The position numbers and the translations under genes are program-made. From contig CAKZSI010000008.1 of the NCBI GenBank assembly GCA_937918935.1, positions 186,001 to 250,000 on the forward strand: DNA of 64,000 bases, read 5' to 3'. Shown here in pieces: positions 1 through 64,000 of the stretch; the stretch's first letter is position 1; every line of letters begins with the position of its first letter. The stretch comes from an uncultured Chloroflexales bacterium (GTDB lineage: Bacteria; Chloroflexota; Chloroflexia; Chloroflexales; Chloroflexaceae). A model generated the notes under the pieces. The model was not told the origin of the DNA and did not search any database. It saw only the letters and a program-made list of their open reading frames with translations.

Positions 1-1968
1 CAAAACCTTAACCAGCCACCCTCGCCAGCGATGCGTCAGGGAGTCGTTCCACTTTATGATCGCGGGGTTCCCCTGACATCTCAGCAACGTCAACAACTGG
101 CAGAGGGTCTGGCGCAACAACCCCTCGATGAACAGTGGACCCTCTTCATCAGCAGTAACAACGTTACCGATTTGCTGCTGGAGGGTGACAGCGTCTGGGC
201 AACGACATTCGACGGCGGCCTGGTACGCTGGGACGCACGCACCGGCGCATACGTGAAACTGACTCCAGGGCACGGTCTCTATCATGAACTCTACGCCATC
301 GCGCTGGGACCTGACGGCGCCCTCTGGATAAGGGGAAGCGGCGGGCTCCAGCGCCTGGCATCAGACGGACAATGGCAGAAGGTGTGGAGACCGTGGACGG
401 AAGTGGGTGAGCGGCGGAGGGAAGCCACCGGCCGTCCGGCGGAGGTGATCTCAAATATTGTAACGGGACCGCGTGGAACCCTGTGGTTCTCGTGGAATTA
501 CGGGGTTGCGCGCCTGGAATTCACGGACGGAGACGTGAGCTTCTGGGAGGAATTCATTCCCCGAGCTGATCGAGGCACAACCCCGGACGAAGCCGTGCTG
601 ACCAATCTGACAACCAGAACCATAGCCGTAGCTCCAGATGAAGCGCTCTGGTTCGGCGGGTTGGGCGGCGCCACCCGCTTCGACTCCCGCAGCTTTAGCG
701 ACGAGAGGTGGCGGGGCTATCCGCTCCGCGAACCTGGCTTGCCAGGGTCTGGCGTGACGGCTATTGCCTTTGAGCCAGATGGCGCAGTGTGGTTCGGAAC
801 CGACGGCGGGCTGAGCCGGCTGGGAGGTGACGGACGCTGGCAGACGTTTACGAACGAGGATGGTCTGGTCACCACCCCGATCGAGGCGCTCGCCGTCGCA
901 GACGACGGGACGGTGTGGGCTGCGACGCGGGATGCCGGGGTGAGCCGGAGAAGCCCCGACGGACAGTGGTCAACCTATACGGTGCAGGATGGCCTGGCCG
1001 ACAATGAGGTGCGCGTTATTAAAATCGGGGACGATGGGAGCGTCTGGTTTGGAACGCGCGGGGGGATCAGCCGGTTGGAACCAGATGGCCGGTGGCGAAC
1101 CTATGTTACCCAGGACGTGCTGCTGAACAATCGGGTGCGGAGGGTCGCCGTCGGACCAGACGGCGCGATCTGGTTTGGCGGAGACGCTGGCACGAGCCGC
1201 ATGCTCCCTGATGGACGCGGGGAGGTGTATACGGCGCGTAACGGGCTGGCCGATGGCCGGGTGACAGACATCGCCGTCGCTCCCGATGGCGCGGTGTGGG
1301 TGGGAACTGACCGCGGGGTCAGCCGGTTCGGTCGTGACCAGCAGGTGCGCACCTATACGTTTCGCGACGGTTTGATCTCCAATGAAGTAGAGGAGATCGC
1401 CTTCGGGCCGGACGGGACGGTCTGGGTTGCTTCGACGCGCGGGCTGAGCTGGTTCGGCCCCGATGGGCAGTGGCGCACAACTGGAGATGAGGTTAACCTG
1501 TCCCTGGGACGCAGCGTTGATATCGCCGTCGGAGCGGACGGAACGGTGTGGGTCAGCACGGAAACTGGTCTGGGCCGGCTGCAAGCGGACGGGCGCTGGG
1601 AGGCGCCGACGGCTGCTAACGGCCTGCCCGAGGGGAGCTATGGTCCGATCGAGGCAGGTCCCGACGGACGATTATGGCTGGGCATTGAGGATCAACTCTT
1701 TACGTCAGGAGATCAGGGGCGCTGGCAGAAAGAACCCATGCCCTGGCCTGGCGGGTGGATCTACAATATCGTGTTGACCCGGGACGGCTCGGTGTGGGTG
1801 TCTGGCAGCACAACCGTGTATCAGTATATCGGTGAAGAGTGGAAGGAAGTAACCCTTCCCGACAGCTATCGCTTCGTCGGGCTTTACGATATCGCTGCTG
1901 AAGCGAATGGCGCTGTGTGGTTTGGGACTGAGCGCGGGGCTTTGCGCTATGATGGGTTGAAGCGTTGA
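1..1968 (+). CDS. Two-component-regulator propeller protein (5' end outside window)
   Basis: The frame is open from base 1. The first ATG (31) has no Shine-Dalgarno, so the true start probably lies upstream and the gene is 5'-partial. The product is almost entirely Reg_prop-type repeats of the form DGxVWFGTxxGxSR followed by DGxWxTYTxxDGL. About 14 are recognisable, from DSVWATT near residue 53 of the ATG-started protein to GAVWFGTERGALRY at the C terminus. Fourteen blades would fit two seven-bladed beta-propellers. In known families such propellers form the periplasmic sensor of hybrid histidine kinases, but here the protein ends right after the last blade, with no membrane segment or kinase. 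Its stop overlaps the TTG start of the next glycosyltransferase gene, implying co-transcription. A ligand-sensing or scaffold role outside the membrane is inference. Confidence 0.8.
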   Translation, partial: QNLNQPPSPAMRQGVVPLYDRGVPLTSQQRQQLAEGLAQQPLDEQWTLFISSNNVTDLLLEGDSVWATTFDGGLVRWDARTGAYVKLTPGHGLYHELYAIALGPDGALWIRGSGGLQRLASDGQWQKVWRPWTEVGERRREATGRPAEVISNIVTGPRGTLWFSWNYGVARLEFTDGDVSFWEEFIPRADRGTTPDEAVLTNLTTRTIAVAPDEALWFGGLGGATRFDSRSFSDERWRGYPLREPGLPGSGVTAIAFEPDGAVWFGTDGGLSRLGGDGRWQTFTNEDGLVTTPIEALAVADDGTVWAATRDAGVSRRSPDGQWSTYTVQDGLADNEVRVIKIGDDGSVWFGTRGGISRLEPDGRWRTYVTQDVLLNNRVRRVAVGPDGAIWFGGDAGTSRMLPDGRGEVYTARNGLADGRVTDIAVAPDGAVWVGTDRGVSRFGRDQQVRTYTFRDGLISNEVEEIAFGPDGTVWVASTRGLSWFGPDGQWRTTGDEVNLSLGRSVDIAVGADGTVWVSTETGLGRLQADGRWEAPTAANGLPEGSYGPIEAGPDGRLWLGIEDQLFTSGDQGRWQKEPMPWPGGWIYNIVLTRDGSVWVSGSTTVYQYIGEEWKEVTLPDSYRFVGLYDIAAEANGAVWFGTERGALRYDGLKR

Positions 1969-4022
1969 AACAGTCGGTCTTCTGGCAATCCGCACTGGTA
2001 GCGGCAGCGCTCTTCGGCCTGGCACTGCTGGCGCGTGTCTACCGGCTCGACGCCCAGAGCCTGTGGCTCGACGAGGGCAGTAGCTGGGCGTTGAGCCGCG
2101 CCGGCTGGGGCCACCTGCTCGGCGAGCTGCTCAACCCGACCGCGGCTTATCCGCTCTACCATCTGGTGCTGAAGGGTTGGACGGCGCTGTTCGGCGACTC
2201 CGAGGCGGCGCTGCGCCTGCCGTCGGCGCTGGCGGGGGCGCTGGCCGTGCCGCTGATCTACCTGGCGGCGGTGGAATGCGGGCGTCTCAACGGAGCAGAG
2301 GGGCACTTTACGCTCCACGGGCTGGCGGCGGCGACCATCGCTCTGGCCGCGCCCTACGCAATCTGGTACGCGCAGGAGGCCAAGGTTTACGCCCTGCTGC
2401 TCTGTTGCGCAGCAGCGATGACCTGGCTAACGCTCCGGGCCGTTCGCGCCGGGGCGCAACGCGACTGGCTGGCGCTGGGGACCATCACCCTCGGCGCGCT
2501 GTTCGTACACCGACTGGCGGTGTTGCTGGCGCCGGGGATTGGCGTGGTCGCGCTGCTGGCGCGTCCTCCGGCGCCACGGTGGCGGCCCCTGGCCTGGACA
2601 GGATTGGGGTTGGCCGCTGCCGGGCTGGTGGCGGGCATGGCCCTGGGGTTAGGCAGCGAGACCGCGGCGACGGGGGCTTACATCCCGGCGGGGCCGCTTG
2701 AGGCCCTCTGGCTCACCTTCGTGCGCTTCGCCGTGGACCGCTGGCCAGGTGACGTGCCGTGGTGGTGGCTGCTGCCCTGGCTGGCGCTGGCGGGCCGGGG
2801 CCTCGGGCGGGCCGCGCTGGATCTGCGCGGGCCGAGCCGCCAGGCGGCCGCGGCGCTGCTGGTGTTGTTCGGCGTTCCGCTGGCGCTCTTCCTGGCGCAA
2901 CTGATCTTTACGCGGATCTACGAGGCCCGTTACCTGATCATCATCTTTCCCGTCTGGGCCTTGCTGCTGGCCTATCCGCTCGCCTCCCCGGGCGCGCGCG
3001 GCGCGACGCGGGGGGCAATGCTGGCGCTCCTGACGCTGGCCATCGGCGCGGGGGGCCTGGCCCTGTTCCAGCCGGTCAAGGGGCTGTTCTCTGGCGACCC
3101 GGTAAAGGAGCAGCACCGCGAGGCGATTCGTGAACTGGCCATCCGCGTCCACCCCGATGACGCGGTGGTAGTACATCCCGGCTACCTGCGCCCGCTCTAC
3201 GACTACTACATGGGCCGCTTCCTGGCCGACCCGGCGCCCGAGCCGTTGACCTTCGGCAACTTCTGGCGCGGGCCGACGACCTATGGCCGGCGCGAGTGGG
3301 AGAAGGAGCGCCGCGAGCGGCTGACCGGCTACGCGCGCAGCTTCCTGCTGATCGCCCCCGACCACGCCCGCACCGTGGACGTGCCGCTGCCCGGCGACGA
3401 GTACGGCATGGTGGGCCTGTTCTGGGCCTACAGTCGCGAGCAGCGCACCTGGCCCTGCGGGATCTGGCGCTTCAACGGCGTGCATGTGCTCTGCCAGGAG
3501 GCGCCCGAACCGTACTTCACCGGCGCGACGCTCCAACCCGCCACAGGCAGTGGCGCGGTTTTCGGCGGCAACCTGCGGCTGCTGGGCTACACCCTCAAGG
3601 CGACCACGCCCCTGGGGCCGGGCGTGTACCGGGCCGGGGGGAACTTGCCGATCAGCCTCTTCTGGGACGTGACGGCACCTCAAAGCGCCGATTACAGCTT
3701 CTTCCTCCACCTGTGCCGCGATTGCGAGATCCCCCCCCTTGCCAGTGACGATGGGCCGCCGCTGGAGGGCTATCTGCCCACCAGCATCTGGCTGCCCGGC
3801 AAGCCCGCCCGTGACGACCGGACCATCCATCTACCCGCGGATCTGGCGCCGGGGCGCTACACCCTGCTGCTGGGCGTCTTCCGCCCCGATGATGCCACGC
3901 CCGCCGGGCGGCTCGCCGTGGCGGGCGAGCCGAACCTGGGGTCCGGGCGGCTGGTGCTGGGCACGGTGGAGATTGCGCCACCCGACGCGCCCACGGCGAC
4001 GGAGGGCGTGGCGCGGCCATGA
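1965..4022 (+). CDS. ArnT/PMT-like (GT39, GT-C fold) membrane glycosyltransferase with C-terminal beta-rich domain
   Basis: The 685-residue protein has a dozen or so hydrophobic segments through about residue 380. The acidic loop motif LWLDEGSS (Asp36-Glu37) after the first membrane helix is where GT-C/GT39 enzymes carry the catalytic acid. The family transfers sugars from polyprenyl-phosphate donors to lipid or protein acceptors on the outer face of the membrane. The last 180 residues are soluble and beta-rich (GGNLRLLGYTL, SLFWDV), a tail common in Chloroflexia homologues. TTG start at 1965 is chosen because it overlaps the upstream stop (TTGA); the downstream stop overlaps the next ATG (ATGA). 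Donor and acceptor cannot be told from sequence. Confidence 0.8.
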   Translation: MKQSVFWQSALVAAALFGLALLARVYRLDAQSLWLDEGSSWALSRAGWGHLLGELLNPTAAYPLYHLVLKGWTALFGDSEAALRLPSALAGALAVPLIYLAAVECGRLNGAEGHFTLHGLAAATIALAAPYAIWYAQEAKVYALLLCCAAAMTWLTLRAVRAGAQRDWLALGTITLGALFVHRLAVLLAPGIGVVALLARPPAPRWRPLAWTGLGLAAAGLVAGMALGLGSETAATGAYIPAGPLEALWLTFVRFAVDRWPGDVPWWWLLPWLALAGRGLGRAALDLRGPSRQAAAALLVLFGVPLALFLAQLIFTRIYEARYLIIIFPVWALLLAYPLASPGARGATRGAMLALLTLAIGAGGLALFQPVKGLFSGDPVKEQHREAIRELAIRVHPDDAVVVHPGYLRPLYDYYMGRFLADPAPEPLTFGNFWRGPTTYGRREWEKERRERLTGYARSFLLIAPDHARTVDVPLPGDEYGMVGLFWAYSREQRTWPCGIWRFNGVHVLCQEAPEPYFTGATLQPATGSGAVFGGNLRLLGYTLKATTPLGPGVYRAGGNLPISLFWDVTAPQSADYSFFLHLCRDCEIPPLASDDGPPLEGYLPTSIWLPGKPARDDRTIHLPADLAPGRYTLLLGVFRPDDATPAGRLAVAGEPNLGSGRLVLGTVEIAPPDAPTATEGVARP

Positions 4023-6427
4023 GCGCGCGGATCGGGGCAACACTACGAACCCACTGGCCATTGCTCCTTGCCCTGGGGGTGGGGCTGGCGCTGCGGCTGG
4101 TGCTGTGGGGCCGCCTGCCCCGCGCGGGCTTCATCAGCGATGAGGCAGAGTACCTCGCCGCGGCCGACTGGCTGGCCCTGGGGCGCGGGTTTGCCTGGCA
4201 CACACAGTTCTTCTGGACGCGCGCCCCGCTGTACCCGCTCTTTCTCGCCGCGCACATCCTCGCCTTCGGGCGCGAACCGGGGCCGATCGTCGCGACGCAG
4301 ACGCTCCTCAGCCTGCTCAACATCGGGTTGATCTATGCCCTGGGGCTGCGGATCAGCGATACGCGGCGGGCGGCGGGTCTCGCCGCCCTGGGGATGGCGC
4401 TCTACCTGCCCTTCGCCGCCTTCACCCAGTTCCTGCTGACCGAGACCCTGTTCATCACCCTGCTCCTGGCGGCTTTGCTGGCCGTGGGAGTGTGGATCAG
4501 ACACGGACATGCCAGAGTGCCGAACACCTGGTCCGCGGCGGCCTGGGCCGGGGCGGCGGGGGTCATGCTTGGTCTGGCGACGTTGACGCGGGGTCTTACA
4601 GCGGGCTTCGTACCCCTGGTGGCAGGTTGGATGTTCTGGGCGGGAGGGCGCGGCTGGCGGGCGATGGGACACGCCGCGGCGCTGGGGCTGGCGTGCCTCG
4701 CGGTGGTGCTGCCCTGGAGCTTCTATGCCAGCCGGGCCTACGGCGGCCCGATCCTGGTTGATACCACGGGGGCCTACAATCTGCTCCTCGGCGTGCGCAC
4801 GGCCTTCGACGGCGGGCGCGACTCCACGCCGGTGCGTAACTTCGTCCTGGCGCTCCTGCCCATCCCCGGGCGCAGCCAGGCGGAGCGGCTGGCGCTACTG
4901 GAGCCGCGCCGCTCCGCAGATGGCAGCGTGCAACGGGCCGGCTCCTGCCTGTACGCTGCTGGCGATCCGCGCCTGATGGCGGCCCTGGAACGCCCGCCGG
5001 AGCACCTGACCCAGGCCGAGCGCCAGAGCCTGATGGGCGCCGAGGCTGGCTGCCTGCTGCGCGCCCGGCCCCTGGCCTTCGCGCGGAAGAGTCTGCTCGA
5101 ATTCGTCGATCTCTTCCGCATCAACTATACCGGCGACGAACGGCTGACCCGCGGCTTCGCCCTGGGCCTCCTGCCGCCCTGGTATACCCTGAGTCTGCTA
5201 CTGCTGGACGACACGCTCTATGTCCTGGCGCTGCCCCTGGCCGCGCTGGGATGGGCGGTGCAGCGAACCCGGGCGAGCAGCGCGGGGAAGAATACACCGG
5301 ACGGAACGACAACCGCCATCGCGTTGAGCGGTGTGATCGGCCTCTGGCTGGTGTACAATCTGGCCACCGCGCCGTTGCTCTTCGCTATCAACCGCTTTCG
5401 GACGCCGTTAATGCCCTTCGTGCTGTTGTTGGCCGCGGCGGCGCTGGCCGCCGGGCCGGGGTTGCGGGCCACGCTACGGAGCGGCTATGGTGTGGCCTGT
5501 GCCCTGCTGGGCGGGTTGCTGCTGCTGGTGGCGGCGGCGCCCTATGCCTATCTGGAACCGCGGGCGCCCGGCGCCGCTTCGACCTGGGCTTCCTACCTCG
5601 GCCCCTACCCCTCCAGCCTGTCCAGCAGCCGGATCGCGCTCCAGACGCGCCCGGGTTACCTCGCCGAGCAGCGGCTGGCCGCGGCACTGGGCGCGGGCGA
5701 CGCTCCGGCAGTCCGCGCCGCCCTGAGCGACCCGCGTCTGCCGGCCTACAGCGCCGCGGTAGGCGCGCCGCTGCTCGCCGGGCTGGAAGGGCGTCCCGCG
5801 GAGGGGTTGGAGCGGCTGGCCCGCGGTCCGGTACGGCCCCTTGAGCCCTGGCAGACAGCGGTGGTCGCGGGCGAGTTGTTGCGCCAGATGGGGGAGATCG
5901 AGGCCGCCCGACGCGAGTTCGGCCCCGAACTGGTAGACAGCCAGAACCCCGTGCTGTGGGCCTGGACCTGGTTGTACCCGCCGCGACTGCCGGACGACCA
6001 GCTGGCCGTGGCCGACGACAACGATCTGGGTTACCTGCGAGGCTTTTACCTGGGGGGGTACGAACCCGCACTCGAGGCAACGGTGCGCTGGGCCAGTGGC
6101 ACGTCGGCGCTGCGCTTCCCCAGGGCAGGTATTGGCGCGCCCCGGCAACTCTGCCTGCGCCTGGGGGGCGCCTGGCCCGAGGATCTGCCCCTGCCAACGG
6201 TTGAGGCGTATCTGGACGGGGCGGCCCTGGGCGCGATCATCCTTGCCCGGGACCTGCGAGTCGTTTGTCTGGATCTGCCGGCGCGCCCTCCCGGGGCGAC
6301 CTACGTGGTGGAGTTGCGCGCCCAGAGTTTCGTGCCCGGCGCGCTCGACCTGATCGCGCAGCAGGGGCCGCAGGAGGGCCAGTTGCGCCTGCTGGCCTAT
6401 CAACTTGACTGGGCCGAGGTGAGGTAG
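4019..6427 (+). CDS. GT39-family membrane glycosyltransferase
   Basis: The 802-residue multi-spanning protein starts at an ATG overlapping the previous stop by 4 bases. The GT-C signature is the DEAEY motif at residues 41-45 in the first extracytoplasmic loop, followed by RAPLYPLFLA and LLTETLF, which also occur in the next gene and in the gene at 55923-58127. Roughly residues 1-510 are membrane helices. The rest is an extracytoplasmic helical and beta-rich tail that ends in LDWAEVR. A polyprenyl-phosphate-sugar-dependent transferase role follows from the family. Specificity is unknown. Confidence 0.78.
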   Translation: MSARIGATLRTHWPLLLALGVGLALRLVLWGRLPRAGFISDEAEYLAAADWLALGRGFAWHTQFFWTRAPLYPLFLAAHILAFGREPGPIVATQTLLSLLNIGLIYALGLRISDTRRAAGLAALGMALYLPFAAFTQFLLTETLFITLLLAALLAVGVWIRHGHARVPNTWSAAAWAGAAGVMLGLATLTRGLTAGFVPLVAGWMFWAGGRGWRAMGHAAALGLACLAVVLPWSFYASRAYGGPILVDTTGAYNLLLGVRTAFDGGRDSTPVRNFVLALLPIPGRSQAERLALLEPRRSADGSVQRAGSCLYAAGDPRLMAALERPPEHLTQAERQSLMGAEAGCLLRARPLAFARKSLLEFVDLFRINYTGDERLTRGFALGLLPPWYTLSLLLLDDTLYVLALPLAALGWAVQRTRASSAGKNTPDGTTTAIALSGVIGLWLVYNLATAPLLFAINRFRTPLMPFVLLLAAAALAAGPGLRATLRSGYGVACALLGGLLLLVAAAPYAYLEPRAPGAASTWASYLGPYPSSLSSSRIALQTRPGYLAEQRLAAALGAGDAPAVRAALSDPRLPAYSAAVGAPLLAGLEGRPAEGLERLARGPVRPLEPWQTAVVAGELLRQMGEIEAARREFGPELVDSQNPVLWAWTWLYPPRLPDDQLAVADDNDLGYLRGFYLGGYEPALEATVRWASGTSALRFPRAGIGAPRQLCLRLGGAWPEDLPLPTVEAYLDGAALGAIILARDLRVVCLDLPARPPGATYVVELRAQSFVPGALDLIAQQGPQEGQLRLLAYQLDWAEVR

Positions 6428-6432
6428 CGATC

Positions 6433-8658
6433 ATGAACCAGGCCCGGCGTCTATCATCTGACATTCTGCTGCTGGCGCTGATCACTCTAGCGGGGATCGG
6501 GCTGCGCCTGCTGGTGTGGCGCTGGCGCGAGTTTCAGCCCCTCGGTGGCGACGAGCAGGAGTATTTCAACGCGGCACTGATCCTGCTGCGCGAATGGCGC
6601 TACCAGGAACTGCTGTTCATGCGTCCGCCCCTCTACCCTCTCTTCCTGGCCGCCAGCATCGTGCTGGTGGACTCGCTGGTGCAGCACCTTCGGCTGGTGC
6701 AGGTCCTGGTGAGTACCGCGACCATTCCGCTGGTCCACCTGCTGAGCCGGGAAGTGGCCCTGGCCCTCGGCCGGCCATCCACACCGGCGCAGCGGGCGGG
6801 ATTGGCAGCGGCGCTGCTGGCGGCGTTGAGCTACACCCTGTCGGCCAACGCCACGGAACTACTTGCCGAGACGCTGTTTCTTTTCGCTCTGACCACGAGC
6901 TTCTGGCTGCTGGTACGGGCGGGCCGCCACGGCGCGGCATGGCGCGCTGGCGTGGCAGGGATGGCGGTGGGCCTCGCCAGTCTGGTGCGCTCGATGGCCC
7001 TGCCGCTGCTGCCCCTGGGGGGCCTCTGGCTGCTGGTCGGGCGGGGCGGGCGGGCCTGGCGCCGGGCAGTCGCGTTCGCACTGGCGGGTTTTCTGGTCAT
7101 TCTGCCCTGGACCTTCCGCAACTACCTGGTCTACGGCGGCCTGATCCTGATTGACACTACCGGCGCGGAGAACCTGTGGCTGGATAATGACCCGGCCGGG
7201 CGGGAGGCGGTCAAGGCGCAACTGTTCGCCCTGGGGGAGGACCGGCTGGCGCGGCAGCAACTCGCCGCGGGCGAGGGCTGGGCGGCGATCCGCGACGATC
7301 CGGCGCGTTTCGCGGCAAAGGCCCGGGGCGAATTGCTGCGGTTCTTCGCCCTGGAGCATATCGATGACATGCACATCCGCCCGCAGATCTGGGTGCAGCC
7401 GGCGGATGTATGGCTGCGCCTGATCCTCGGCGATGGGCTGTGGCTGCTGCTGGCCCTGGCCGGCAGCTACGGGCTGGCGCGGGGGATGCTGCCGCAACCG
7501 GGGGCAGGCGAGGGGTGGCGCGCGGCGCTGCGTTCTCCGCCGTGGCTGCTCACGCCGTGGGCGCTGTATGTCGTTCTGACCACCCTGGTGTTTCACGTGG
7601 AACTGCGCTACCGTCTGCCCCTGTATCCGGCCCTGTTGCCCTTCGCCGGGCTGACACTGACGGGCCAGGGGGCGCGATCCGCGGCCCGGCAAGCTCCCCA
7701 TCCCGGCGCCTCCCGCCCTGCCGCGCCTCAGGCGCCCGGCGCCGCGCCGGGGGCAACCAGCACGCCCGTCCAGACGGTGGCCGGCCAGAGGACGAACGGC
7801 GCGCGCCCGTCCATGCACGGCTATATGGCCCTGCTGGCGCCGTTTGCCGTGCTGACCCTGACGCTCCTCCATGTGAACTACGTGGCCCTGGGCTGGCAAT
7901 TGGGGGCGAAGCACTGGAACCTGGCGCGCGCCGAGGCCGCCCTGGAGCGGGGCGACGCGGCGGCGGCGCGGCGCGCCGCCGAGGCCGCCCTGGAGCACGA
8001 CGAAGGCTCGGCCCTGGCGCGCATCGCCCTGGCACGCGCCGAGCTGCTGAGCGGCGATCTGCGCGCGGGCCTGGCGCATCTTGACGACGCGGTGACGGTA
8101 ATGCCGGACCATCCACAGGCGCGGGTGCTGCGGGGCGACGTGCGCCGGGCGCTCGGCGACACGGCCAGCGCGCGCACCGACCTGGCCTACGAAACCGCCT
8201 CGCTCCAGGATCTCCAGCGCTGGCTCTGGGAACGGAGCGTCACGCCGCCACCGGCGCAACTGCCCCTCGGCGATGGGCTGGATCTCGCCTTCATCGCCGG
8301 GTTCCACGGGCTTCGTCCTGGCGAAGAAGGGTTTCGCTGGACCACCGGCGCGGCGCGGGTGCGACTGCGTCACCTGGAGGGTGCGCGAAAGCTGCGCCTG
8401 CGCCTGACCTCGGGCCGGCCCGCAGGCGCCGCCCCGGTGACGGTGACGCTGTGGGCAGGTTCAACCCTGGCGGGCCGGGCCGAGATTGGCCCGGAGTGGT
8501 CCGAGCACACCTTTACCCTGCCGGCGGCGACCGGGATAGGCAACGAGCTAGTGCTGGAACTCCGCGCGCCGACGTTCACACCCCGGGAGTTTGACCCGGC
8601 CAGCCCGGACGGGCGGCGCCTGGGGGTGAAGCTAGCAGTAGTCGAGATGGTAAGGTAA
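6433..8658 (+). CDS. GT39-family membrane glycosyltransferase with TPR-like tail
   Basis: This 741-residue paralogue of the preceding gene begins five bases after its stop. It keeps the loop motif DEQEY (Asp40-Glu41), RPPLYPLFLAA and LLAETLFLF. A low-complexity Pro/Ala-rich cytoplasmic or linker stretch lies near residues 415-455. After the last membrane helices (about 460-480) comes an alpha-helical TPR-like region (ALERGDAAAARRAAEAALEH, then a second helix pair) and a short beta-rich end. The three tandem GT39 genes probably act on one envelope glycan or glycolipid, which is inference from the operon. Confidence 0.78.
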   Translation: MNQARRLSSDILLLALITLAGIGLRLLVWRWREFQPLGGDEQEYFNAALILLREWRYQELLFMRPPLYPLFLAASIVLVDSLVQHLRLVQVLVSTATIPLVHLLSREVALALGRPSTPAQRAGLAAALLAALSYTLSANATELLAETLFLFALTTSFWLLVRAGRHGAAWRAGVAGMAVGLASLVRSMALPLLPLGGLWLLVGRGGRAWRRAVAFALAGFLVILPWTFRNYLVYGGLILIDTTGAENLWLDNDPAGREAVKAQLFALGEDRLARQQLAAGEGWAAIRDDPARFAAKARGELLRFFALEHIDDMHIRPQIWVQPADVWLRLILGDGLWLLLALAGSYGLARGMLPQPGAGEGWRAALRSPPWLLTPWALYVVLTTLVFHVELRYRLPLYPALLPFAGLTLTGQGARSAARQAPHPGASRPAAPQAPGAAPGATSTPVQTVAGQRTNGARPSMHGYMALLAPFAVLTLTLLHVNYVALGWQLGAKHWNLARAEAALERGDAAAARRAAEAALEHDEGSALARIALARAELLSGDLRAGLAHLDDAVTVMPDHPQARVLRGDVRRALGDTASARTDLAYETASLQDLQRWLWERSVTPPPAQLPLGDGLDLAFIAGFHGLRPGEEGFRWTTGAARVRLRHLEGARKLRLRLTSGRPAGAAPVTVTLWAGSTLAGRAEIGPEWSEHTFTLPAATGIGNELVLELRAPTFTPREFDPASPDGRRLGVKLAVVEMVR

Positions 8659-8668
8659 GGAACAGTGT

Positions 8669-9427
8669 ATGAACACAACACCGAAGGAGCAGGCTCACGC
8701 CCTGATCGCTCAGGGGCGCGCGATGTTGGAGCAGGGCGACCTGGCCCGGGCGACCGACCTGTTAAACCAGGCAGTGCGTCTCTACTGGTCCGCGGGTGAA
8801 CACTACGCTGCCGCGGCACAGATCGGCAACTATGGCTGGGCCTTGCGCCGCAAAGGTCGCCCGGACCTGGCGCGCCCCTACCTGGAGCAGGCCGCCGCCC
8901 TGTTTGAGCAACTCGGTCTGATGGACTTCGCCGAGCGCCACCGCTTCGCCGCCGAGGACGTTAATCCCGGGGTCACCGAGGAGTTACTGGCCAGCCTTCC
9001 GCCCGCGGTACGCGGGGCGCTTGAACGGGGCGACGGCGCGGGCCTGCAAGTGGCCCTCGACGCCCTGCCGCTGATCGAGCGTAACCTGGCGCTTGAGCGG
9101 CTCACTGACGCCGGCGTGATTGCCCCGCTGGACGGCGAGGACGCCGACGGTCGCGACGAGGCGCTGCGGCAGTTCGAGCCGCTGCTCCAGGGCATCGCCG
9201 CAGTGGCCCGCGGCAACGTTGGCGAACGGGCCGAGGTGGAACAGGCGCTGGGCGACATCGAGCGCAAAGGCTGGCGCCTGCGTCGGGCCGCAGAACAGAT
9301 CTGGGCCGGCGAACGGCGCCTGGAACAGCTTACCCGGGAACTGGACAACCTGGATCGCGCCCTGGTGGAGCGCATCCTCGCCATCCTCGATGAGAGCCAG
9401 GGGACGCCGCCACACCCTTCGGAGTGA
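8669..9427 (+). CDS. TPR-repeat protein
   Basis: A 252-residue soluble protein that starts 10 bases after the glycosyltransferase operon, with a purine-rich ribosome site (AAGGAA). Residues 1-80 hold two to three tetratricopeptide-like helix pairs (AQGRAMLEQGDLARATDLLNQAV). The remainder is helical and charged, with a coiled-coil-like segment near residues 205-245. There is no signal peptide, so it is probably cytoplasmic. TPR proteins serve as scaffolds; a partner cannot be named. It closes the plus-strand operon and is followed by a palindrome shared with the convergent hydrolase gene. Confidence 0.7.
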   Translation: MNTTPKEQAHALIAQGRAMLEQGDLARATDLLNQAVRLYWSAGEHYAAAAQIGNYGWALRRKGRPDLARPYLEQAAALFEQLGLMDFAERHRFAAEDVNPGVTEELLASLPPAVRGALERGDGAGLQVALDALPLIERNLALERLTDAGVIAPLDGEDADGRDEALRQFEPLLQGIAAVARGNVGERAEVEQALGDIERKGWRLRRAAEQIWAGERRLEQLTRELDNLDRALVERILAILDESQGTPPHPSE

Positions 9428-9443
9428 CAGAGGAACTTTTTCC

Positions 9444-9462
9444 GGGAGGGCTTCGCCCTCCC
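9444..9462. terminator. Hairpin between convergent genes (palindrome family B)
   Basis: GGGAGGGC, loop TTC, GCCCTCCC: an 8-bp perfect stem between the convergent TPR and hydrolase genes. It lacks a T-tract on the plus strand, so a bidirectional terminator or mRNA-end-protecting role is inferred from position only. The same design recurs many times in this window. Confidence 0.55.
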
Positions 9463-9482
9463 ATCGCGCACATGGCGCGAGT

Positions 9483-10364
9483 TTACGCTTCGAGAAAAAA
9501 CCGCCGTAGCTCCGCGCAGGTCTCCTCTGGCGCCTCTTCGGCCAGGTAGTGGCCGCAGGGCAACCCCCGGCCCCGTACATCGGCTGCGTGCTCGCGCCAG
9601 ACGGCAAGCACGTCATACTTCTTGCCAATAAAGCTCTTCGCGCCCCACAACACCAGCAAGGGACAGGCAATCCTGCGCTCCAGGTCGGCGACGTCGTGAA
9701 CCAGGTCAATGCTCGCCGCGGCGCGGTAGTCTTCACAGGTGGCATGGATGGTGGCCGGATCGCGGAAGCAGCGCAGGTATTCGCCAAGGGCCGCTTCGGT
9801 GAACACGCCCGGATTGCGCGACCAGCGGGCGATCTTGGTGCGCAGGTAGTACTCCGGGTCGGCGCCGATCAGCCGCTCCGGAAGATCGTAGGGCTGGCTG
9901 AGAAAGAACCAGTGGTAGTAGGCCTCCCCGAACTCCTTGTCGGCGGTGGCAAACATCGTGTAGGTAGGGGCAATATCGAGCACAGCGGCGCGGGTGACCC
10001 GTGCAGGGTAGTCGAGACAGAGGCGGTGGGTCACGCGAGCGCCACGGTCGTGGCCGGCCACAGCGAAGCGCTCGAAGCCGAGAATGGACATTAACCCGGC
10101 CACGTCGCGGGCCATGGCGCGCTTGCTGTAGGTGGCGTGTTCATGGTCGCCAGGAGGCTTGTCACTATCGCCGTAGCCTCGCAGATCGGGGGCGATCACC
10201 GTGAAATCGGCAGCCAGAGCGGGAGCAATCTTGTGCCACATAGCATGGGTCTGCGGATAGCCGTGGAGCAGGAGCAGGGGCGGACCGGCGCCTCCCAGGG
10301 CCACGTTGAGAGTCACCTCAGAGGCGCGGATGCGTTCCGCGCGGAAATCTGCGAGAATGGTCAT
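9483..10364 (-). CDS. Alpha/beta hydrolase, haloacetate-dehalogenase-like
   Basis: This 293-residue hydrolase has the HGYP oxyanion motif (34-37), nucleophile-elbow motif GHDRGAR (Asp106) and a C-terminal GHY (His272). The acid is plausibly Asp129 in VLDIAPT. Spacing Asp106-Asp129-His272, the two arginines in DRGAR and the His150-Trp151 pair (YYHWFF) match what is known of fluoroacetate/haloacetate dehalogenases, which displace halide from 2-haloacids through an aspartyl ester. An epoxide hydrolase or another HAD-unrelated hydrolase of the same clan is the alternative. The start is supported by GGAAAGG upstream. It is monocistronic and convergent with the TPR gene. Confidence 0.75.
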   Translation of the reverse strand: MTILADFRAERIRASEVTLNVALGGAGPPLLLLHGYPQTHAMWHKIAPALAADFTVIAPDLRGYGDSDKPPGDHEHATYSKRAMARDVAGLMSILGFERFAVAGHDRGARVTHRLCLDYPARVTRAAVLDIAPTYTMFATADKEFGEAYYHWFFLSQPYDLPERLIGADPEYYLRTKIARWSRNPGVFTEAALGEYLRCFRDPATIHATCEDYRAAASIDLVHDVADLERRIACPLLVLWGAKSFIGKKYDVLAVWREHAADVRGRGLPCGHYLAEEAPEETCAELRRFFLEA

Positions 10365-10381
10365 CTTTTAACCTTTCCACA

Positions 10382-10411
10382 TTGACTCGTGGCGTATATT
10401 ATAAGTATAAT
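10382..10411 (+). promoter_or_regulatory. Sigma-70-type promoter
   Basis: TTGACT (10382-10387), 18-base spacer, TATAAT (10406-10411) in an AT-rich island of otherwise GC-rich DNA. It points toward the TAXI-TRAP genes, but the first credible start is 440 bases away, so either a long leader or a separate small RNA would be made. The same island probably also serves the divergent hydrolase, since TATAAT reads on the minus strand at 10402-10397. Confidence 0.5.
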
Positions 10412-10461
10412 TCCCGACATAACCCCGTGGCGCTTCTGGCAGGTTACACCAATGGACTGGG

Positions 10462-10502
10462 ACGAAGGTTTGTAGGAGGGGTTTGTCCTCCTGAACCTTT
10501 CG
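10462..10502. repeat. Stem-loop in the leader ahead of the TAXI gene
   Basis: Nested inverted repeat: outer arms CGAAGGTT / AACCTTTCG and inner arms AGGAGG / CCTCCT. It is an imperfect hairpin of about 40 bases, 50 bases downstream of the promoter at 10382-10411. It could terminate or attenuate transcription from that promoter. No runs of T follow. Confidence 0.45.
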
Positions 10503-10643
10503 GCTCGAGGTCGTGCCCCATAGGCGCCTTCATCGGCGCGATAGGCGCAAATCTCCTGGACGCTCTGATTCAAACCCTTGCCTGATGGATAACCACGACA
10601 TCGCAATGGGTGCGAGGCACAGCTCTTCCGGGCCCTCCTGTAG

Positions 10644-10693
10644 GAACACGTATTCGGATACACCACCAGATCTTGCAGCGAAGATACGTGTTC
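10644..10693. repeat. 10-bp perfect inverted repeat upstream of TAXI gene
   Basis: GAACACGTAT at 10644-10653 and its exact complement ATACGTGTTC at 10684-10693 flank a 30-base loop. It could be an operator pair or an RNA hairpin in the 488-base gap 10365-10852. Apart from the promoter and the hairpins listed, I see no gene in that gap. Confidence 0.5.
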
Positions 10694-10852
10694 AGGGTTG
10701 ACGCATAGCATGCAGAGGGGAGAGCATGAGCTTATTGAAGCCCTTTGCCCCCCTCCGCACCCTCTGTAGATCATATGCTCGCATGCCACCACGTGTGTGG
10801 CGATGCGCCGTTATCTCGGTGTCCGCTCCAGGAAGCTCAAGGAGGAAACAAG

Positions 10853-11935
10853 GTGGTTTCATCGTTCAGAGTCCTGCTGCTGGCCATGATCGTCGTGCTG
10901 GTCGCTGGATGTGGCGGCGCCGCACCGGCCACCCAGCCCACGACCGCGCCCGCCGCTCAGCCCACGACCGCGCCCGCTGCCCAACCAACGACGGCACCCG
11001 CTCCGACTGCGCCACCGGCAGCGGGAGGACAGAAGCTCCGCTACTCCTTCGGCGGCGGCCCCGTCGGCGGGGTGTTCCAGGTCTACGCCGATGTGCTCTC
11101 GTTGATCGTCGCCGGGGCGGACCCCAATCTCGAACTGACCGCCGAAGGCACCGGCGGATCGGCGGAGAATTTGCGCAGCGTCAACTCGGGCGACTTCCAG
11201 TTCGGCATCGTCTATTCGGGGGATGTGGCGCTGGGCGCCCAGGGCCAGTTGCCGAATGATACGACCAGATACACCAGCGTGATGCCAATCGCCCCCCTCT
11301 ACGGCGGTGTGATCCACCTGGTAGTGACGAAGAACAGCGGCATCGAGACGGTTGATGATCTGCCGGGCAAGCGCATCGCCCTCGGAAACGCTGGCTCGGG
11401 CGCGGCGCTCTCCGCCGAGCGCTACCTCTCCCACATGGGTCTGCTCGACAAAGTGAAGGTCGAGTACCTGGGCTACTCGCAGGCCGCCGCCGCGATGGGC
11501 GATGGTCAGCTCGATGGCTTCTGGATCCTCGCGGGGTTCCCCAACGCCTCGGTGACTGAGGCGACGACCTATACCGACATCCGCCTGATTGACGTGTACA
11601 ACCCTGGCGTTGAGAAGGGCTTTTTCGAGGCCTACCCCTTCTACTCGGCCCGCACGCTCACCGGCGGAGCGTATACGGGCGTTGACGAGGACGTTCCGAG
11701 CTTCCAGGATACCGCTCTGTGGGTGGCCAATGCCGACGTGCCCGAAGAAGTGGTGTACAACGCCCTGAAGGCGGTCTTCTCCGATGCGGGGTTGGAGCGC
11801 CTGCGCCAGGCCCACCCCTCGGCCAAAGAAGTGCAACTGGAGAAAGGCATCGAAGGTATCGCCAACCGGCTGCACCCTGGTGCAGTGCGCTTCTGGGAGG
11901 AGCAAGGGGTGAAGATCCCCGATGAACTGCGCTAG
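10853..11935 (+). CDS. TAXI-family TRAP transporter solute-binding lipoprotein
   Basis: I place the start at GTG 10853, which follows AAGGAGGA by 6-7 bases and yields a classical lipoprotein signal: MVSSFRVLLLAMIVV, then lipobox VAGC (Cys about residue 21). A 35-residue Ala/Pro/Thr linker made of near-identical QPTTAPA repeats follows. The mature domain is TAXI type (TRAP-associated extracytoplasmic immunogenic), with GGPVGGVFQVYADVLS, ELTAEGTGGSAENLRSV, and IALGNAGSGA near mid-protein. TAXI proteins bind small organic acids such as glutamate and hand them to a fused TRAP permease, which is encoded next. The ligand is unknown. The anchoring suggests a protein tethered to the outer face of the single membrane. 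Confidence 0.9.
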   Translation: MVSSFRVLLLAMIVVLVAGCGGAAPATQPTTAPAAQPTTAPAAQPTTAPAPTAPPAAGGQKLRYSFGGGPVGGVFQVYADVLSLIVAGADPNLELTAEGTGGSAENLRSVNSGDFQFGIVYSGDVALGAQGQLPNDTTRYTSVMPIAPLYGGVIHLVVTKNSGIETVDDLPGKRIALGNAGSGAALSAERYLSHMGLLDKVKVEYLGYSQAAAAMGDGQLDGFWILAGFPNASVTEATTYTDIRLIDVYNPGVEKGFFEAYPFYSARTLTGGAYTGVDEDVPSFQDTALWVANADVPEEVVYNALKAVFSDAGLERLRQAHPSAKEVQLEKGIEGIANRLHPGAVRFWEEQGVKIPDELR

Positions 11936-12057
11936 TGCAATTGCAGATGTGTGCTTGTAGATCAGGCACACTGCATCCGGACAGGATCAACGTCGCGCTG
12001 ATGCTCGAACAGGTCGTCTGGAACTGCACCAGGCTGAGGAAAGCGGTTCTCACCTCC

Positions 12058-12092
12058 CTCCCCCTCCCTCTCCGGTGGAGAGGGAGGGGGAG
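12058..12092. terminator. 16-bp perfect GC-rich stem between TAXI and permease genes
   Basis: CTCCCCCTCCCTCTCC, loop GGT, exact complement. This hairpin lies mid-way in the 249-base gap between binding-protein and permease genes. No T-tract follows. It may partially terminate, or protect the 3' end of the upstream mRNA, giving more binding protein than permease, as is typical of binding-protein-dependent transporters (inference). Confidence 0.6.
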
Positions 12093-12184
12093 CACCCACG
12101 GCAAGACCGCGGCGCCAGGACAAGGTACCTCTCACCCTGCACCCTGTCTCCTGTCTACGTTCTCGATGAGGAGATCCCGTCGCC

Positions 12185-14374
12185 ATGGCAGAGCAGCAAC
12201 CCCACAACCAGCAACCACCCGCCGATAACCCGAACGCGGCGGCTTCCGGCGCCGCGAGTAATACCGACAGCATTGACGAAGCGACGCTGCAGAAGCTCAA
12301 GGAGTACGACGAGCCCACCACGCGCACGCTCAACCGTTTCTGGGGGGCGGTGGTAGCCACAATCTCCGTGGGCATGGCCGGCTTCTACATCTACACTGCC
12401 GGCACGCTGCCGGCGCCGGTGCAGTGGCAGCGGGGCATCTACGTGATGCTGACCTATATCCTCATCCTGCTGCTCTACCCTGCCATACCCAGACGGAGCC
12501 GCGCGCGTCCTTACGTTGACGGCTGGCTTGACCGCCTACCGGACTGGCTGCGCGGGCTGCTAGCCCCGCGCCACGGTCCCAGCGTCATTGATCTCGTCCT
12601 GATCGCCCTGACCGTTACTACGGTGGGCTACTACATTCTGAACTTCCGGCAGCTCCAGTTCCGGGCCGGGGCCTACAACGAAACCGATTTCATTATCGCC
12701 ACGATCGGGCTGTTGATCTCGCTCGAAATTGCCCGGCGGGTCCTCGGATGGTCAATGACGATCATCGGCATTGTCTTCATCCTCTACCTGCGCTTCGGCT
12801 ACGTGCTCTACGATCTGCCCGTGCTGGGGGCCTTCGCCCACCGCGGACGGACGGCCCAGCGCACGGCCACCACGCTCTTCTTCGACCAGGAGGGCGTGTT
12901 CGGGGTTATGGCCAATGTGCTCGTCTCCTACGTCATTCTGTTTATCTTCTTTGGCGCCTTTCTGCGCAAGTCGGGGGCGAGCAAGTTCTTCATTGATCTG
13001 CCGCTGGCCCTGGCGGGGCGCAGCATCGGCGGCCCGGCGAAGGTGGCGGTGATCTCCTCGGCGCTCTTCGGCTCGATTTCGGGCAGCCCGATCGCCAACA
13101 CGGTCAGCACCGGCACCTTCACCATCCCCTTGATGAAGAAGGCTGGTTTCCGGCCCCACGTGGCCGGGGCCATCGAACCGTCGGCATCGATCGGAGGTTC
13201 GTTCATGCCTCCAGTGATGGGCGCTGGCGCGTTCCTGATGGCCGAATTGACCGCCACGCCCTACCCGACGATTGTCGCGATCTCCATCTTTCCAGCGATC
13301 CTATACTTCCTCTCAGTCTTGACCATGGTGCACTTCGAGGCCAAGAAACACAACCTCAAGGGCATCGAAACCGGTACGCGGGCGATCGATATTCTCCGCA
13401 AAGAGTGGTACATGGCCACCCCGCTGCTGGTAATCATTGTGCTGATGCTGATCGGCTACTCACCCGGCTACGCGGCGTTCTGGTCAATTATCTGCTGTGT
13501 CGTGCTGCTGGCATTCTCCTCGGAGAACCTGGCCGACCTGCGCAACCCGACGGCGCTCGGTGGCGGCTTGCCGCAGGCCCTGGGACGCAGCACAGTGCGC
13601 CTGGTGCGCAATGTGCTCGCGGCGATGCAGGACGGCGTTCGCGACACGCTGGTGATCGGCGCGACCGTCGGCGTGATCGGGATCATCGTGGGAACGATCT
13701 ACGCCACTGGCATTGGCCAGCGCTTTACCAACATCATTGTCAGCCTGAGCGGCGGCAACCTGGTCATCGCGATCATCCTGATCGGCCTGGCCTCGCTAAT
13801 CCTGGGCATGGGCGTGCCGGTGACCGCGGCCTACCTGATCACCGCAGTGCTGACGGTGCCGGCCCTCACCGACATGGGCGTGGCCCTGCTCGCCGCCCAC
13901 ATGATCGTCTACTGGTTCAGCCAGGACAGCAACATCACCCCCCCGGTCTGCGTGGCGGCCTATGCCGGGGCGGCCATCGCCAGGGCCGACCCCTGGAAGA
14001 CCGGGTGGACGGCCTTCAAGTTCGCCAAGCTGCTCTATGTGATGCCCTTTCTCTTCGCCTTCAGCCCGGCCATTCTCTTGCTCGGCGAGGGTGGACAACC
14101 GTTCAGGGAACTCGTTTTCCACGATGTGGCCCTGGCCTTCTTCTCGGGTACCATGGGCACACTTGCATTCTCGTCCGTCTCGATGTTCTTCCTGGTGCGG
14201 CGCACCTCCTGGTGGGAATGGCTGATCGCCGCCTTTGGCACCTTCCTCTGCTTCTGGCCGAGCCTGCTCACCGACCTGGTCGGCATCGCGATTGTCGCGG
14301 GCGTGTGGTTCTGGCAATATTACGATGTGCGACGGCGGAGCGGGGTGCCCGCCCCGGCCCGGCAGACGGGCTAA
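12185..14374 (+). CDS. TRAP transporter fused permease (DctQ-DctM type, TAXI partner)
   Basis: The 729-residue integral membrane protein has a soluble N terminus of about 55 residues, then about four helices (small DctQ-like part, roughly residues 58-190) and a long DctM-like part with about a dozen helices. Family motifs seen include FGSISGSPIANTVSTG, GGSFMPPVMGAGAF and GMGVPVTAAYLI. These fused permeases work with TAXI binding proteins and import solutes with a sodium or proton gradient. The start ATG 12185 follows GAGGAG. The partner lipoprotein is immediately upstream. Confidence 0.93.
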   Translation: MAEQQPHNQQPPADNPNAAASGAASNTDSIDEATLQKLKEYDEPTTRTLNRFWGAVVATISVGMAGFYIYTAGTLPAPVQWQRGIYVMLTYILILLLYPAIPRRSRARPYVDGWLDRLPDWLRGLLAPRHGPSVIDLVLIALTVTTVGYYILNFRQLQFRAGAYNETDFIIATIGLLISLEIARRVLGWSMTIIGIVFILYLRFGYVLYDLPVLGAFAHRGRTAQRTATTLFFDQEGVFGVMANVLVSYVILFIFFGAFLRKSGASKFFIDLPLALAGRSIGGPAKVAVISSALFGSISGSPIANTVSTGTFTIPLMKKAGFRPHVAGAIEPSASIGGSFMPPVMGAGAFLMAELTATPYPTIVAISIFPAILYFLSVLTMVHFEAKKHNLKGIETGTRAIDILRKEWYMATPLLVIIVLMLIGYSPGYAAFWSIICCVVLLAFSSENLADLRNPTALGGGLPQALGRSTVRLVRNVLAAMQDGVRDTLVIGATVGVIGIIVGTIYATGIGQRFTNIIVSLSGGNLVIAIILIGLASLILGMGVPVTAAYLITAVLTVPALTDMGVALLAAHMIVYWFSQDSNITPPVCVAAYAGAAIARADPWKTGWTAFKFAKLLYVMPFLFAFSPAILLLGEGGQPFRELVFHDVALAFFSGTMGTLAFSSVSMFFLVRRTSWWEWLIAAFGTFLCFWPSLLTDLVGIAIVAGVWFWQYYDVRRRSGVPAPARQTG

Positions 14375-14376
14375 TG

Positions 14377-14414
14377 CGATGTTCGATTGCCGATTTCGGA
14401 TTGTGGATTGGGCA
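14377..14414 (-). repeat. Copy of dispersed AATCCACAATCCGAAATC motif (family D)
   Basis: The minus strand reads AATCCACAATCCGAAATCGG followed by CAATCGAACATC, directly after the permease stop. Related copies lie at 16009-16062 and 46061-46095, and a partial one (CGAATCGGCAATCGAA) at 14530-14545. Function unknown. Confidence 0.5.
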
Positions 14415-14483
14415 CAACGAATCTGGACGTGCTGGTCTGGGGCCCGCGTGGCTGGCCCATCACGGTGCGACCTCAAAAAGCCG

Positions 14484-14511
14484 TTGAAAAGTTCGCCAGT
14501 CCGTCTATAGT
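14484..14511 (+). promoter_or_regulatory. Probable xdhC promoter
   Basis: TTGAAA (14484-14489), 16-base spacer, TATAGT (14506-14511), placed 38-56 bases before the two candidate starts of the XdhC gene. It suggests xdhC is transcribed independently of the TRAP genes. Confidence 0.5.
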
Positions 14512-14566
14512 ATCTGAGTAAGCGTCGCCCCGAATCGGCAATCGAAAAGTGCACCAGGACCGACAG

Positions 14567-15568
14567 ATGCGCGAGTATCTGGAAACTATTGACACGTGGC
14601 TGGCCCGCGGTGAGCGCGTGGCGGTGGCGACCGTCGTGCGAACCATGGGCTCGTCGCCGCGGCAGGTGGGCGCGAAGCTGTTCGTTTCCTCAGCGGGGGC
14701 CATGGCCGGCTCGGTGAGCGGCGGTTGTATCGAAGGGGAAGTGTTCGAAGCCTGCCAGGAGGCGCTGGCGACGGGAGAGGCGCGCCTGCTGCGTTTCGGC
14801 GTCGCCGACGAGACGGCCTGGGGGATCGGGCTTGCCTGCGGCGGCACAATTGAGGTGCTGGTCGAACCGCTGCGCGAGCCGATCCGCGCCGAGCGCCCCG
14901 TGGCGACGGCGACTGTCATCCGGGGGCCGTTGCGTCCCGGCGCCAGACTGCTGATCGAGGCCGACGGGACCGTCCACGGGAGCCTGGGCGACGCGGACCT
15001 GGACCAGACGGTGGGCCAGGTGGCGCGAGAGTTACTGGCGCAGGGCGCGAGCCGCGAGGTCGAACTGGCCGGCCAGAGCGTGGCGGTGTTTATCGAGAGC
15101 TTCGTGCCGCCGCCGAGCCTGTACATGGTTGGCGGAGTGCACATCGCGGTGGCGCTGGCGCGGCTGGCGAAAGTGCTCGACTTTCGCACCGTAGTGGTGG
15201 ACGCCCGCGCGGCCTTCGCCAGCCAGGAGCGTTTCGCCGACCTGGATGAACTGGTGCTGGCCTGGCCCGACGAGGTGCTCGAAGGGCGCCTCGATGCACG
15301 CAGTTGTGTGGCGGTGCTTACGCACGACCCGAAGCTCGACGATCCCGCGCTGCGGGTTGCCTTGCGCTCACCGGCACGCTACATCGGCGCGCTGGGCAGC
15401 CAGGCTACCCACGCCCGGCGCCTGGAGCGTCTCCGGGCTGAAGGCTTCAGCGAGGCCGACCTGGCGCGCATTCACGGGCCGATTGGGCTGCCCATCGGGG
15501 CCAAAACGCCTGAAGAGATTGCCGTGAGCATTCTGGCCCAGATCATTCAAGTTCAAAGGAGCATTTGA
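14567..15568 (+). CDS. XdhC/CoxI family protein (molybdenum hydroxylase maturation)
   Basis: A 333-residue protein from ATG 14567, which has AGGA about nine bases upstream. A GTG at 14549 would add six residues but lacks a ribosome site. The N-terminal XdhC_CoxI domain shows VATVVRTMGSSPRQVGAKLFV and a Cys-containing SGGCIEGEV. The C-terminal Rossmann domain shows LYMVGGVHIAVALARL and VVVDAR. XdhC binds molybdenum cofactor, promotes its sulfuration and inserts it into xanthine-dehydrogenase-type enzymes. In many genomes it sits beside the hydroxylase genes, but none is adjacent here. moaC lies 1.3 kb downstream on the other strand. Confidence 0.9.
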   Translation: MREYLETIDTWLARGERVAVATVVRTMGSSPRQVGAKLFVSSAGAMAGSVSGGCIEGEVFEACQEALATGEARLLRFGVADETAWGIGLACGGTIEVLVEPLREPIRAERPVATATVIRGPLRPGARLLIEADGTVHGSLGDADLDQTVGQVARELLAQGASREVELAGQSVAVFIESFVPPPSLYMVGGVHIAVALARLAKVLDFRTVVVDARAAFASQERFADLDELVLAWPDEVLEGRLDARSCVAVLTHDPKLDDPALRVALRSPARYIGALGSQATHARRLERLRAEGFSEADLARIHGPIGLPIGAKTPEEIAVSILAQIIQVQRSI

Positions 15569-15571
15569 GCC

Positions 15572-15823
15572 GTGGATACCAGACTGGCCACGTTGCTGTA
15601 CGAGGGCGCCCTGGCACTCCAACAGGGAAATAAAGAACGGGCCCGCGAACTGCTTCTCCAGGTCGTGGAAATCGATGAGCGCAACGAGCAGGCCTGGCTG
15701 TGGCTCAGCGGCGCGGTGGACGACCCGGAGGACCAGCGCACGGCCCTGGAGAATGTGCTGACGATCAATCCCCAGAATCCCCACGCGCTCTACGGGCTTG
15801 CCGTGCTTGATGGCAAGGCGTAG
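15572..15823 (+). CDS. Small TPR-like protein
   Basis: An 83-residue protein from GTG 15572, preceded by AAAGGAG overlapping the end of xdhC (3-base gap), so it is probably co-translated. It has two to three TPR-like helices: YEGALALQQGNKERARELLL, NEQAWLWLSGAVDD and LTINPQNPHALYGLAVL. Such short TPR proteins are common in Chloroflexia as stand-alone or N-terminal modules. No function can be assigned. Confidence 0.7.
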   Translation: MDTRLATLLYEGALALQQGNKERARELLLQVVEIDERNEQAWLWLSGAVDDPEDQRTALENVLTINPQNPHALYGLAVLDGKA

Positions 15824-15849
15824 CTACCAACCGATAAGACTACGTAAAG

Positions 15850-15915
15850 ACCTGACAGGTAGGCGCCGGGCCATCCCTGTTCACGCCCCCGAGTCCACGC
15901 GCCTACCTGTCAGGT
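15850..15915. repeat. 17-bp perfect inverted repeat
   Basis: ACCTGACAGGTAGGCGC (15850-15866) and its exact complement (15899-15915) around a 32-base loop. Each arm starts with its own near-palindrome (ACCTGACAGGT). It lies after the TPR gene. It may be a terminator, or the terminal repeats of a 66-bp miniature element. Confidence 0.6.
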
Positions 15916-16008
15916 TTCACATGCGGTCCCTTTTCAATTGTCTGGTGGCATCCGTGTCGCCAGGCCTCATTCGAACACCATATACGGCAATCCACAAAAT
16001 CCGAATTG

Positions 16009-16062
16009 GAACGCCATGTACGGCAGTCCACAATCCAACATCCACAATCCGAAATCGTACTA
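16009..16062 (+). repeat. Family D motif cluster
   Basis: Two imperfect direct copies: CCATATACGGCAATCCACAA begins at about 15979, and CCATGTACGGCAGTCCACAA lies at 16014-16033. The second is followed by TCCAACATCCACAATCCGAA and ATCG. The last part matches the repeat at 14377-14414 in inverse orientation. Confidence 0.45.
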
Positions 16063-16320
16063 CGCTCCCGCCACGCGGGGCGCCTCCTCCAGCGCCTCAA
16101 CCTGGCCCACCCAGTAGGTGTTGCGGCGCACGGTGGGGACGCTCCGCACCTGTACACCGGCCACGTCGGTCAGTTCCTCCTCATTGACCAGAATCAACGT
16201 TGGACGTACACCGTTGAAGCGGCGACTGTAGGCAGCCATCGCTTCCTCGATCTTGCGCGCGATGCTCAGTTTCGGGTTGTCGTCGTACCAGACCAGAAAG
16301 GGCGGACGTCTGGGCAGCAT
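16060..16320 (-). CDS. Small conserved-looking protein, second gene of putative SOS operon
   Basis: An 86-residue protein starting MLPRRPPFLVWYDD at CAT 16318-16320, ten bases after the stop of the preceding small gene. Longer in-frame starts would run through that gene. The sequence is a mixed alpha/beta small domain (PFLVWYDDNPKLSIARKIEE, then RPTLILVNEEEL). It has no cysteine pair, membrane helix or signal peptide. I recognise no family with certainty. Spacing makes it part of one operon with 16331-16618, and its probable promoter carries a LexA-like operator. Confidence 0.65.
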   Translation of the reverse strand: MLPRRPPFLVWYDDNPKLSIARKIEEAMAAYSRRFNGVRPTLILVNEEELTDVAGVQVRSVPTVRRNTYWVGQVEALEEAPRVAGA

Positions 16321-16330
16321 TGGACGCCTC

Positions 16331-16618
16331 CTACCAGCGAACGTGCCAGGCGCCGGCACGCAGGTTCTGAAACAGGGTGCAACGGCATCCATCGGCGCAA
16401 CGGACGGCAAAGTAGCGCCGATCGTCACGGCGCCCACGCCCCGCCTCCTCCCAGATCGCCTCGATCTGCACAATCAGATGGAGCACACCCCGGCTCTGGA
16501 AGCGGGCCGGCAGGAAACCGTAGCGATAGGCGGTTAGCGCGATCGGTTCTTCCGCGGGGCGCCGCGGCGCCATGCGGGCCCGCCGCGGCAGAGCGGCGGT
16601 ACGCCAGGTGATCATCAT
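16331..16618 (-). CDS. Small DUF6504-like protein, first gene of putative SOS operon
   Basis: A 95-residue protein from the ATG at 16618, preceded by GAGG; a second ATG follows at once. The C-terminal 55 residues follow the pattern RFQSRGVLHLIVQIEAIW, RRYFAVRCADG, TLFQNLRAGAWHVRW. This resembles the short beta-barrel-like DUF6504 family, which I recall, without certainty, as occurring near Y-family polymerase/ImuB genes in actinobacteria. Two cysteines (CADGCRC) are present. Its leader is about 30 bases from a TTGACA/TATGCT promoter with a GAACATATGTTC palindrome in the spacer, so induction by DNA damage is the working hypothesis. Confidence 0.65.
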   Translation of the reverse strand: MMITWRTAALPRRARMAPRRPAEEPIALTAYRYGFLPARFQSRGVLHLIVQIEAIWEEAGRGRRDDRRYFAVRCADGCRCTLFQNLRAGAWHVRW

Positions 16619-16655
16619 TGCCGACCTCGGTGGATGGACGCTTTTCCTGGCTGAT

Positions 16656-16684
16656 AGCATACCAGAACATATGTTCGCTGTCAA
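16656..16684 (-). promoter_or_regulatory. Promoter with LexA/SOS-type operator
   Basis: On the minus strand, TTGACA (16684-16679), 17-base spacer, TATGCT (16661-16656). Inside the spacer sits CGAACATATGTTCT (16677-16664), whose core GAAC-ATAT-GTTC is a perfect 12-base palindrome. It fits the CGAACRNRYGTTC rule of Bacillus/mycobacterial SOS boxes. An operator between -35 and -10 is the classical layout for repression by LexA. Confidence 0.75.
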
Positions 16685-16747
16685 GGTAGGGCTAGCCACT
16701 GCCCAGAGGTTGTGCAACGTCCCCGGGACAGGCCCCAAACCCCTTTA

Positions 16748-16781
16748 ATCCGCTTCCCACAACCCACTGTGGGAAGCGGAT
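16748..16781. terminator. 14-bp perfect stem-loop
   Basis: ATCCGCTTCCCACA, loop ACCCAC, exact complement. It lies 80 bases beyond the moaC stop on the minus strand and just upstream of the SOS-type promoter. It probably ends moaC transcription and insulates the next operon. The following bases (TTAAAGGGG on the minus strand, counting the stem's last T) give only a weak T-run. Confidence 0.55.
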
Positions 16782-16861
16782 GTTGCTCAAGGCCTATGCC
16801 ACTTCAGGGTGGAGTGGTCTGGGCAACCAGGTTTCCCCAAGGCCCTGCATGAGGCGAAGGA

Positions 16862-17356
16862 TCACTCCAGGACGATCTCGCCGCTGCGCCCGCCTCGTTT
16901 TTCGGCGAGACGAATGTCGCCAATACGCATACCACGATCCACCGCCTTGCACATATCGTAGATCGTCAGCGCGGCTACGCTCACGGCGGTCAGGGCCTCC
17001 ATCTCCACGCCGGTTGGCCCACGGGTGCGTACCCGCGCCTCGATGCGCAGGGCGCTCGCCTCGGCATCAGGCTCGATCGTTACGCTTACGTGGGTGAGCA
17101 GCAGGGTGTGGCAGAGGGGGATCAGTTCGGGTGTGCGCTTGGCCGCCATGATGCCCGCGATACGCGCCGTGGCCAGCACGTCGCCCTTCGGCGCGGCGCC
17201 GCTCATAATGAGGTGTAGCGTTTCCGGTTGCATCGTGATGCTGCCCCGCGCCACCGCTTCGCGCTGGGTGTCGGCTTTCGTCCCCACGTCTACCATCTGC
17301 ACCTGACCCCGCTCGTCGAGATGAGTAAGCCGGGGAGTCTCGTCAGGTTGGCTCAT
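16862..17356 (-). CDS. moaC: Cyclic pyranopterin monophosphate synthase MoaC
   Basis: A 164-residue protein. I chose the ATG at 17356 because AAGAGG precedes it by about six bases; an ATG 15 bases upstream has none. Family blocks present are [37 protein letters not shown] (with the conserved LIPLCH), [19 protein letters not shown] and YDMCKAVDR. MoaC converts the MoaA product 3',8-cyclo-GTP to cyclic pyranopterin monophosphate, the second half of the first step of molybdenum cofactor synthesis in the cytoplasm. No moaA is in view. xdhC and a molybdopterin oxidoreductase elsewhere in the window are potential beneficiaries. Confidence 0.96.
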
Positions 17357-17666
17357 GGTTTGCCTCTTCATTGTATGGATGGAAAGGTTATGCCCCTCTC
17401 AGGGGTAGGGTTTTGCAAGCAAGAAGGGGGGTTCGGCGTTCCGGTGCTCTGGCGCCCCCCTGCCCCTTTCTCCCGCGATCGAGAGAATTGGGTTGAGCGT
17501 CCCAATGCCTCAGATGGCAACTACAACGTGCGGATGCGCCCGAAAAGCCTGCCCCTGAGAATACCGGGCTGCTCCGTGCCTGCCCGAACGCCAGGCGCCC
17601 CAACTGCGGTCGGAAGGCGGCGAAACCAGGTTTCCCCATGCCCCAACCCCCTGGCTGAACCGCACG

Positions 17667-19274
17667 TTACGGGATCGCCACCGGAGCGGCGCTGAGCACC
17701 CAGTCCTGGTACAGCGCGTCCAGTTCACACTGGCAGGCGGCCTCAGCGGCGCGCAGCACATCCGGCCCGGCGGTTTCGCGGTACTTGCCCTCGGCCAGGT
17801 AGCGCCCCAGGAAGCGCCCGAAGCTCTCTTCGCCGATCTGACCGCGCAGGGCGTGGAAGAAGAGCGCGGCTTTGGCGTAGGCCACGGGCACGTAGTTGCC
17901 ACGCAGTCCGCCGGGCGGCGTCGCCAGGGGCGCGTCGCGGTTCGTTTCGCGCAGGCGGCTATAGAGGCTGCGGAAGTACTCCAGTTCTTCCGCAGCCCGC
18001 ACGCCATTGCCCACGGCTTCGTAGTAGAGCACCTGGGCATAACTGGCAAGCCCTTCGTCGATCCACGGCTCGCTCTGCGCGTCGGTGCCCACCAGACTGT
18101 ACCACCACTGGTGGGCGATCTCGTGCGCGATGGTGGTCTCCAGCACCCGGTCGTTATCGGTGTAGAGGGCCTGCTCGATCAGGACCGCGCCGGGGTATTC
18201 CATGCCGAGGAACCTGGTCATGGCGCCCTGCACCACCTCGAGTTCGGCCAGGGGATAGGGGCCGTAGCGCGCGTTGAAGGCCCCCAGGGCCTGCTCGGCG
18301 AAACGCAGCGCCCGCCATCCGGCTTCGGCGTTCGCCGGTTGGTAGTGGCTGATGATGCGCGTGCCGTCCACCACCGCGCTCGTCTGTTCCAGGCCGCGGG
18401 TCAATCCCAGGTAGAACTCGCGCTGCGGGCCGCTCACCAGCCGCTCGCGGCGCGTCCCGGCACGGCCCGGGAGGCTGCTGACCCGCGAGCCGGTGCTGAC
18501 CAGGGTCCAGGCAGTTGGAAACTCCACCGTGACGTCGTACAGGCCCACGTTGGTCACCGCGAAGTCGCCGCGGCTATCGACGGGGCGCCGGTCCCAGCCA
18601 CTGTCGCTGAACTGCCGGGCAAGCACGGGGTAGAAGTTGGCGAGAGACCAGAGGCCGGCCTCCTGGTTGAAGGCGCCGAAGGTGCGGGCGCTGGCGTCGC
18701 GCGGTGTTCGGGCGACAAAGCGCAACTCGGCGCGGGCGACGCCCCCCGGCAGGAGCGCCCGGGGCAGGGCCAGCCAGAGCAGGGCGTCGCCCTGCTCCGT
18801 GCCCGAGGTCACTGGCCGCCCGTCTACACGGGCAGCGGTGACATCGAGGCGCCCGCCAAAGTCAGGATGGTTGGGGTAGAGGCGGAAGTAGAGCCGGTCG
18901 TAGCTCAGGCCCGAGCGGTTGGTGACGGTGACGCTGACCGTACCGCGCACAGTCAGCGCGGCGGGATCGGCGGCGGCGACGATGGTGTAGCGATCCCACT
19001 CGGCAGCACGGGCCAGGTCGCGGGTATGGGCCGGGAGCAGTGCGGCGGCCTGGGCGGCGAGAAAGGGATCGGCAGTGGCGGGCGGCGTCTGTTCCAGGAT
19101 GCGCGCAGGGGGCGCCGCCAGGGCGCCGGCCACGAGGACCAGGGCCAGCAACGGGCCGATCAGGGCGCGCGCGATCAGTCTGAACGTGAGGGTGGGGAAA
19201 CCTGGTTTCCCCGGGCCTTCGCTGGAGGGGAGGGTACGGGAGGCCTTCGCTCTCCCGGCAGAATTCTTGTTCAT
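17667..19274 (-). CDS. M1-family zinc metallopeptidase (secreted or membrane-anchored)
   Basis: A 535-residue protein with the gluzincin motif HEIAHQWW (about residues 383-390), a downstream Glu in WIDEGLASYAQ, and GMEYPG in the place of the GAMEN exopeptidase motif. An N-terminal beta-domain (about 80-310) precedes the catalytic domain. A hydrophobic stretch at about 33-54 (LIARALIGPLLALVLVAGAL) acts as signal or anchor. The first 30 residues are odd: residues around GKPGFP are encoded by a dispersed palindrome (19194-19212), and no Shine-Dalgarno precedes ATG 19274. The true start might therefore be an alternative codon just before the hydrophobic segment. Substrate unknown. The 310-base gap between this gene and moaC holds only GC palindromes. 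Confidence 0.88.
   Translation of the reverse strand: MNKNSAGRAKASRTLPSSEGPGKPGFPTLTFRLIARALIGPLLALVLVAGALAAPPARILEQTPPATADPFLAAQAAALLPAHTRDLARAAEWDRYTIVAAADPAALTVRGTVSVTVTNRSGLSYDRLYFRLYPNHPDFGGRLDVTAARVDGRPVTSGTEQGDALLWLALPRALLPGGVARAELRFVARTPRDASARTFGAFNQEAGLWSLANFYPVLARQFSDSGWDRRPVDSRGDFAVTNVGLYDVTVEFPTAWTLVSTGSRVSSLPGRAGTRRERLVSGPQREFYLGLTRGLEQTSAVVDGTRIISHYQPANAEAGWRALRFAEQALGAFNARYGPYPLAELEVVQGAMTRFLGMEYPGAVLIEQALYTDNDRVLETTIAHEIAHQWWYSLVGTDAQSEPWIDEGLASYAQVLYYEAVGNGVRAAEELEYFRSLYSRLRETNRDAPLATPPGGLRGNYVPVAYAKAALFFHALRGQIGEESFGRFLGRYLAEGKYRETAGPDVLRAAEAACQCELDALYQDWVLSAAPVAIP
19194..19212. repeat. Family A palindrome inside the M1 peptidase start region
   Basis: GGGGAAACCTGGTTTCCCC, palindromic except for its central base. 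It is the archetype of the dispersed repeat. Other copies at or near 16821, 17632, 21781, 24968, 27042, 28697, 29701, 29782 and 42349 are intergenic. Confidence 0.7.
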
Positions 19275-19633
19275 GGCATTGGGAAGGTCTGGGAAGGCGA
19301 AACTCTCCCAGGGTTACCCTCTTTGCATTCTGGGGAAGGGGACGCAACCCCATTTCCCCGCGCCCCAACCGACAGGAGGAGCTGGGAGGGCTGATCCCTC
19401 CCAGGAAAACTCTCTTTCACACCCTTTTTGTACGGCGAAGCCGCATCGGGTCGGATGGCGGCCCAACCGCGGCACGCGGGTGGACGCAACGAGCAATGCG
19501 TCATAATTGGGAAGTTTGCCTATAGCTAAAGTCGCCAAAGCGTGCTATGCTATAAATGTCAGACCCAGATACTCTACCATAATGCGGTCAAGGGTTTCAA
19601 CTCTGACGACCTGCGGCAGGAAGGAGGATGGCG

Positions 19634-19873
19634 ATGACGATCCAGTATGAGCGCGCACCGAGCCGCCCGGCCCCTTCGAGCGTAGCTCCTCCCCCCACCG
19701 GCGAGCGCCCGGTGTACACGCGCTACTGCGCCGCGCCCCGGCCCGCTCACCCCATCGGTGAGCCGAGCTACCTCCACGCGCTGCTGGTGGCGGCCTGGCT
19801 GGGCCGGCTCATCGATCCGTTGCCCCACGCCCCCACGAAGGGGCGGCCAGCTCAAGGGCTACGAGTTCCGTAA
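19634..19873 (+). CDS. Possible small protein, function unknown
   Basis: A strong ribosome site AAGGAGG (19621-19627) stands six bases before ATG 19634, opening a 79-residue frame (MTIQYERAPSRPAPSS, then YLHALLVAAWLGRLID). An extended -10-like TGCTATAAA at 19548-19556 lies suitably upstream. The last 65 bases overlap the convergent dehydrogenase gene, and those C-terminal residues look like antisense of it. A real small gene whose stop was lost, or chance, are both possible. The rest of the gap 19275-19627 shows only GC palindromes. Confidence 0.35.
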   Translation: MTIQYERAPSRPAPSSVAPPPTGERPVYTRYCAAPRPAHPIGEPSYLHALLVAAWLGRLIDPLPHAPTKGRPAQGLRVP

Positions 19874-20846
19874 GGTTGACCGGTGTCAGGAGTGGCCGCC
19901 CGGTGAGGGCGGCCACAAGATTCTCGGCGGCCAGGGTCGCCATCCGCGTGCGCGTGGCCAGGGTGGCGCTGCCGATGTGCGGCACGCACACACAGTTGGG
20001 CAGACTCAACAGGGGGTGGTCGGGGCCGATCGGCTCGCGCGTGAAGACGTCGAGACCCGCGGCCCGCGGGCGCCCGGCGCGGAGCGCCGCCGCCAGGTCC
20101 TCCTCACGTACCAGCGGACCACGCGCTACATTGACGAAGATCGCCGTCTCGCGCATCAGGGAGAACTCGCGCGCCCCGAACATGCCGCGGGTCTCCGGCG
20201 TCAGCGGCGCGCTCACCACGATGAAGTCGCTCTCGCGCAACAGGTCGTCGAAGGGCCGGTACACCGCCCCGGTCGCGGCCTCCAACTCCGGGGCCGGGTG
20301 GCGGTTGTGGTAGAGCAGGCGCATGGCAAAGCCCCCGCCCCGGCGCAGCACCGCCCCACCGATGCGCCCGGCGCCAACCACGCCCAGCGTCGCGCCATAC
20401 ACATCAACTCCCACCATCTGCAGGGGATGCCAGGGTCCCCACGCGCCAGTTTCGATCATGCGCTGGCCCTCGACGATGCGCCGGGCCGCGGCGAGCATCA
20501 GCGCCCAGGCCAGGTCGGCGGTAGTCTCGGTCAGCACGTCGGGGGTGTTGGTCACCAGCACGCCCCGGGCGGTGCAGGCCGCCACGTCAATGTTGTCGTA
20601 GCCCACGGCCATGTTCGCCACCACCCGCAGCCGCGGCGCGGCAGCGAGTACCTCGGCGTCCACCCGATCCGTAAGCAGGCTGAGCAGACCCTCGGCGTCG
20701 GCCACCCCGCGCAGCAACTCGGCCCGTGGAACGGGGCGCTCCAACTCGTCCCAGAGGCTGACCTGGCAGGTCTCCTCCAGGAGGCGCATGGCCGCCGCCG
20801 GCAAGCGCCGGGTAACGTAGACGGCTGGACGGGGGAGTGGGATCAT
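19809..20846 (-). CDS. D-2-hydroxyacid dehydrogenase (glyoxylate/hydroxypyruvate reductase type)
   Basis: A 345-residue enzyme with the NAD(P)-binding motif GVVGAGRIGGAV (Gly158-Gly163). Catalytic residues of the family are Arg242 (NVARGPLV), Glu271 (TREPIG) and His290 (VPHIGSATLATR). AVGYDNIDVAACTARG and TTADLAWALMLAAARR are typical of glyoxylate/hydroxypyruvate reductases, which reduce 2-keto acids with NAD(P)H. It lies directly downstream of the lut genes on the same strand, but a 215-base gap containing an inverted-repeat element separates them. D-lactate or phosphoglycerate dehydrogenase activity is less likely from the motifs. Confidence 0.9.
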   Translation of the reverse strand: MIPLPRPAVYVTRRLPAAAMRLLEETCQVSLWDELERPVPRAELLRGVADAEGLLSLLTDRVDAEVLAAAPRLRVVANMAVGYDNIDVAACTARGVLVTNTPDVLTETTADLAWALMLAAARRIVEGQRMIETGAWGPWHPLQMVGVDVYGATLGVVGAGRIGGAVLRRGGGFAMRLLYHNRHPAPELEAATGAVYRPFDDLLRESDFIVVSAPLTPETRGMFGAREFSLMRETAIFVNVARGPLVREEDLAAALRAGRPRAAGLDVFTREPIGPDHPLLSLPNCVCVPHIGSATLATRTRMATLAAENLVAALTGRPLLTPVNLTELVALELAAPSWGRGATDR

Positions 20847-20871
20847 AGAATCCGGTTTTTACCAGATTAAG

Positions 20872-21008
20872 TAGTCTGTAAACAGAGTTTTTCGCTACAC
20901 CTCTCCCCTGCCCCAGACCTCCCTGCCGAGGAGGGAGTCCGAATCCTCCCCCGGCGGGGGGAGGCTGGGAGGGGGGCGAAAACGCCAGGAAATTTGCTTT
21001 ACAGACTA
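20872..21008. repeat. 137-bp element with 11-bp terminal inverted repeats (family C)
   Basis: TAGTCTGTAAA (20872-20882) and its exact complement (20998-21008) bound a GC-rich interior full of hairpins (CTCCCTGCCGAGGAGGGAG, then CCTCCCCCGGCGGGGGGAGG). Its right half matches 38127-38193. It looks like a miniature inverted-repeat element. Confidence 0.55.
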
Positions 21009-21061
21009 TTACGCAGTGGTACAACCTTGCCGGTTGCAACCCCGCCGGCTTGCCCTGTATG

Positions 21062-21751
21062 CTACACCACCACCACGTGGACCTCAGGCGGGCCGTGGAT
21101 GCCCAGCGAGAGGGTCATCTCGATGTCGGCGGTGCGTGACGGTCCGCTGATGAAGGTCAGGTGGCTGGTGGCGTCGAAGAGCGTCGCGCCGTGGCGCTCG
21201 CGCAACAGGGCCAGAGCCTCGCCCAGGCCGCGCACCAGTTGCGAGCGGCGCACCACCGCGATGTGGGCCGGAGCGAGAAGCGAGGCCAGACGGGGCCGCC
21301 CGGGGCCGTGGCGCAGCACCATGCTGCCGCTCTCGGCGATGGCGCAATCCACCCCCGACAAACAAACTGCAACCGGCTCCAGGGTTTGCAGGCGCTCCTT
21401 GCGGCCCGGGCCCTGAACATCGGCGTCGAGGAGGCTCACCCCGCGTTCGGCGAGCAGCGCGGGGAGACCGGGCAGGTCGATCTGTTCGAGATCCCAGGCG
21501 ATCACCTGACGGGCGTTGCGTTCGTCCAGCAGGCGCCCGATGACCTCCAGGGCCTCCTCGCCATCGGCAACCGGGTAGGCGCGCCCTTCGAGCTTCGCCA
21601 GCTCCTCACAAAACTGTGCCACCAGATCGGCGGCCGGCGGGTGGACGAAGGGCGGCGGGGCGTGGGGCGCGGAACGGGAGACCTCTTCCAGCCACGGGCG
21701 GTTGGAGGCCAGACTGGTGCGCAGGTTGGCGAGAATCTGATTGCGACTCAT
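21062..21751 (-). CDS. lutC: Lactate utilization protein C (LUD domain)
   Basis: A 229-residue protein from the ATG at 21751. A LutC/YkgG LUD domain occupies the C-terminal 150 residues, with VCLSGVDCAIAESGSMV (family ESGS motif), AHIAVVRRSQLV and TFISGPSRTADIEM. With LutA and LutB it forms the iron-sulfur L-lactate oxidising complex of the cytoplasm. It is the last gene of the minus-strand lut cluster, separated from uma2 by 60 bases that include a family A palindrome. Confidence 0.92.
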   Translation of the reverse strand: MSRNQILANLRTSLASNRPWLEEVSRSAPHAPPPFVHPPAADLVAQFCEELAKLEGRAYPVADGEEALEVIGRLLDERNARQVIAWDLEQIDLPGLPALLAERGVSLLDADVQGPGRKERLQTLEPVAVCLSGVDCAIAESGSMVLRHGPGRPRLASLLAPAHIAVVRRSQLVRGLGEALALLRERHGATLFDATSHLTFISGPSRTADIEMTLSLGIHGPPEVHVVVV

Positions 21752-21780
21752 TGGCAATCCATTTGAATAGCCGGTTGGAG

Positions 21781-21799
21781 GGGGAAACCGGGTTTCCCC
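21781..21799. repeat. Family A palindrome between uma2 and lutC
   Basis: GGGGAAACCGGGTTTCCCC, positioned within the lut operon. It could tune the relative expression of lutC. Confidence 0.6.
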
Positions 21800-21811
21800 C
21801 TCCCCTACGTC

Positions 21812-22396
21812 TCATCCTAAGATCGCGTCCACCGCAATCGAGAGGCCGGCAATAGCGTCGCAGGCGACGGTTTCCCCGCGGGTCCAGATCCGGCGTGTCC
21901 GGTACTGAGCGCCCACAGGCGTATGGCACTGCTCGATCTGCTGATGCTCCAGGTCAACGATCCAGACCTCGGCGATGCCTGATTCGGCGTAGCGCGGCAC
22001 CTTGCGGTCACAGTCAAAAACCAGGGTGGTATCGGCCACCTCGACCAGGAGCAAGACGTCGGCGGGGGTTGGGTGGGCCGCGGCATAGTAATCGGCGCGG
22101 TAGCGCAGCAGGGCGACATCGGGCTGCAACTCGCTATACTGGGAGAGGCGCACGGGGTTCTGAATGCTCACGATGTACTGCCCGGTCGTCGCGCCACTGA
22201 AGAGGGCATTGAGGCGCGACACGGTCGCCGCGTGCCGGGAACCGATCGGGCTCATCTGCATAATCTCCCCATCCAGCAGTTCCAGCCGTTCATCGGGATG
22301 CAGCACCCCGGCCTCGACCATGCGGTAGTATTCGTCTACCGTAAAGCGGCGCCTGGCAGGAGCGACGAATGGCGGCAAGGGAGAGGTTGCAACCAT
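21812..22396 (-). CDS. Uma2-family PD-(D/E)XK nuclease-like protein
   Basis: A 194-residue protein from the ATG at 22396, with AAGGAG seven bases upstream. Uma2 (DUF820) signature: FTVDEYYRMVEAGVLHPDER near the N terminus, LELLDGEIMQMSPIGSRHA, ELQPDVALLR, and LLLVEVADTTL with a later lysine in DRKVPRYAESGIAEVWIVDL. Acidic residues of the PD-(D/E)XK-like core are present, so nuclease activity is possible though unproven for most of this large family. Uma2 genes are abundant in cyanobacteria and Chloroflexi. It starts 18 bases after lutB ends, so it is embedded in the lut operon without obvious metabolic reason. Confidence 0.88.
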   Translation of the reverse strand: MVATSPLPPFVAPARRRFTVDEYYRMVEAGVLHPDERLELLDGEIMQMSPIGSRHAATVSRLNALFSGATTGQYIVSIQNPVRLSQYSELQPDVALLRYRADYYAAAHPTPADVLLLVEVADTTLVFDCDRKVPRYAESGIAEVWIVDLEHQQIEQCHTPVGAQYRTRRIWTRGETVACDAIAGLSIAVDAILG

Positions 22397-22414
22397 TGGC
22401 AGGACTCCTTCCAA

Positions 22415-23836
22415 TCACCCGCTACGTCGCTGGCGTTCGCGTTCCTCCCACCACTCGCTGAAGGTCTGGGCGGGGAGGGAGGGGAAATCGCGCCCCCTGG
22501 TCCAGAGATGCAGGGGCGGGGGCAGGCGCCGGATCCTGCCCTTGCGTCGCAGCAGGCGCGCGCCGAGATGGGCGAATTTGCCACTGGCGCGGTAGAGGGC
22601 GGGATTGTTCATCATGGTAGCATAAGTCTGGATGGCGGTTTTCTCGATGGGGTGGAACTTGCCGGCCTTGACCGCATCGGCGCGCAGGCGCAGCAGCAGG
22701 TCAGGGATGGCGATACGCACCGGGCAGACCTCCTGGCAGGCTCCGCAGAGCGAGGAGGCGTGGGGCAGAAGGTGGTTGTCGGGCAGATCGGGCTGGAGCA
22801 GGGGCGTCAGGATGGCGCCGATCGGGCCGGAGTAGACCCCGCCATAGGCGTGGCCGCCGATGCTCTGGTAGACCGGACAGGCGTTGAGGCAGGCCCCGCA
22901 GCGGATGCACATCAGCGCCTCGGCATATTGGCCACCGAGGATCTGCGAGCGGCCGTTGTCGAGCAGCACCAGATGAAACTCCTCGGGACCATCGGCCTCA
23001 CCGGGGCGCGCCGGGCCGCTGATGATGCTGGTATAGACCGAGAGTTTCTGGCCGGTGGCCGAGCGGGCCAGCACCTGCAGCATGACCGCCAGGTCCTCGA
23101 GGCGCTCGACGATGCGCTCAATACCCATGATCGCCACATGGATGCGCGGCACGGTGGTAGTGAAGCGCGCATTGCCCTCGTTCTCGACGATGACAACCGC
23201 CCCCTCATCGGCGACGCCAAAATTGACCCCGCTGATGCCCATATCGGCGCGCAGGAAGCGCTGGCGCAGGGCCTGGCGCGCGGCGCGGATCATCGGCGGC
23301 ACCTCGGTGGTGGGAGGCATGCCGAGATGTTGCTCGAACAGCGCGCCGACCTGCTCGCGGGTTTTGTGGATGGCAGGGGCGATAATATGCGAGGGCGTCT
23401 CACCGGCAATCTGGAGGATGTACTCGCCGAGGTCGGTCTCCACCACCTCGACCCCGGCCCGTTCGAGGGCCTCATTGAGATGGATCTCTTCGGAGGCCAT
23501 GGACTTGGACTTGACGATCGAGCGCACGCCGCGGCTGCGGGCCAGCTCGGCGATGTAGCGTTTAGCCTCCTCGCCGTCACTGGCCCAGCAGACGTGCCCG
23601 CCGCGGTCCTCGACCCGTTCGGCGAGGCGCTCAAGCAGTTCATCGAGGCGGCTGAGGGCATAGGCGCGCAGCGCGCGAGCCTGGTCGCGCAGCCTGTCGG
23701 CGTCACTGAGGGCGCCGATGGCCCCGGCGCGGTTGCCGACGAAGCGCGTGGTGGCCCGGTCCAGGGCCGTGCGCAGGGTGGCATCGTGGAGGGCAGTGTC
23801 AACCCGATCGAAGAAGTGGAGGGTATGGGTGCTCAT
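22415..23836 (-). CDS. lutB: Lactate utilization iron-sulfur protein B
   Basis: A 473-residue protein starting MSTHTLHFFDRV at 23836. An N-terminal LUD domain (SKSMASEEIHLNEALE, GVADEGAVVIVENEGNARF) is followed by two [4Fe-4S] motifs, CIRCGACLNACP and CGACQEVCP, and the C-terminal extension typical of LutB/YkgF. It passes electrons from L-lactate oxidation with LutA and LutC. The partner lutA ends 101 bases upstream on the same strand; that gap holds nothing recognisable. Confidence 0.94.
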   Translation of the reverse strand: MSTHTLHFFDRVDTALHDATLRTALDRATTRFVGNRAGAIGALSDADRLRDQARALRAYALSRLDELLERLAERVEDRGGHVCWASDGEEAKRYIAELARSRGVRSIVKSKSMASEEIHLNEALERAGVEVVETDLGEYILQIAGETPSHIIAPAIHKTREQVGALFEQHLGMPPTTEVPPMIRAARQALRQRFLRADMGISGVNFGVADEGAVVIVENEGNARFTTTVPRIHVAIMGIERIVERLEDLAVMLQVLARSATGQKLSVYTSIISGPARPGEADGPEEFHLVLLDNGRSQILGGQYAEALMCIRCGACLNACPVYQSIGGHAYGGVYSGPIGAILTPLLQPDLPDNHLLPHASSLCGACQEVCPVRIAIPDLLLRLRADAVKAGKFHPIEKTAIQTYATMMNNPALYRASGKFAHLGARLLRRKGRIRRLPPPLHLWTRGRDFPSLPAQTFSEWWEERERQRRSG

Positions 23837-23937
23837 AGCGTTGCACGTATCTTCTAGTGATCTGGCAAGCTGGCGGTAATGGGTGGTTTGTTGCGGGGCG
23901 GGCTTCACCCTCCCCTACCCCTTCCCACTCCGCAACC

Positions 23938-24693
23938 CTACACCGGTCGCACGTCCACCATATTGGCGAGCACCTCGGCGATGTGGCGGGCGCGGGTCGG
24001 GCTGCCGCGGCGCGACAGGCCGCCGGCGATCTGGGTCATGCACGAGGCGTCGCCGGTCACCAGCAGATCGGCCTCCGCGGCCTGAACATCGTGGAGCTTT
24101 CGTTCGAGCATCGCCTCGGAGATGGCGTACTGCTTGATGGCGAACAACCCGCCGAACCCGCAACAGGTCCCACCGTTGGGGAGGGGACGCACCTCCGCCT
24201 CGCGGACGTGCGCCAGCAGCGTGCGGGCCTGGCGCCCGACACCCAGGAAGCGCAGGCCGTGACAGGCATCGTGGTAGGTGATACGTCCGCGGTAATGAGC
24301 GCCTACATCGGTGACGCCGAGGACATCTACCAGGTACTCGGTGAGTTCGTAGGTCCGGGCAGCCAGTTCGGCGGCGGGGCCGGCGTAGGGGCTGTGAGCG
24401 AACAGTTCGGCGTAGAGGTGGCGGATCATCGCCGCGCACGAGCCAGAGGGCAGCACCACGTCGCCCTGGCCACGCAGTAACTCGATCGTGCGCCCGGCCA
24501 CGGCGTAGGACTCGTCGCGGAATCCGGCGTTGAAGGCCATCTGGCCGCAGCAGGTCAGGCCACGGGGCACGTGGATGGCAACCCCCTGCCGTTCGAGGAT
24601 CTGCACCGTAGCCTTGCCAATTGCAGGGTAGAGCTGGTCCACGATGCAGGTGACGAACAGGGTGACCCGACGTAGCCCGGCGGGGGTAGACAC
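23938..24693 (-). CDS. lutA: Lactate utilization protein A (cysteine-rich CCG domains)
   Basis: A 251-residue protein from GTG 24693, preceded by AAGGAG. It carries two cysteine-rich CCG modules: GLTCCGQMAFNAGF in the first half and GTCCGFGGLFAIK in the second, plus YHDACHGLR and the final DASCMTQIAGG. This LutA/GlcF-like protein is proposed to hold an unusual Fe-S centre at the lactate-oxidising site. First gene of the cluster. Confidence 0.94.
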   Translation of the reverse strand: MSTPAGLRRVTLFVTCIVDQLYPAIGKATVQILERQGVAIHVPRGLTCCGQMAFNAGFRDESYAVAGRTIELLRGQGDVVLPSGSCAAMIRHLYAELFAHSPYAGPAAELAARTYELTEYLVDVLGVTDVGAHYRGRITYHDACHGLRFLGVGRQARTLLAHVREAEVRPLPNGGTCCGFGGLFAIKQYAISEAMLERKLHDVQAAEADLLVTGDASCMTQIAGGLSRRGSPTRARHIAEVLANMVDVRPV

Positions 24694-24858
24694 GGTCCGA
24701 CTCCTTCAGGCATGGTTCAGCGGCGGCGCTTCAGCGTCAGGAACGCGCCATCCCATCCAGGAAACAGTGCGGAAATGGGAAGCAATGGAAGCCACTTCCA
24801 GGCTATCGAGCCGGGCCGAAACATGCTTTAATGTTGGAAACGGGGAGGCGCAGATCCT

Positions 24859-24867
24859 ATTATAGCA
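24859..24867 (-). promoter_or_regulatory. Extended -10 element for the lut operon
   Basis: The minus strand reads TGCTATAAT (24867-24859), a perfect -10 with a TGN extension, about 165 bases before lutA. No convincing -35 is visible. The 397-base gap 24694-25090 otherwise contains family A and B palindromes only. Confidence 0.5.
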
Positions 24868-24916
24868 AATCCGCTGCGTTTATGTGCATGAGGCAGGATC
24901 TCGAAGGGGAGGGTCC

Positions 24917-24935
24917 GGGAGGGCTGCGCCCTCCC
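24917..24935. repeat. Family B hairpin
   Basis: GGGAGGGC, loop TGC, GCCCTCCC; intergenic, upstream of the lut promoter and downstream of the DJ-1 gene. Confidence 0.6.
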
Positions 24936-24967
24936 AGCAACCCTTCTTCTGCCGGCTGCCATCTGGA

Positions 24968-25000
24968 GGGGTGCGGGGAAACCTGGTTTCCTCGCACCCC
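24968..25000. repeat. Extended family A palindrome
   Basis: A 33-base near-palindrome: GGGGTGCG arms outside the GGAAACCTGGTTTCC core, with one mismatch. Together with the family B hairpin 32 bases away it may end DJ-1 gene transcription. Confidence 0.6.
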
Positions 25001-25090
25001 TGCCTCAGGGGATGGTTTCGGGAGGACTGCGCCCTTCCAAAACCTCTCATGGGGATAGGCGTACACATAAAGCGGCGCCACGCCGCGATT

Positions 25091-25609
25091 CTAGGCGATG
25101 ACGGGGGCGAAATGGGCGGCGATTTCGTGGCCAAAGCGACGGGCGCTGGCCGGGCCATCGGCGGTGATGATGTTGCCGTCCATCACCACCCCTGGCCCGC
25201 AGTAGTGAGCGCCCACGTGTAGCAGGGTTTTCGCCTCGCTCGCCGACACCGTCGCATTGCGGCCGGTGAGCAGCCCGGCGTTGGCCAGCACCACCGGGGC
25301 CAGGCAAATGGCTGCCACCAGTTTGCCCCGTTCGTGCATCGCCCGCGCGATGCGCAGGGCCTGGGGATCGTGGTAGTAACGCTTCACGCCCAGCCCGCCC
25401 ACGAACACGACCCCATCGAAGAGTTCGGGATCAACCTGCGCCAGGGTCAACGCTGGCATCACCCGCCCGCCGAGCATGCCGCTGCAGGGCCGGATGGTTG
25501 TGCTGGCCACCACCGTGCTGTGGCCGGCTCGCTCCAGTTCGGCCCGGGTTTCGAACAACTCTTCGTCACGAAATTGCTCGGGTGGGACGATCATCAGAAT
25601 ATGGGCCAT
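25091..25609 (-). CDS. DJ-1/PfpI family protein
   Basis: A 172-residue protein from the ATG at 25609 (GAGGTGG upstream). It has the class I glutamine-amidotransferase-like fold with an early acidic pair (EELFETRAELERAG), GVVFVGGLGVKRYYHD, and the nucleophile elbow VAAICLAPVVLANAGLL with Cys102. DJ-1/PfpI members act as peptidases, deglycases, chaperones or stress sensors, so the activity here is undetermined. It is a single gene flanked by palindromes. Confidence 0.88.
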   Translation of the reverse strand: MAHILMIVPPEQFRDEELFETRAELERAGHSTVVASTTIRPCSGMLGGRVMPALTLAQVDPELFDGVVFVGGLGVKRYYHDPQALRIARAMHERGKLVAAICLAPVVLANAGLLTGRNATVSASEAKTLLHVGAHYCGPGVVMDGNIITADGPASARRFGHEIAAHFAPVIA

Positions 25610-25836
25610 CGCGCCACCTCGCTTTCTCCAGGGCATAGGTAAGACCTGAACATTTCAGCCTGACCGTTGGTTTACCGTGCCTCATAACTGCTCCGTAGAG
25701 AGGAATCACCACCCCCCGCTTCGCGCGCCCGTAGCCCTCAGTGTACAACGCGCCGCGTTATCCGGGCGGATCCAAACCGCTACCCTGGCGAACGGTTCGA
25801 TCACCGGGAGGAGTTCGAGGGCAGTGGGAAAACCAT

Positions 25837-25855
25837 GGGAGGGCATAACCCTCCC
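25837..25855. repeat. Family B hairpin
   Basis: GGGAGGG, loop CATAA, CCCTCCC, in the 367-base gap between the DJ-1 gene and the subtilase relic. Confidence 0.55.
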
Positions 25856-25883
25856 AGAACCTCCCGTCAGACAGGGGCGTCTG

Positions 25884-25932
25884 CTCCTCACGCTCCCCCG
25901 CCGCGCTGCGCTCAGCGGGAGAGGGTGAGGAG
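25884..25932. repeat. Long GC-rich hairpin
   Basis: CTCCTCAC (25884-25891) pairs exactly with GTGAGGAG (25925-25932). CTCCCCCGC and GCGGGAGAG inside form an imperfect inner stem. It lies 45 bases before the damaged start of the subtilase. Confidence 0.55.
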
Positions 25933-25976
25933 CACAACCCCTCGTTATTCACACCAATCACACAAGGAGCTGCCTC

Positions 25977-27040
25977 ATAACCACGACCGAGTTTCCGACC
26001 GAGATCCAGCCCGTCGAGCCGCCCGCGGTGGAGTTGGACAGCCCGCAGGTGCCGTTTCTGGTCGAGGTGGACGAGTTCGTGCGCGCCAGCCGGGCGCGGC
26101 AGCGCTTCCAGGTCAGCGGCAAGGGACTGTGCGGCGCCGTGCTGGACACAGGGTGAACACCCAGCACGTTGACTTCGCCGGGCGCATCGTGGCGATGCGC
26201 AACTTCACGCCCGACCACAACGGCGACCCGAACAACGTGACCGACGGCAACGATCACGGCGCCAACGTCGCCGGCATCGTGCTGGCCGGCGGCGACCACA
26301 TCGGCATAGCCCCCGAAGCCGGCGTCGCGCCGCTGAAGGTGCTGCGCAACAATGGTGGTAGCAGCTTCGCCCGGGTTGATCAGGCTCTCGACAGGGTGTT
26401 GCAGCACCACGCCGCCCACAAGATCAGCGCCGTGTGCATGCCGCTGGGCGACGGGGGCAACTACGTCAGCGATGCGCCCTTCGCCAACGACCCCCTGGCG
26501 CAGAAGATCATCGCCCTGCGCCAGGCCCTCGTGGCCGTGGTTGTCGCCGCGGGCAACGACTACTTCCGCCACGAGAGCCGGCAGGGCATGGGCTACCCGG
26601 CGATCATCCGCCAGACGATCAGCGTCGGCGCGGTGTACGACGCGGAGTCCGGGGCCTTCAGCTACGGCAGCGGGGCCAGAGCCTTCTCGACGCGCGCCGG
26701 CCAGATCACCCCCTTCTCGCAGCGCCTGCACCAGAGCGTCAACCGCTACACGCGCACCGAGATCTTCGCCCCGGGCGCGCCGGTCACCTCCTCGGGCATC
26801 AACGGCCCCTACGGCGAGTCGATCCAGCACGGCACGAGCCAGGCCACCCCGGTAACAGTGGGGGTCATCCTGCTGCTGCAGGAGTTCTACCAGCGCTACG
26901 CGGGCGAACTGCCGACGATTGACCAGGTGACCACCTGGCTGCGCCGCGGCGGGGCACCCATCCGCGATGGCGACGACGAGGACGACAATGTGCAGCACAC
27001 CAACCTGACCTTCCTGCGCCTGGGCGCGCTGACGATATGA
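25977..27040 (+). pseudogene. Subtilisin-like (S8) serine peptidase, frameshifted and lacking a normal start
   Basis: AAGGAG at 25964-25969 stands seven bases before ATA ACC ACG ACC GAG, where ATG would be expected. That frame gives a 59-codon N terminus ending GLCGAVLDTG and then TGA at 26154. The frame starting at 26153 continues exactly where the first stops: VNTQHVDFAGRI, DGNDHGANVAGIVLAGG (catalytic His), VVAAGNDYF (oxyanion Asn) and QHGTSQATPVTVG (catalytic Ser). One missing base after ACAGGG restores a continuous protein of about 355 residues, with the catalytic Asp (VLDTG) on the break. No signal peptide is seen, so the ancestor was probably intracellular. Two independent lesions favour decay, but sequencing error is possible. 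Confidence 0.85.
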
Positions 27041-27041
27041 A

Positions 27042-27068
27042 GAATGGGGAAACCTGGTTTCCCCATTC
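27042..27068. repeat. Family A palindrome between convergent genes
   Basis: GAATGGGG and CCCCATTC arms extend the AAACCTGGTTT core to a 27-base palindrome, two bases after the subtilase relic stop. It is a likely bidirectional 3'-end structure. Confidence 0.65.
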
Positions 27069-27103
27069 CCCTGCCCGTGTGAGGCCCCGGCGTGTTGTCG
27101 TAG

Positions 27104-28396
27104 CTACCGTCGTTTGAGATTCAAGCTCTTCGGCAGATACACCAGGATGAACTCGTTATCATCGGGGGCCAGGCCTGGCCGCCGGCCCGCGCTGAAGGGG
27201 TAGTTGTTGTCATTGAGCACCAGCAGCGTGCGGCTATCCACCGGGTAGACGGCCTCAATCGTGACGAAGGGGAACTTGAAGATCGGGCCAAAGCCGAAGG
27301 CACCCTCCTCGGCACGGGTGATCTTGTTCCGGTCAGTAATCTGTAGCAGATCTACCAGCAGTTCCTTCTGCAGCAGGCCGCCCTCGCTCACCCGGTCGAG
27401 GCTCACCAGGTAGATGCGCTTGAAGCGCGCCTGGGGACCTTCCTCGCTGTCACGCTCGATGACCACGAACTCGCGGTCATTTATCGCCGTCATGTCGCCG
27501 ATGGCATGGTTGGGGGCCTCCATCGGGTAGAACCAGATCTGCTCGGTGTACCGCTTCGTCGCCAGGTCAAACTCGCGGATGAGCAGACGGTTACGCACCG
27601 GGTCGTCGAAGAGCGGCCCTTCGAGCAGCGGGTAGAGGAACGTACCGCTGGTGTTGAGAGCCATGCCCTCGAAGCCGCGGCTGGTGGGCAGATTGGCGGC
27701 GGCGCGCCGCGCTTCAGGGGTGGGCAGGGCCACGAAGTCGGGGTGTTCGGGGGACTTCACCACATCAAGCCCGCGGGCGAAGGGGCGCAGCGCGGGGGGC
27801 ACGGGCGTAGCGTAGGGCGGCTCCAGCAGGCGGCCCCGGGCATCGAGGTGCAGCAGGAAGGGACCAAACTCATCGCCGACCCAGAACGTGCCATCGGGCG
27901 TCTGGCAGAACGACTCGGGGTCAACATCTGTACCGGTGAGCACCCGGTCGCCATCGGCGTTGACAATAGGGAAGGGCGCGAGGCGGTTGGGATCGCTCAT
28001 CTCGGTGTAGCCGACAACGCTAACGTTGCCGCGACTGAAATCAGACTTAAGTTCGTACCAGCGCAGTCGGTAATCAGGGCTGTTGCCCCTGGCGCCAAAA
28101 CCGTTATCGGAGAGTCCGAGCCAGTTGCCGTTCCAGAGGGGTAGCACGGCGCTGAAGCCCTGCACTGGCTGCCGGGCAAAGGGCGGGCGTCGGCCATTCG
28201 CCGGTCCGATGGCAAAGCCCGAGGGCGGGCCGGCGGCGAAGGTGTCGGCGGGCAGCATGGCCCAGCCGCGCAACTCCACATAGGGGGCCGTCTGCGCCTG
28301 AGCGATGGGGGCGGCAGCGGGCAGGGCCGCCAGCGCCAGAAGAACCAGGACCACGGGCAGCAGCCACCGGCAATGGAACGCGATCCGCTGAAGCAT
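27104..28396 (-). CDS. Esterase-like activity of phytase family protein, secreted
   Basis: A 430-residue protein from the ATG at 28396 (GGAGG upstream). A cleavable signal peptide (LLPVVLVLLALAALPAAAPI, then AQA) precedes a phytase-like beta-propeller domain (PF13449 type): LPLWNGNWLGLSDNGFGARG, TDVDPESFCQTPDGTFWVGDEFGPFLLHLD, RGFEGMALNTSG, and the C-terminal TLLVLNDNNYPFS. Members are periplasmic or extracellular metal-dependent phosphoesterase-like proteins of uncertain substrate. It is convergent with the subtilase relic. Confidence 0.85.
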   Translation of the reverse strand: MLQRIAFHCRWLLPVVLVLLALAALPAAAPIAQAQTAPYVELRGWAMLPADTFAAGPPSGFAIGPANGRRPPFARQPVQGFSAVLPLWNGNWLGLSDNGFGARGNSPDYRLRWYELKSDFSRGNVSVVGYTEMSDPNRLAPFPIVNADGDRVLTGTDVDPESFCQTPDGTFWVGDEFGPFLLHLDARGRLLEPPYATPVPPALRPFARGLDVVKSPEHPDFVALPTPEARRAAANLPTSRGFEGMALNTSGTFLYPLLEGPLFDDPVRNRLLIREFDLATKRYTEQIWFYPMEAPNHAIGDMTAINDREFVVIERDSEEGPQARFKRIYLVSLDRVSEGGLLQKELLVDLLQITDRNKITRAEEGAFGFGPIFKFPFVTIEAVYPVDSRTLLVLNDNNYPFSAGRRPGLAPDDNEFILVYLPKSLNLKRR

Positions 28397-28534
28397 ACCT
28401 GGCCTCCTGTTGCACGGCAGGGCGAGCCGCCAGCGCATCGTGGCGCTGCCGCGTCCTCAACGTGGAGAAACACCTCGTTGCCCCCTGGCAAACACACGGC
28501 CCGGCCCCGTCGCATGGTCCTCTGCACGATTGGT

Positions 28535-28644
28535 ACAAAGGCTATAGTACTACCAGAAGGTTATATTTTAGTAAATTAAGGTTAAAATGTAGATTAAACT
28601 ACACATTACAATATCATTGACTTGCTGCCGGGCGGTGTTATACT
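28535..28644 (+). promoter_or_regulatory. AT-rich island with sigma-70-type promoter
   Basis: About 85 bases of AT-rich sequence (28535-28620) stand out from the surroundings and contain TGTAG-ATTAAA-CTACA, a small palindrome. Its edge carries TTGACT (28617-28622), 16 bases, TATACT (28639-28644), pointing at the hydrolase relic at 28959. The 562-base gap 28397-28958 holds this, a family A palindrome and nothing gene-like. Confidence 0.55.
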
Positions 28645-28696
28645 GAGGCCATTGAGGTAAGGATTCTGGCAGCCTTCTCGCCGATTATATAGCTGC

Positions 28697-28715
28697 GGGG
28701 AAATCAGGTTTCCCC
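28697..28715. repeat. Family A palindrome
   Basis: GGGGAAATCAGGTTTCCCC, one mismatch, between the promoter at 28617-28644 and the hydrolase relic. Confidence 0.55.
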
Positions 28716-28958
28716 ACATCCCTTTTCTCCTCTGGAAACAGGCTGTAGGCGCAACCCGGCGGATTGCGTCCACGTGGGAAACCCCGTTCCCTCAGCCTTC
28801 GGCCCGCCCCAACCATAGCGCTTCCCCGACCTCCAGGCGCTGTGTGACGGCCAGGGCTGTCGCCAGATTTCCTCAGCCCGCCGCAACGATTGCGCTTCCC
28901 CGACGGCGCGACACGATCTTGCGTGTTGCATTGTCGATGCGTTGGAAGGAGGTAGCGT

Positions 28959-29491
28959 ATGCGTTCGCGATGGTTGTTGTTGGTTACCCTCGTAGTCATC
29001 CTGATCGCCGGCGTCGGCGGCATCAGCCCCACCCGGGCGGCGCCGGCCTCGACTACCCCCCCTTCCGGGCCGACCCGGCGGCGCTGGCCACTATTCGAAC
29101 AGATTATGAGACCAGCGGCAAGCCACGCGTCCCTATCGTCATGCCCCACACCACCCAGGACGAGGTGGTGCGCTTTGAGCAGAGCCTGCGCTACTGGCTG
29201 AAGGCCCGTCCCGAAGGCGCCGGGCGGGTGACGGTGATCCCCATCCCTCGCTTCGGCCACTGCAACTTCACCCCCGCCGAGATCGTGCTGAGCTTTGCCC
29301 TGCTGGTGCGGCAGGCCACCGGCGCCCTGCCGGCCAGCCTGGCGTCTGAGGTGGCGGAACTGGATGCCGCGTCACTCGACACCGACCTGACCCCCTACCT
29401 GGAGGCCCTGCGCGCCGTCGAGGCCGAAGACGCCGCGCAACAGTCCCGGGCGAGTTGGAACCGGGTCTACCTGCCGGTGATCATCCGGTGA
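28959..29491 (+). pseudogene. Secreted alpha/beta-hydrolase C-terminal remnant, frameshifted
   Basis: GAAGGAGG precedes ATG 28959, which opens a clear signal peptide (MRSRWLLLVTLVVILIAGVG, then SPTRAAPAS). This frame soon becomes nonsense. A second frame takes over at a run of seven C (29056-29062) with PPFRADPAALATIRTDYETS, IVMPHTTQDEVVRFEQSLRY and RFGHCNFTPAEIVLSFALL, the last resembling the catalytic-His region of alpha/beta hydrolases. Adding one C to the run joins the two parts into 178 residues. No nucleophile elbow remains, so the core of the enzyme has been deleted. It ends VYLPVIIR, a C-terminal motif that looks like a sorting or assembly tail (inference). Confidence 0.7.
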
Positions 29492-29700
29492 TAAGTGCAC
29501 CGGGAGGAGCGTCTCATAGGGACGCCCCTCCCAACCACTTGCGCCAAAGAAGGACGTCGGGGCAAAAACAACGGGGGCGCGCAAGCTGAGGCGACGCTGG
29601 CGCAGATCCTGGCGTTGGAGGGGGCGAGGCGCGATTGCAACCCGGGCGCGACACTCGCCCTCAGAATGGAGTCGTAACAGCGTCGTAATAGACAACCAGG

Positions 29701-29731
29701 GGGCGTGGGGAGACCTGGTTTCCCCACGCCC
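29701..29731. repeat. Extended family A palindrome
   Basis: GGGCGTGGGG and CCCCACGCCC arms around AGACCTGGTTT. It lies in the 316-base gap between the hydrolase relic and the lyase gene, where nothing gene-like is seen. Confidence 0.6.
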
Positions 29732-29781
29732 CCGCTTGATCAGGAGAGCGACCACAGCCCCGATGCCGGTTGGAGGGGTCC

Positions 29782-29800
29782 GAGGAAACCGGGTTTCCCC
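29782..29800. repeat. Family A palindrome after the lyase gene
   Basis: GAGGAAACCGGGTTTCCCC, eight bases beyond the lyase stop on the minus strand. Confidence 0.55.
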
Positions 29801-29807
29801 ACCGCTT

Positions 29808-31226
29808 CTACCCTGCGGCAGCGATCCCCTGAATGCCGCCCTCGGTCATCTTGCGCGCGTCAATCAGCCGGTCCACCTCCTCGGGGCTGAGCAGGCCCTT
29901 ATCGACGACCACCTCTTTGATCGTCTTGCCCGTGGCCATGGCCTCCTTGGCCACCGCCGCGCCGTTCAGATAGCCGATCACCGGATTGAGCGCCGTCACC
30001 AGAATGGCGTTCTTGGCCAGCCAGCCCTCGGCCTTCTCCCGATTGGCGGTTACGCCCACCACGCACTTCGTCGTAAAGGCGTTGATCGCCCCGATCAGCA
30101 CGTGCATCATCTCGAAGAGATTGTGGGCGATGATGGGCATCATCACGTTCAGCTCCAGTTGCCCTGCCTGCGCCGCCAGGCTTACCGTGAGGTCGTTGCC
30201 CTGCACGTGGAAGCAGGCCATGTTCAGCATCTCGGCCAGCACCGGGTTGACCTTGCCGGGCATAATGCTCGACCCGGGCTGCACCGCCGGCAGGCGGATC
30301 TCGTCCAGACCTGTGGCGGGACCGGAGGAGAGCAAGCGGAAGTCATTGGCGATCCGCGTCAGGGTGATGCAGAGGATCCGCAGCGCCGCCGAGAAGTCGG
30401 CCGGGTCGGCCATGCTCTGCATGCTCTCGAACAGATTGCCCGAACTCCGCAGGCTCTGCCCGGTCAACGCGCTGAGCTTCTCGACCATGCGCTGGTGGTA
30501 CTCGGGATGGGCATTCAGGCCCGTGCCGGTAGCCGTGCCACCGATCCCCAGCCGGCGCAAACGCTCGGCGGCGGTAGCGATACGCTCGCGGTCGTTACGC
30601 ACCGCCAGGGCGTAGGCCCCGAACTCCTGCCCCAGGCGCACCGGTACCGCATCTTGCAGGTGCGTGCGCCCCGACTTCACCACATCATCAAACTCCTGGG
30701 CTTTGGCCTCCAGGGCATCGGCCAGACCGTCAATCGCCGCCAGCAGTTCATTGATCCGCCAGAGACACCCCAGCCGGATGGCGGTGGGAATGGTGTCATT
30801 GGTGGACTGGGCCATGTTCACGTGATCGTTGGGGCTAACCGGCTTGTTCGGGTCGTCGAGGGCGAAGCCGAGGATCTGGTTGGCGCGATTGGCGATGACC
30901 TCGTTCAGGTTCATATTGTGCGAGGTGCCTGCGCCGGCCTGGAAAGGATCGACCACGAACTGATCGGCGTGCTTACCCGCGAGCACCTCATCGGCAGCCT
31001 GGATGATCGCGTCGGCCAGGCGCGCCTCGAGCAGACCCAGGTCGCGGTTCACCTCTGCCGCGGCCCGCTTGACCATCGCCTGCGCCCACACAAACGCCGG
31101 GTAGGGCTTCATGCCTGAGACGGGGAAGTTAAGCACGGCGCGCTGCGTCTGCGCGCCGTAGAGGGCATTGGCCGGCACCTGCATCTCGCCGAGCGAGTCT
31201 TTCTCGATCCGGAAGCTCTCGGTCAT
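29808..31226 (-). CDS. Fumarase/aspartase superfamily lyase
   Basis: A 472-residue protein from the ATG at 31226 (AAAGGAG upstream). An extended -10-like TGTGCTACAAT lies about 62 bases before it. The superfamily signature GSSIMPGKVNPV is intact, with KSGRTHLQDAVP, GTGTGLNAHPEY and MAQSTNDTIPTA. RTHLQD with the histidine is fumarase-like, whereas GKVNPVLAEMLNMACFHVQG, FRLLSSGPATGL and AAQAGQLELNVM are closer to aspartate ammonia-lyase. It therefore catalyses reversible addition of water or ammonia to fumarate; I cannot decide which. A class II fumarase would fit the TCA cycle or the 3-hydroxypropionate bicycle of phototrophic relatives. Confidence 0.9.
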   Translation of the reverse strand: MTESFRIEKDSLGEMQVPANALYGAQTQRAVLNFPVSGMKPYPAFVWAQAMVKRAAAEVNRDLGLLEARLADAIIQAADEVLAGKHADQFVVDPFQAGAGTSHNMNLNEVIANRANQILGFALDDPNKPVSPNDHVNMAQSTNDTIPTAIRLGCLWRINELLAAIDGLADALEAKAQEFDDVVKSGRTHLQDAVPVRLGQEFGAYALAVRNDRERIATAAERLRRLGIGGTATGTGLNAHPEYHQRMVEKLSALTGQSLRSSGNLFESMQSMADPADFSAALRILCITLTRIANDFRLLSSGPATGLDEIRLPAVQPGSSIMPGKVNPVLAEMLNMACFHVQGNDLTVSLAAQAGQLELNVMMPIIAHNLFEMMHVLIGAINAFTTKCVVGVTANREKAEGWLAKNAILVTALNPVIGYLNGAAVAKEAMATGKTIKEVVVDKGLLSPEEVDRLIDARKMTEGGIQGIAAAG

Positions 31227-31616
31227 GGCCAGGACTCCTTTGTCGGCAGCCGCGCGGCGGCGGCAATTTGTGCTTCTAACGGCAGAGATTGTAGCACAGC
31301 CTGTCGCCACCGTCGTCGCTACGGGGCGATACGCACGCGCCCCGCCCTCCCGGTGGGCAAGGGTACGGGGCGACCCGCTTGCCCCACTGGTTTCATGCCC
31401 GCAGGCAGGGGCATGCCGAAATCCGGTTGCCCAATCTCGCCGGGATGAACAGGGCGCCAGAGGAGGGTGAGGATCACAAACCCCTTCCTCTAGGAGCTTC
31501 AGTAGGCTAGAATGGAAGTGGTCTGAATGTAAGGCCCGAAACCCTGGCTGCACCAATGCTTCGGCCCAACAACTCGGCAAAGAAACTCGGACGCAGTACT
31601 AGCTATCGAGGACTGT

Positions 31617-32876
31617 ATGCCCTTTTTGTACCGCGCCATCGGGCTGGGCTTTCTCGCCTGCTGTCTCCTCGCTCTGGCACTCAAGTTGTTCATTCCCTTG
31701 CCCGCGCCGCTTGGCTATGCCCCGGTTGACCTGGGCCTCGGCCCGCGGGTCGCCCCGGTCGAAGTGGTCATCTGGTATAGCACGGAAAAGCAGGCCTGGC
31801 TGGAGGAGGCCGCGCGTCGCTTTGAGGCCCGCGGCCAAACCGTCGGCGTCCGGCCCATTACCCTCCGTCTGGTGGGTCTGGGTTCGCGCGACATCGCCGA
31901 GCGAGTGGCCCGGCAGGACTGGAGCGTCGCCCCGCGCCCTGTAGTGGTCAGCCCCGCCAGCAGCCTCTGGACCGACACCCTCGCCAGCGAGTGGGCCGCC
32001 CGCAAGCGTAGCCAGATCATCGCCGGCGAGGCGAAGCCCCTGGTGCTGACCCCGCTGGTCGCCGTGGTCTGGGAGCAACGCGCCCGCCTGCTCTGGCCCG
32101 ACAGCGCCACCGCTTTCTGGAACGACCTGCACGACGCCATCGCCGACGAGCGGGGCTGGAGCGCCGTGGCCGAGGCCCGCGGCTTTGGCCCCGATACGCC
32201 CGAAGGCAAAGAGGCGCAACGCTGGGGGCCGGTGAAGCTCGGCCATACCTCGCCGCTCACCTCGAACAGTGGCACGCAGACCCTCGTGCTTATGGCCTAT
32301 GCCTTTCACAACAAAACCGCCGGCCTGACCGTTGCCGACGTCGAAGATCCGGCCTTCCTGAAGTGGCTTGAGGAGATGGAGGTCGGAGTCTACGATCTCG
32401 GCTCAAGCACCGGCACGCTCATGCAACAAATCGTGCAACGCGGGCCGGGTAGCTATGACATTGTCATCGTCTACGAAAACCTGGCCATCGAGTACATGGC
32501 CACCGGCGAGCAACGCTGGAACCAGCCCCTGCGCGTCTACTACCCCCCGGCGACGATGTTCAGCGATCATCCCTATGCCATTCTCGACGAACCCCTGACG
32601 AGCCGCGAGGAGCGCGAAGCCGCCCTGCGCTTCCGCGACTTTTTGCTCCAGCGCCCGCAGCAGGAACTGGCCATGCAAGCCGGCTTTCGCCCCATCGATC
32701 CGGATGTTGTCATGAGCGGCGCCGATCCTGCGAACCCCTTCGTTCGCTACGCCAGCCGCGGCGTCAGCCTCGACATCGCCGCTCAGGTCGAGTCCCCCCC
32801 GGCTGAGGTGCTGGCTGCCCTGCTCAATGCCTGGGACCGGCGCATCCGCCCCCTGAAGCCGGCTCCGACGTCGTAA
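31617..32876 (+). CDS. Membrane-anchored extracellular solute-binding-like protein
   Basis: A 419-residue protein. One N-terminal hydrophobic helix (AIGLGFLACCLLALALKLFI) acts as signal anchor, with no lipobox. The rest resembles a type II periplasmic binding protein: VEVVIWYSTEKQAWLEEAAR, a mid-protein TSPLTSNSGTQTLVL, GSYDIVIVYENLA and AILDEP, with a C-terminal tail. No ABC or TRAP permease is encoded nearby, so a transport role is unsupported. A sensory or assembly function with the next gene is possible. The gap to that gene holds a family B hairpin. Confidence 0.7.
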   Translation: MPFLYRAIGLGFLACCLLALALKLFIPLPAPLGYAPVDLGLGPRVAPVEVVIWYSTEKQAWLEEAARRFEARGQTVGVRPITLRLVGLGSRDIAERVARQDWSVAPRPVVVSPASSLWTDTLASEWAARKRSQIIAGEAKPLVLTPLVAVVWEQRARLLWPDSATAFWNDLHDAIADERGWSAVAEARGFGPDTPEGKEAQRWGPVKLGHTSPLTSNSGTQTLVLMAYAFHNKTAGLTVADVEDPAFLKWLEEMEVGVYDLGSSTGTLMQQIVQRGPGSYDIVIVYENLAIEYMATGEQRWNQPLRVYYPPATMFSDHPYAILDEPLTSREEREAALRFRDFLLQRPQQELAMQAGFRPIDPDVVMSGADPANPFVRYASRGVSLDIAAQVESPPAEVLAALLNAWDRRIRPLKPAPTS

Positions 32877-32898
32877 GGGAGACAGCGGCAGGGGGCGT

Positions 32899-32917
32899 GG
32901 GAGGGCTGCACCCTCCC
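32899..32917. repeat. Family B hairpin
   Basis: GGGAGGG, loop CTGCA, CCCTCCC, between the binding-like protein gene and the coiled-coil protein gene. Confidence 0.6.
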
Positions 32918-32964
32918 CCGCAAAAAACTCACAACCAGTTTGTCACCCCGGAAGAGAAACGCCA

Positions 32965-33702
32965 ATGCGCAACGCTTACGCCTACACCGCCCGGCAACCC
33001 CTCGCACTGATGGTGCTGCTCGCCGCCATCCCCAGCGGCCTGCTGCTCTACTGGTGGCTCCTGCCCCTCGGCCTGCTGGCCTACGGCGCCATGGTCCTCA
33101 TCGGCGGGCGCAGCCCTGTGGTGATCACCGCCAGCCAGCGGCCCACGCGGCCCCGTCTGAACAGCACCACCTTCCGCGCCCAGCTCAACGCCATCGAACG
33201 CTCACAGCGCGAGATCGAGCGCGCGGTGGCGCAGGCCAGCCCCCCCCTGGCCGGCCTGCTCGCCCGCATCACTGCCCAGACCCGCGACCTCGTCGAGCAG
33301 GCTTATGCCCTCGCCGACCGGGGGCAGGTGATCGAAGCCTACCTGGCGCAAATCAAGCCCGAAGCGATCCAGGACCGTATCACCAGAATCAACTGGCAGA
33401 TCTCCAGCGCCAGCGATGCCTTCACCCGCCAGCAACTTGAAGAAACCCGCGCCGCGCTCCTGGAAAAGCAACGCAACGCCAGCGACCTGACGACCTACAT
33501 CGGGCGCATCAAGGCCCAGCTCGAACACATCCACGCCAGTCTCGACAACGTGCTTGCCGAAACGGTGCGCCTGCGCACCGCCGATATGGTGAGCGCCAGC
33601 CCTGTCACCAACGAGGTCGCCCAGCGCCTGACCGACCTCAAGAGCGATATGGACATCTTCCAGCGCGTCCTCGATACTGCCATGGCCAGCGCTAACCCCT
33701 GA
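32965..33702 (+). CDS. Membrane-anchored coiled-coil protein, function unknown
   Basis: A 245-residue protein with two adjacent hydrophobic helices at about residues 10-47 (LALMVLLAAIPSGLLLYWWL, LLAYGAMVLIGG). A long helical, heptad-rich cytoplasmic part (about 70-240) follows: AQLNAIERSQREIERAV, ETRAALLEKQRNASDL and QRLTDLKSDMDIFQRVLDTA. I recognise no family. It follows the solute-binding-like gene by 88 bases on the same strand, so joint function at the membrane is plausible. Confidence 0.7.
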   Translation: MRNAYAYTARQPLALMVLLAAIPSGLLLYWWLLPLGLLAYGAMVLIGGRSPVVITASQRPTRPRLNSTTFRAQLNAIERSQREIERAVAQASPPLAGLLARITAQTRDLVEQAYALADRGQVIEAYLAQIKPEAIQDRITRINWQISSASDAFTRQQLEETRAALLEKQRNASDLTTYIGRIKAQLEHIHASLDNVLAETVRLRTADMVSASPVTNEVAQRLTDLKSDMDIFQRVLDTAMASANP

Positions 33703-33733
33703 TTGTGGATACATCCCGCACACGAACACGTGT

Positions 33734-33752
33734 GGGAGGGCGACGCCCTCCC
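33734..33752. repeat. Family B hairpin
   Basis: GGGAGGGC, loop GAC, GCCCTCCC, with CGTGT/CACG extending the stem outside; after the coiled-coil gene. Confidence 0.6.
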
Positions 33753-33794
33753 ACGCAACTTCTCTACAGACGCGCTGCCCCCACAGGGGAGGGG

Positions 33795-33817
33795 CCGGGA
33801 AGGCAAAGCCCTCCCGG
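33795..33817. terminator. 10-bp imperfect hairpin between convergent genes
   Basis: CCGGGAAGGC, loop AAA, GCCCTCCCGG, one mismatch. With 33734-33752 it lies between the convergent coiled-coil and membrane protein genes. Confidence 0.5.
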
Positions 33818-33957
33818 GAAATAATGTTCACCCCGATTGTTCATGGTGAAACCGCATGAAGAATTCACGTTAATACCATTCCCTGTTGAACAGACCGTCT
33901 ACGCATCATCGCCAGAACGCTTCGGAGCCATATACCCCAATCCAAAATAGTATAGCC

Positions 33958-35559
33958 CTACCGCCGTCGCGCGAAATAACTCGTCTCCTCGTCCGCGAAG
34001 CGCAACTCCCACTCATAGGGACGCGCCTGCGCCCAGTCCACGAGCGGCGCCTGCTCGGTATTGCTCAACAGCAGCCCGTCTATGGCGTAGGCGGCCAGCA
34101 GCCGTTCCACCTCCAGCCCGCTGTTAAGCAGTTGGTAGTCTCGCCACTGCTCAAACGGGTACAACTCGATCCGCGGGTCGGCCCACACCGGTTGCTCGGG
34201 CGCCGCCCAGATCAGGTAACTGCCGTAGCTCATAGCGTGGAACAGCCGCGCCGGGCGCTGCGGATCGCTGCGCAGGCGCTCTACCACCGCCACTGGCGTC
34301 TGGGGGTCGATCAGGGCGCCCAGTTGGGGCGGCAGGCCCAGGGCCGGCTTGACCCACGGCAGGGCCAGCGCCAGCAGCAGGGCGATGCCACCCGCCAGGG
34401 CGGCGTTCAGCGCTGGCAGCCCCTGGTACGACCGGCGCGTCGTTGTCTCCCCGGTGCGCCAGCTCGCCAGTTGGACCACCAGCAGCGGCGTGGCTGCCGC
34501 GGTGAACCAGATGTTGTTGCGCACCGCGCCAAGGGCCAGCCAGAGAAAGGCCCCCGCCGTGAGCATATCTACCAGGTCGGGCGTGCGGCGGGCATAGGCC
34601 AGGATCACTATCCCGGCCAGCAGAAAGAGGAAGAAGATCGCCCCGTTCGGGTCGCGAATTGTCGGCGGCGCCCACTCGGTGACCAGACCGGTCACCTGCG
34701 AACTGCTCAGGAGGTTGCGTACATAACCCAGCACCTGCACGCCGCCGGGGTTGAGCAGCCAGCTTGCGCCGGTGAGGGCGCCGGCCAGAGCCAGGTGCCA
34801 GAGGGGCGGGCGGGCGGGCGGAGGGGGCCGCTCCAGCACATCCTCGGCCCGCCCGACGGGCCGGCTGGCCCAGGCGCGCGCTTCGGCCCACTCCTCCATG
34901 CGCCGTCGCACCGCCTCGCCCACGAACACCAGGGCGATCAGCGCCCCGCCGAGCACAAAGGAGCCGTGCAGGTTGACCCACAGCACGCCGAAGAGCGGCA
35001 AGAGCAACAGTGGCCGGTAGAAGCGCGCCGGGTCAGTCCGCCCACCGCACAGTTCCGGTATGCGCCACGCGCTGAGCACGTAGAGCGAGGCAATGAACAG
35101 CGGCAGCGCGTAGGTCTGTGGGCGCACGATCCAGTTGTCAAACGAGGCCGGCATAGTGGCCAGGAGCAAGAACCCCGCGCTCAGCCGCGCCGACCTGCTG
35201 CGCCGCAGGCACAGGCGCAGCAAGAGACCATAGGCCAGCGCCAGCACCAGCGCCTGTACCACGATGATCAGCGGCACGCCGCCGAGCTGGTGCAGCGCGT
35301 AGAGGAACACCTGAGCCAGCCAGCTCTGGTTGTAAAATGGCTCCCCGGCGTGGGTGTATGAAAAGCTGTCAACAGTGGGAATCTCCCCGCTGGCGACGAT
35401 CAGCCGGCCCGTAGCCATGTGCCACCAGAAGTCGTGGGGCGGGATGGGCGTCAACAAGGCTCGCAGGGCGATAAACGCCAGCGCCGCGAACAACCACACC
35501 TGGTCGAGACTTAACCCCGCCAGCGCGATTCTGTTTCGTTGTCCGGCTACCACCTTCAT
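33958..35559 (-). CDS. GT-C-like polytopic membrane protein (paralogue 1)
   Basis: A 533-residue protein. The ATG at 35559 is fixed by its 4-base overlap with the upstream paralogue's stop. About ten to twelve membrane helices lie between residues 20 and 440. The first extracytoplasmic loop carries PHDFWWHMATGRL (Asp43) and YNQSWLAQVFLYALHQLGG. The C-terminal domain has DPRIELYPFEQWRDY. This architecture matches GT-C-type glycosyltransferases, where an acidic residue in loop 1 is catalytic, but I cannot place it in a named CAZy family. It is probably an operon with the upstream paralogue, facing a DPM-type synthase. Confidence 0.65.
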   Translation of the reverse strand: MKVVAGQRNRIALAGLSLDQVWLFAALAFIALRALLTPIPPHDFWWHMATGRLIVASGEIPTVDSFSYTHAGEPFYNQSWLAQVFLYALHQLGGVPLIIVVQALVLALAYGLLLRLCLRRSRSARLSAGFLLLATMPASFDNWIVRPQTYALPLFIASLYVLSAWRIPELCGGRTDPARFYRPLLLLPLFGVLWVNLHGSFVLGGALIALVFVGEAVRRRMEEWAEARAWASRPVGRAEDVLERPPPPARPPLWHLALAGALTGASWLLNPGGVQVLGYVRNLLSSSQVTGLVTEWAPPTIRDPNGAIFFLFLLAGIVILAYARRTPDLVDMLTAGAFLWLALGAVRNNIWFTAAATPLLVVQLASWRTGETTTRRSYQGLPALNAALAGGIALLLALALPWVKPALGLPPQLGALIDPQTPVAVVERLRSDPQRPARLFHAMSYGSYLIWAAPEQPVWADPRIELYPFEQWRDYQLLNSGLEVERLLAAYAIDGLLLSNTEQAPLVDWAQARPYEWELRFADEETSYFARRR

Positions 35560-37112
35560 CGGCGCCACACCTCGGTGCGACCATCGCCAAAGGTGCGCTG
35601 CCAGCCGGGGAGGGCCGGCATCGTGCGCGCCAGTTCAGGCTGCAGTTCTGTGTCAATCACCGCGCAGGCGATCGCGTGCCGGTCGAAAAAGCCGGCCACG
35701 TCGCGTCCCTCGCTCACCGCGCGGTACTCCTGCCACAACTCCAGCGGAAACAACTCCACCCGCGGATCGATAAAGTGCTGCGCGGCAGGATAGAGCGCCC
35801 AGGCCATATACGAACCATAGCCCATCTCGTTGAAGATCCGTCCTGCACATGGCCTCTCCAGCAGATGCTCCACCGCGCCGACAGGTGTCTCGGTGGTGAA
35901 CAGCAACGGTGCACCGGGCAGATCCACGAACAGATTGCGGTAGGCCTGCGGTAAGTTGAGCAAGGGCTTGCTCCAGGGTTGCACTGCCGCCACCAGGGCC
36001 AGCAGGCCGAGGGCCACGGCCAGATTGGCCGCGCCGCCCGCGCCCCGCTCGCGCGGCGAGCGTCGCGTCGCCCCAAAAACCGGGCGCGGCGCCACCAGCG
36101 CCTGCGCGGCGATCGGCATCGCCACCATGCCCCACCAGATCACGTAGCGCATCCCCACGAAGGCCTGCCAGCCCAGGCCACAGACCAGCAGCACCTCGGT
36201 AATACTCGGGCGGCGGCGGGCGAAGGCAAAGGCAGCGATGACCCCCAGCACGCCCAGGTAAAACGCCGCACCGGCCACGCTCCGCGGCGTCGGCGATTGC
36301 CACTCGCCGATCAACTGCTGGCTGGGGGCATTGCCCAGCATATCGCGCACGTAGCCAAACACCCCCGCGCCGAGCGGGTTGAGCAGTGTCGCCGCCAGCA
36401 TCGCCGCCGCCGCCAGGCCCAGGGCGCGCAGGCGCGCCCACGGCAGGGCGCGTGGCTGCCGCAGCACCCGCCGCAGCACCTCGCCGGTCAGAAAGGCAGC
36501 CGTTACCAGCAGGCCCAGCACAAAAGCGCCATGCAGGTTCACCCACAGCGCCATGATCAGCGGCAGCGCCGCCAGCCAGCGGGGGGCCAGGCGCCCCTCG
36601 GCATAGCGGCTCAGCAGCATAAACACCGCCATGAAAGGTAGCCAGGACCAGATCTGGGTGCGAAGCAGCACATTGTTGATCGCCATCGCCCCCGCGGCAA
36701 AAGCCGCCAGCGCCGCCAGCCGCCACGACCCGCTGCGCAGCCGTGCCTCCACCGCGACCAGGGTGAAGACCGCCGCGCCGAGCAGGTTGCGCGCGAACAC
36801 CACCAGCGGAAAGCCGCCCAGGCGGTACAACTGGTAGAATAACCACTCCCCCAGCCAGCTCTGATAAACGTATGGGTGATCGGCCGGCAGCGTCCAGGCG
36901 AACAGATTGGTGGCCGGGATCCCGCTCGTCGCGATCAACTCGCCGGCCTTGAGGTGCCACCAGAAATCGTTGGGCGAGGTAGGCACCAGGCTGATGCAGG
37001 CCGCGATCACGCTTAGCGACAGCAGCACCCACAGGTGGTCGAGGCGCAGTGCCGGCAGGGCACGGGGCGTCGCTCGCGAGGTTGTCAGATCTGCCGCTGC
37101 GTTCGTTTCCAT
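35556..37112 (-). CDS. GT-C-like polytopic membrane protein (paralogue 2)
   Basis: A 518-residue paralogue of the next gene, from the ATG at 37112. Conserved blocks: SPNDFWWHLKAGELI (Asp49), YQSWLGEWLFYQLYRLGGF, PLIMALWVNLHGAFVLGL and DPRVELFPLELWQEYR. About a dozen membrane helices. By comparison with paralogue 1, the loop-1 Asp, the Trp-Trp-His triplet and the C-terminal DPR(I/V)EL block are the invariant points, hence candidate functional residues. It is divergent from the polyprenyl-phosphate mannosyltransferase across 129 bases, which would supply a donor if these are transferases. Confidence 0.65.
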   Translation of the reverse strand: METNAAADLTTSRATPRALPALRLDHLWVLLSLSVIAACISLVPTSPNDFWWHLKAGELIATSGIPATNLFAWTLPADHPYVYQSWLGEWLFYQLYRLGGFPLVVFARNLLGAAVFTLVAVEARLRSGSWRLAALAAFAAGAMAINNVLLRTQIWSWLPFMAVFMLLSRYAEGRLAPRWLAALPLIMALWVNLHGAFVLGLLVTAAFLTGEVLRRVLRQPRALPWARLRALGLAAAAMLAATLLNPLGAGVFGYVRDMLGNAPSQQLIGEWQSPTPRSVAGAAFYLGVLGVIAAFAFARRRPSITEVLLVCGLGWQAFVGMRYVIWWGMVAMPIAAQALVAPRPVFGATRRSPRERGAGGAANLAVALGLLALVAAVQPWSKPLLNLPQAYRNLFVDLPGAPLLFTTETPVGAVEHLLERPCAGRIFNEMGYGSYMAWALYPAAQHFIDPRVELFPLELWQEYRAVSEGRDVAGFFDRHAIACAVIDTELQPELARTMPALPGWQRTFGDGRTEVWRR

Positions 37113-37154
37113 AGGTTTCCGTTCGTTTCTGTGCCTTCTGGTTCGCGCGCGAGG

Positions 37155-37165
37155 GTATAATACCA
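37155..37165. promoter_or_regulatory. Symmetric -10-like element in divergent gap
   Basis: GGTATAATACC, almost palindromic, gives TATAAT toward the mannosyltransferase gene and TATTAT toward the GT-C-like pair. No clear -35 on either side. Confidence 0.4.
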
Positions 37166-37241
37166 TCTGGTTATTACGGGCGTGCCTGGACCCCACGTAG
37201 CCCTGGTCAACGCCGTTTGCGGAAGCGAGGCCTCAGCCACT

Positions 37242-37997
37242 ATGCTTGCAACACCAGCCGGCCCACCGATTTCCCTTCGCCCGGCCCCCGCCGTCGCCGA
37301 TTGCACGGTAGTGGTGCCAACCTACAATGAGGCGGAGAACATCACCCGGTTGATCGAACTCCTGCTCGTCGACCCCCGTTGCCGGGTGCTGGTGGTGGAC
37401 GACGCCTCGCCCGATGGCACCGGGGCGCTGGTGGCCGAACTCGCGTGCGCCGAGCCCCGCGTGGGATTGCTGGCGCGGCCAGGCAAACTGGGGCTTGGCA
37501 CAGCCTACATCGCCGGCTTCCGGCGCGCCCTGGCCGAGGGGGCCGAGTATATTTTCGAGATGGACGCCGACTTCTCCCACGATCCGCGCTATCTGCCCGA
37601 GCTGCGCGCCACTGCCGAGGCCGGGGCGGACCTGGTCATCGGCTCGCGCTACGTGCCCGGCGGCGGTACCACCGATTGGGGTCTGGCGCGGCGGATCATC
37701 AGCCGCGGTGGCAATCTCTACGCCGGCCTGATCCTCTCCCTGCCCGTCGCCGACGCCACCGGCGGCTTCCGCTGCTACCGCCGCCGGGTGCTCGAACGGC
37801 TCGATCTTACTGCCGTGCGCTCGAATGGCTATGCCTTTCAAATTGAGATGGCCTACCGCGCCCACCGGGCCGGGTTTCGCATCGCCGAAGTGCCGATCAT
37901 CTTCCCCGACCGGCGCGTGGGCCGCTCGAAGATGTCGCGCCGGATCGTGATCGAGGCCCTGATCAACGTCTGGAGGCTGCGCCTGGGCCTGATCTGA
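37242..37997 (+). CDS. Polyprenyl-phosphate mannosyltransferase (DPM1-like, GT2)
   Basis: I start at ATG 37242 (251 residues; GAGG upstream); GTG 37182 would add 20 residues. GT2 family motifs: VVVPTYNEAENITRLIELLL, VLVVDDASPDGTG, the DXD-containing FEMDADFSHDP, LVIGSRYVPGG, and the C-terminal VPIIFPDRRVGRSKMSRRI typical of dolichol-phosphate mannose synthases. It makes a polyprenyl-phosphate hexose from a nucleotide sugar on the cytoplasmic side, the donor used by GT-C enzymes. No C-terminal membrane domain, so it is the short (DPM1-type) form. Glucose rather than mannose cannot be excluded. Confidence 0.9.
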   Translation: MLATPAGPPISLRPAPAVADCTVVVPTYNEAENITRLIELLLVDPRCRVLVVDDASPDGTGALVAELACAEPRVGLLARPGKLGLGTAYIAGFRRALAEGAEYIFEMDADFSHDPRYLPELRATAEAGADLVIGSRYVPGGGTTDWGLARRIISRGGNLYAGLILSLPVADATGGFRCYRRRVLERLDLTAVRSNGYAFQIEMAYRAHRAGFRIAEVPIIFPDRRVGRSKMSRRIVIEALINVWRLRLGLI

Positions 37998-38126
37998 AGG
38001 AACAAGAGCCTTCCGAGCACCCATCTAACGACCTGGGAGAAGTGCGGAGGCCGGCATCCTTACAGAGTACTTCTCGTTCCGCCCATGGCCACGGTCCCGT
38101 TCCCCGTGTATGGCTCCTCGCCCCGT

Positions 38127-38193
38127 CCCTGACCCTCCCGGCGGGGGGGCGGGGAGGGGGGCAGAAATGCAAGGAAACTCAGTTTACAGACCA
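38127..38193. repeat. Second copy (right half) of family C element
   Basis: A GGCGGGGGG/CGGGGAGGGGGGC block and AAGGAAACTCAGTTTACAGAC match the right half of 20872-21008, including the TTTACAGAC end. A degenerate left end (TTACAGAGTACTTCTCG) may lie near 38058. Confidence 0.45.
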
Positions 38194-38239
38194 GTAAGGG
38201 AAGTTTTCGAATAAACCCCCTGACCCTCTGGAGGAACCA

Positions 38240-39301
38240 GTGACAGCCGAGATCGCCGAAAAAATCGACCAGTTCGTGAGCGCCTACCGCGAAGAACTCG
38301 AGCGCACGCGCCGCGAGGCGCAGGAAGTGGAAGTGCTTGTGCGCCAGAGCACCGGAGAAGTAGAGAAGCTCGGTCAGCGCGAGTTGACGGTCTCGAACCG
38401 GGTGCGGGATCTGGAGGTCAACCTTGACCGCTACAGCAAGGACGAGATCAAGAACTTCTACACCGCTGCCCAGGAGGTGCAGATGCGCCTCCAGATTATG
38501 CGCGGCCAGCTCGAACAGGTGCAACTGCGCCGCGATGCCCTGCGCGCCCGCCAGACCCAGCTAGCCGATGTGGTGGCGCTGCTTGAAGAGGTGCGCGACT
38601 CGCTCAAGCATGACACGACCCACTCCGACGATCATGGCCTTGACACTGATACCATGATCGCCAATATCATCCAGTCGCAAGAGAGCGAACGCCTGCGGAT
38701 CTCCCTCCAGATGCACGACGGCCCCGCCCAGGCCATGAGCAACCTGGTCCTGCGGGCCGAGATCTGCCAGCGTCTGCTCGATCGCGATCTGGAACAGGCC
38801 CGCGCTGAATTGAATGGCTTGAAGACGGCTATTAATACGACGCTCCAGGACACGCGCAAACTCATCTTCGACCTGCGCCCGATGACCCTCGATGATCTCG
38901 GTCTCATCCCCACACTTCGCCGCTACACCACGCAGTTTGGCGAAAAGAGCGGCCTCGAGATCAACCTGATGGTGCAGAGCCTGGAGCAGCGGCTGCCCAG
39001 CCATTACGAAGTGACGATCTTCCGCTTCTTGCAAGAGGCGCTCAACAACGTCGCCCGCCACGCCAATGCCAACCAGGTGCGTGTGCTGCTCGACGGCTCG
39101 GGCAACACATTGCAGATCGTGGTCGAGGACGATGGCAGCGGCTTCCACGTGAGCGAGACCCTCAATAACCTGAATGCTCGCCGGCACATGGGCATCGCCA
39201 GCATGCGCCAGCAGATCGAGGTGCTGCTCCGCGGCGAGTTTGGCATCGAGAGCGCCATCGGTCGCGGCACCCGCGTCGCCGCAACTATTCCGCTCCCCTA
39301 G
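38240..39301 (+). CDS. DegS/NarL-partner-type sensor histidine kinase (cytoplasmic)
   Basis: A 353-residue protein from GTG 38240, with GGAGGAA before it. The N-terminal half (1-140) is a DegS-like sensor coiled coil without membrane helices. The HisKA_3 dimerisation domain follows, with ERLRISLQMHDGPAQAMSNL (phospho-acceptor His159), and then a HATPase domain (FLQEALNNVARHANANQVRV, VEDDGSGFHV, GIASMRQQIEVL, GRGTRVAATIP). It would phosphorylate a NarL/FixJ-type response regulator, which is not encoded beside it. The 215-base gap upstream holds the family C copy. Confidence 0.92.
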   Translation: MTAEIAEKIDQFVSAYREELERTRREAQEVEVLVRQSTGEVEKLGQRELTVSNRVRDLEVNLDRYSKDEIKNFYTAAQEVQMRLQIMRGQLEQVQLRRDALRARQTQLADVVALLEEVRDSLKHDTTHSDDHGLDTDTMIANIIQSQESERLRISLQMHDGPAQAMSNLVLRAEICQRLLDRDLEQARAELNGLKTAINTTLQDTRKLIFDLRPMTLDDLGLIPTLRRYTTQFGEKSGLEINLMVQSLEQRLPSHYEVTIFRFLQEALNNVARHANANQVRVLLDGSGNTLQIVVEDDGSGFHVSETLNNLNARRHMGIASMRQQIEVLLRGEFGIESAIGRGTRVAATIPLP

Positions 39302-39335
39302 CCGCTCGCGCGCCGTAGGTGCAGACACCAGAAAG

Positions 39336-39364
39336 GGTCTGGAAGGGTTTTGCCCTCCCAGACC
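39336..39364. terminator. 12-bp hairpin between convergent genes
   Basis: GGTCTGGAAGGG, loop TTTTG, CCCTCCCAGACC, one mismatch, between the convergent kinase and oxidoreductase genes. It probably terminates both. Confidence 0.6.
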
Positions 39365-39403
39365 CTCTCCGCCCCCGCCGGACTGCTCTCTGCTCCACGC
39401 CCC

Positions 39404-41464
39404 CTACCCCCGCCGTACCCGCACCAGGTTGGTGTGAAAGGTGCTTTGCCCGGCCAGGTCGGCCAGATCGTCGGGCGTGGTCCAGTTGATGTTGCGGTCC
39501 CCGGGCGAGAGACCCCCCCAGTGGCCCTTGGGGGCCACGGCAACGCCGGGAGGCACGTCGTCGGTGACGACCGCGCGCAGGCGACACCAGCCACGCTCAT
39601 TTTCGACCACCACGGCATCGCCATCGCCAATGCCGCGCGCCGCGGCATCGGCGGGGTTGATCTCGATGAACGGCACGCCTTCTTTTTCCCGCAGAGCTGG
39701 CTGGTTGGCCATACTCGATGAGACGAAGTGGTGCGAAGCACCCGACAGAACGATCAGACGTTCGTCGTCAAGGCGCGTGGCCCGCTCGCGCAGGGCCGGC
39801 GGCTCCACATAGTCGGGCAGCGGGTCGAGGCCCTGGGCGGCCATGGCCGCACTGTACAGCTCCACCTTGCCCGACGGGGTGGGAAAGACGCCGTTGGCAA
39901 ACGGCACGTCAGCGCCCTCCAGGTTCAACCGCACCGTCCCCTCGGCCTGCAATCGCTCCAGGGTGATCCCGGCCAGAAAGGGGTTCCTGGCGCGGGTCGC
40001 GTCGAGCACTCCGCCAATGGCTTCCTCGGCGCTCTCGTGCAGCCACGGCTCGCTGTAGCCCATCCCCGCGGCCAGGAGGCGCATCACGTCCCAGTTGCTC
40101 CGGGCCTCGCCACGGGGCGCGATGGCGGGGTGGTTGTACTGCAAGTACCGATGCCCGTAAGCGGCGTGGAGGTCGGTGTGCTCGAGCTGCGTGGTCGCTG
40201 GCAGCACCAGGTCGGCGTAGCGGGCCGTGTCGGTGAGGAACTGCTCGTGAACCACCGTGAAGAGGTCCTCCCGCAGGAGGCCCTGCACGATCAGGCCGGC
40301 ATTGGGCGAGGAGGTCACCGGGTTGGCCCCGTAGACGTAGAGGGCCATAATCGGCGGGTCGCGCACCTCGCCGGTGAGGGCGGCGCCGAGGCGGTTCATA
40401 TTCACGATGCGCGGGGTGGGCGGGCAGTCCCGGCGATGCCCCACGGCCTCGCCGTCCCAGGCCGCATAGCCGCCGGTGGAGAAGGCCAGGCCGCCGCCCC
40501 GCGCGCCGTACTGCCCCACCACCGCGGGCAGGCAACACAGGGCGCGGAAGGTCTGCCCGCCGTTCTGGTGCCGTTGCACCCCGTCGGCCGTCTTGAGCAG
40601 GGCAGGCTTCGTCGTGGCATATCGGCGCGCCAGGGACACAATGGTAGCAGCGGAGACGCCGGTCAACGCGCTGGCCCGCTCGGGGGGGTACTGCATGGCC
40701 CGCTCACGCAGCGCCCGCCATCCCAGGCTGTGCGCCTCCAGCCAGGGTTCATCGTGCAGCCCTTCGCTGAAGATCACCTGCATCAGGCCCAGAACCAGGG
40801 CCGCGTCGGTGGCCGGGCGCAACTGGATGTGCTCGTCAGCCGAGCGGGCCGTGAGGGTGCGCCGCGGGTCAATCACGACCACGTAGGCGCCCTGTTTCTG
40901 GGCCTGGCGCAGAAAGGGCATCACGTGCGGCGCGGTGCTGGCCGGATTGTGCCCCCACAGCAACACCAGGCGACTGTGCAGCAGATCGGCGTAATCCGGG
41001 CCATGTCTGGCCCCCAGGGTAGCCATGACCGCGGCATGGGCCGCCGCACTACAGATCGAGCGTTCCAGGCCACTGGCGCCCATGCGGTTCCACAGGCGCT
41101 GGTTGCAGATGCCCATCTGCAGCAGGCCCAGGGTGCCGCTGTAGGAGTAGGGCAGAATGGCCGCCGCGCCGTAGGTGGCGATAATCTCGCGCCAGCGGGC
41201 AGTAATGGTCGCGATGGCCTCGTCCCAACCGATGCGTTCCCAGCGCCCCGCACCCTTCGGCCCCGTCCGGCGCAAAGGGTAGAGCAGCCGGTCAGGGCTA
41301 TAGACGCGCTCCAGGTAGGGCCGCACCTTGGCGCACAACCAGCCGCGGGTCACGGGATGTTCCGGGTCGGCGTAAAAGCGGAGCGCCTGACCATCCTGCA
41401 CCTCGGTGATGGTGGCACAGGTGTCCGGGCAGTCGTGGGGGCAGCAGCCACGAATACGTATCAT
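39404..41464 (-). CDS. Molybdopterin (bis-MGD) oxidoreductase
   Basis: A 686-residue protein from the ATG at 41464 (AGGGAAGG upstream). N-terminal [4Fe-4S] motif CPHDCPDTC (Cys8, Cys12, Cys16) completed by WLCAK near residue 44. Molybdopterin-domain blocks: RIGWDEAIATITARWREI, LLWGHNPASTAPHVMPFL, VIDPRRTLTARSADEH, LYVYGANPVTSSPN and LVLPATTQLEHTDLHAAYG. The dinucleotide-binding C-terminal domain ends HTNLVRVRRG. No Tat signal, so it is cytoplasmic. It belongs to the DMSO-reductase superfamily branch of anaerobic dehydrogenases with unassigned substrate. No electron-transfer subunit is adjacent. The 338-base gap upstream shows one hairpin next to ogt and a degenerate family A copy near 41535. 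Confidence 0.9.
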   Translation of the reverse strand: MIRIRGCCPHDCPDTCATITEVQDGQALRFYADPEHPVTRGWLCAKVRPYLERVYSPDRLLYPLRRTGPKGAGRWERIGWDEAIATITARWREIIATYGAAAILPYSYSGTLGLLQMGICNQRLWNRMGASGLERSICSAAAHAAVMATLGARHGPDYADLLHSRLVLLWGHNPASTAPHVMPFLRQAQKQGAYVVVIDPRRTLTARSADEHIQLRPATDAALVLGLMQVIFSEGLHDEPWLEAHSLGWRALRERAMQYPPERASALTGVSAATIVSLARRYATTKPALLKTADGVQRHQNGGQTFRALCCLPAVVGQYGARGGGLAFSTGGYAAWDGEAVGHRRDCPPTPRIVNMNRLGAALTGEVRDPPIMALYVYGANPVTSSPNAGLIVQGLLREDLFTVVHEQFLTDTARYADLVLPATTQLEHTDLHAAYGHRYLQYNHPAIAPRGEARSNWDVMRLLAAGMGYSEPWLHESAEEAIGGVLDATRARNPFLAGITLERLQAEGTVRLNLEGADVPFANGVFPTPSGKVELYSAAMAAQGLDPLPDYVEPPALRERATRLDDERLIVLSGASHHFVSSSMANQPALREKEGVPFIEINPADAAARGIGDGDAVVVENERGWCRLRAVVTDDVPPGVAVAPKGHWGGLSPGDRNINWTTPDDLADLAGQSTFHTNLVRVRRG

Positions 41465-41768
41465 CAGGAATGCACCTTCCCTCGGAGTTGTCGATGCCGC
41501 TTCGTTCCGAACCATCTCTCCTGGCAGAGGCATTGGGAAGCCCGGTCTCCCTATTCTAGCCAACGTGACCCCACTGCCATTCCCAGACATACTACAGCAT
41601 CCGGAGCATCTGGCATGGTTCACACCACGTTGCCATTCGGGGGGTGCGGAGGAGGCAGCCGTCCGCGTCTCCCCCGAACGATAACCGGGCAGGCCACGCA
41701 GCGAAACCACGTCTCGCACCAATTCCTGTTACAGCGTATACGTACAGGTTGCAACGGATTGATGAGCC

Positions 41769-41798
41769 GCCGGAGGGCCGAAGCATTGGCCCTCCGGC
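41769..41798. terminator. 11-bp perfect hairpin after ogt
   Basis: GCCGGAGGGCC, 8-base loop, exact complement, five bases beyond the ogt stop on the minus strand; no T-tract. Confidence 0.55.
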
Positions 41799-41802
41799 CT
41801 GA

Positions 41803-42306
41803 TCACCCCCGCTGGCGCTCCAGGGTGAGCAGCGCGCGCTTACGCTCAAGGCCCCAGCGAAAGCCCTGGAGCCGGCCATTGCTGGCCACGGCGCGATGGC
41901 ACGGCACCACCAGGGCCACCGGGTTGGCCGCACAGGCCCCACCCACCGCCCGGGCCGCGCCATGCCCCAGGCCGAGGCCCTCGGCAATCTGCCCGTAGCT
42001 GCGGGTCTCGCCGTAGGGAATGGTGCGCAACGCCTCCCAGACCCGGCGCTGGAAGGGCGTGCCGGGCAGATCGAGGGGCGCGTCGGGGCACGGCCCGCGA
42101 CCCGCGAGATAGTCGGTCAGCCCCGTGGCGATAGCGGCGAGCCTTGCATCGTCGCGCTGGAGTTGCGCCTGCGGGAAGGCCCGGCGCAGTTCGCTCTCCA
42201 GCGTGGCAACGTCCTCCCCAAAGGCAACCCGGCACAGCCCTCGCCCGGTTGCAGCAACCAGCAGCCAGCCCAGACGGCTGCTGGCGATGGTGTAGTGGAT
42301 GTCCAT
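41803..42306 (-). CDS. ogt: Methylated-DNA-protein-cysteine S-methyltransferase
   Basis: A 167-residue protein with an N-terminal ribonuclease-like domain and a C-terminal DNA-binding domain: TPFQRRVWEALRTIPYGETR, YGQIAEGLG, and the active site VPCHRAVASNG (Cys136), where the usual second Val is Ala. The enzyme removes O6-alkyl groups from guanine by irreversible transfer to its cysteine. No Ada-type transcription domain is fused. It is single-gene between palindromes. Confidence 0.95.
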   Translation of the reverse strand: MDIHYTIASSRLGWLLVAATGRGLCRVAFGEDVATLESELRRAFPQAQLQRDDARLAAIATGLTDYLAGRGPCPDAPLDLPGTPFQRRVWEALRTIPYGETRSYGQIAEGLGLGHGAARAVGGACAANPVALVVPCHRAVASNGRLQGFRWGLERKRALLTLERQRG

Positions 42307-42348
42307 CCGTAAGGCGCCTCACTCTCTCCGACGTAGCGGCGAGGGCAC

Positions 42349-42367
42349 GGGGCACCCAGGTTTCCCC
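42349..42367. repeat. Degenerate family A palindrome
   Basis: GGGGCACCCAGGTTTCCCC, two mismatches, between ogt and the EamA transporter. Confidence 0.45.
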
Positions 42368-42421
42368 GCACCCCTCCGTGCCAACCAGCCTGGGCATAGG
42401 GTAAGCCAGTTTCCCGAACGT

Positions 42422-43258
42422 TCACTGTAGACTCACCAGCAACACCCCCACCAGCACTGCTACCACCCCTGCCCACTGCGCCCTGACCAGACGCTCGCGC
42501 AGCAGCATCCAGGCCAGCAGCACGGTGACTGCGCTGAAGATCGAGGCCAGGGCCGTTACCACGCTGACGTAGGCCGTGGCGATGCCGGTGTTGTAGGCCA
42601 GGAAGCCGATGGTATCGAGCGACGTGGCGATTGCGATCATCCCAAGGAGGCGCGGCGAGAGCGGCGCGGGAGGCTGCCGCCGCCAGAGCAGGGCAAGGGC
42701 GGCGACGACGCAGGCCATCACCCGCCCGATGAAAATGGGCCAGGCGATGCCCAGGCCCGCCGTGACCGGCCCGAGCAGGTAGAAAAAGACCCCATAGGCC
42801 AGTGCCGCGCCAAGGGCCGCCGGCACACCCTTCAGCACCAGGGGTTCTCCCCCTCCGCCCCGTGAGACTACCACCACGCCCGCCATCACCAGCGCCACTC
42901 CCGCCAGCGTCACCGGGGCGAGCCGTTCGCCCCCCAGCATGGCCAGGCCGGCGGTAACGACGGCGAAACTGGCGCAGATGGGCGAGACAATCATCACTGT
43001 ACCCACCGCCAGCGCCCGGTAGAGACAGAGCGTTCCGGCAACGTTCAGCGTGTTCACCGCCACCCCCGGCGCCCAGAGCGCCGGGTCGAGCGGCGGCAGG
43101 TCGCGGCGGGCCAGCAGCACCAGACCAATGCTGAGCATCCCCGCGGCCTGAATGTACAGCAACGTCGCCAGTGGCCCGATGCGCCGCGAGATGCGGCTCA
43201 GGGCGAAATCCCCGCCACCCCAGCCCAGGGCCGCCAACAACCCGAAGAAGACGCCCAT
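42422..43258 (-). CDS. EamA/DMT-superfamily transporter
   Basis: A 278-residue protein with about ten membrane helices in two EamA halves. The first begins MGVFFGLLAALGWGGGDFAL; the second (from about residue 145) includes GVPAALGAALAYGVFFYLLG and ends AQWAGVVAVLVGVLLVSL. The family exports amino acids or metabolites, or is of unknown substrate. The start at 43258 is fixed by a TGATG junction with the tiny ORF upstream, which suggests translational coupling. Confidence 0.85.
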   Translation of the reverse strand: MGVFFGLLAALGWGGGDFALSRISRRIGPLATLLYIQAAGMLSIGLVLLARRDLPPLDPALWAPGVAVNTLNVAGTLCLYRALAVGTVMIVSPICASFAVVTAGLAMLGGERLAPVTLAGVALVMAGVVVVSRGGGGEPLVLKGVPAALGAALAYGVFFYLLGPVTAGLGIAWPIFIGRVMACVVAALALLWRRQPPAPLSPRLLGMIAIATSLDTIGFLAYNTGIATAYVSVVTALASIFSAVTVLLAWMLLRERLVRAQWAGVVAVLVGVLLVSLQ

Positions 43259-43359
43259 CACCGTTCTTTGCCCCGAAAGTAACCCACCCGAAAGGCTACC
43301 GCCGCCACCAGCGCAATCAGCCCCAGGATGATCAGACACTCGATCCAGCCAATAGTCAT
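43258..43359 (-). CDS. Possible 33-residue single-helix membrane peptide
   Basis: The frame MTIGWIECLIILGLIALVAA, then VAFRVGYFRGKER, is one hydrophobic helix with a positive C terminus. Its stop overlaps the EamA start (TGATG). AGGA/AGGG lies upstream of the ATG at 43359. It may be a real small subunit or a leader that couples translation. It lies right after the decayed aminotransferase fragment. Confidence 0.4.
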   Translation of the reverse strand: MTIGWIECLIILGLIALVAAVAFRVGYFRGKER

Positions 43360-43402
43360 CGCCCTGATCCTGTAGATTCCTGAACCCCGCGCCCGGGCGA
43401 GG

Positions 43403-43670
43403 AACGCCCTCGGCGATCCGGCGCGGATCGCCGTACGAGAAGTTGAGCCGCAGCGGATTAACCCCGTCACCCCGGGGATGCAACCGCGCACCAGGCACGA
43501 AGTGAATGCCCTGCACCAGCGCCAGTTCGAGCAACCAGCTCGCGTCCGGCCCCGCGGGCAGGCTGAGCCAGAACCCCCCCGGATGGTCGCATCCAGCGTA
43601 CCCTGGCAGGCAATTCGCCCTCCAGGGCGGCGAGCATCGCATTGCGCCGCTCCGGGTAAAGATGTTGCCT
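43403..43670 (-). pseudogene. C-terminal relic of a class I/II (MocR/LysN-like) aminotransferase
   Basis: Two minus-strand frames together read as the end of a PLP-dependent aminotransferase. One gives HLYPERRNAMLAALEGELPA, then RVRWMRPSGG. After a run of seven C on the plus strand (43574-43580) the other continues with GGFWLSLPAGPDASWLLELA, GIHFVPGARLHP and LRLNFSYGDPRRIAEGV. With six instead of seven bases in the run the match becomes continuous (PSGGFWL). The PLP-lysine domain is missing, since a membrane-protein gene and tRNAs occupy the upstream DNA. So it is a truncated, frameshifted remnant. Confidence 0.75.
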
Positions 43671-43808
43671 CAGCCCCACGCCCCTGCCAGGGTCGCCTCG
43701 CCATCGGGGCAGGACTGCGCTACAATGGCGGGGTTCGCGCAGGCATGGGCGCGGTTGTGCCAGTCCAGAGCGCACCCCACTGCCAACCGCCCGGCATGGA
43801 CCGATACT

Positions 43809-44183
43809 ATGTTTGAACGCATCGCTCTCCTCCACAGCCGGCTGCAACTCACCCTTACGGCGCTGATGGCCGTGCTGGTCATCTGGGCGCTGGTATGCGC
43901 CCTGCGCGGTCGGATCGGCCAGGGCTATATCGGGGCGCTGTGGGTGGCGCAGTTGCTCATCGTGGCGCAGTGCGGGTTAGGCGCGCTGCTGCTGGCGCGC
44001 AACCTGGCACTGGCGGGGCCGCTGGCGCTGCACATTATCTACGGCATAATAGCCCTGCTCCTGTTGCCCGGCGCCATCGCCTACAACCGCGGGCGCGCGG
44101 GCCGCGGGGAGGCGCTGGTCTTCGCGACCATCTGTCTTATCTTGTTCGTCGTCGTGGCGCGGGCCTACGAAACGGCGCACTAA
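43809..44183 (+). CDS. Small four-helix membrane protein, function unknown
   Basis: A 124-residue protein from ATG 43809. Four hydrophobic helices: LQLTLTALMAVLVIWALVCA, GALWVAQLLIVAQCGLGALL, ALHIIYGIIALLLLPGAIAY and GEALVFATICLILFVVVARA. One His in the third helix (LHIIYG) is notable. No family recognised. A longer frame upstream lies opposite the aminotransferase relic and is not supported. Confidence 0.65.
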   Translation: MFERIALLHSRLQLTLTALMAVLVIWALVCALRGRIGQGYIGALWVAQLLIVAQCGLGALLLARNLALAGPLALHIIYGIIALLLLPGAIAYNRGRAGRGEALVFATICLILFVVVARAYETAH

Positions 44184-44220
44184 CACAAACCGCCACGCGG
44201 GCGCGTGGCGGTGGTTCATC

Positions 44221-44294
44221 TGGCTGGGGGACAGGGACTCGAACCCCAACTACCTGAGCCAGAATCAGGCGTTCTACCGTTAAACTATCCCCCA
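44221..44294 (-). tRNA. tRNA-Gln (CTG anticodon)
   Basis: The minus strand folds as a cloverleaf: acceptor TGGGGGA/TCCCCCA, anticodon arm CCTGA-TTCTGGC-TCAGG (anticodon CTG), T-arm with GGTTCGAGTCC, discriminator G and encoded CCA at 44223-44221. Six bases separate it from tRNA-Leu. Confidence 0.95.
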
Positions 44295-44300
44295 CCGGGA

Positions 44301-44387
<87 letters not shown>

Positions 44388-44412
44388 ATGCCATGGTGGC
44401 TTACCACCGCGC

Positions 44413-44441
44413 ATTATACGACGAAGGGGGGGCTTTGTCAA
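44413..44441 (-). promoter_or_regulatory. Consensus sigma-70 promoter for the tRNA pair
   Basis: The minus strand has TTGACA (44441-44436), 17 bases, TATAAT (44418-44413): perfect consensus hexamers and spacing. The -10 element ends 26 bases before the tRNA-Leu 5' end. It gives a useful reference for promoter recognition in this genome. Confidence 0.9.
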
Positions 44442-44568
44442 ACGTGATGGCGCTACAGCGTTACAACTCCTTTCCGGAGATCGAACCCCCTCCGAGAATC
44501 TCGTTCCGGTGCGGGAGGGGCCGCAGGCCCCCGCAACCCCCACCGAGGTGGATCTAACATCTCTCTAA

Positions 44569-44597
44569 TTGCGGAGTTCGGCGCCTTCATGTACAAT
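44569..44597 (+). promoter_or_regulatory. Probable promoter of the FmdB-like gene
   Basis: TTGCGG (44569-44574), 17 bases, TACAAT (44592-44597), about 100 bases before the zinc-ribbon gene. The 309-base gap 44388-44696 contains this, the tRNA promoter and two GC hairpins. Confidence 0.5.
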
Positions 44598-44628
44598 ACA
44601 CACTGTAACAGCATGTCAACGGTGACCA

Positions 44629-44647
44629 GGGAGGGCCAGGCCCTCCC
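44629..44647. repeat. Family B hairpin in a leader
   Basis: GGGAGGG, loop CCAGG, CCCTCCC, between the promoter at 44569-44597 and the FmdB-like start. Confidence 0.55.
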
Positions 44648-44696
44648 TCGCTAGTTCACCGGGCGCCATCAAGAACCAGGGAGGGTGCACGAAGCT

Positions 44697-44936
44697 ATGC
44701 CTACGTACGTTTACGCCTGTGATGCCTGTGGCAAGCAGTTCGAGCAGTTCCAGAGCTTCAAGGATGAACCGCTTACCGTGTGTCGCTGTGGCCAGGCGGG
44801 AAAGGTACGCCGGCTGATCCAACCGGCTGGCATCGTCTTCAAGGGGTCCGGCTGGTACATTACCGATAGCCGTAAGCCCGATACAAGCGAGAAGAGCGCA
44901 TCGAGTGAGTCTACCGCCGCCAATTCTGACGCTTGA
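44697..44936 (+). CDS. FmdB-family zinc ribbon protein
   Basis: A 79-residue protein starting MPTYVYACDACGKQFEQFQS. CxxC (CDAC) and CRCG cysteines form the expected zinc ribbon, and GSGWYITDSRK is the family's conserved middle block. The tail is Ser/Glu-rich. FmdB-type proteins are small putative regulators, first noted beside formamidase or amidase genes, but no such gene is adjacent. Confidence 0.92.
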   Translation: MPTYVYACDACGKQFEQFQSFKDEPLTVCRCGQAGKVRRLIQPAGIVFKGSGWYITDSRKPDTSEKSASSESTAANSDA

Positions 44937-45096
44937 ACCCGCCCACCTCCTCCCCCGGCCGGCTGCCTTTGATCGCCGGCCCCGGCCTTCTTGCCCTGGG
45001 TGTAGCTGTAGTTAGGGGCGTCGCGCGCTGCGGCGCCCCGCTAAGCGTTTCGGTCGCCCGCCGTCGCCCGAACTCACCCTAGCGGAAGGTTGTGGT

Positions 45097-45870
45097 ATGT
45101 CCCTCTCCAGTGCCCTGCGCGTGCTGCGCGACGATGTGCGCGCGATCTTTCGCAATGACCCGGCCGCACGCAACCTGGCCGAGGTGTTGCTCTACCCCGG
45201 CCTGCACGCCATTACTCTGCACCGCGTCGCCCACGCCATCTATCGCCGTGGCGTGCCCTTCATCCCCCGCCTGATCTCGCAGATCTCCCGCTTCCTCACC
45301 GGGATCGAGATCCACCCCGGCGCCCGCATCGGCCGCGGCTTCTTCATTGACCACGGCATGGGCGTGGTGATCGGCGAGACCGCCGAGATCGGCGATTGGG
45401 TCGTGCTCTACCAGGGGGTGACCCTCGGCGGCACCGGCAAACAGAAGGGCAAACGCCACCCCACCCTCTGCGATGAGGTCGTAGTGGGGGTTGGCGCAAT
45501 TGTGCTCGGCGCGATCACGATTGGCGAGGGCGCCCGGATCGGCGGCGGCGCGGTGGTGGTCAAAGATGTGCCGCCCCACGCCACCGCCGTCGGTGTTCCG
45601 GCGCGCATCGTCGCTACCCGCGATCCGCGCACCGGCGTGACCCGCCGCGTCGAGGTGCTCCCCGATCCCGAGGGCGAGATGCTTCGCGGCCTCCACGATA
45701 AGGTGCTTGAACTCGAGGCGCGCCTCAGCGACCTGGAAGAGGCGACCCAAACGCACCACGCCGAACATCGCCTGACCTACGACGCCCTCCCCGAGAGCCT
45801 CTGGCGCACGCTCTACGATGCTCCGCGGAACGGCAATGATGAAGAGTACAATCTCGGCGCGGGGATCTAG
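45097..45870 (+). CDS. cysE: Serine O-acetyltransferase
   Basis: A 257-residue protein with an N-terminal helical SATase domain ([19 protein letters not shown]) and left-handed hexapeptide repeats: [40 protein letters not shown] and [14 protein letters not shown]. It makes O-acetylserine from serine and acetyl-CoA for cysteine synthesis. The C-terminal 60 residues extend beyond the usual end as a charged helical tail ([19 protein letters not shown]). The partner cysteine synthase is not in view. cysS follows after a repeat element. Confidence 0.94.
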
Positions 45871-45977
45871 AGCACTGATAGCACTGATATATTGATTCAC
45901 TGAAGACACCGAGCCGTGTGGCTCGCGGCGCTTGCGCCACTACCGTTGCGAGTCAAGCGTTTCGAGAAACGCTCTAG
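45867..45977 (-). repeat. CTAG-bounded structured repeat, copy 1
   Basis: 111 bases bounded by CTAG and containing three hairpins: AGCGTTT-CGAG-AAACGCT, GGCGC-TT-GCGCC and GAGCC-GTGT-GGCTC. Read on the minus strand it aligns with 54229-54333, sharing CGTTTCTCGAAA, GGCGCAAGC and CACGGCTC. Its left CTAG overlaps the cysE stop codon. Confidence 0.65.
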
Positions 45978-46060
45978 CATTGCTCTGGACAACCAGATGA
46001 GTGGATTGCTTTGCAGTCAGGAACTGCCCTCCTCGCAGCTCCCTGGGAGTTGGTGAGAGC

Positions 46061-46095
46061 AAATCCGCAATCCAACATCTAACATCCACAATCGC
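46061..46095 (+). repeat. Family D motif before cysS
   Basis: AATCCGCAATCCAACATC then TAACATCCACAATCGCC, related to 16009-16062 and 14377-14414. It ends one base before the cysS ATG, so no Shine-Dalgarno is present there. Confidence 0.45.
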
Positions 46096-46096
46096 C

Positions 46097-47512
46097 ATGC
46101 CTATCACCATCTACAACACGCTCACCCGCACCACCGAGCCGTTCGAGACGCTCGAACCCGGCGTGGTGCGTATGTACGTCTGCGGTGTGACGCCCTACGA
46201 TGAGGCCCACATCGGCCACGCCATGTCGGCGGTGGTCTTTGATGTAATCCGGCGCTACCTGGAGTTCCGTGGCTATAGCGTGCGCCACATCGTCAATTTT
46301 ACCGATGTTGACGATAAGGTCATCGCCCGCGCCGCCCAGCTTGGCCGCAATCCCCTCGAACTCTCCTCCGAACTGGCCGAGGAGTTCCTGGCCCAGCTCC
46401 GGGCGCTGAACGTGCTGCCCGCCAGCGCCTATCCCCGCGTCACCCGCACCATCCCCGAGATCATCGCCTTCATCCAGGGCCTGATTGAGCGGGGTCACGC
46501 CTATGTCGCCAATGGCGATGTCTATTTCCGCGTCGCCAGCGATCCAGACTACGGCAAACTCTCCGGGCGCTCGCTTGAGGATATGCTCGCCGGTACGCGC
46601 TTCGAGGTGGACCCGCGTAAGGAATCCCCCGCCGATTTTGCCCTCTGGAAGGCCGCCCGGCCCGGCGAGCCGGCCTGGGACAGCCCCTGGGGCCCCGGCC
46701 GTCCCGGCTGGCACATCGAGTGCTCGGCGATGAGCATGCAGTACCTCGGCGAGCAGATTGACATTCACGGCGGCGGCACCGATCTGATCTTCCCTCACCA
46801 CGAGAATGAGATCGCCCAGAGCGAGTGCCTCACCGGGAAGCCCTTCGCCCGCTACTGGGTGCACAACGGCATGCTGCAACTGGTCAACCCCGAGACGCGG
46901 CAGGTCGAGAAGATGTCGAAGTCGCTGGGTAATGTGGTGACGGTGGCGAGTTTCCTCGAACGCTACGACGCCGATGTGTTCCGTCTCATCGTGCTGAGCA
47001 GTTCCTACCGCAGCCCGCTAACCTACAACGACGAGGTTGCCGCCGATAATGCCCGCAAGCTCGAACGGCTGCTCACCGGCTTGCAGCCGCCCACCGGCGC
47101 CCTCACCGAGGGGGCGCCCGTCGCCGCCCTCGCCGATGCCGCCGCCACGGCCCGCGCGCACTTCGTCGCGGCGATGGATGCTGATTTCAACACTGCGGGC
47201 GCGCTGGCGGCGCTCTTCGAACTGGTGCGGGCGATCAACATCGCCCGCGACGCCGGTGTCGGTGGCGCGCCCTTTGTCGCCGCCCAGAACGCCCTGCGCG
47301 AACTGGCCGGCGTCCTCGGGCTGCGCCTCAACCTGCGCCCCGGGAGCAAGCGCCAGGACGTTGCGCCCTTCATTGACCTGCTGGTGGAGGTGCGGGGCGA
47401 GTTGCGCAAGGCGCGCCAGTTCGCCCTGGCCGATATGGTGCGTAGCCGTCTGGCCGATCTCGGCGTGATGCTCGAAGATGGTCCCCAGGGTACGCGGTGG
47501 AAACTGTCATGA
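46097..47512 (+). CDS. cysS: Cysteinyl-tRNA synthetase
   Basis: A 471-residue protein from ATG 46097 ([20 protein letters not shown]). Class I signatures: zinc-ligand Cys29 and HIGH (38-41) in [46 protein letters not shown] and KMSKS (272-276). It charges tRNA-Cys. The ATG directly follows a repeat motif and lacks a clear ribosome site. A longer in-frame start through the repeat is less likely by family length. The stop overlaps the next gene's start by 4 bases. Confidence 0.97.
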
Positions 47513-48501
47513 ACTGGCTCGAACTCTCGGTTGAAGTTGACGACGAAGCGGTCGAGGCGGTCTCCGAGGTACTGGCGCGCTATGGCTACAATGGCGGCGT
47601 GGTGGTCGAACCGGCCTGGACGCCGGGGGACGAGGGGCCGGAGTTCCGCTACGATACCACCCGCCCGAGTGTACTGCGCACCTACGTGCCCCTGGACGAG
47701 CAGGCCGAAGATACCCGGCAGCGTGTCGAGCAGGCCCTCTGGCACCTCGGCCAGATGCGCCCCATCGGCCCCCTCCAGACCCGCACGCTCGCGGAGGAGG
47801 ACTGGGCCAATGCCTGGAAGCAGCACTACGCCGTGCTGCGGATCGGCGAGCGTATCGTGATTGTGCCTTCCTGGCTCGAGCATCACCCCGCCCCTGACGA
47901 TGTTGTGCTGCACCTCGACCCGGGGATGGCCTTCGGCACCGGGCTGCATCCCACCACCCAGCTCTGCCTGCGGCTGCTCGAGCGCCACGCGCACCCGGGC
48001 CAGCAGGCGCTCGACCTGGGGACGGGCAGCGGTATTCTGGCTATCGCCGCCGCTCGCCTGGGTGTGGACGCGGTACTGGCCCTCGACAACGACCCTGTTG
48101 CTGTCGCCGTGGCCGCCGAGAACATCGCTCGCAACGGGGTGAGCGAGCGGGTGACGGTGGCCGAGGGCAGCCTGGGGGCCGGTGCGCGTATGGGCCACTG
48201 GCTGAGCGGCGACTTCGGCCCGCCCGAGGCGTCTGCCCCGGGCATGGCCGCGACCGACCCGGGGCCGTTCGACCTCATCGTCGCCAACCTGATCGCCCGG
48301 GTGCTGGTGATCCTCGCCGCCGATCTGGCCGCAGCCCTGGCCCCCGGCGGCACGCTCATCAGCAGCGGCATTCTCGACGCCCGCGAAGCCGAGGTCGAGG
48401 CTGCCTTCGCCGCCACCGGCCTGCGCCTGGTCGAACGACACGCCGAGGGCGAGTGGGTCGCCCTGGTGCATACACTGGTTCCCCCAACCAGCAGCGCCTG
48501 A
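47509..48501 (+). CDS. prmA: Ribosomal protein L11 methyltransferase
   Basis: A 330-residue protein whose ATG overlaps the cysS stop (ATGA). The N-terminal substrate-recognition domain ([20 protein letters not shown]) precedes the SAM-binding domain with [28 protein letters not shown] (168-175), LALDNDP and [13 protein letters not shown]. It methylates ribosomal protein L11. A short insertion ([17 protein letters not shown]) lies before the last motif. The 289-base gap downstream shows nothing convincing. Confidence 0.95.
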
Positions 48502-48790
48502 CACACCTCTGGCGGCGTCTTACCGACGTTCAACCAACGGCCGTTCGTCCAGAACGGGCACGTAGATGAAGCTCGCCGGATATGCTCCAGGTGCGGCAGG
48601 ATAAGGTTGCTACACGCTACCCGCCGCTACCTGGAGCGTTTCCCTGGCAACGCATCCCCGCGCTCCTCTCCTCAACGACCTTCCATCAGCCCTGATTCAC
48701 CGGGCGCGATCGGCGACATTCGCATGCTATACGCGGTATACTACATGGTATTCGCTACCTGTGCGCATAGACCTCCCCGGGGAGAATACC

Positions 48791-50206
48791 ATGTCTGATC
48801 CGGAGACTCGTCTTCCTCCGCAGGCCGACATCCAGCCTCCTGTACCCTCTGCCGAGAACGTCCGGGCGCCTTATTCTCCGGCTGCGCCAGACGATGCGCC
48901 ACGCGGTCGGCGCCGGTTGCTCATCTTGCTGGCCGCGTCCCTGGGCGCCTTCGTCATCGTTGCCAGTATCGGCCTGCTCCTGGTGGTCCTGATCAACCCG
49001 GTGCTACGGGGCCGCCTGGCCTCACTCACCGCTGGCCAGATAGGCCCGCCCCCCGACAGCCCGAACAAGTTCGTCGCCCTTCCCGATGGCCCGGTGGCGA
49101 TCACCGACGATTTTAGCCAGCTATCCAACCGCTGGGAACGCTCACAGACCCGTATCAACGGCGGCGCCTACGAACTGACCCTCGAACTGCCCCACTTCGA
49201 CTCCTACGGCCTCTACCTGGGCGTGGCCGACGTGCGCGACTTCGACATGGCCGTGGACGTGCTGCCGGTCAGCGGCGATCTGACCTCCGAGTTCGGCATT
49301 CGTTTCCGCCAGGCCGCCCCCGATGACCACCTGCTCTTCTCGATCAGCCCGTCGGGCTACTTCCGGCTGGCCCGGGTGCGCGATGAGACCTACACCTCCC
49401 TCGTGCCCTGGACCCCCGACCCGCGCATCCGCAGGGGCCTGGGGGTGAGCAACCGACTGCGAGTGGTTGCCGAGGGCGCCTCGATCCGCGCCTTCATCAA
49501 CGGCGAGCAGGTGCTGGAGTACACCGATGAACTCCAGCAGGCTGGCCAGCTTACCCTGGGCCTCGTAACCTTCGAGCAGGGCGATCTGACGGTGCGCTTC
49601 GACAACATCGAGGGCGCAGTGGCGCCGATCGTTGACGCGCCCCGCGATGAATGGGTCGAACTGCGCGAGGACTTCAGCGACCCGGAACGCGCCCGGTGGA
49701 GCGTGGGCGGCGCCACCATCGCGCAGGAGGCCTACGAGGTTTTCGTGGGTGGCGAGGTGGTGTCGTGGCAGCAACCCCTGCCCGTTGGCGCCTCTCAGGT
49801 GGAGGGCAACTTCGTGCTGGAAGTGGAGGCCACGATGGTGGAGGGAGAGGGCGGAGGCGGCGGCTACGGCCTGATGTTCGGTGACGATGCCGCCTTCAAC
49901 TTCTTCGCCCTGATCGTCTTTCCCGAGGGGGGCTACATGCTCTACCGCAACGGCGCCGACGGCGGCCTGATCATTCCTCCGGTTCCGGCGCCCGCGGTGC
50001 GCACCGGCCTCAACGCCACCAACCGCATCAAGCTCGAGGTGCGCGACCGGCGGCTGGCGATCAGCATCAACGACGAGGTGCTGGCAGAACTCGAGTTTAC
50101 CGACGGCGTCAGCCTGAAAGGCCGGGCGGGCCTGGTCATCCAGGGGGCAGACACCTCCGAGGTGCGCGCGCGCTTCGATAATTTCCGTCTGGAGGAACTG
50201 CCCTGA
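48791..50206 (+). CDS. Membrane-anchored protein with two LamG/DUF1080-like beta-sandwich domains
   Basis: A 471-residue protein from ATG 48791 (GGGGAG upstream). A cytoplasmic Pro-rich N terminus (1-48), then one helix (LLILLAASLGAFVIVASIGL), then two repeated extracytoplasmic domains of about 180 residues. Each has DDFS or EDFSDPERARWS, and RFDN(I/F) at the end (LTVRFDNIEGA; VRARFDNFRLEEL). This is the concanavalin-like jelly-roll layout of family-16-hydrolase/DUF1080 proteins, which bind glycans. No catalytic residues can be assigned. It ends two bases before the convergent dnaE stop. Confidence 0.75.
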   Translation: MSDPETRLPPQADIQPPVPSAENVRAPYSPAAPDDAPRGRRRLLILLAASLGAFVIVASIGLLLVVLINPVLRGRLASLTAGQIGPPPDSPNKFVALPDGPVAITDDFSQLSNRWERSQTRINGGAYELTLELPHFDSYGLYLGVADVRDFDMAVDVLPVSGDLTSEFGIRFRQAAPDDHLLFSISPSGYFRLARVRDETYTSLVPWTPDPRIRRGLGVSNRLRVVAEGASIRAFINGEQVLEYTDELQQAGQLTLGLVTFEQGDLTVRFDNIEGAVAPIVDAPRDEWVELREDFSDPERARWSVGGATIAQEAYEVFVGGEVVSWQQPLPVGASQVEGNFVLEVEATMVEGEGGGGGYGLMFGDDAAFNFFALIVFPEGGYMLYRNGADGGLIIPPVPAPAVRTGLNATNRIKLEVRDRRLAISINDEVLAELEFTDGVSLKGRAGLVIQGADTSEVRARFDNFRLEELP

Positions 50207-50208
50207 GC

Positions 50209-53200
50209 CTATCCCTCGACCACCACCCGCTCCGGCCCCAGCACCTGCCGCAGCGCCTCAAGCAACCCTGGTGAAACAGCGATTGTATGCTGTGATTCCA
50301 GGACCACCGTGCCCACGCCATTGGGCAGGTAGAATCTAACCCGGTCGGGACCGCTGCTCCCGCGGAGTACGTTATAGACGTCCTGCATGCGGCGCACATC
50401 GCCCTCGTGGTCGCCGGTGCGGGGCAGGCGGATGCGCAACTTTCGCCCGGCAACCGGCGCATGGCTGGCAGTGTCATGGTGATGGCCATTGCCGGTCATA
50501 GCGTTCCCCCCTGGGTGATCGTAGCCGTAGGCGTTGAGTTTGACCTGTCGTCGGGTGCGGGCGGGCGTCACCGTCGCCGTGGGTGGGGGGGCGACGGGCG
50601 GCGCGTCCGGCAATGTTGCCGCTTCAAGGACGGGCGGCATCAGCTCCGGCGCCTCGCCCATACCCTCCAGGTCCATCTCACTGGGCGCGATGATCGGTGC
50701 CGCCTCCGGGGCCGCGGTGACCATCTCGACCGTTTCGACCACCAGTTGAGTAATATCGCGGCGGTTGTCCACCCGCGCGGTGACCTTCACCGCGGCATCA
50801 TCGCGCAGCAGATCGCCATACTTCGCCAGCGTCCTGGGGAAGGCGACCAGCTCGATGGCGCCGGTGAGATCCTCGAGATTGGCGACCAGCATCGCCTCGC
50901 CCTTCCTGGTGCTGATGCGCCGGACGCCGCTCAGCACCCCGACGAACGTCATCAGCGTGTTGAGGTGCTCCTCGGTAATATCGCGCAGGTCGCTCACCCC
51001 GGTGCGATCGACCCCCTCAAGCGCCCGCGCAACCGGGTCGTCGGAGAGGGTGAGGCCCAGCAACTCCTTCTCCCAGAGCAGCTCTTCCTTCGTATCGGCG
51101 GGAGTGGGGGGAAGAGAAGGCATGGGGATGCGCGGCACGTGCAGGCTGGCCGCCCCGCTGCTCTGCTCCCCGAAGACATCGAACAGGGAACTCTGGCCGA
51201 TCTCGCGGGCCTTCTGGGACTCGGCGCCGGCGCTTATCGCCTGGTCGAGGATGGCCAGTTTCTGGCGGCGCGAGCCGGGGAGCGTATCGAGCGCCCCGGC
51301 CTTGATCAGGCTCTCCAGCAGCCGCTTGTTGAGCGCGTGGCGATCCACTCGCGCGCACAGATCTTCGAGCGACTGGAAGGGGCCATTCGCCTCGCGTTCG
51401 GCAATGATCGCCTCGACAGGTCCCTCGCCCACATTCTTGATCGCCGCCAGGCCAAAGCGGATGCCGCGCTGGTAGGTCACATCGGGGGGCAGGGGCTGGT
51501 TGGGGTCCAACGGCTCGATAGTGAAGCCCTTGTGTGAGCAATTGACATCAGGGCAAAGCACCGCCACACCGAGGCGGCGCGCCTCCAGGGCCGCCCTGGT
51601 CACATCCTCGAGCACGCCGCCCGCGCCGGTGAGCACGGCAGCCATGTACTCCACCGGGTAATTCACCTTCAGCCAGCAGGTCTGATAGCTGAGCAACCCG
51701 TAGAGGGTAGCGTGGGGGCGGTTGAAGGAATAGCCGGCGAAGGGCAGGATCAGTTCCCACAACTGGTCGGCGATCTCCTGGCTGATACCCTGTTTCAGGC
51801 AGCCCGCCTTAAAGATCGCCTCGTGCTCGGCCATCAGGGCCTTGTTCTTCTTGCTGATGGCCTTGATGACGACATAGGCCTGGCCCAGGGTGTAATCGGC
51901 CACTGTCTGGAGCAACTGCATAATCTGCTCCTGGTAGACGATCACCCCGTAGGTGTCTTCGAGGATCGGCTCGAGGATCGGATGGAGATAGCGGATCTGC
52001 TCGGGATGGTGCTTATTGTGAATATAGACCGGGATCTGCTCCAGGGGACCGGGGCGATAGAGCGCCACCATAGCGTAGAGATCCTCGACGCGGGTCGGTT
52101 TCAACTGCATCAGGTAGCGGGTCATGCCCGACGACTCCAACTGGAAGACGTTGCGGGTTTCGCCGCGGCTGAGGCTCTCGAAGACCCTGGGATCATCGGT
52201 GGGAATGTCATCGAGCCACATGTGCCGCCCGGTGGTCTGCTCGATATACTTGAGGGCCTCGGCCACCACCGAGAGGTTGGTGAGGCCGAGGATATCCATT
52301 TTGAGCAGGCCCATCTTGGCGAGGGTGGGGCCCTCATAGGCGGCCATCAGGGCGTTCTCGTCCTTAGTAGTACGCTGGAGGGGCACAATCTCTTCCAGGG
52401 GCGTGCGGCTGATCACCACGCCGCAGGCGTGGGTGCCCACCGAACGCATGCGCCCCTCGACCCGCTGCGCGGCATCGATCAACTCGCGGAGTTCCGGCTG
52501 CGTCTCGTAGATCTGCTTCAACTCCGGCACCCGCTCCAGGGCCTGGGCGATGGTGATCCCGACGGGCAGGGGCGGGATCAGCCTGGCGACCCGGTCCACC
52601 TCACTGAGCGGCAGATCGAGCACGCGGCCCATGTCGCGCAGGGCCGCTTTGGCCCCCAGGGTGCCGTAGGTGATAATCTGAGCCACATTCTCGCGCCCGT
52701 ACTTCTGGGTCAGATAATCGAGGATCTCCTGGCGGCGCGAGTCGGCGAAGTCGGTGTCAATATCGGGCATCTCCAGACGCTCGCGGGAGAGGAAGCGCTC
52801 GAAGAGCAGCTTGTTCTTCACCGGGTCCACATCGGTAATACCCAGGCAGTAGAGCACCAGCGAGGCCCCCGCCGAGCCGCGGGGCAGGCAGGGGATGCCC
52901 CGCGAGCGGGCGTATTTCACGTAGTCCCAGACGATCAGCATGTAGTCGGGGAAGCCGGTGGCATTGATCACGTCCAGTTCATCGCGGAGGCGGGTGACGT
53001 AGTGCTCGGGCGGGTTGCCATTGAAGCGCCGCATCAAGCCCTCCTCGCACACCAGGCGGAGGTAGGAGGCGGCATCATGCCCCTCGGGTAGATCGAACTG
53101 CGGCAACTGCACGCGCCCAAACTCCAGCTTCAGGTTGCACATCTCGGCGATGCGGCGGGTATTCTCCAGCGGCGCCGTGCCGTAGCGCTTGAACTTCTCC

Positions 53201-53973
53201 CACATCTGCTCGCCGGACATAATGTGGTAGCTCTCGTCCATGGCGTAGTCTTTGGCGCAGAACTCACGGTAGGTGAGGTTCATACCCATCGCCATAACCA
53301 TATGCTGGGTGGCGCGATCCTCGGGGCGCACGAAGTGGGTGTCGTTGGTCACCACCATGGGGATGCCCAGCTCGTGGCTGATGCGCACCAGTTCGTCGTT
53401 GATGCCCTCGAGTTCAGGCGTGTTGTTGTGGAGTTGCAGTTCCAGGTAATAATTCTCCGGCCCCAGCAGATCGCGGAAATAGGCCGCCGTCCGGCGCGCC
53501 TCGTCGGCCTGATGGGCCTGGATCTGGCTGATCACCTCGCCGGCGATGCACGACGAGGTGACGATCAGGCCCTCGTGGTACTGCTCGAGCAGGGCGCGGT
53601 CAATGCGCGGGCGAGCGAAGACGCCCTTGCCCATCCCATCCAGATGCGCGCGGGTGGTAAGCCGGACCAGGTTGCGATAGCCGGTCTCGTTTTTGGCCAG
53701 CAAGAGGAGATGGTAGTAATTCTTCCCGCCACGGACCATGGGGTCGCCGCGCGAACCGGGGGCAAGGTAGGCTTCCATGCCGATGATCGGCTTGACGCCG
53801 GCCTTCTTCGCCGCCTCGTAGAACTCCATCGCTCCGTACATCACGCCATGATCGGTAAGCGCAATGCTATCCATGCCCAGTTCGGCCGCCCGGGCGGCAA
53901 TCGCCGCCGTGGAGGCGTAGCCGTCGAGCAGGCTATACTCCGAGTGGACGTGCAGGTGGACGAAGTCCTTCAT
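50209..53973 (-). CDS. dnaE: DNA polymerase III alpha subunit
   Basis: A 1254-residue replicative polymerase. N-terminal PHP domain (HLHVHSEYSLLDG at 6-18, ALTDHGVMYGAMEFYEAAKK), polymerase palm with PDIDTDFAD at about 402-410 (two of the three catalytic Asp), FNRPHATLYGLLSYQTCWLK in the fingers, a helix-hairpin-helix region, an OB domain (MTFVGVLSGVRRISTRKGEA), a Pro-rich linker near 1110-1160, and a C-terminal domain (LRIRLPRTGDHEGDVRRMQD). Length and order match the DnaE1 replicative class, not the shorter error-prone DnaE2. Transcribed from a promoter about 190 bases upstream, giving a long AT-rich leader. Confidence 0.97.
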   Translation of the reverse strand: MKDFVHLHVHSEYSLLDGYASTAAIAARAAELGMDSIALTDHGVMYGAMEFYEAAKKAGVKPIIGMEAYLAPGSRGDPMVRGGKNYYHLLLLAKNETGYRNLVRLTTRAHLDGMGKGVFARPRIDRALLEQYHEGLIVTSSCIAGEVISQIQAHQADEARRTAAYFRDLLGPENYYLELQLHNNTPELEGINDELVRISHELGIPMVVTNDTHFVRPEDRATQHMVMAMGMNLTYREFCAKDYAMDESYHIMSGEQMWEKFKRYGTAPLENTRRIAEMCNLKLEFGRVQLPQFDLPEGHDAASYLRLVCEEGLMRRFNGNPPEHYVTRLRDELDVINATGFPDYMLIVWDYVKYARSRGIPCLPRGSAGASLVLYCLGITDVDPVKNKLLFERFLSRERLEMPDIDTDFADSRRQEILDYLTQKYGRENVAQIITYGTLGAKAALRDMGRVLDLPLSEVDRVARLIPPLPVGITIAQALERVPELKQIYETQPELRELIDAAQRVEGRMRSVGTHACGVVISRTPLEEIVPLQRTTKDENALMAAYEGPTLAKMGLLKMDILGLTNLSVVAEALKYIEQTTGRHMWLDDIPTDDPRVFESLSRGETRNVFQLESSGMTRYLMQLKPTRVEDLYAMVALYRPGPLEQIPVYIHNKHHPEQIRYLHPILEPILEDTYGVIVYQEQIMQLLQTVADYTLGQAYVVIKAISKKNKALMAEHEAIFKAGCLKQGISQEIADQLWELILPFAGYSFNRPHATLYGLLSYQTCWLKVNYPVEYMAAVLTGAGGVLEDVTRAALEARRLGVAVLCPDVNCSHKGFTIEPLDPNQPLPPDVTYQRGIRFGLAAIKNVGEGPVEAIIAEREANGPFQSLEDLCARVDRHALNKRLLESLIKAGALDTLPGSRRQKLAILDQAISAGAESQKAREIGQSSLFDVFGEQSSGAASLHVPRIPMPSLPPTPADTKEELLWEKELLGLTLSDDPVARALEGVDRTGVSDLRDITEEHLNTLMTFVGVLSGVRRISTRKGEAMLVANLEDLTGAIELVAFPRTLAKYGDLLRDDAAVKVTARVDNRRDITQLVVETVEMVTAAPEAAPIIAPSEMDLEGMGEAPELMPPVLEAATLPDAPPVAPPPTATVTPARTRRQVKLNAYGYDHPGGNAMTGNGHHHDTASHAPVAGRKLRIRLPRTGDHEGDVRRMQDVYNVLRGSSGPDRVRFYLPNGVGTVVLESQHTIAVSPGLLEALRQVLGPERVVVEG

Positions 53974-54161
53974 GGGTGCTTGTGCTCCCCGCCCCGCCAG
54001 GGGGTACGTTCAAAAAACTATTTACAGTTAAAAGAAATGGAAGTCGTTCTGGAGATAGGTAAAACGTATGTTTTCCACAATGCGCTGTCAGAAAATCCGC
54101 ATTGTAATGGCATGAATATACATAATGCGTAAGGGGAACAGGTATTCGATGCGCAGCTTCC

Positions 54162-54189
54162 ATTATAGCACAGGGCCGGCATGCGTAAA
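54162..54189 (-). promoter_or_regulatory. Probable dnaE promoter
   Basis: The minus strand has TTTACG (54189-54184), 16 bases, TATAAT (54167-54162), with a TGC extension just upstream of the -10. The leader 53974-54155 is unusually AT-rich and shows no second start. Confidence 0.6.
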
Positions 54190-54228
54190 GAGTGTAAACC
54201 ATGGTTTCGCTGCGCGGCCCGGCGCCTT

Positions 54229-54333
54229 CTAGCGTTTCTCGAAAAGGTTGCTCCGCAACGATGGCGGCGCAAGCACCGCAAGCCCCACGGCTCAGTCTCC
54301 TCAGCCGATCAAGCATTCCGGTCAATACTCTAG
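54229..54333 (+). repeat. CTAG-bounded structured repeat, copy 2
   Basis: 105 bases from CTAGCGTTTCTCGAAAAGG to CAATACTCTAG, diverged from copy 1 at 45867-45977 and in opposite orientation. It lies between the dnaE promoter and the permease gene in a 471-base gap (53974-54444) that holds no gene. Confidence 0.6.
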
Positions 54334-54444
54334 CGTTGAGGGAAGGTGCGGAGTTGCGCCCTCCGCGATCCTGTTGTTGCGCCCGCCGCGGGCGGAAAAG
54401 TGCGGCCTTCCCACACCCTCCCTGACCGGCAGGGGCATGTGGCA

Positions 54445-55695
54445 TTACTCGTACCGCAGCGCCACCAGGGGATCGAGGCGCGCAGCGCGCGCGGCAGGGT
54501 AAAGGCCGGCCACGATCCCCACCAGGGCCGCGAAGGCCAGCGCCGCCAGGGCAAGCCACCAGGGGGTTACGAAGAACGTGCCTTCGACGGGCAGCCGTTC
54601 CCGTGCGATGTACCAGTTGATCACCTGGTTGAGCAGCATGCCGATCAGCCAGCCGCCGATGATACCGATCGCACCGCCGATCAGGCCGATCAGGCCGGCC
54701 TCGAGCATGAAGATGCCGCGGATGTCGCCGCGCGAGGCGCCGATCGCTTTCAACGTGCCGATCTCGCGCGTCCGCTCGTAAATGGCCATGATCATCGTGT
54801 TAACGATGCCCAGGCTGGCGACGAACAGCGCCAGCCCGCCCACCGAGGCCAGCATGACGTTGATCACCGCAAAGACGCGGTTGGCCTGCTGCAGGATGAG
54901 TTCAAGCGATTGCACCCGGAAGCCCTCGCTCCGCAGGGCGCGCACCAGCTCGGCCGCCGCCGCCACGTCACTGGCCCGGACCACCGCCTCGTCGTAGCCA
55001 TAGCGCTCCAGGTAGTCGGGAGTATTGAACCACCAGGCTTTCATTGCCGCCATATCGGCGGCGCTCGCCTGCACCTCGTTGTCAGCCCCATCACTCACGC
55101 CCGCCACCGTGAACGGAAAGCGTTCGGTTTCGCCCCGCGGGCTGCGCAGCACAATCGCCACCTCTCGGCCCACCAGTTCCTCGGGGCGCGCCTCCGGCGG
55201 CAGGCTCCCGGCGGCCAGCACCACCTGCCCGGCCTGCTCCAGCGGGCCGAGCGTGCCGGCCAGGGCCACCGGCGGCGCACGGAAGGGGTTGGCGATCAGG
55301 TCCAGCCCCGTGACCCGCACGGGCCGCGCCCCGCCGTCCGGGAACTCCAGGAGCGTCGTCACCTGGTCCAGGTTCACCCGCGTGGTCACCCCGCGCACAC
55401 CGGGCAGCCGCTCCCAGCGGGCCGCCACCTCCGGCGTGATCGGCTGAGCGGGCATCGGGGGGCCGAACTGAGTGAAAAAGTCTTCATCCTGCTGCTGACC
55501 GGGACGCACGAAGACGTTCTCCAGCCCCAGGGCGGCAAACTGGTCGCGGATCTCGCGCTGCACCCCCACACCCAGCGAGACCATGGTGACAATCGTCAGA
55601 ATGCCCACGATCACCCCGGTCGAGGTCAGAACCGTGCGCACCTTGCGCCGGCCCAGGTTCTCCAGAGCCGTCCGCAGCATATCTTGAAAAGTCAT
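54445..55695 (-). CDS. MacB/FtsX-like ABC transporter permease
   Basis: A 416-residue protein from the ATG at 55695 (GAGGAGG upstream). One N-terminal helix (VRTVLTSTGVIVGILTIVTM), a large extracytoplasmic MacB-type domain (about 45-265), then three helices with FtsX motifs (ASLGIVNTMIMAIYERTREIGTLKAIGASRGDI and ARLDPLVALRYE at the end). Such permeases act with a LolD/MacB ATPase in lipoprotein handling, export or mechanotransmission. No ATPase gene is adjacent in the window, so it is an orphan here. Confidence 0.9.
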   Translation of the reverse strand: MTFQDMLRTALENLGRRKVRTVLTSTGVIVGILTIVTMVSLGVGVQREIRDQFAALGLENVFVRPGQQQDEDFFTQFGPPMPAQPITPEVAARWERLPGVRGVTTRVNLDQVTTLLEFPDGGARPVRVTGLDLIANPFRAPPVALAGTLGPLEQAGQVVLAAGSLPPEARPEELVGREVAIVLRSPRGETERFPFTVAGVSDGADNEVQASAADMAAMKAWWFNTPDYLERYGYDEAVVRASDVAAAAELVRALRSEGFRVQSLELILQQANRVFAVINVMLASVGGLALFVASLGIVNTMIMAIYERTREIGTLKAIGASRGDIRGIFMLEAGLIGLIGGAIGIIGGWLIGMLLNQVINWYIARERLPVEGTFFVTPWWLALAALAFAALVGIVAGLYPAARAARLDPLVALRYE

Positions 55696-55844
55696 GGCCC
55701 GGGTTGCCTCCTCACTGCCTTGCCAACCTGGTCGAGTTGATGGTGTGCGCGAAGGGCTGCGCCCTCCCATGCCCCCGCTCGTCCAGGCGCGTTATCTTCG
55801 GTACGGGTCCACACTTCGCCTGGGAACAAGGGCGAGCTGAGATC

Positions 55845-55943
55845 CGGGACGCGGACGTCTGGCCGCCACGCGTCATGGCGGACAGCGTGCCCCTGGGAGC
55901 GCGGGCGTCTCGCCCGCATCCGTCATGGCCGATAGGGTGCAAG
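55845..55943. repeat. Two tandem 50-bp repeats
   Basis: GGGACGCGGACGTCTGGCCG at 55845 and GGGAGCGCGGGCGTCTCGCC at 55894 start two imperfect copies. CGTCATGG recurs exactly 50 bases apart (55871, 55921). The second copy covers the stop codon of the neighbouring glycosyltransferase gene. Confidence 0.6.
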
Positions 55944-58127
55944 TCTTCGAGATATGCCCCGTGTGGCCTCAACCCCTGCGACGAATGTTGCCGCCTGCTC
56001 AGCGAAGACTCCCTTCCCTCTTGAACAGATGCTATGTTCGAGCGAGTTACGGTCATCGGCGCATGTCGGTCGGGGCATGGTGCGCACTTCCGCCCAGTCG
56101 AGGAACACGCCGAGTTCACGGCCATCAGGAGCGATGAAGGTCGGGCTGCGCAGGGCGATCTCGTTGCTCGTCGCGGGGAGCAGCACCCGCACCGTGCGCC
56201 ACTGCTGATCCAGCGTTGCGAGCACGCACCGCTCTCCGGCACAGATCTGCAACGGTACCGCCTTGCCATCGGGCCAGGGGGCCATTACCCGCAGGGTCAG
56301 CAGGCCGGGGAGAGACCCTCCGTCTCCCAGGCGCAGCCGCCCGTCACCGCCAGTCCAGCGGCCAGTGGCCTGATAGATCCGTTCCGCCGGGTAGACCCGG
56401 CCCACATAGCCGAAGTCCAGCCCGTTACCGAGATCGATCGCCGTGGCTGGGCGGGGGCGAAGGAAGCGGTAGCTCCAGTCGGTGAGCCGGCCCGCATCGA
56501 GGTAGCGCCCCTCGAAGGCCCTGCGGGCCTCATCGGCGCGCCCCCGCTCGCGCAGCAAGTCGCCGCGACGGGCGCTGGCGGCGGGGTAGGGGCCGGCCAG
56601 GGCAAAGGCCAGGTCGTAAGCCTCAGCGGCCCCTTCCAGGTCGCCCCGGCGCCGTCGCAGATCACCGAGGACCAGCCAGCCATCGGGGGTCTCGTTCGCC
56701 GCCAGGGCCGCCAGGTAAGCGCGCTCCGCAGCCTCGAGCCGGCCCGCCGCCGCCAATCCGTCACCGGCCCAGCGGTAGAGGCTACGCGGCGTTCCTCCCA
56801 GCGCCCACGACCATGGGTAGTAGCAGAGCAGCGGCAAGAGCGCCAGTGCCACGGGCGCGGCCACTGCCAGGCCAGCCAGGGGCCGCGGCCACGCCCCGCG
56901 CAGCAGCCGATCAGCGCCGAAGCCCGCCAGTGGGAGCAGAGCGATGAACAGAAAGTGCCGGTAACGCCCCTCGGCATGTGTCAGCAGCGTCACAGCGATG
57001 CACAGCGCCATCCACAGGGCCAGCAGTATGGCCAGCCCATCGCGCCGTGCCAGCCCATGCGCCAGACCGAAGCCGGCCAGAAGCAGTACGAGCAGGTAGA
57101 GCACGTCATCGAGGAGCAACCCCGCCAGGAACACCGCCGGTGGCGGGTCAGCGTAGTAACTGGGCAGTAGAAAGCGGTCCTGAATGATTTTCACCGCCCA
57201 GAGGCGGCTCCACTCCACTGGCAGCTTCCGTAGCAGGATGGAGGGGTCCTCGCGCAGGCGCGCCAGCCCGCGCCGCGTGGCCTCGCCGGCCCGCGCCACG
57301 GGGTCGGGGATGGCTTCGAGGCTGCGGTTAATTGTTCCCAGGTCCTCGCGCGGCTCGTAGAAGGCCCACAGGTTGTACGCAAAGCCCGTCTCGACCAGCA
57401 CGCAGGCCGAATAAACCCGGCAGTTCCGGAGAGTCCATGGTGCGATCACCAGCGCCGCGCAGACCGCTGGCAGCAGGGCCGCCAGGGCGCCACGCGGCCA
57501 CAGCCAACCCCTGCGCCGCATGGCGACGCTGGCGACCCACAGCATCAGCGCAGGCAAAAACACCAGCGCCGCCGAACGGGTAAGGCTGGAAAGCCCGAAC
57601 AGCGCGCCGGCCAGCGCCAGCCGCCATGCGCCTCCGCTACGCCGCCAGACCGCCAGGGACAGCAGCGTGCCGCCGAAGAGCAGGCTAAAGAGCGTCTCGC
57701 TCATGTACAGACTGGCGAAGGTGGCGTTGGTCTGGAGCAACGCCGCGGCGAGGGCCGCCAGCAGCGCCGCCCGCTCGTCGCTGGCGGGCGCCAGTTCGCG
57801 GGCCAGCCGGTACACCAGGTAGACCACCGCAACACTGGCGGCAATGTTCGGCAGCGCGGCGCGCTGCAGATCGCCGCCAGCCAGCCAGAGGCTGCCGGCG
57901 AGGAATAGCGGGTAGAGCGGTGCGCGCAACCAGCGCCACTCCGCGTAGAATGACCATCCCTGGCCGGCGAGCAAGTCGCGGGCCACACGCAGGTACTCAA
58001 CCTCGTCGTTGGCCGGTTCATGTAACGGCTGCGCCCAGAGGAGCAGGCGCCAGCCCAGAGCCAGCAGAAGAATCAGCAGCAGTGGCGCCACCTGTGCCAG
58101 GCGCCGGCTGGAGATTGATGATTTCAC
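55923..58127 (-). CDS. GT39-family membrane glycosyltransferase
   Basis: A 734-residue paralogue of the genes at 4019-6427 and 6433-8658: loop motif DEVEY (41-45), RAPLYPLFLAGSLWL, YMSETLFSLLFGG, TGFAYNLWAFYE, then a TPR-like helical segment (about 470-545) and a beta-rich tail reaching FLDWAEVR. The gene at 4019 ends exactly at LDWAEVR, but this one runs 52 residues further into low-conservation sequence whose stop lies in a tandem repeat, suggesting loss of the ancestral stop. No neighbouring sugar gene. Confidence 0.8.
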   Translation of the reverse strand: MKSSISSRRLAQVAPLLLILLLALGWRLLLWAQPLHEPANDEVEYLRVARDLLAGQGWSFYAEWRWLRAPLYPLFLAGSLWLAGGDLQRAALPNIAASVAVVYLVYRLARELAPASDERAALLAALAAALLQTNATFASLYMSETLFSLLFGGTLLSLAVWRRSGGAWRLALAGALFGLSSLTRSAALVFLPALMLWVASVAMRRRGWLWPRGALAALLPAVCAALVIAPWTLRNCRVYSACVLVETGFAYNLWAFYEPREDLGTINRSLEAIPDPVARAGEATRRGLARLREDPSILLRKLPVEWSRLWAVKIIQDRFLLPSYYADPPPAVFLAGLLLDDVLYLLVLLLAGFGLAHGLARRDGLAILLALWMALCIAVTLLTHAEGRYRHFLFIALLPLAGFGADRLLRGAWPRPLAGLAVAAPVALALLPLLCYYPWSWALGGTPRSLYRWAGDGLAAAGRLEAAERAYLAALAANETPDGWLVLGDLRRRRGDLEGAAEAYDLAFALAGPYPAASARRGDLLRERGRADEARRAFEGRYLDAGRLTDWSYRFLRPRPATAIDLGNGLDFGYVGRVYPAERIYQATGRWTGGDGRLRLGDGGSLPGLLTLRVMAPWPDGKAVPLQICAGERCVLATLDQQWRTVRVLLPATSNEIALRSPTFIAPDGRELGVFLDWAEVRTMPRPTCADDRNSLEHSICSRGKGVFAEQAATFVAGVEATRGISRRLAPYRP

Positions 58128-58194
58128 ACCGGCATGATAGCGCAGAAATGCCAGACATTCTACGGCAACTCAGGTGTAGGCCATGTCGAAGATG

Positions 58195-58227
58195 AAAAAA
58201 TGTCTGGGAGGGTTGCACCCTCCCAGA
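58195..58227 (-). terminator. Intrinsic terminator of the Calx-beta gene
   Basis: Minus strand: TCTGGGAGGG, loop TGCAA, CCCTCCCAGA, then CATTTTTT. A perfect 10-bp stem with a T6 tract, 40 bases after the stop. This family B member meets the full rho-independent criteria. Confidence 0.85.
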
Positions 58228-58266
58228 CCCTCCCCCGACGCGCGGGCAAACGGGGCTTCAGCCCCC

Positions 58267-61200
58267 TCAATATGGTGCATCGTACAGCAAGGGTAGCGCG
58301 AAACCATCACCAACTGCTTCCAGCGAGTAGCGATTGCGTCCACCCGAACAGACCACTACGCGCCACCAGCCACTCTCGGGTGAAGGAGTGCGCTCCTGAA
58401 CCCAGACGCCATCATCGGACAGCCTTCCTTCGATCCCACCGGTAAGGCCCAGAGGATCGTAGAGCTGGCCTGGGGCGTAGAAGCGCAGACGAACGCCGGA
58501 AGAGCTTGCTTCTTCCTCATCAAGGTCGAAATTATTCAAGTACAACTCAGCAGTGCCTGGCGCCACATACACCCACGTCGTCATGCACAGCGGCGCATCT
58601 GCTGGCGGGCGAACTTCGACGCCCCCAAGCAGTGTGCCAATACGAATTGGCACACCGAGCGGCGACAGGTCGAGGGGGCGGGTGAGCGGCGAATTATCGT
58701 GATCGTATCCGACGCGCACGGCCCAGTAGTTCTCGTCGTCGCCATCGGTTTGCGCGCGCAGCAGGTAGCGACCACACGGCTGCGGGTCGGCGATCACTGC
58801 CAGCGGCGCCCATGCCTCCACGGCGGCGTCTGGTTCGAAGGAGCGACTGGCAATCAACCCGCTCCCCGCCAGGGTGATGTTTGTCCCGTCGGGCGTAACG
58901 CGGCTACCCGTATCGTAGAGTTCGAACAGGGTCGTGTTCGGCCCATCGGCTGCCTCAGGATCGACCACGTCTACACTCCCGCCAGGAGCAACATGCACTG
59001 CCGGGCTCCATAGCTCAACGCTAAGCGGCCGTCCGGCAGGCCAACTGCACGGCAGCGCGATCTCCAGGAAGCTCGCGCCTCCCACCCTGCTGGTGAAGAG
59101 GAAGGGCGCAACCTCCAGCGGCGAAAGGTTATCTTCCTCGATCAATATCGTCGCTACTCCCGGAGTACCCAACGTCGTACCCACGCCGGGAAGCAGGCGC
59201 ACATTCACGGTCTCGTAGCGATCCTCTGGTGCATCATCGTTGTCAAGGATCGGGAGCACGACAATCTGCTCTGTCTCGCCCGGAGCAAACGTCAGTGTGC
59301 CAGAGACCGGCGTGTAATCCTCATCGGGAGTGGCCGTGCCGGCGAGGGTTTCGTAGCCGACAGTAACGGTATAGGTCGCGGTCTGCGCGAGGCGCACCAC
59401 CAGCCGCGCCTCGCCGGCATTTTCAGGCGCCACGCTCTCGGCCTGCACGAAGCTCGCAGGCACAAGATCATTATCCAGATTGGTGAGGCGGATCTGCGTC
59501 GCCCCGGCCAGTGGCGCGTACCCCGAGGCAGGATCAATGCTCACGAAAACTGAGTAAGGAATTGGACCATCAAACAGTGCATCGTCAACCCCGCGCACCG
59601 TCACTGTGATCGGGACGTTCCAGGTCAGGGCATCAAAGACCAGCGGCATGGTCGGGTCACTCACCTGCGCCTCGGTCGGATCGCTTGTCACCACCCACAC
59701 CAGTACCGGGGCAAGAGGCTGGCTGGTGAGCCGGACGGTGAACGTTACGCTGTCGCCATCTTCACTGGTCGTCCACTCGGATGGCGCCGAGACTGCCAGG
59801 CCAGCCGTGTCATTGTCGGTGATCTCCACCGTAACGACAGGCCGCAACTCGGGCGCATCACGATTGTAGAACGGGTCCGCACTGGAAGCGCCATGGCGGA
59901 TCAGACTGGCATGGACGCTCTGGTTGCCGTCACCGTCCTCGTCCACTGCATCATCCACGGCACGGACCTGCACGGTCTGGGCCACGTTCCAGGCTGCCGG
60001 AGTGAAGGTGAGTGTTGCCGGGCTGGTCACCACCTGGCCAGGCGGGACCTCCACCTCAACTTCCTGGTCGAAGCTCAGGGTCACCGTTACCGGAGCCGTG
60101 GGCTGGCTGCGCAGGCGCACAGCATAGGAGACGGACTGCGCAGGGCCGGGCGCCTCGGTCAGACGCAGGAGTCGTGGGCTGACCAGCACCCCGGCCTCGT
60201 CATCATCGAGCACCCGCACGGCGAGTGTGCCCGGCGGTAGAGTACGGTAGACGGGATCAGTGGTCTGGATGTCGTGCCTGATCGTCGCCATAGCATCCGC
60301 TTCGTCCACGTCATTGTCAGGGGCGGTTATGGTCACCGTTCGCTCGCGGTTATTGCGATCGAAGACCAGGGTAGTTGGCGACACAGTTACGGGCCCGCTT
60401 GCCACCAGCTCCACCGTCACCGGGAGCACCGGTTCAGAAGCCAGGCGAACCTGGTATGACAGGGTGCGCCCCTCGGTCACCGTCAGCGGGCCGACGGGGA
60501 GGAGCAGCGCCGCAGTGTCATTGTCGGTGATCTCCACCGTAACGACCGGCCGCAACTCGGGCGCATCACGATTGTAGAAGGGGTCGGAACTGGTTGTGCC
60601 ATGGCGGATCAGACTGGCATGGACGCTCTGGTTGCCGTCACCGTCCTCGTCCACCGCATCATCCACGGCACGGACCCGCACGGTCTGGGCCACGTTCCAG
60701 GCTGCCGGAGTAAAATTCAGATTCACTGAGCCGGTCGCAACACCGTTGACCGTCACCTCCTGATCGAACGTGATGGTCACTGTCACCGGTTCGGTGGGCT
60801 GGCTACGCAGGCGGACAGCGTAGGTCCCGGACTGCGCAGGGCCGGGCGCCTCGGTCAGGCGCAGAAGTTGTGGGCTGACCACCACCCCAACGTCATCATT
60901 GTCAGTAATCTCGACCCTGACGACCGGCCGCAACTCGGGCGCATCACGATTGTAGAAGGGGTCGGAACTGGTTGTGCGATGGAGGATCAGGCTGGTATGG
61001 ACGCTCCGGTTGCCATCACCGTCCTCGTCCACCGCATCATCCACGGCACGGACCTGCACGGTCTGGGCCACGTTCCAGGCTGCCGGAGTAAAACTCAGAT
61101 TCACTGAGCCGGTCGCAACACCGTTGACCGTCACCTCCTGATTGAAGGTGATGGTTACCGTCACCGGTTCGGCAGGCTGGCTACGCAGGCGGACAGCGTA

Positions 61201-63030
61201 GGTCCCGGACTGCGCAGGGCCGGGCGCCTCGGTCAGGCGCAGAAGTTGTGGGCTGACCAGCACTCCGGCGTCATCGTTGTCGCGAATGGCGACCATAACC
61301 GGCGGGACGGCCAGGCGGGCGTAGAACGGATCATTGCTGACGACCCGATGCGTCACCCGGCCCGGGTGGGTCTCCTGCTCGTTGTCACCCTCATCAACAT
61401 CATCATCAACCGCCGTCAGACGCACCTCCTGCGGAACACGCCAGTTGGCCGGCGTAAACACGAGCCTGTCAGGAGTGACCGCCACCTGGGTGTCGGGCGT
61501 CAGTTCGACGGTCACCGGGGCGGTCGGTTCGCTTTCCAGGACCACGGTATACGCGGTCGAGGCGCCTTCGGCCAGGGTAAAGGACGTCTGGCTGAGGGTT
61601 ACGCCGGCAGTGTCATCATCCACAATCGTAAACAGATACACGGAGGGACTACCCAGGCCGGCATTGCTGGGCGTGCCGAGGGTAACGACGAGGTACTCAT
61701 CATCCTCGTCAATCTGGTCATCAACAAGAGTGAAGCGCAGGCGGGCGCCGGTTGCGCCAGCGGGGATGATCAGCGCGCCAGCGCGCAGGGAATGATCGGC
61801 CGGACCGGCGGTACCGCTCACGGCATAGGGAACCACGACATCAATGGCAGCGGGCCGGTCCAGTTCAACCGTTATGGCTGCCGAACCGGCATTTTCGGGC
61901 AGGATGCGCCGTTCACCGGCGAAGCGCGCCGTAGGAGGCGCATCATTATCGGTAATCGTCAGTATCGCCACGCTCGATCCAACAATCTCGGCATTGGCAG
62001 GGTTGGAGAGGCGGATCTCAACGGTTTCATTGGGTTCACTCAGTTCATCGCTCAGGATCTCGATGGTAAGCGAGCGCGCAATCGTACCGGGAGCAAAGGT
62101 GAGCGTACCGCTCGCGGGGCGGTAGTCAACACCGGGGGTGGCGGTGCCACCGCCGGTCGCATAGGCGACGGTAACGGTAGTCGAGGCGAGCCGGTTGAGG
62201 CGCACTTCCACCGTGGCCCGGCCCTGAGCCTCACTGACGACCAGCGCCGTGGTGGCAAAGCTCACTTCGAGCGGGGGATCGGGCGTACTGGTGGGCGTGG
62301 GCGCACTGGTTGGCAGTGGCATCGCGGGCGTCTGGGTCACCGGAGGCGTCGCCGGGGGCGTCGTTGGCGACGGCGGCGGAGTCTGCACCGGCGCCGAAGG
62401 GCTGGGCAACGGTGTGGCCGTGGGAGGTGGCGGCGTAGCCGTGGGAGGTGGCGGCGCCGCCGGCGGTTCATTCGGATTGGTGATGGGGGTCGGCGACGCT
62501 TGCTCCTGCGGTGTAGGCGTGGGTATCACCTGGCGCACCGGCGCAGGAGCAGAGGTCGGGGCACGGCGTGACGAGACGACCGGCACGGGGCCAGGGACCA
62601 GCGTTGGTGAGGCGGTCGGAACAGGTGAGGGTGACGCGGTGGGCGTCGGGGTTTCCGCAGGAATGGGTGTCGTCGTCGGCTGGCCGATGACGACAATAGG
62701 CACGCTGCTCGGCGGGGGCAGATTACCCGGAGCACCGGAACTCGACTGATCAAGTTCCGCGGCGGCAATCACCTCAGGATTGATTGGCGGGAGCAGCGGA
62801 CCGAACGGCCAGAAGCCATAATCTGCCCGCATGCGAGCGGAGAGATCGCCCGCGTAGCGCGCCACTCTGGGCGAGGTAAGATCGAAGGCAATACGAGCGA
62901 TCGTCGTAACACCTGCGAGTACGGCGAGGAGCGCCAACAGGATGAGCCAGAGCAGCGGTCGTGATAGGATGCGCCGTTCAGGCAGCCTCGGCCATCGAGC
63001 GCGACGAGTTTTCAGGGCTTGTGGTGTCAT
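58267..63030 (-). CDS. Giant Calx-beta repeat surface protein
   Basis: A 1587-residue protein. One N-terminal membrane helix (LLWLILLALLAVLAGVTTIA), then a 150-residue Pro/Thr/Ser-rich stalk (about 110-250), then roughly nine Calx-beta-type units. Examples: VSFATTALVVSEAQGRATVE, AILTITDND, and three near-identical copies of a unit with LRLTEAPGPAQS, DEDGDGN and VEITDND. The C-terminal 350 residues form a distinct beta-rich domain with three Cys. Calx-beta domains bind Ca2+ and mediate adhesion, so a cell-surface adhesin role is likely but inferred. The start overlaps the kinase gene by 53 bases. An alternative internal start is possible. Confidence 0.85.
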   Translation of the reverse strand: MTPQALKTRRARWPRLPERRILSRPLLWLILLALLAVLAGVTTIARIAFDLTSPRVARYAGDLSARMRADYGFWPFGPLLPPINPEVIAAAELDQSSSGAPGNLPPPSSVPIVVIGQPTTTPIPAETPTPTASPSPVPTASPTLVPGPVPVVSSRRAPTSAPAPVRQVIPTPTPQEQASPTPITNPNEPPAAPPPPTATPPPPTATPLPSPSAPVQTPPPSPTTPPATPPVTQTPAMPLPTSAPTPTSTPDPPLEVSFATTALVVSEAQGRATVEVRLNRLASTTVTVAYATGGGTATPGVDYRPASGTLTFAPGTIARSLTIEILSDELSEPNETVEIRLSNPANAEIVGSSVAILTITDNDAPPTARFAGERRILPENAGSAAITVELDRPAAIDVVVPYAVSGTAGPADHSLRAGALIIPAGATGARLRFTLVDDQIDEDDEYLVVTLGTPSNAGLGSPSVYLFTIVDDDTAGVTLSQTSFTLAEGASTAYTVVLESEPTAPVTVELTPDTQVAVTPDRLVFTPANWRVPQEVRLTAVDDDVDEGDNEQETHPGRVTHRVVSNDPFYARLAVPPVMVAIRDNDDAGVLVSPQLLRLTEAPGPAQSGTYAVRLRSQPAEPVTVTITFNQEVTVNGVATGSVNLSFTPAAWNVAQTVQVRAVDDAVDEDGDGNRSVHTSLILHRTTSSDPFYNRDAPELRPVVRVEITDNDDVGVVVSPQLLRLTEAPGPAQSGTYAVRLRSQPTEPVTVTITFDQEVTVNGVATGSVNLNFTPAAWNVAQTVRVRAVDDAVDEDGDGNQSVHASLIRHGTTSSDPFYNRDAPELRPVVTVEITDNDTAALLLPVGPLTVTEGRTLSYQVRLASEPVLPVTVELVASGPVTVSPTTLVFDRNNRERTVTITAPDNDVDEADAMATIRHDIQTTDPVYRTLPPGTLAVRVLDDDEAGVLVSPRLLRLTEAPGPAQSVSYAVRLRSQPTAPVTVTLSFDQEVEVEVPPGQVVTSPATLTFTPAAWNVAQTVQVRAVDDAVDEDGDGNQSVHASLIRHGASSADPFYNRDAPELRPVVTVEITDNDTAGLAVSAPSEWTTSEDGDSVTFTVRLTSQPLAPVLVWVVTSDPTEAQVSDPTMPLVFDALTWNVPITVTVRGVDDALFDGPIPYSVFVSIDPASGYAPLAGATQIRLTNLDNDLVPASFVQAESVAPENAGEARLVVRLAQTATYTVTVGYETLAGTATPDEDYTPVSGTLTFAPGETEQIVVLPILDNDDAPEDRYETVNVRLLPGVGTTLGTPGVATILIEEDNLSPLEVAPFLFTSRVGGASFLEIALPCSWPAGRPLSVELWSPAVHVAPGGSVDVVDPEAADGPNTTLFELYDTGSRVTPDGTNITLAGSGLIASRSFEPDAAVEAWAPLAVIADPQPCGRYLLRAQTDGDDENYWAVRVGYDHDNSPLTRPLDLSPLGVPIRIGTLLGGVEVRPPADAPLCMTTWVYVAPGTAELYLNNFDLDEEEASSSGVRLRFYAPGQLYDPLGLTGGIEGRLSDDGVWVQERTPSPESGWWRVVVCSGGRNRYSLEAVGDGFALPLLYDAPY

Positions 63031-64000
63031 TGGCGTAGCGGAGTGTGAAGTAGAATGTACTGCCCTGGCCTGGAACGCTGGTTACCCCGATTATGCCCCC
63101 CTGGCGCTCAACCAACTGTTTGCAGATCGCCAGGCCGAGACCAATGCCACGCTCACTTGAGTTAATCCCCTCGCTCGTGCCATCGCCACGGATGAACCGT
63201 TCGAAGATCTGGTCCTGCATATCCGGGGGAATTCCACGTCCGGTATCTTCCACCTCAACGCGCACGTGATCACCATTGTCACGTGCACGAACGGTGATGC
63301 CCCCCTCGAATGTGTAGCGGCGGGCATTATCGAGCAACTGATACACAATCTGGCGCACCTGGTCGTAGTCGCCCAGCACCGGCCGCAGGTCAGCGGCGAT
63401 ATCGAGGGTCAGGGTCAGGCCCTTGGCCTTGATCTGGCTCTGCAAGGGGAAGATGGCTTCACCGATCGGGCGGGCCAGATCCATCGGTTCGAGATCGGTG
63501 TTAAGGGTGCCGGCATCAAGGTTGGCGATCACGATGACATTGTTCACCAGAGTGGTCATGTTATTGGCATGCTGGCGGATCGACTCGACGAATACGCGCT
63601 GTTCTTCCTCCATCGGTCCGGCCAGCCCACGCAGCAGCAGATCGGAGTTGCCGCGGATCACGGTCAAAGGTGTGCGCAGTTCGTGCGAAATCGTGCCGAT
63701 GAAATTGGTCTTGGCGCGATCCACTGTGACTTCGGCGGTCATATCTTGCAAGAGGCAGACATAGCCGGAGCGCATGCCATCGCTGGCGATGACCGGAGCA
63801 ACGGAAGCGCGCACGATGTAGTCGCCGAGGGTATAGAGGTCGCTGGCGCGCTGAGAGCCGAATCCGGGCACGCCCTCTATCAGGCGATTGAGCGGGATAT
63901 CGCTCAATCGCGCGGGCAAAGGCTCGTCATCAGCCAGGTTCATCAGGCGACGGGTTGCACGGTTGATCAACTTGATGTTTCCCACATCGTCAACCACGAT
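62978..64000 (-). CDS. PAS-domain sensor histidine kinase (5' end outside window)
   Basis: The frame is open to the window edge (first codon ATC, then GTG 63997), so the N terminus is missing. The visible 339 residues contain a PAS-like domain (VDDVGNIKLINRATRRLMNL to LLQDMTAEV), HisKA with phospho-acceptor His105 in TISHELRTPLTVIRGN, and HATPase with N (LLDNARRYTFEGG), G1 (VEDTGRGIP) and G2 (GIGLGLAICKQLV) boxes. Its 3' end overlaps the Calx-beta gene, suggesting an operon that could link sensing to surface protein expression. Confidence 0.93.
   Translation of the reverse strand: MVVDDVGNIKLINRATRRLMNLADDEPLPARLSDIPLNRLIEGVPGFGSQRASDLYTLGDYIVRASVAPVIASDGMRSGYVCLLQDMTAEVTVDRAKTNFIGTISHELRTPLTVIRGNSDLLLRGLAGPMEEEQRVFVESIRQHANNMTTLVNNVIVIANLDAGTLNTDLEPMDLARPIGEAIFPLQSQIKAKGLTLTLDIAADLRPVLGDYDQVRQIVYQLLDNARRYTFEGGITVRARDNGDHVRVEVEDTGRGIPPDMQDQIFERFIRGDGTSEGINSSERGIGLGLAICKQLVERQGGIIGVTSVPGQGSTFYFTLRYANDTTSPENSSRSMAEAA

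Follow-up and report, generated by a model that had tools for sequence, protein, structure and literature searches.

Two overlapping paralogues of a predicted, uncatalogued GT-C family beside a DPM1-type synthase gene in a Chloroflexales bacterium

What is the function of two overlapping genes for polytopic membrane proteins that lie divergently beside a synthase of polyprenyl-phosphate sugars, and do the three gene products share one lipid-linked donor? The question is raised by a locus in a 64,000-nucleotide stretch of DNA from an uncultured Chloroflexales bacterium, called the window. We consider it probable that the two proteins, A and B, are anciently diverged members of an uncatalogued GT-C (GT-CA type) family, transferring outside the membrane a polyprenyl-phosphate sugar charged by the neighbouring GT2 enzyme.

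Genes of the locus and their match to named families

33958–35568, minus strand: A, paralogue, predicted GT-C membrane glycosyltransferase, 536 aa
35556–37196, minus strand: B, paralogue, predicted GT-C membrane glycosyltransferase, 546 aa
37182–37997, plus strand: GT2, DPM1-type polyprenyl-phosphate sugar synthase, 271 aa, divergent from B

The first-pass annotation had described a pair of overlapping paralogues divergent from a gene of the polyprenyl-phosphate mannosyltransferase type, and both parts of this description hold. A and B are 35% identical across ~530 residues (E = 4e-64), which is far beyond chance, and their genes overlap by 13 bases (35556–35568). GT2 matches Glycos_transf_2 in Pfam (E = 1.1e-32), its closest solved relative in a sequence search of the PDB is the dolichol monophosphate mannose synthase 5mlz (E = 3.3e-30), and its catalytic domain, closest to that of dolichol-P-mannose synthases, places it in the DPM1 type; no hydrophobic segment was found in this protein. 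With mechanical GTG starts, and only with these, B and GT2 overlap at their 5' ends. Since further ATGs occur within B, at codons 11 and 29, either of which may be its true start, the starts of the two genes may be further apart. The flanking genes encode a solute-binding protein and a histidine kinase, neither of them a glycan gene, and a scan for promoters and terminators gave no signal above shuffles.

The earlier remark that the pair cannot be matched to a named family was borne out: neither A nor B is credibly matched by any entry of Pfam, NCBIfam or PHROGs, and no glycosyltransferase family is among the 25 Pfam families listed, of 57, for 86 relatives. A search of PDB sequences with B gave no credible match, and a search with the profile A3 (the alignment of 86 sequences defined below) gave only a chance match to an oomycete RXLR effector (E = 0.038), which is not a glycosyltransferase. 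PF02516 (STT3) matched neither A nor B, neither protein could be assigned to PF13231 (PMT_2) or PF09594 (GT87), and none of these three was among the Pfam families listed for the 86 relatives. Profile–profile comparison gave a probability of 77% for PMT_2 over TM2–TM6 (E = 2e-5, one pair) and aligned the loop Asp blocks with those of GT87 at 23%, the reversed controls giving 10% and 4%; the comparison profiles were built from 3 STT3, 22 PMT_2 and 29 GT87 proteins, chosen according to their position and hydrophobicity, and their E-values hold for single pairs. On viral contigs, five pattern matches were obtained, none of them a family relative, and a search of the viral fold library gave no match at E ≤ 1e-3. 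Searches of the open-access literature gave no paper with the strings DFWWH, WVNLHG, WANLHG or WVNVHG, and none of the titles listed describes such a family.

Predicted fold and conserved residues

The AlphaFold models of A and B (pLDDT 92.5 and 89.7, respectively) both have a GT-C fold with ~11 TM helices, juxtamembrane helices and an outer C-terminal alpha/beta domain; the seven-TM core with juxtamembrane helices that marks the GT-CA subclass is present in each. Each of the 22 Foldseek matches that the B model gave in the PDB at E ≤ 1e-3 is either a GT-C enzyme or a complex with one in it. In VIA-align, the best match of both models is STT3, with Z = 19.9, rmsd 4.6 and 435 aligned residues for B (residues 46–546) and Z = 19.3, rmsd 4.5 and 440 aligned residues for A (residues 15–536), followed by DPY19, PglB, PMT and ArnT; both values exceed the Z of about 14 that the tool states for helical models lacking any clear match. 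O-antigen-ligase/polymerase structures were not among the matches listed for A and B, an absence that carries no weight.

The motifs named in the first-pass annotation, DFWWH, QSWL(A/G), VNLHG(A/S)FVLG and DPR(I/V)EL, were all located in both paralogues, QSWL(A/G) as QSWLA in A (81–85) and QSWLG in B (112–116). The positions of the others, and of further conserved residues, are as follows:

34162–34179, minus strand: DPRIEL of A (464–469)
34507–34521, minus strand: equivalent in A of the R350 motif of B
34672–34677, minus strand: equivalent in A of E298-W299 of B
34963–34980, minus strand: WVNLHG of A (197–202)
35419–35433, minus strand: DFWWH of A (46–50), with D46 directly before the first juxtamembrane helix (47–60)
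35751–35768, minus strand: DPRVEL of B (477–482), in the outer C-terminal alpha/beta domain
36135–36149, minus strand: R350 of B (RYVIW), at the outer end of TM9/TM10
36300–36305, minus strand: E298-W299 of B, in the outer loop TM7–TM8, with the second conserved acid
36528–36545, minus strand: WVNLHG of B (218–223), at the outer end of TM5
36654–36662, minus strand: R179-T-Q181 of B (usually RPQ), in the second outer loop
36954–36968, minus strand: DFWWH of B (77–81), with D77 as residue three of the first juxtamembrane helix (75–91)

Conservation was assessed in three samples. Alignment A3 comprises 86 sequences from the 93 full ORFs known at that stage (2 from the window and 84 of 91 relatives); near-copies, one partial ORF and L077's weak second ORF are among the 7 omitted. 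Relatives L033–L112 were collected by the pattern W[VAT]N[LVA]HG, so that the invariance of W218, N220, H222 and G223 in A3 is built in; alignment A2 (22 rows) and 20 divergent rows were collected independently of this pattern, and in A2 the W, N and H of WVNLHG are invariant in 22/22 rows.

The loop Asp (D77 of B, D46 of A) occupies the tip of the first juxtamembrane helix, within the first outer loop, a place where GT-CA enzymes typically have a conserved acid; it is kept in 22/22 rows of A2, 85/86 of A3 and 20/20 divergent relatives. R179 is invariant in 86/86 and 20/20 sequences of the last two samples, the position of E298 is acidic in the same 86/86 and 20/20, and R350 is found in 86/86 and 19/20, the remaining sequence having Ser. 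D477 and R479 of the DPRVEL block are each kept in 70/86 rows of A3, and H81 of DFWWH is variable (56/86). The positive-inside rule is obeyed, with 19 K+R in 77 inner-loop residues versus 5 in 119 outer-loop residues (loop boundaries drawn by us from the predicted model); in this topology the near-invariant polar residues face outward. Two outcomes would have contradicted the GT-C reading first proposed for the pair, namely a different fold and a loop Asp lost among homologues. Both were checked for and neither occurred; the whole-length matches of both models and the conserved acid thus support that reading.

In PimE, ALG6, ArnT and PglB, as described in PMC12041525, juxtamembrane helix 1 carries the catalytic Asp at its tip, and D77/D46 is a candidate catalytic base. 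R350 and R179 are candidate ligands that would hold the lipid phosphate, and catalysis would proceed without the metal-binding DxD of oligosaccharyltransferases. The pathway would begin in the cytoplasm, where GT2 would charge polyprenyl phosphate with one sugar, probably mannose, judging by its nearest solved relative; a putative flippase would bring the lipid-linked sugar to the outer face, where A and B would each pass the sugar to an extracytoplasmic acceptor, which may be a glycan, a lipid or a protein. The two paralogues may differ in acceptor or in the order of addition.

The same models allow other readings of the pair. As STT3/OST is the top structural match of both and an outer C-terminal domain is present, A and B might be oligosaccharyltransferases like STT3/AglB/PglB, moving a lipid-pyrophosphate-linked oligosaccharide to protein. 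We judge this very unlikely: WWDxG occurs in 0/86 members, the second outer loop (B 168–185) has a DxD-like pair in 0/86, a search of the source genome for STT3 gave no match over the cut-off, and the neighbours elsewhere are genes of monophosphate-donor pathways (GT2, GtrA, GT87). Membership in STT3 was rejected on these two motif counts and the lack of a listed Pfam STT3 match. According to PMC12041525, a GT-C fold without glycosyltransferase activity is possible, as in PIG-U of the GPI transamidase, and one or both proteins could likewise be a non-catalytic scaffold binding lipid or partners without sugar transfer; the structural matches of B include GPI transamidase chains (Z 11–12), and in a pair of paralogues one might be the enzyme and the other a scaffold. 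We hold this to be unlikely: the loop Asp, E298, R179 (R149 in A) and R350 are retained in both paralogues and near-invariant in the 86 + 20 relatives. Weak CrcB matches in Pfam and NCBIfam (E = 2.1 and 0.032) would suit an unrelated polytopic membrane protein, such as a transporter, mis-modelled as GT-C, but they cover fewer than 50 residues and fall far below the cut-off, for which reasons the CrcB identity was rejected; with two high-confidence models matching GT-C structures over their whole length, such an error is extremely improbable.

Gene neighbourhood and the source of the donor

The weaker part of the first proposal is that A and B would use the product of the adjacent synthase. A divergent GT2 gene adjoins the tandem pair in 8/8 fetched loci from three Chloroflexales families. 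However, GT2 is missing within ~1.5 kb in 6/6 members of a further Chloroflexales family, the related contig L034 carries the pair without it, and any GT2-like ORF was present in the fetched DNA of only 17/80 loci of the wider set. The GT2 link is thus mainly confined to part of Chloroflexales and is not family-wide.

The source genome also has 12 PMT_2 and 3 GT87 matches, enzymes that could use the same donor, and 14 further GT2 matches. It is therefore possible, though we doubt it, that A and B are GT-C glycosyltransferases whose donor does not come from the adjacent GT2, which would serve the PMT_2/GT87 enzymes, its adjacency being incidental or regulatory. Most of the wider family lacks a nearby GT2, and across the phylum GT87 GT-C genes lie close to family members more often than expected: of 47 members, 9 have one no more than 1 kb away, versus 0.2 expected under random placement (47 family places in genomes searched for both, with gene pieces joined in G000 A and G024 and weaker matches such as those in G028 and G052 left out). 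The constant divergent arrangement in the 8/8 loci speaks against a separate donor, as does the occurrence of GT2 and GtrA beside a tandem pair on two betaproteobacterial plasmids, pAZI09 and pSTJ1, in the order GT2-methyltransferase-GtrA-member-member, though these plasmids share one cargo island.

Transfer of the GT2-charged sugar by A and B would resemble the three-component glycosylation layout of GT-A synthase, GtrA flippase and GT-C transferase described in PMC8035078. This set is complete on pAZI09 and pSTJ1, whereas the window has only the GT2 and GT-C components. GtrA was absent from the source genome, and none was found in the window or near the 80 wider loci with a two-sequence, insensitive profile. 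A further difference from such systems is that two paralogues, from a family that has no name, take the place of the GT-C transferase.

Distribution and relation to known GT-C enzymes

The A/B family is present in 98/201 sampled genomes of the phylum and occurs in seven named phyla, as assigned from a quick tree in which long branches are unsure and the L110 protein was cut to its first 520 residues. In another genus of the same family as the source, four sampled genomes gave a weak match (G052, G134) or none (G086, G118), so the pair is not universal. A wider proposal, which we put forward tentatively and regard as rather unlikely, is that of a new metal-independent GT-C family at the CAZy level, found in at least seven phyla and nearest in fold to the protein glycosyltransferases STT3 and DPY19; in Chloroflexales, its two paralogues would act as an obligate pair, drawing on a single pool of polyprenyl-P-mannose to glycosylate an envelope polymer or proteins for export.

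With STT3/AglB/PglB (GT66), which give the highest Z, the A/B family shares the GT-CA core, the Asp at the tip of the first juxtamembrane helix and the outer C-terminal domain; unlike them, it is shorter, lacks WWDxG and the DxD of the second outer loop, and probably uses a monophosphate-linked donor. The C-mannosyltransferase DPY19 (GT98) is the top Foldseek match of B (E = 7.1e-7), with Z = 17.4, near other GT-C families, and according to PMC10154233 works without a metal, one outer acid serving as its base. That base is Glu71, however, and at 9% identity no sequence relation was found. The distant profile similarity to PMT_2/ArnT/RgtA-D (PF13231, GT83) is accompanied by a structural match to ArnT (Z 14.2–14.7), but the A/B family has its own motif set of RPQ, WxNxHG, EW and R350. 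PimE of the polyprenyl-P-mannose-dependent GT87 (PF09594), a family resembling A/B in its loop Asp block and often encoded next to it, matches A with Z = 9.5; the A/B family is larger and has an outer C-terminal domain.

About half of the phylum's sampled genomes, and several other phyla, thus carry a family for which Pfam and NCBIfam offer no credible match; recognising its members as GT-C enzymes would credit many little-known environmental bacteria with an added capacity for extracytoplasmic glycosylation. The loop Asp is a clear residue for testing, and the GT2-GtrA-pair operon of the plasmids is a compact assay unit; in the records of pAZI09 and pSTJ1, the family members are labelled 'hypothetical protein'.

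Paralogy and predicted fold of A and B

The genome carrying the window (4.6 Mb; closest named relatives Candidatus Chloroploca and Oscillochloris, which place it in Chloroflexales, Chloroflexota) encodes on its contig C8 two membrane proteins, A and B, whose reading frames overlap by 13 bases, and a divergent gene, GT2.

33958–35568, minus strand: A, open reading frame of 536 aa
35556–37196, minus strand: B, open reading frame of 546 aa
37182–37997, plus strand: GT2, open reading frame of 271 aa, its start opposite B

Their sequences mark A and B as paralogues, with 35% identity across ~530 residues (E = 4e-64). The motifs that the first-pass annotation listed as common to the two are all present in both, which confirms what it had noticed. 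In a quick tree, B falls into a cluster of 15 rows (support 100) together with proteins of Anaerolineae, and A forms a separate group with its Chloroflexales orthologues (5 rows, support 100); the divergence thus appears to be older than the order, and both paralogues have kept separate identities. Two members per locus recur elsewhere, in 14 of the 77 loci having a full-length member ORF and also on plasmids pAZI09 and pSTJ1.

AlphaFold2 models of A (mean pLDDT 92.5, pTM 0.92) and B (mean pLDDT 89.7, pTM 0.89) were compared with known structures. For B, Foldseek gave 22 PDB matches at E ≤ 1e-3, each of them a GT-C enzyme or a GT-C-containing complex, led by C-mannosyltransferase DPY19 and oligosaccharyltransferases (OST). 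In VIA-align, STT3 of OST came first for A (Z 19.3, rmsd 4.5, 440 aligned) and B (Z 19.9, rmsd 4.6, 435 aligned), above the Z of ~14 that the tool quotes as usual for the top hit when a largely helical model matches nothing clearly; DPY19, AglB, Pmt4, PglB, ArnT, ALG12 and arabinosyltransferases followed. The best 50 matches of each protein are GT-C enzymes, STT3-containing complexes or GPI-transamidase chains (PIG-U), and passages of PMC12041525 describe PIG-U as a structural homologue of GT-C enzymes. The alignments span the first TM helix through the last residue. The models thereby predict by computation a GT-C fold for A and B, and the GT-C interpretation proposed from the sequence is supported by matches across nearly the whole length of both.

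Putative active site and position within GT-C

In the B model, TM1 (52–70) is followed by a short helix (75–91) whose third residue is D77, the loop Asp of DFWWH; in the A model, the corresponding D46 lies directly before helix 47–60. According to PMC12041525, juxtamembrane helix 1 of PimE, ALG6, ArnT and PglB bears the catalytic Asp at its apex, and PMC10154233 gives the role of this Asp in DPY19 to a Glu. With loops counted from the model, K+R number 19 in 77 residues on the inner side versus 5 in 119 on the outer side, an orientation that would put D77, W114, R179, Q181, N220, H222, E298, R350, D477 and D538 (B numbering) outside. Near-invariant polar residues gathered on one face of the model are what is predicted for a GT-C active site.

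The claimed conservation of the loop Asp held: D77 is kept in 22/22 rows found by plain similarity, in 85/86 of the wide set and in 20/20 divergent relatives, which are weak matches of the first search. The single exception, an Actinomadura protein, has Asp residues two and three positions earlier. The computed pattern of the putative site also includes R179 (86/86 and 20/20), an acidic residue at position 298 (86/86 and 20/20) and R350 (86/86 and 19/20). H81 is variable (present in 56/86), so by residue conservation the functional unit of DFWWH is its Asp rather than the whole motif. It should be noted that the wide set was gathered through the WxNxHG motif, so its invariance in that set is not evidence of conservation; of the divergent rows, 19/20 keep N220, 19/20 keep H222 and 13/20 keep G223.

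As the first-pass annotation had it, no named family fits: searches of Pfam, NCBIfam and PHROGs gave no credible hit for either protein, nor did a sequence search of the PDB with B. When the 86 members were scanned singly, no glycosyltransferase family appeared among the 25 listed of 57 Pfam families, and the sole strong matches among those listed were TPR repeats in one protein. From its length, this is probably the planctomycete member at 4547–6859 of locus L110, which has 771 aa and is far longer than the others.

Oligosaccharyltransferase membership was considered and rejected, as its marking features were sought and each found in 0/86 members: WWDxG, and in outer loop 2 a pair resembling DxD. 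Profile comparison gave a distant tie to the phylum's PMT_2 proteins (probability 77%, single-pair E 2e-5; reversed profile 10%) and a weak one to GT87 (23%; reversed 4%), on a scale where PMT_2 scores 94% against GT87 and 74% against STT3. In the short alignment with GT87, the block around D77 falls on the loop Asp of that family. By these motif and profile comparisons, the family is a distinct branch of GT-C. It is widespread, uncatalogued in the libraries searched, and lies inside a known superfamily.

A single-sequence search matched the family in 98 of 201 genomes sampled from the phylum. The collection scan yielded at least 80 loci, with tree rows from Chloroflexota, Planctomycetota, Thermodesulfobacteriota, Acidobacteriota, Actinomycetota, Pseudomonadota and Myxococcota and five outside any named group. 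On two plasmid records, members are annotated 'hypothetical protein'.

Gene neighbourhoods

The GT2 product is DPM1-like; its next best match in the genome has 37% identity. The pairing with a donor synthase proposed earlier holds true in part of one order and does not characterise the family as a whole. All 8 loci fetched from three Chloroflexales families (L001, L004–L009, L011) have GT2 divergent from B and A following B, but no GT2 was found within ~1.5 kb of members in 6/6 loci of a further family of the order (L012, L013, L015, L016, L020, L021). A related MAG contig (L034) carries the A/B pair without GT2, and four genomes sampled from a sister genus in the family to which the window belongs gave only a weak match to the A/B family or none. 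Any GT2-like ORF occurs in 17/80 loci of the wide set, several being remote GT2s.

Across the phylum, 9/47 members have a GT87 gene no more than 1 kb away, against an expected 0.2. In Geomobilimonas, a TMEM260/PMT_2-like and a PTPS_related membrane protein precede the member, and a methyltransferase and a GT2 follow.

Plasmids pAZI09 and pSTJ1 have the order GT2, methyltransferase, GtrA, member, member; both GT-C ORFs score ~300 bits against the family profile, and Pfam confirmed the pAZI09 GtrA. This order matches the three-component extracytoplasmic glycosylation layout outlined in PMC8035078, the GT-C position being taken by an unnamed family. The plasmids share one cargo island and count as one observation.

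The near-identical island (L206, L207) comprises an integrase-domain protein, PRTRC protein D and the five genes, adjoins conjugation genes and occurs in plasmids from two betaproteobacterial orders; it is apparently mobile glycosylation cargo.

Favoured scheme and other genes of the window

Most likely, GT2 would form polyprenyl-P-hexose inside the cell, a flippase would turn it outward, and A and B would carry out sugar transfer on the outer side, D46/D77 serving as general base while the outer Arg residues hold the phosphate. Two findings count against this simple scheme: no GtrA was found in the window's genome, and its 12 PMT_2 and 3 GT87 matches are possible competitors for the same donor. 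EamA-like proteins include lipid-sugar flippases, which makes the EamA-type transporter of the window a remote candidate for the flippase that the scheme lacks. The Calx-beta protein may be a large protein of the cell surface, and A and B could conceivably glycosylate it.

1965–8658, plus strand: a row of three PMT_2-matching membrane proteins of 685, 802 and 741 aa; the first is TMEM260-like as well, and the third has TPR
8669–9427: TPR protein, after these three
31617–32876: solute-binding protein
32965–33702, plus strand: protein of 245 aa with no credible Pfam assignment, between the solute-binding protein and the A/B pair
38240–39301, plus strand: histidine kinase (DegS/HisKA_3/HATPase_c), just downstream of GT2
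42422–43642, minus strand: EamA-type transporter
55923–58127, minus strand: 734-aa membrane protein combining PMT_2 and TPR repeats
58267–63030, minus strand: Calx-beta repeat protein, 1587 aa

The PMT_2 trio is a GT-C array within the window (GC ~0.71). The PMT_2 and TPR architecture of the 734-aa protein recalls that of eukaryotic TMTC O-mannosyltransferases. The histidine kinase has no obvious membrane domain match, and an ORF cluster related to it recurs near the family in L033, L036, L037, L038, L049 and L107.
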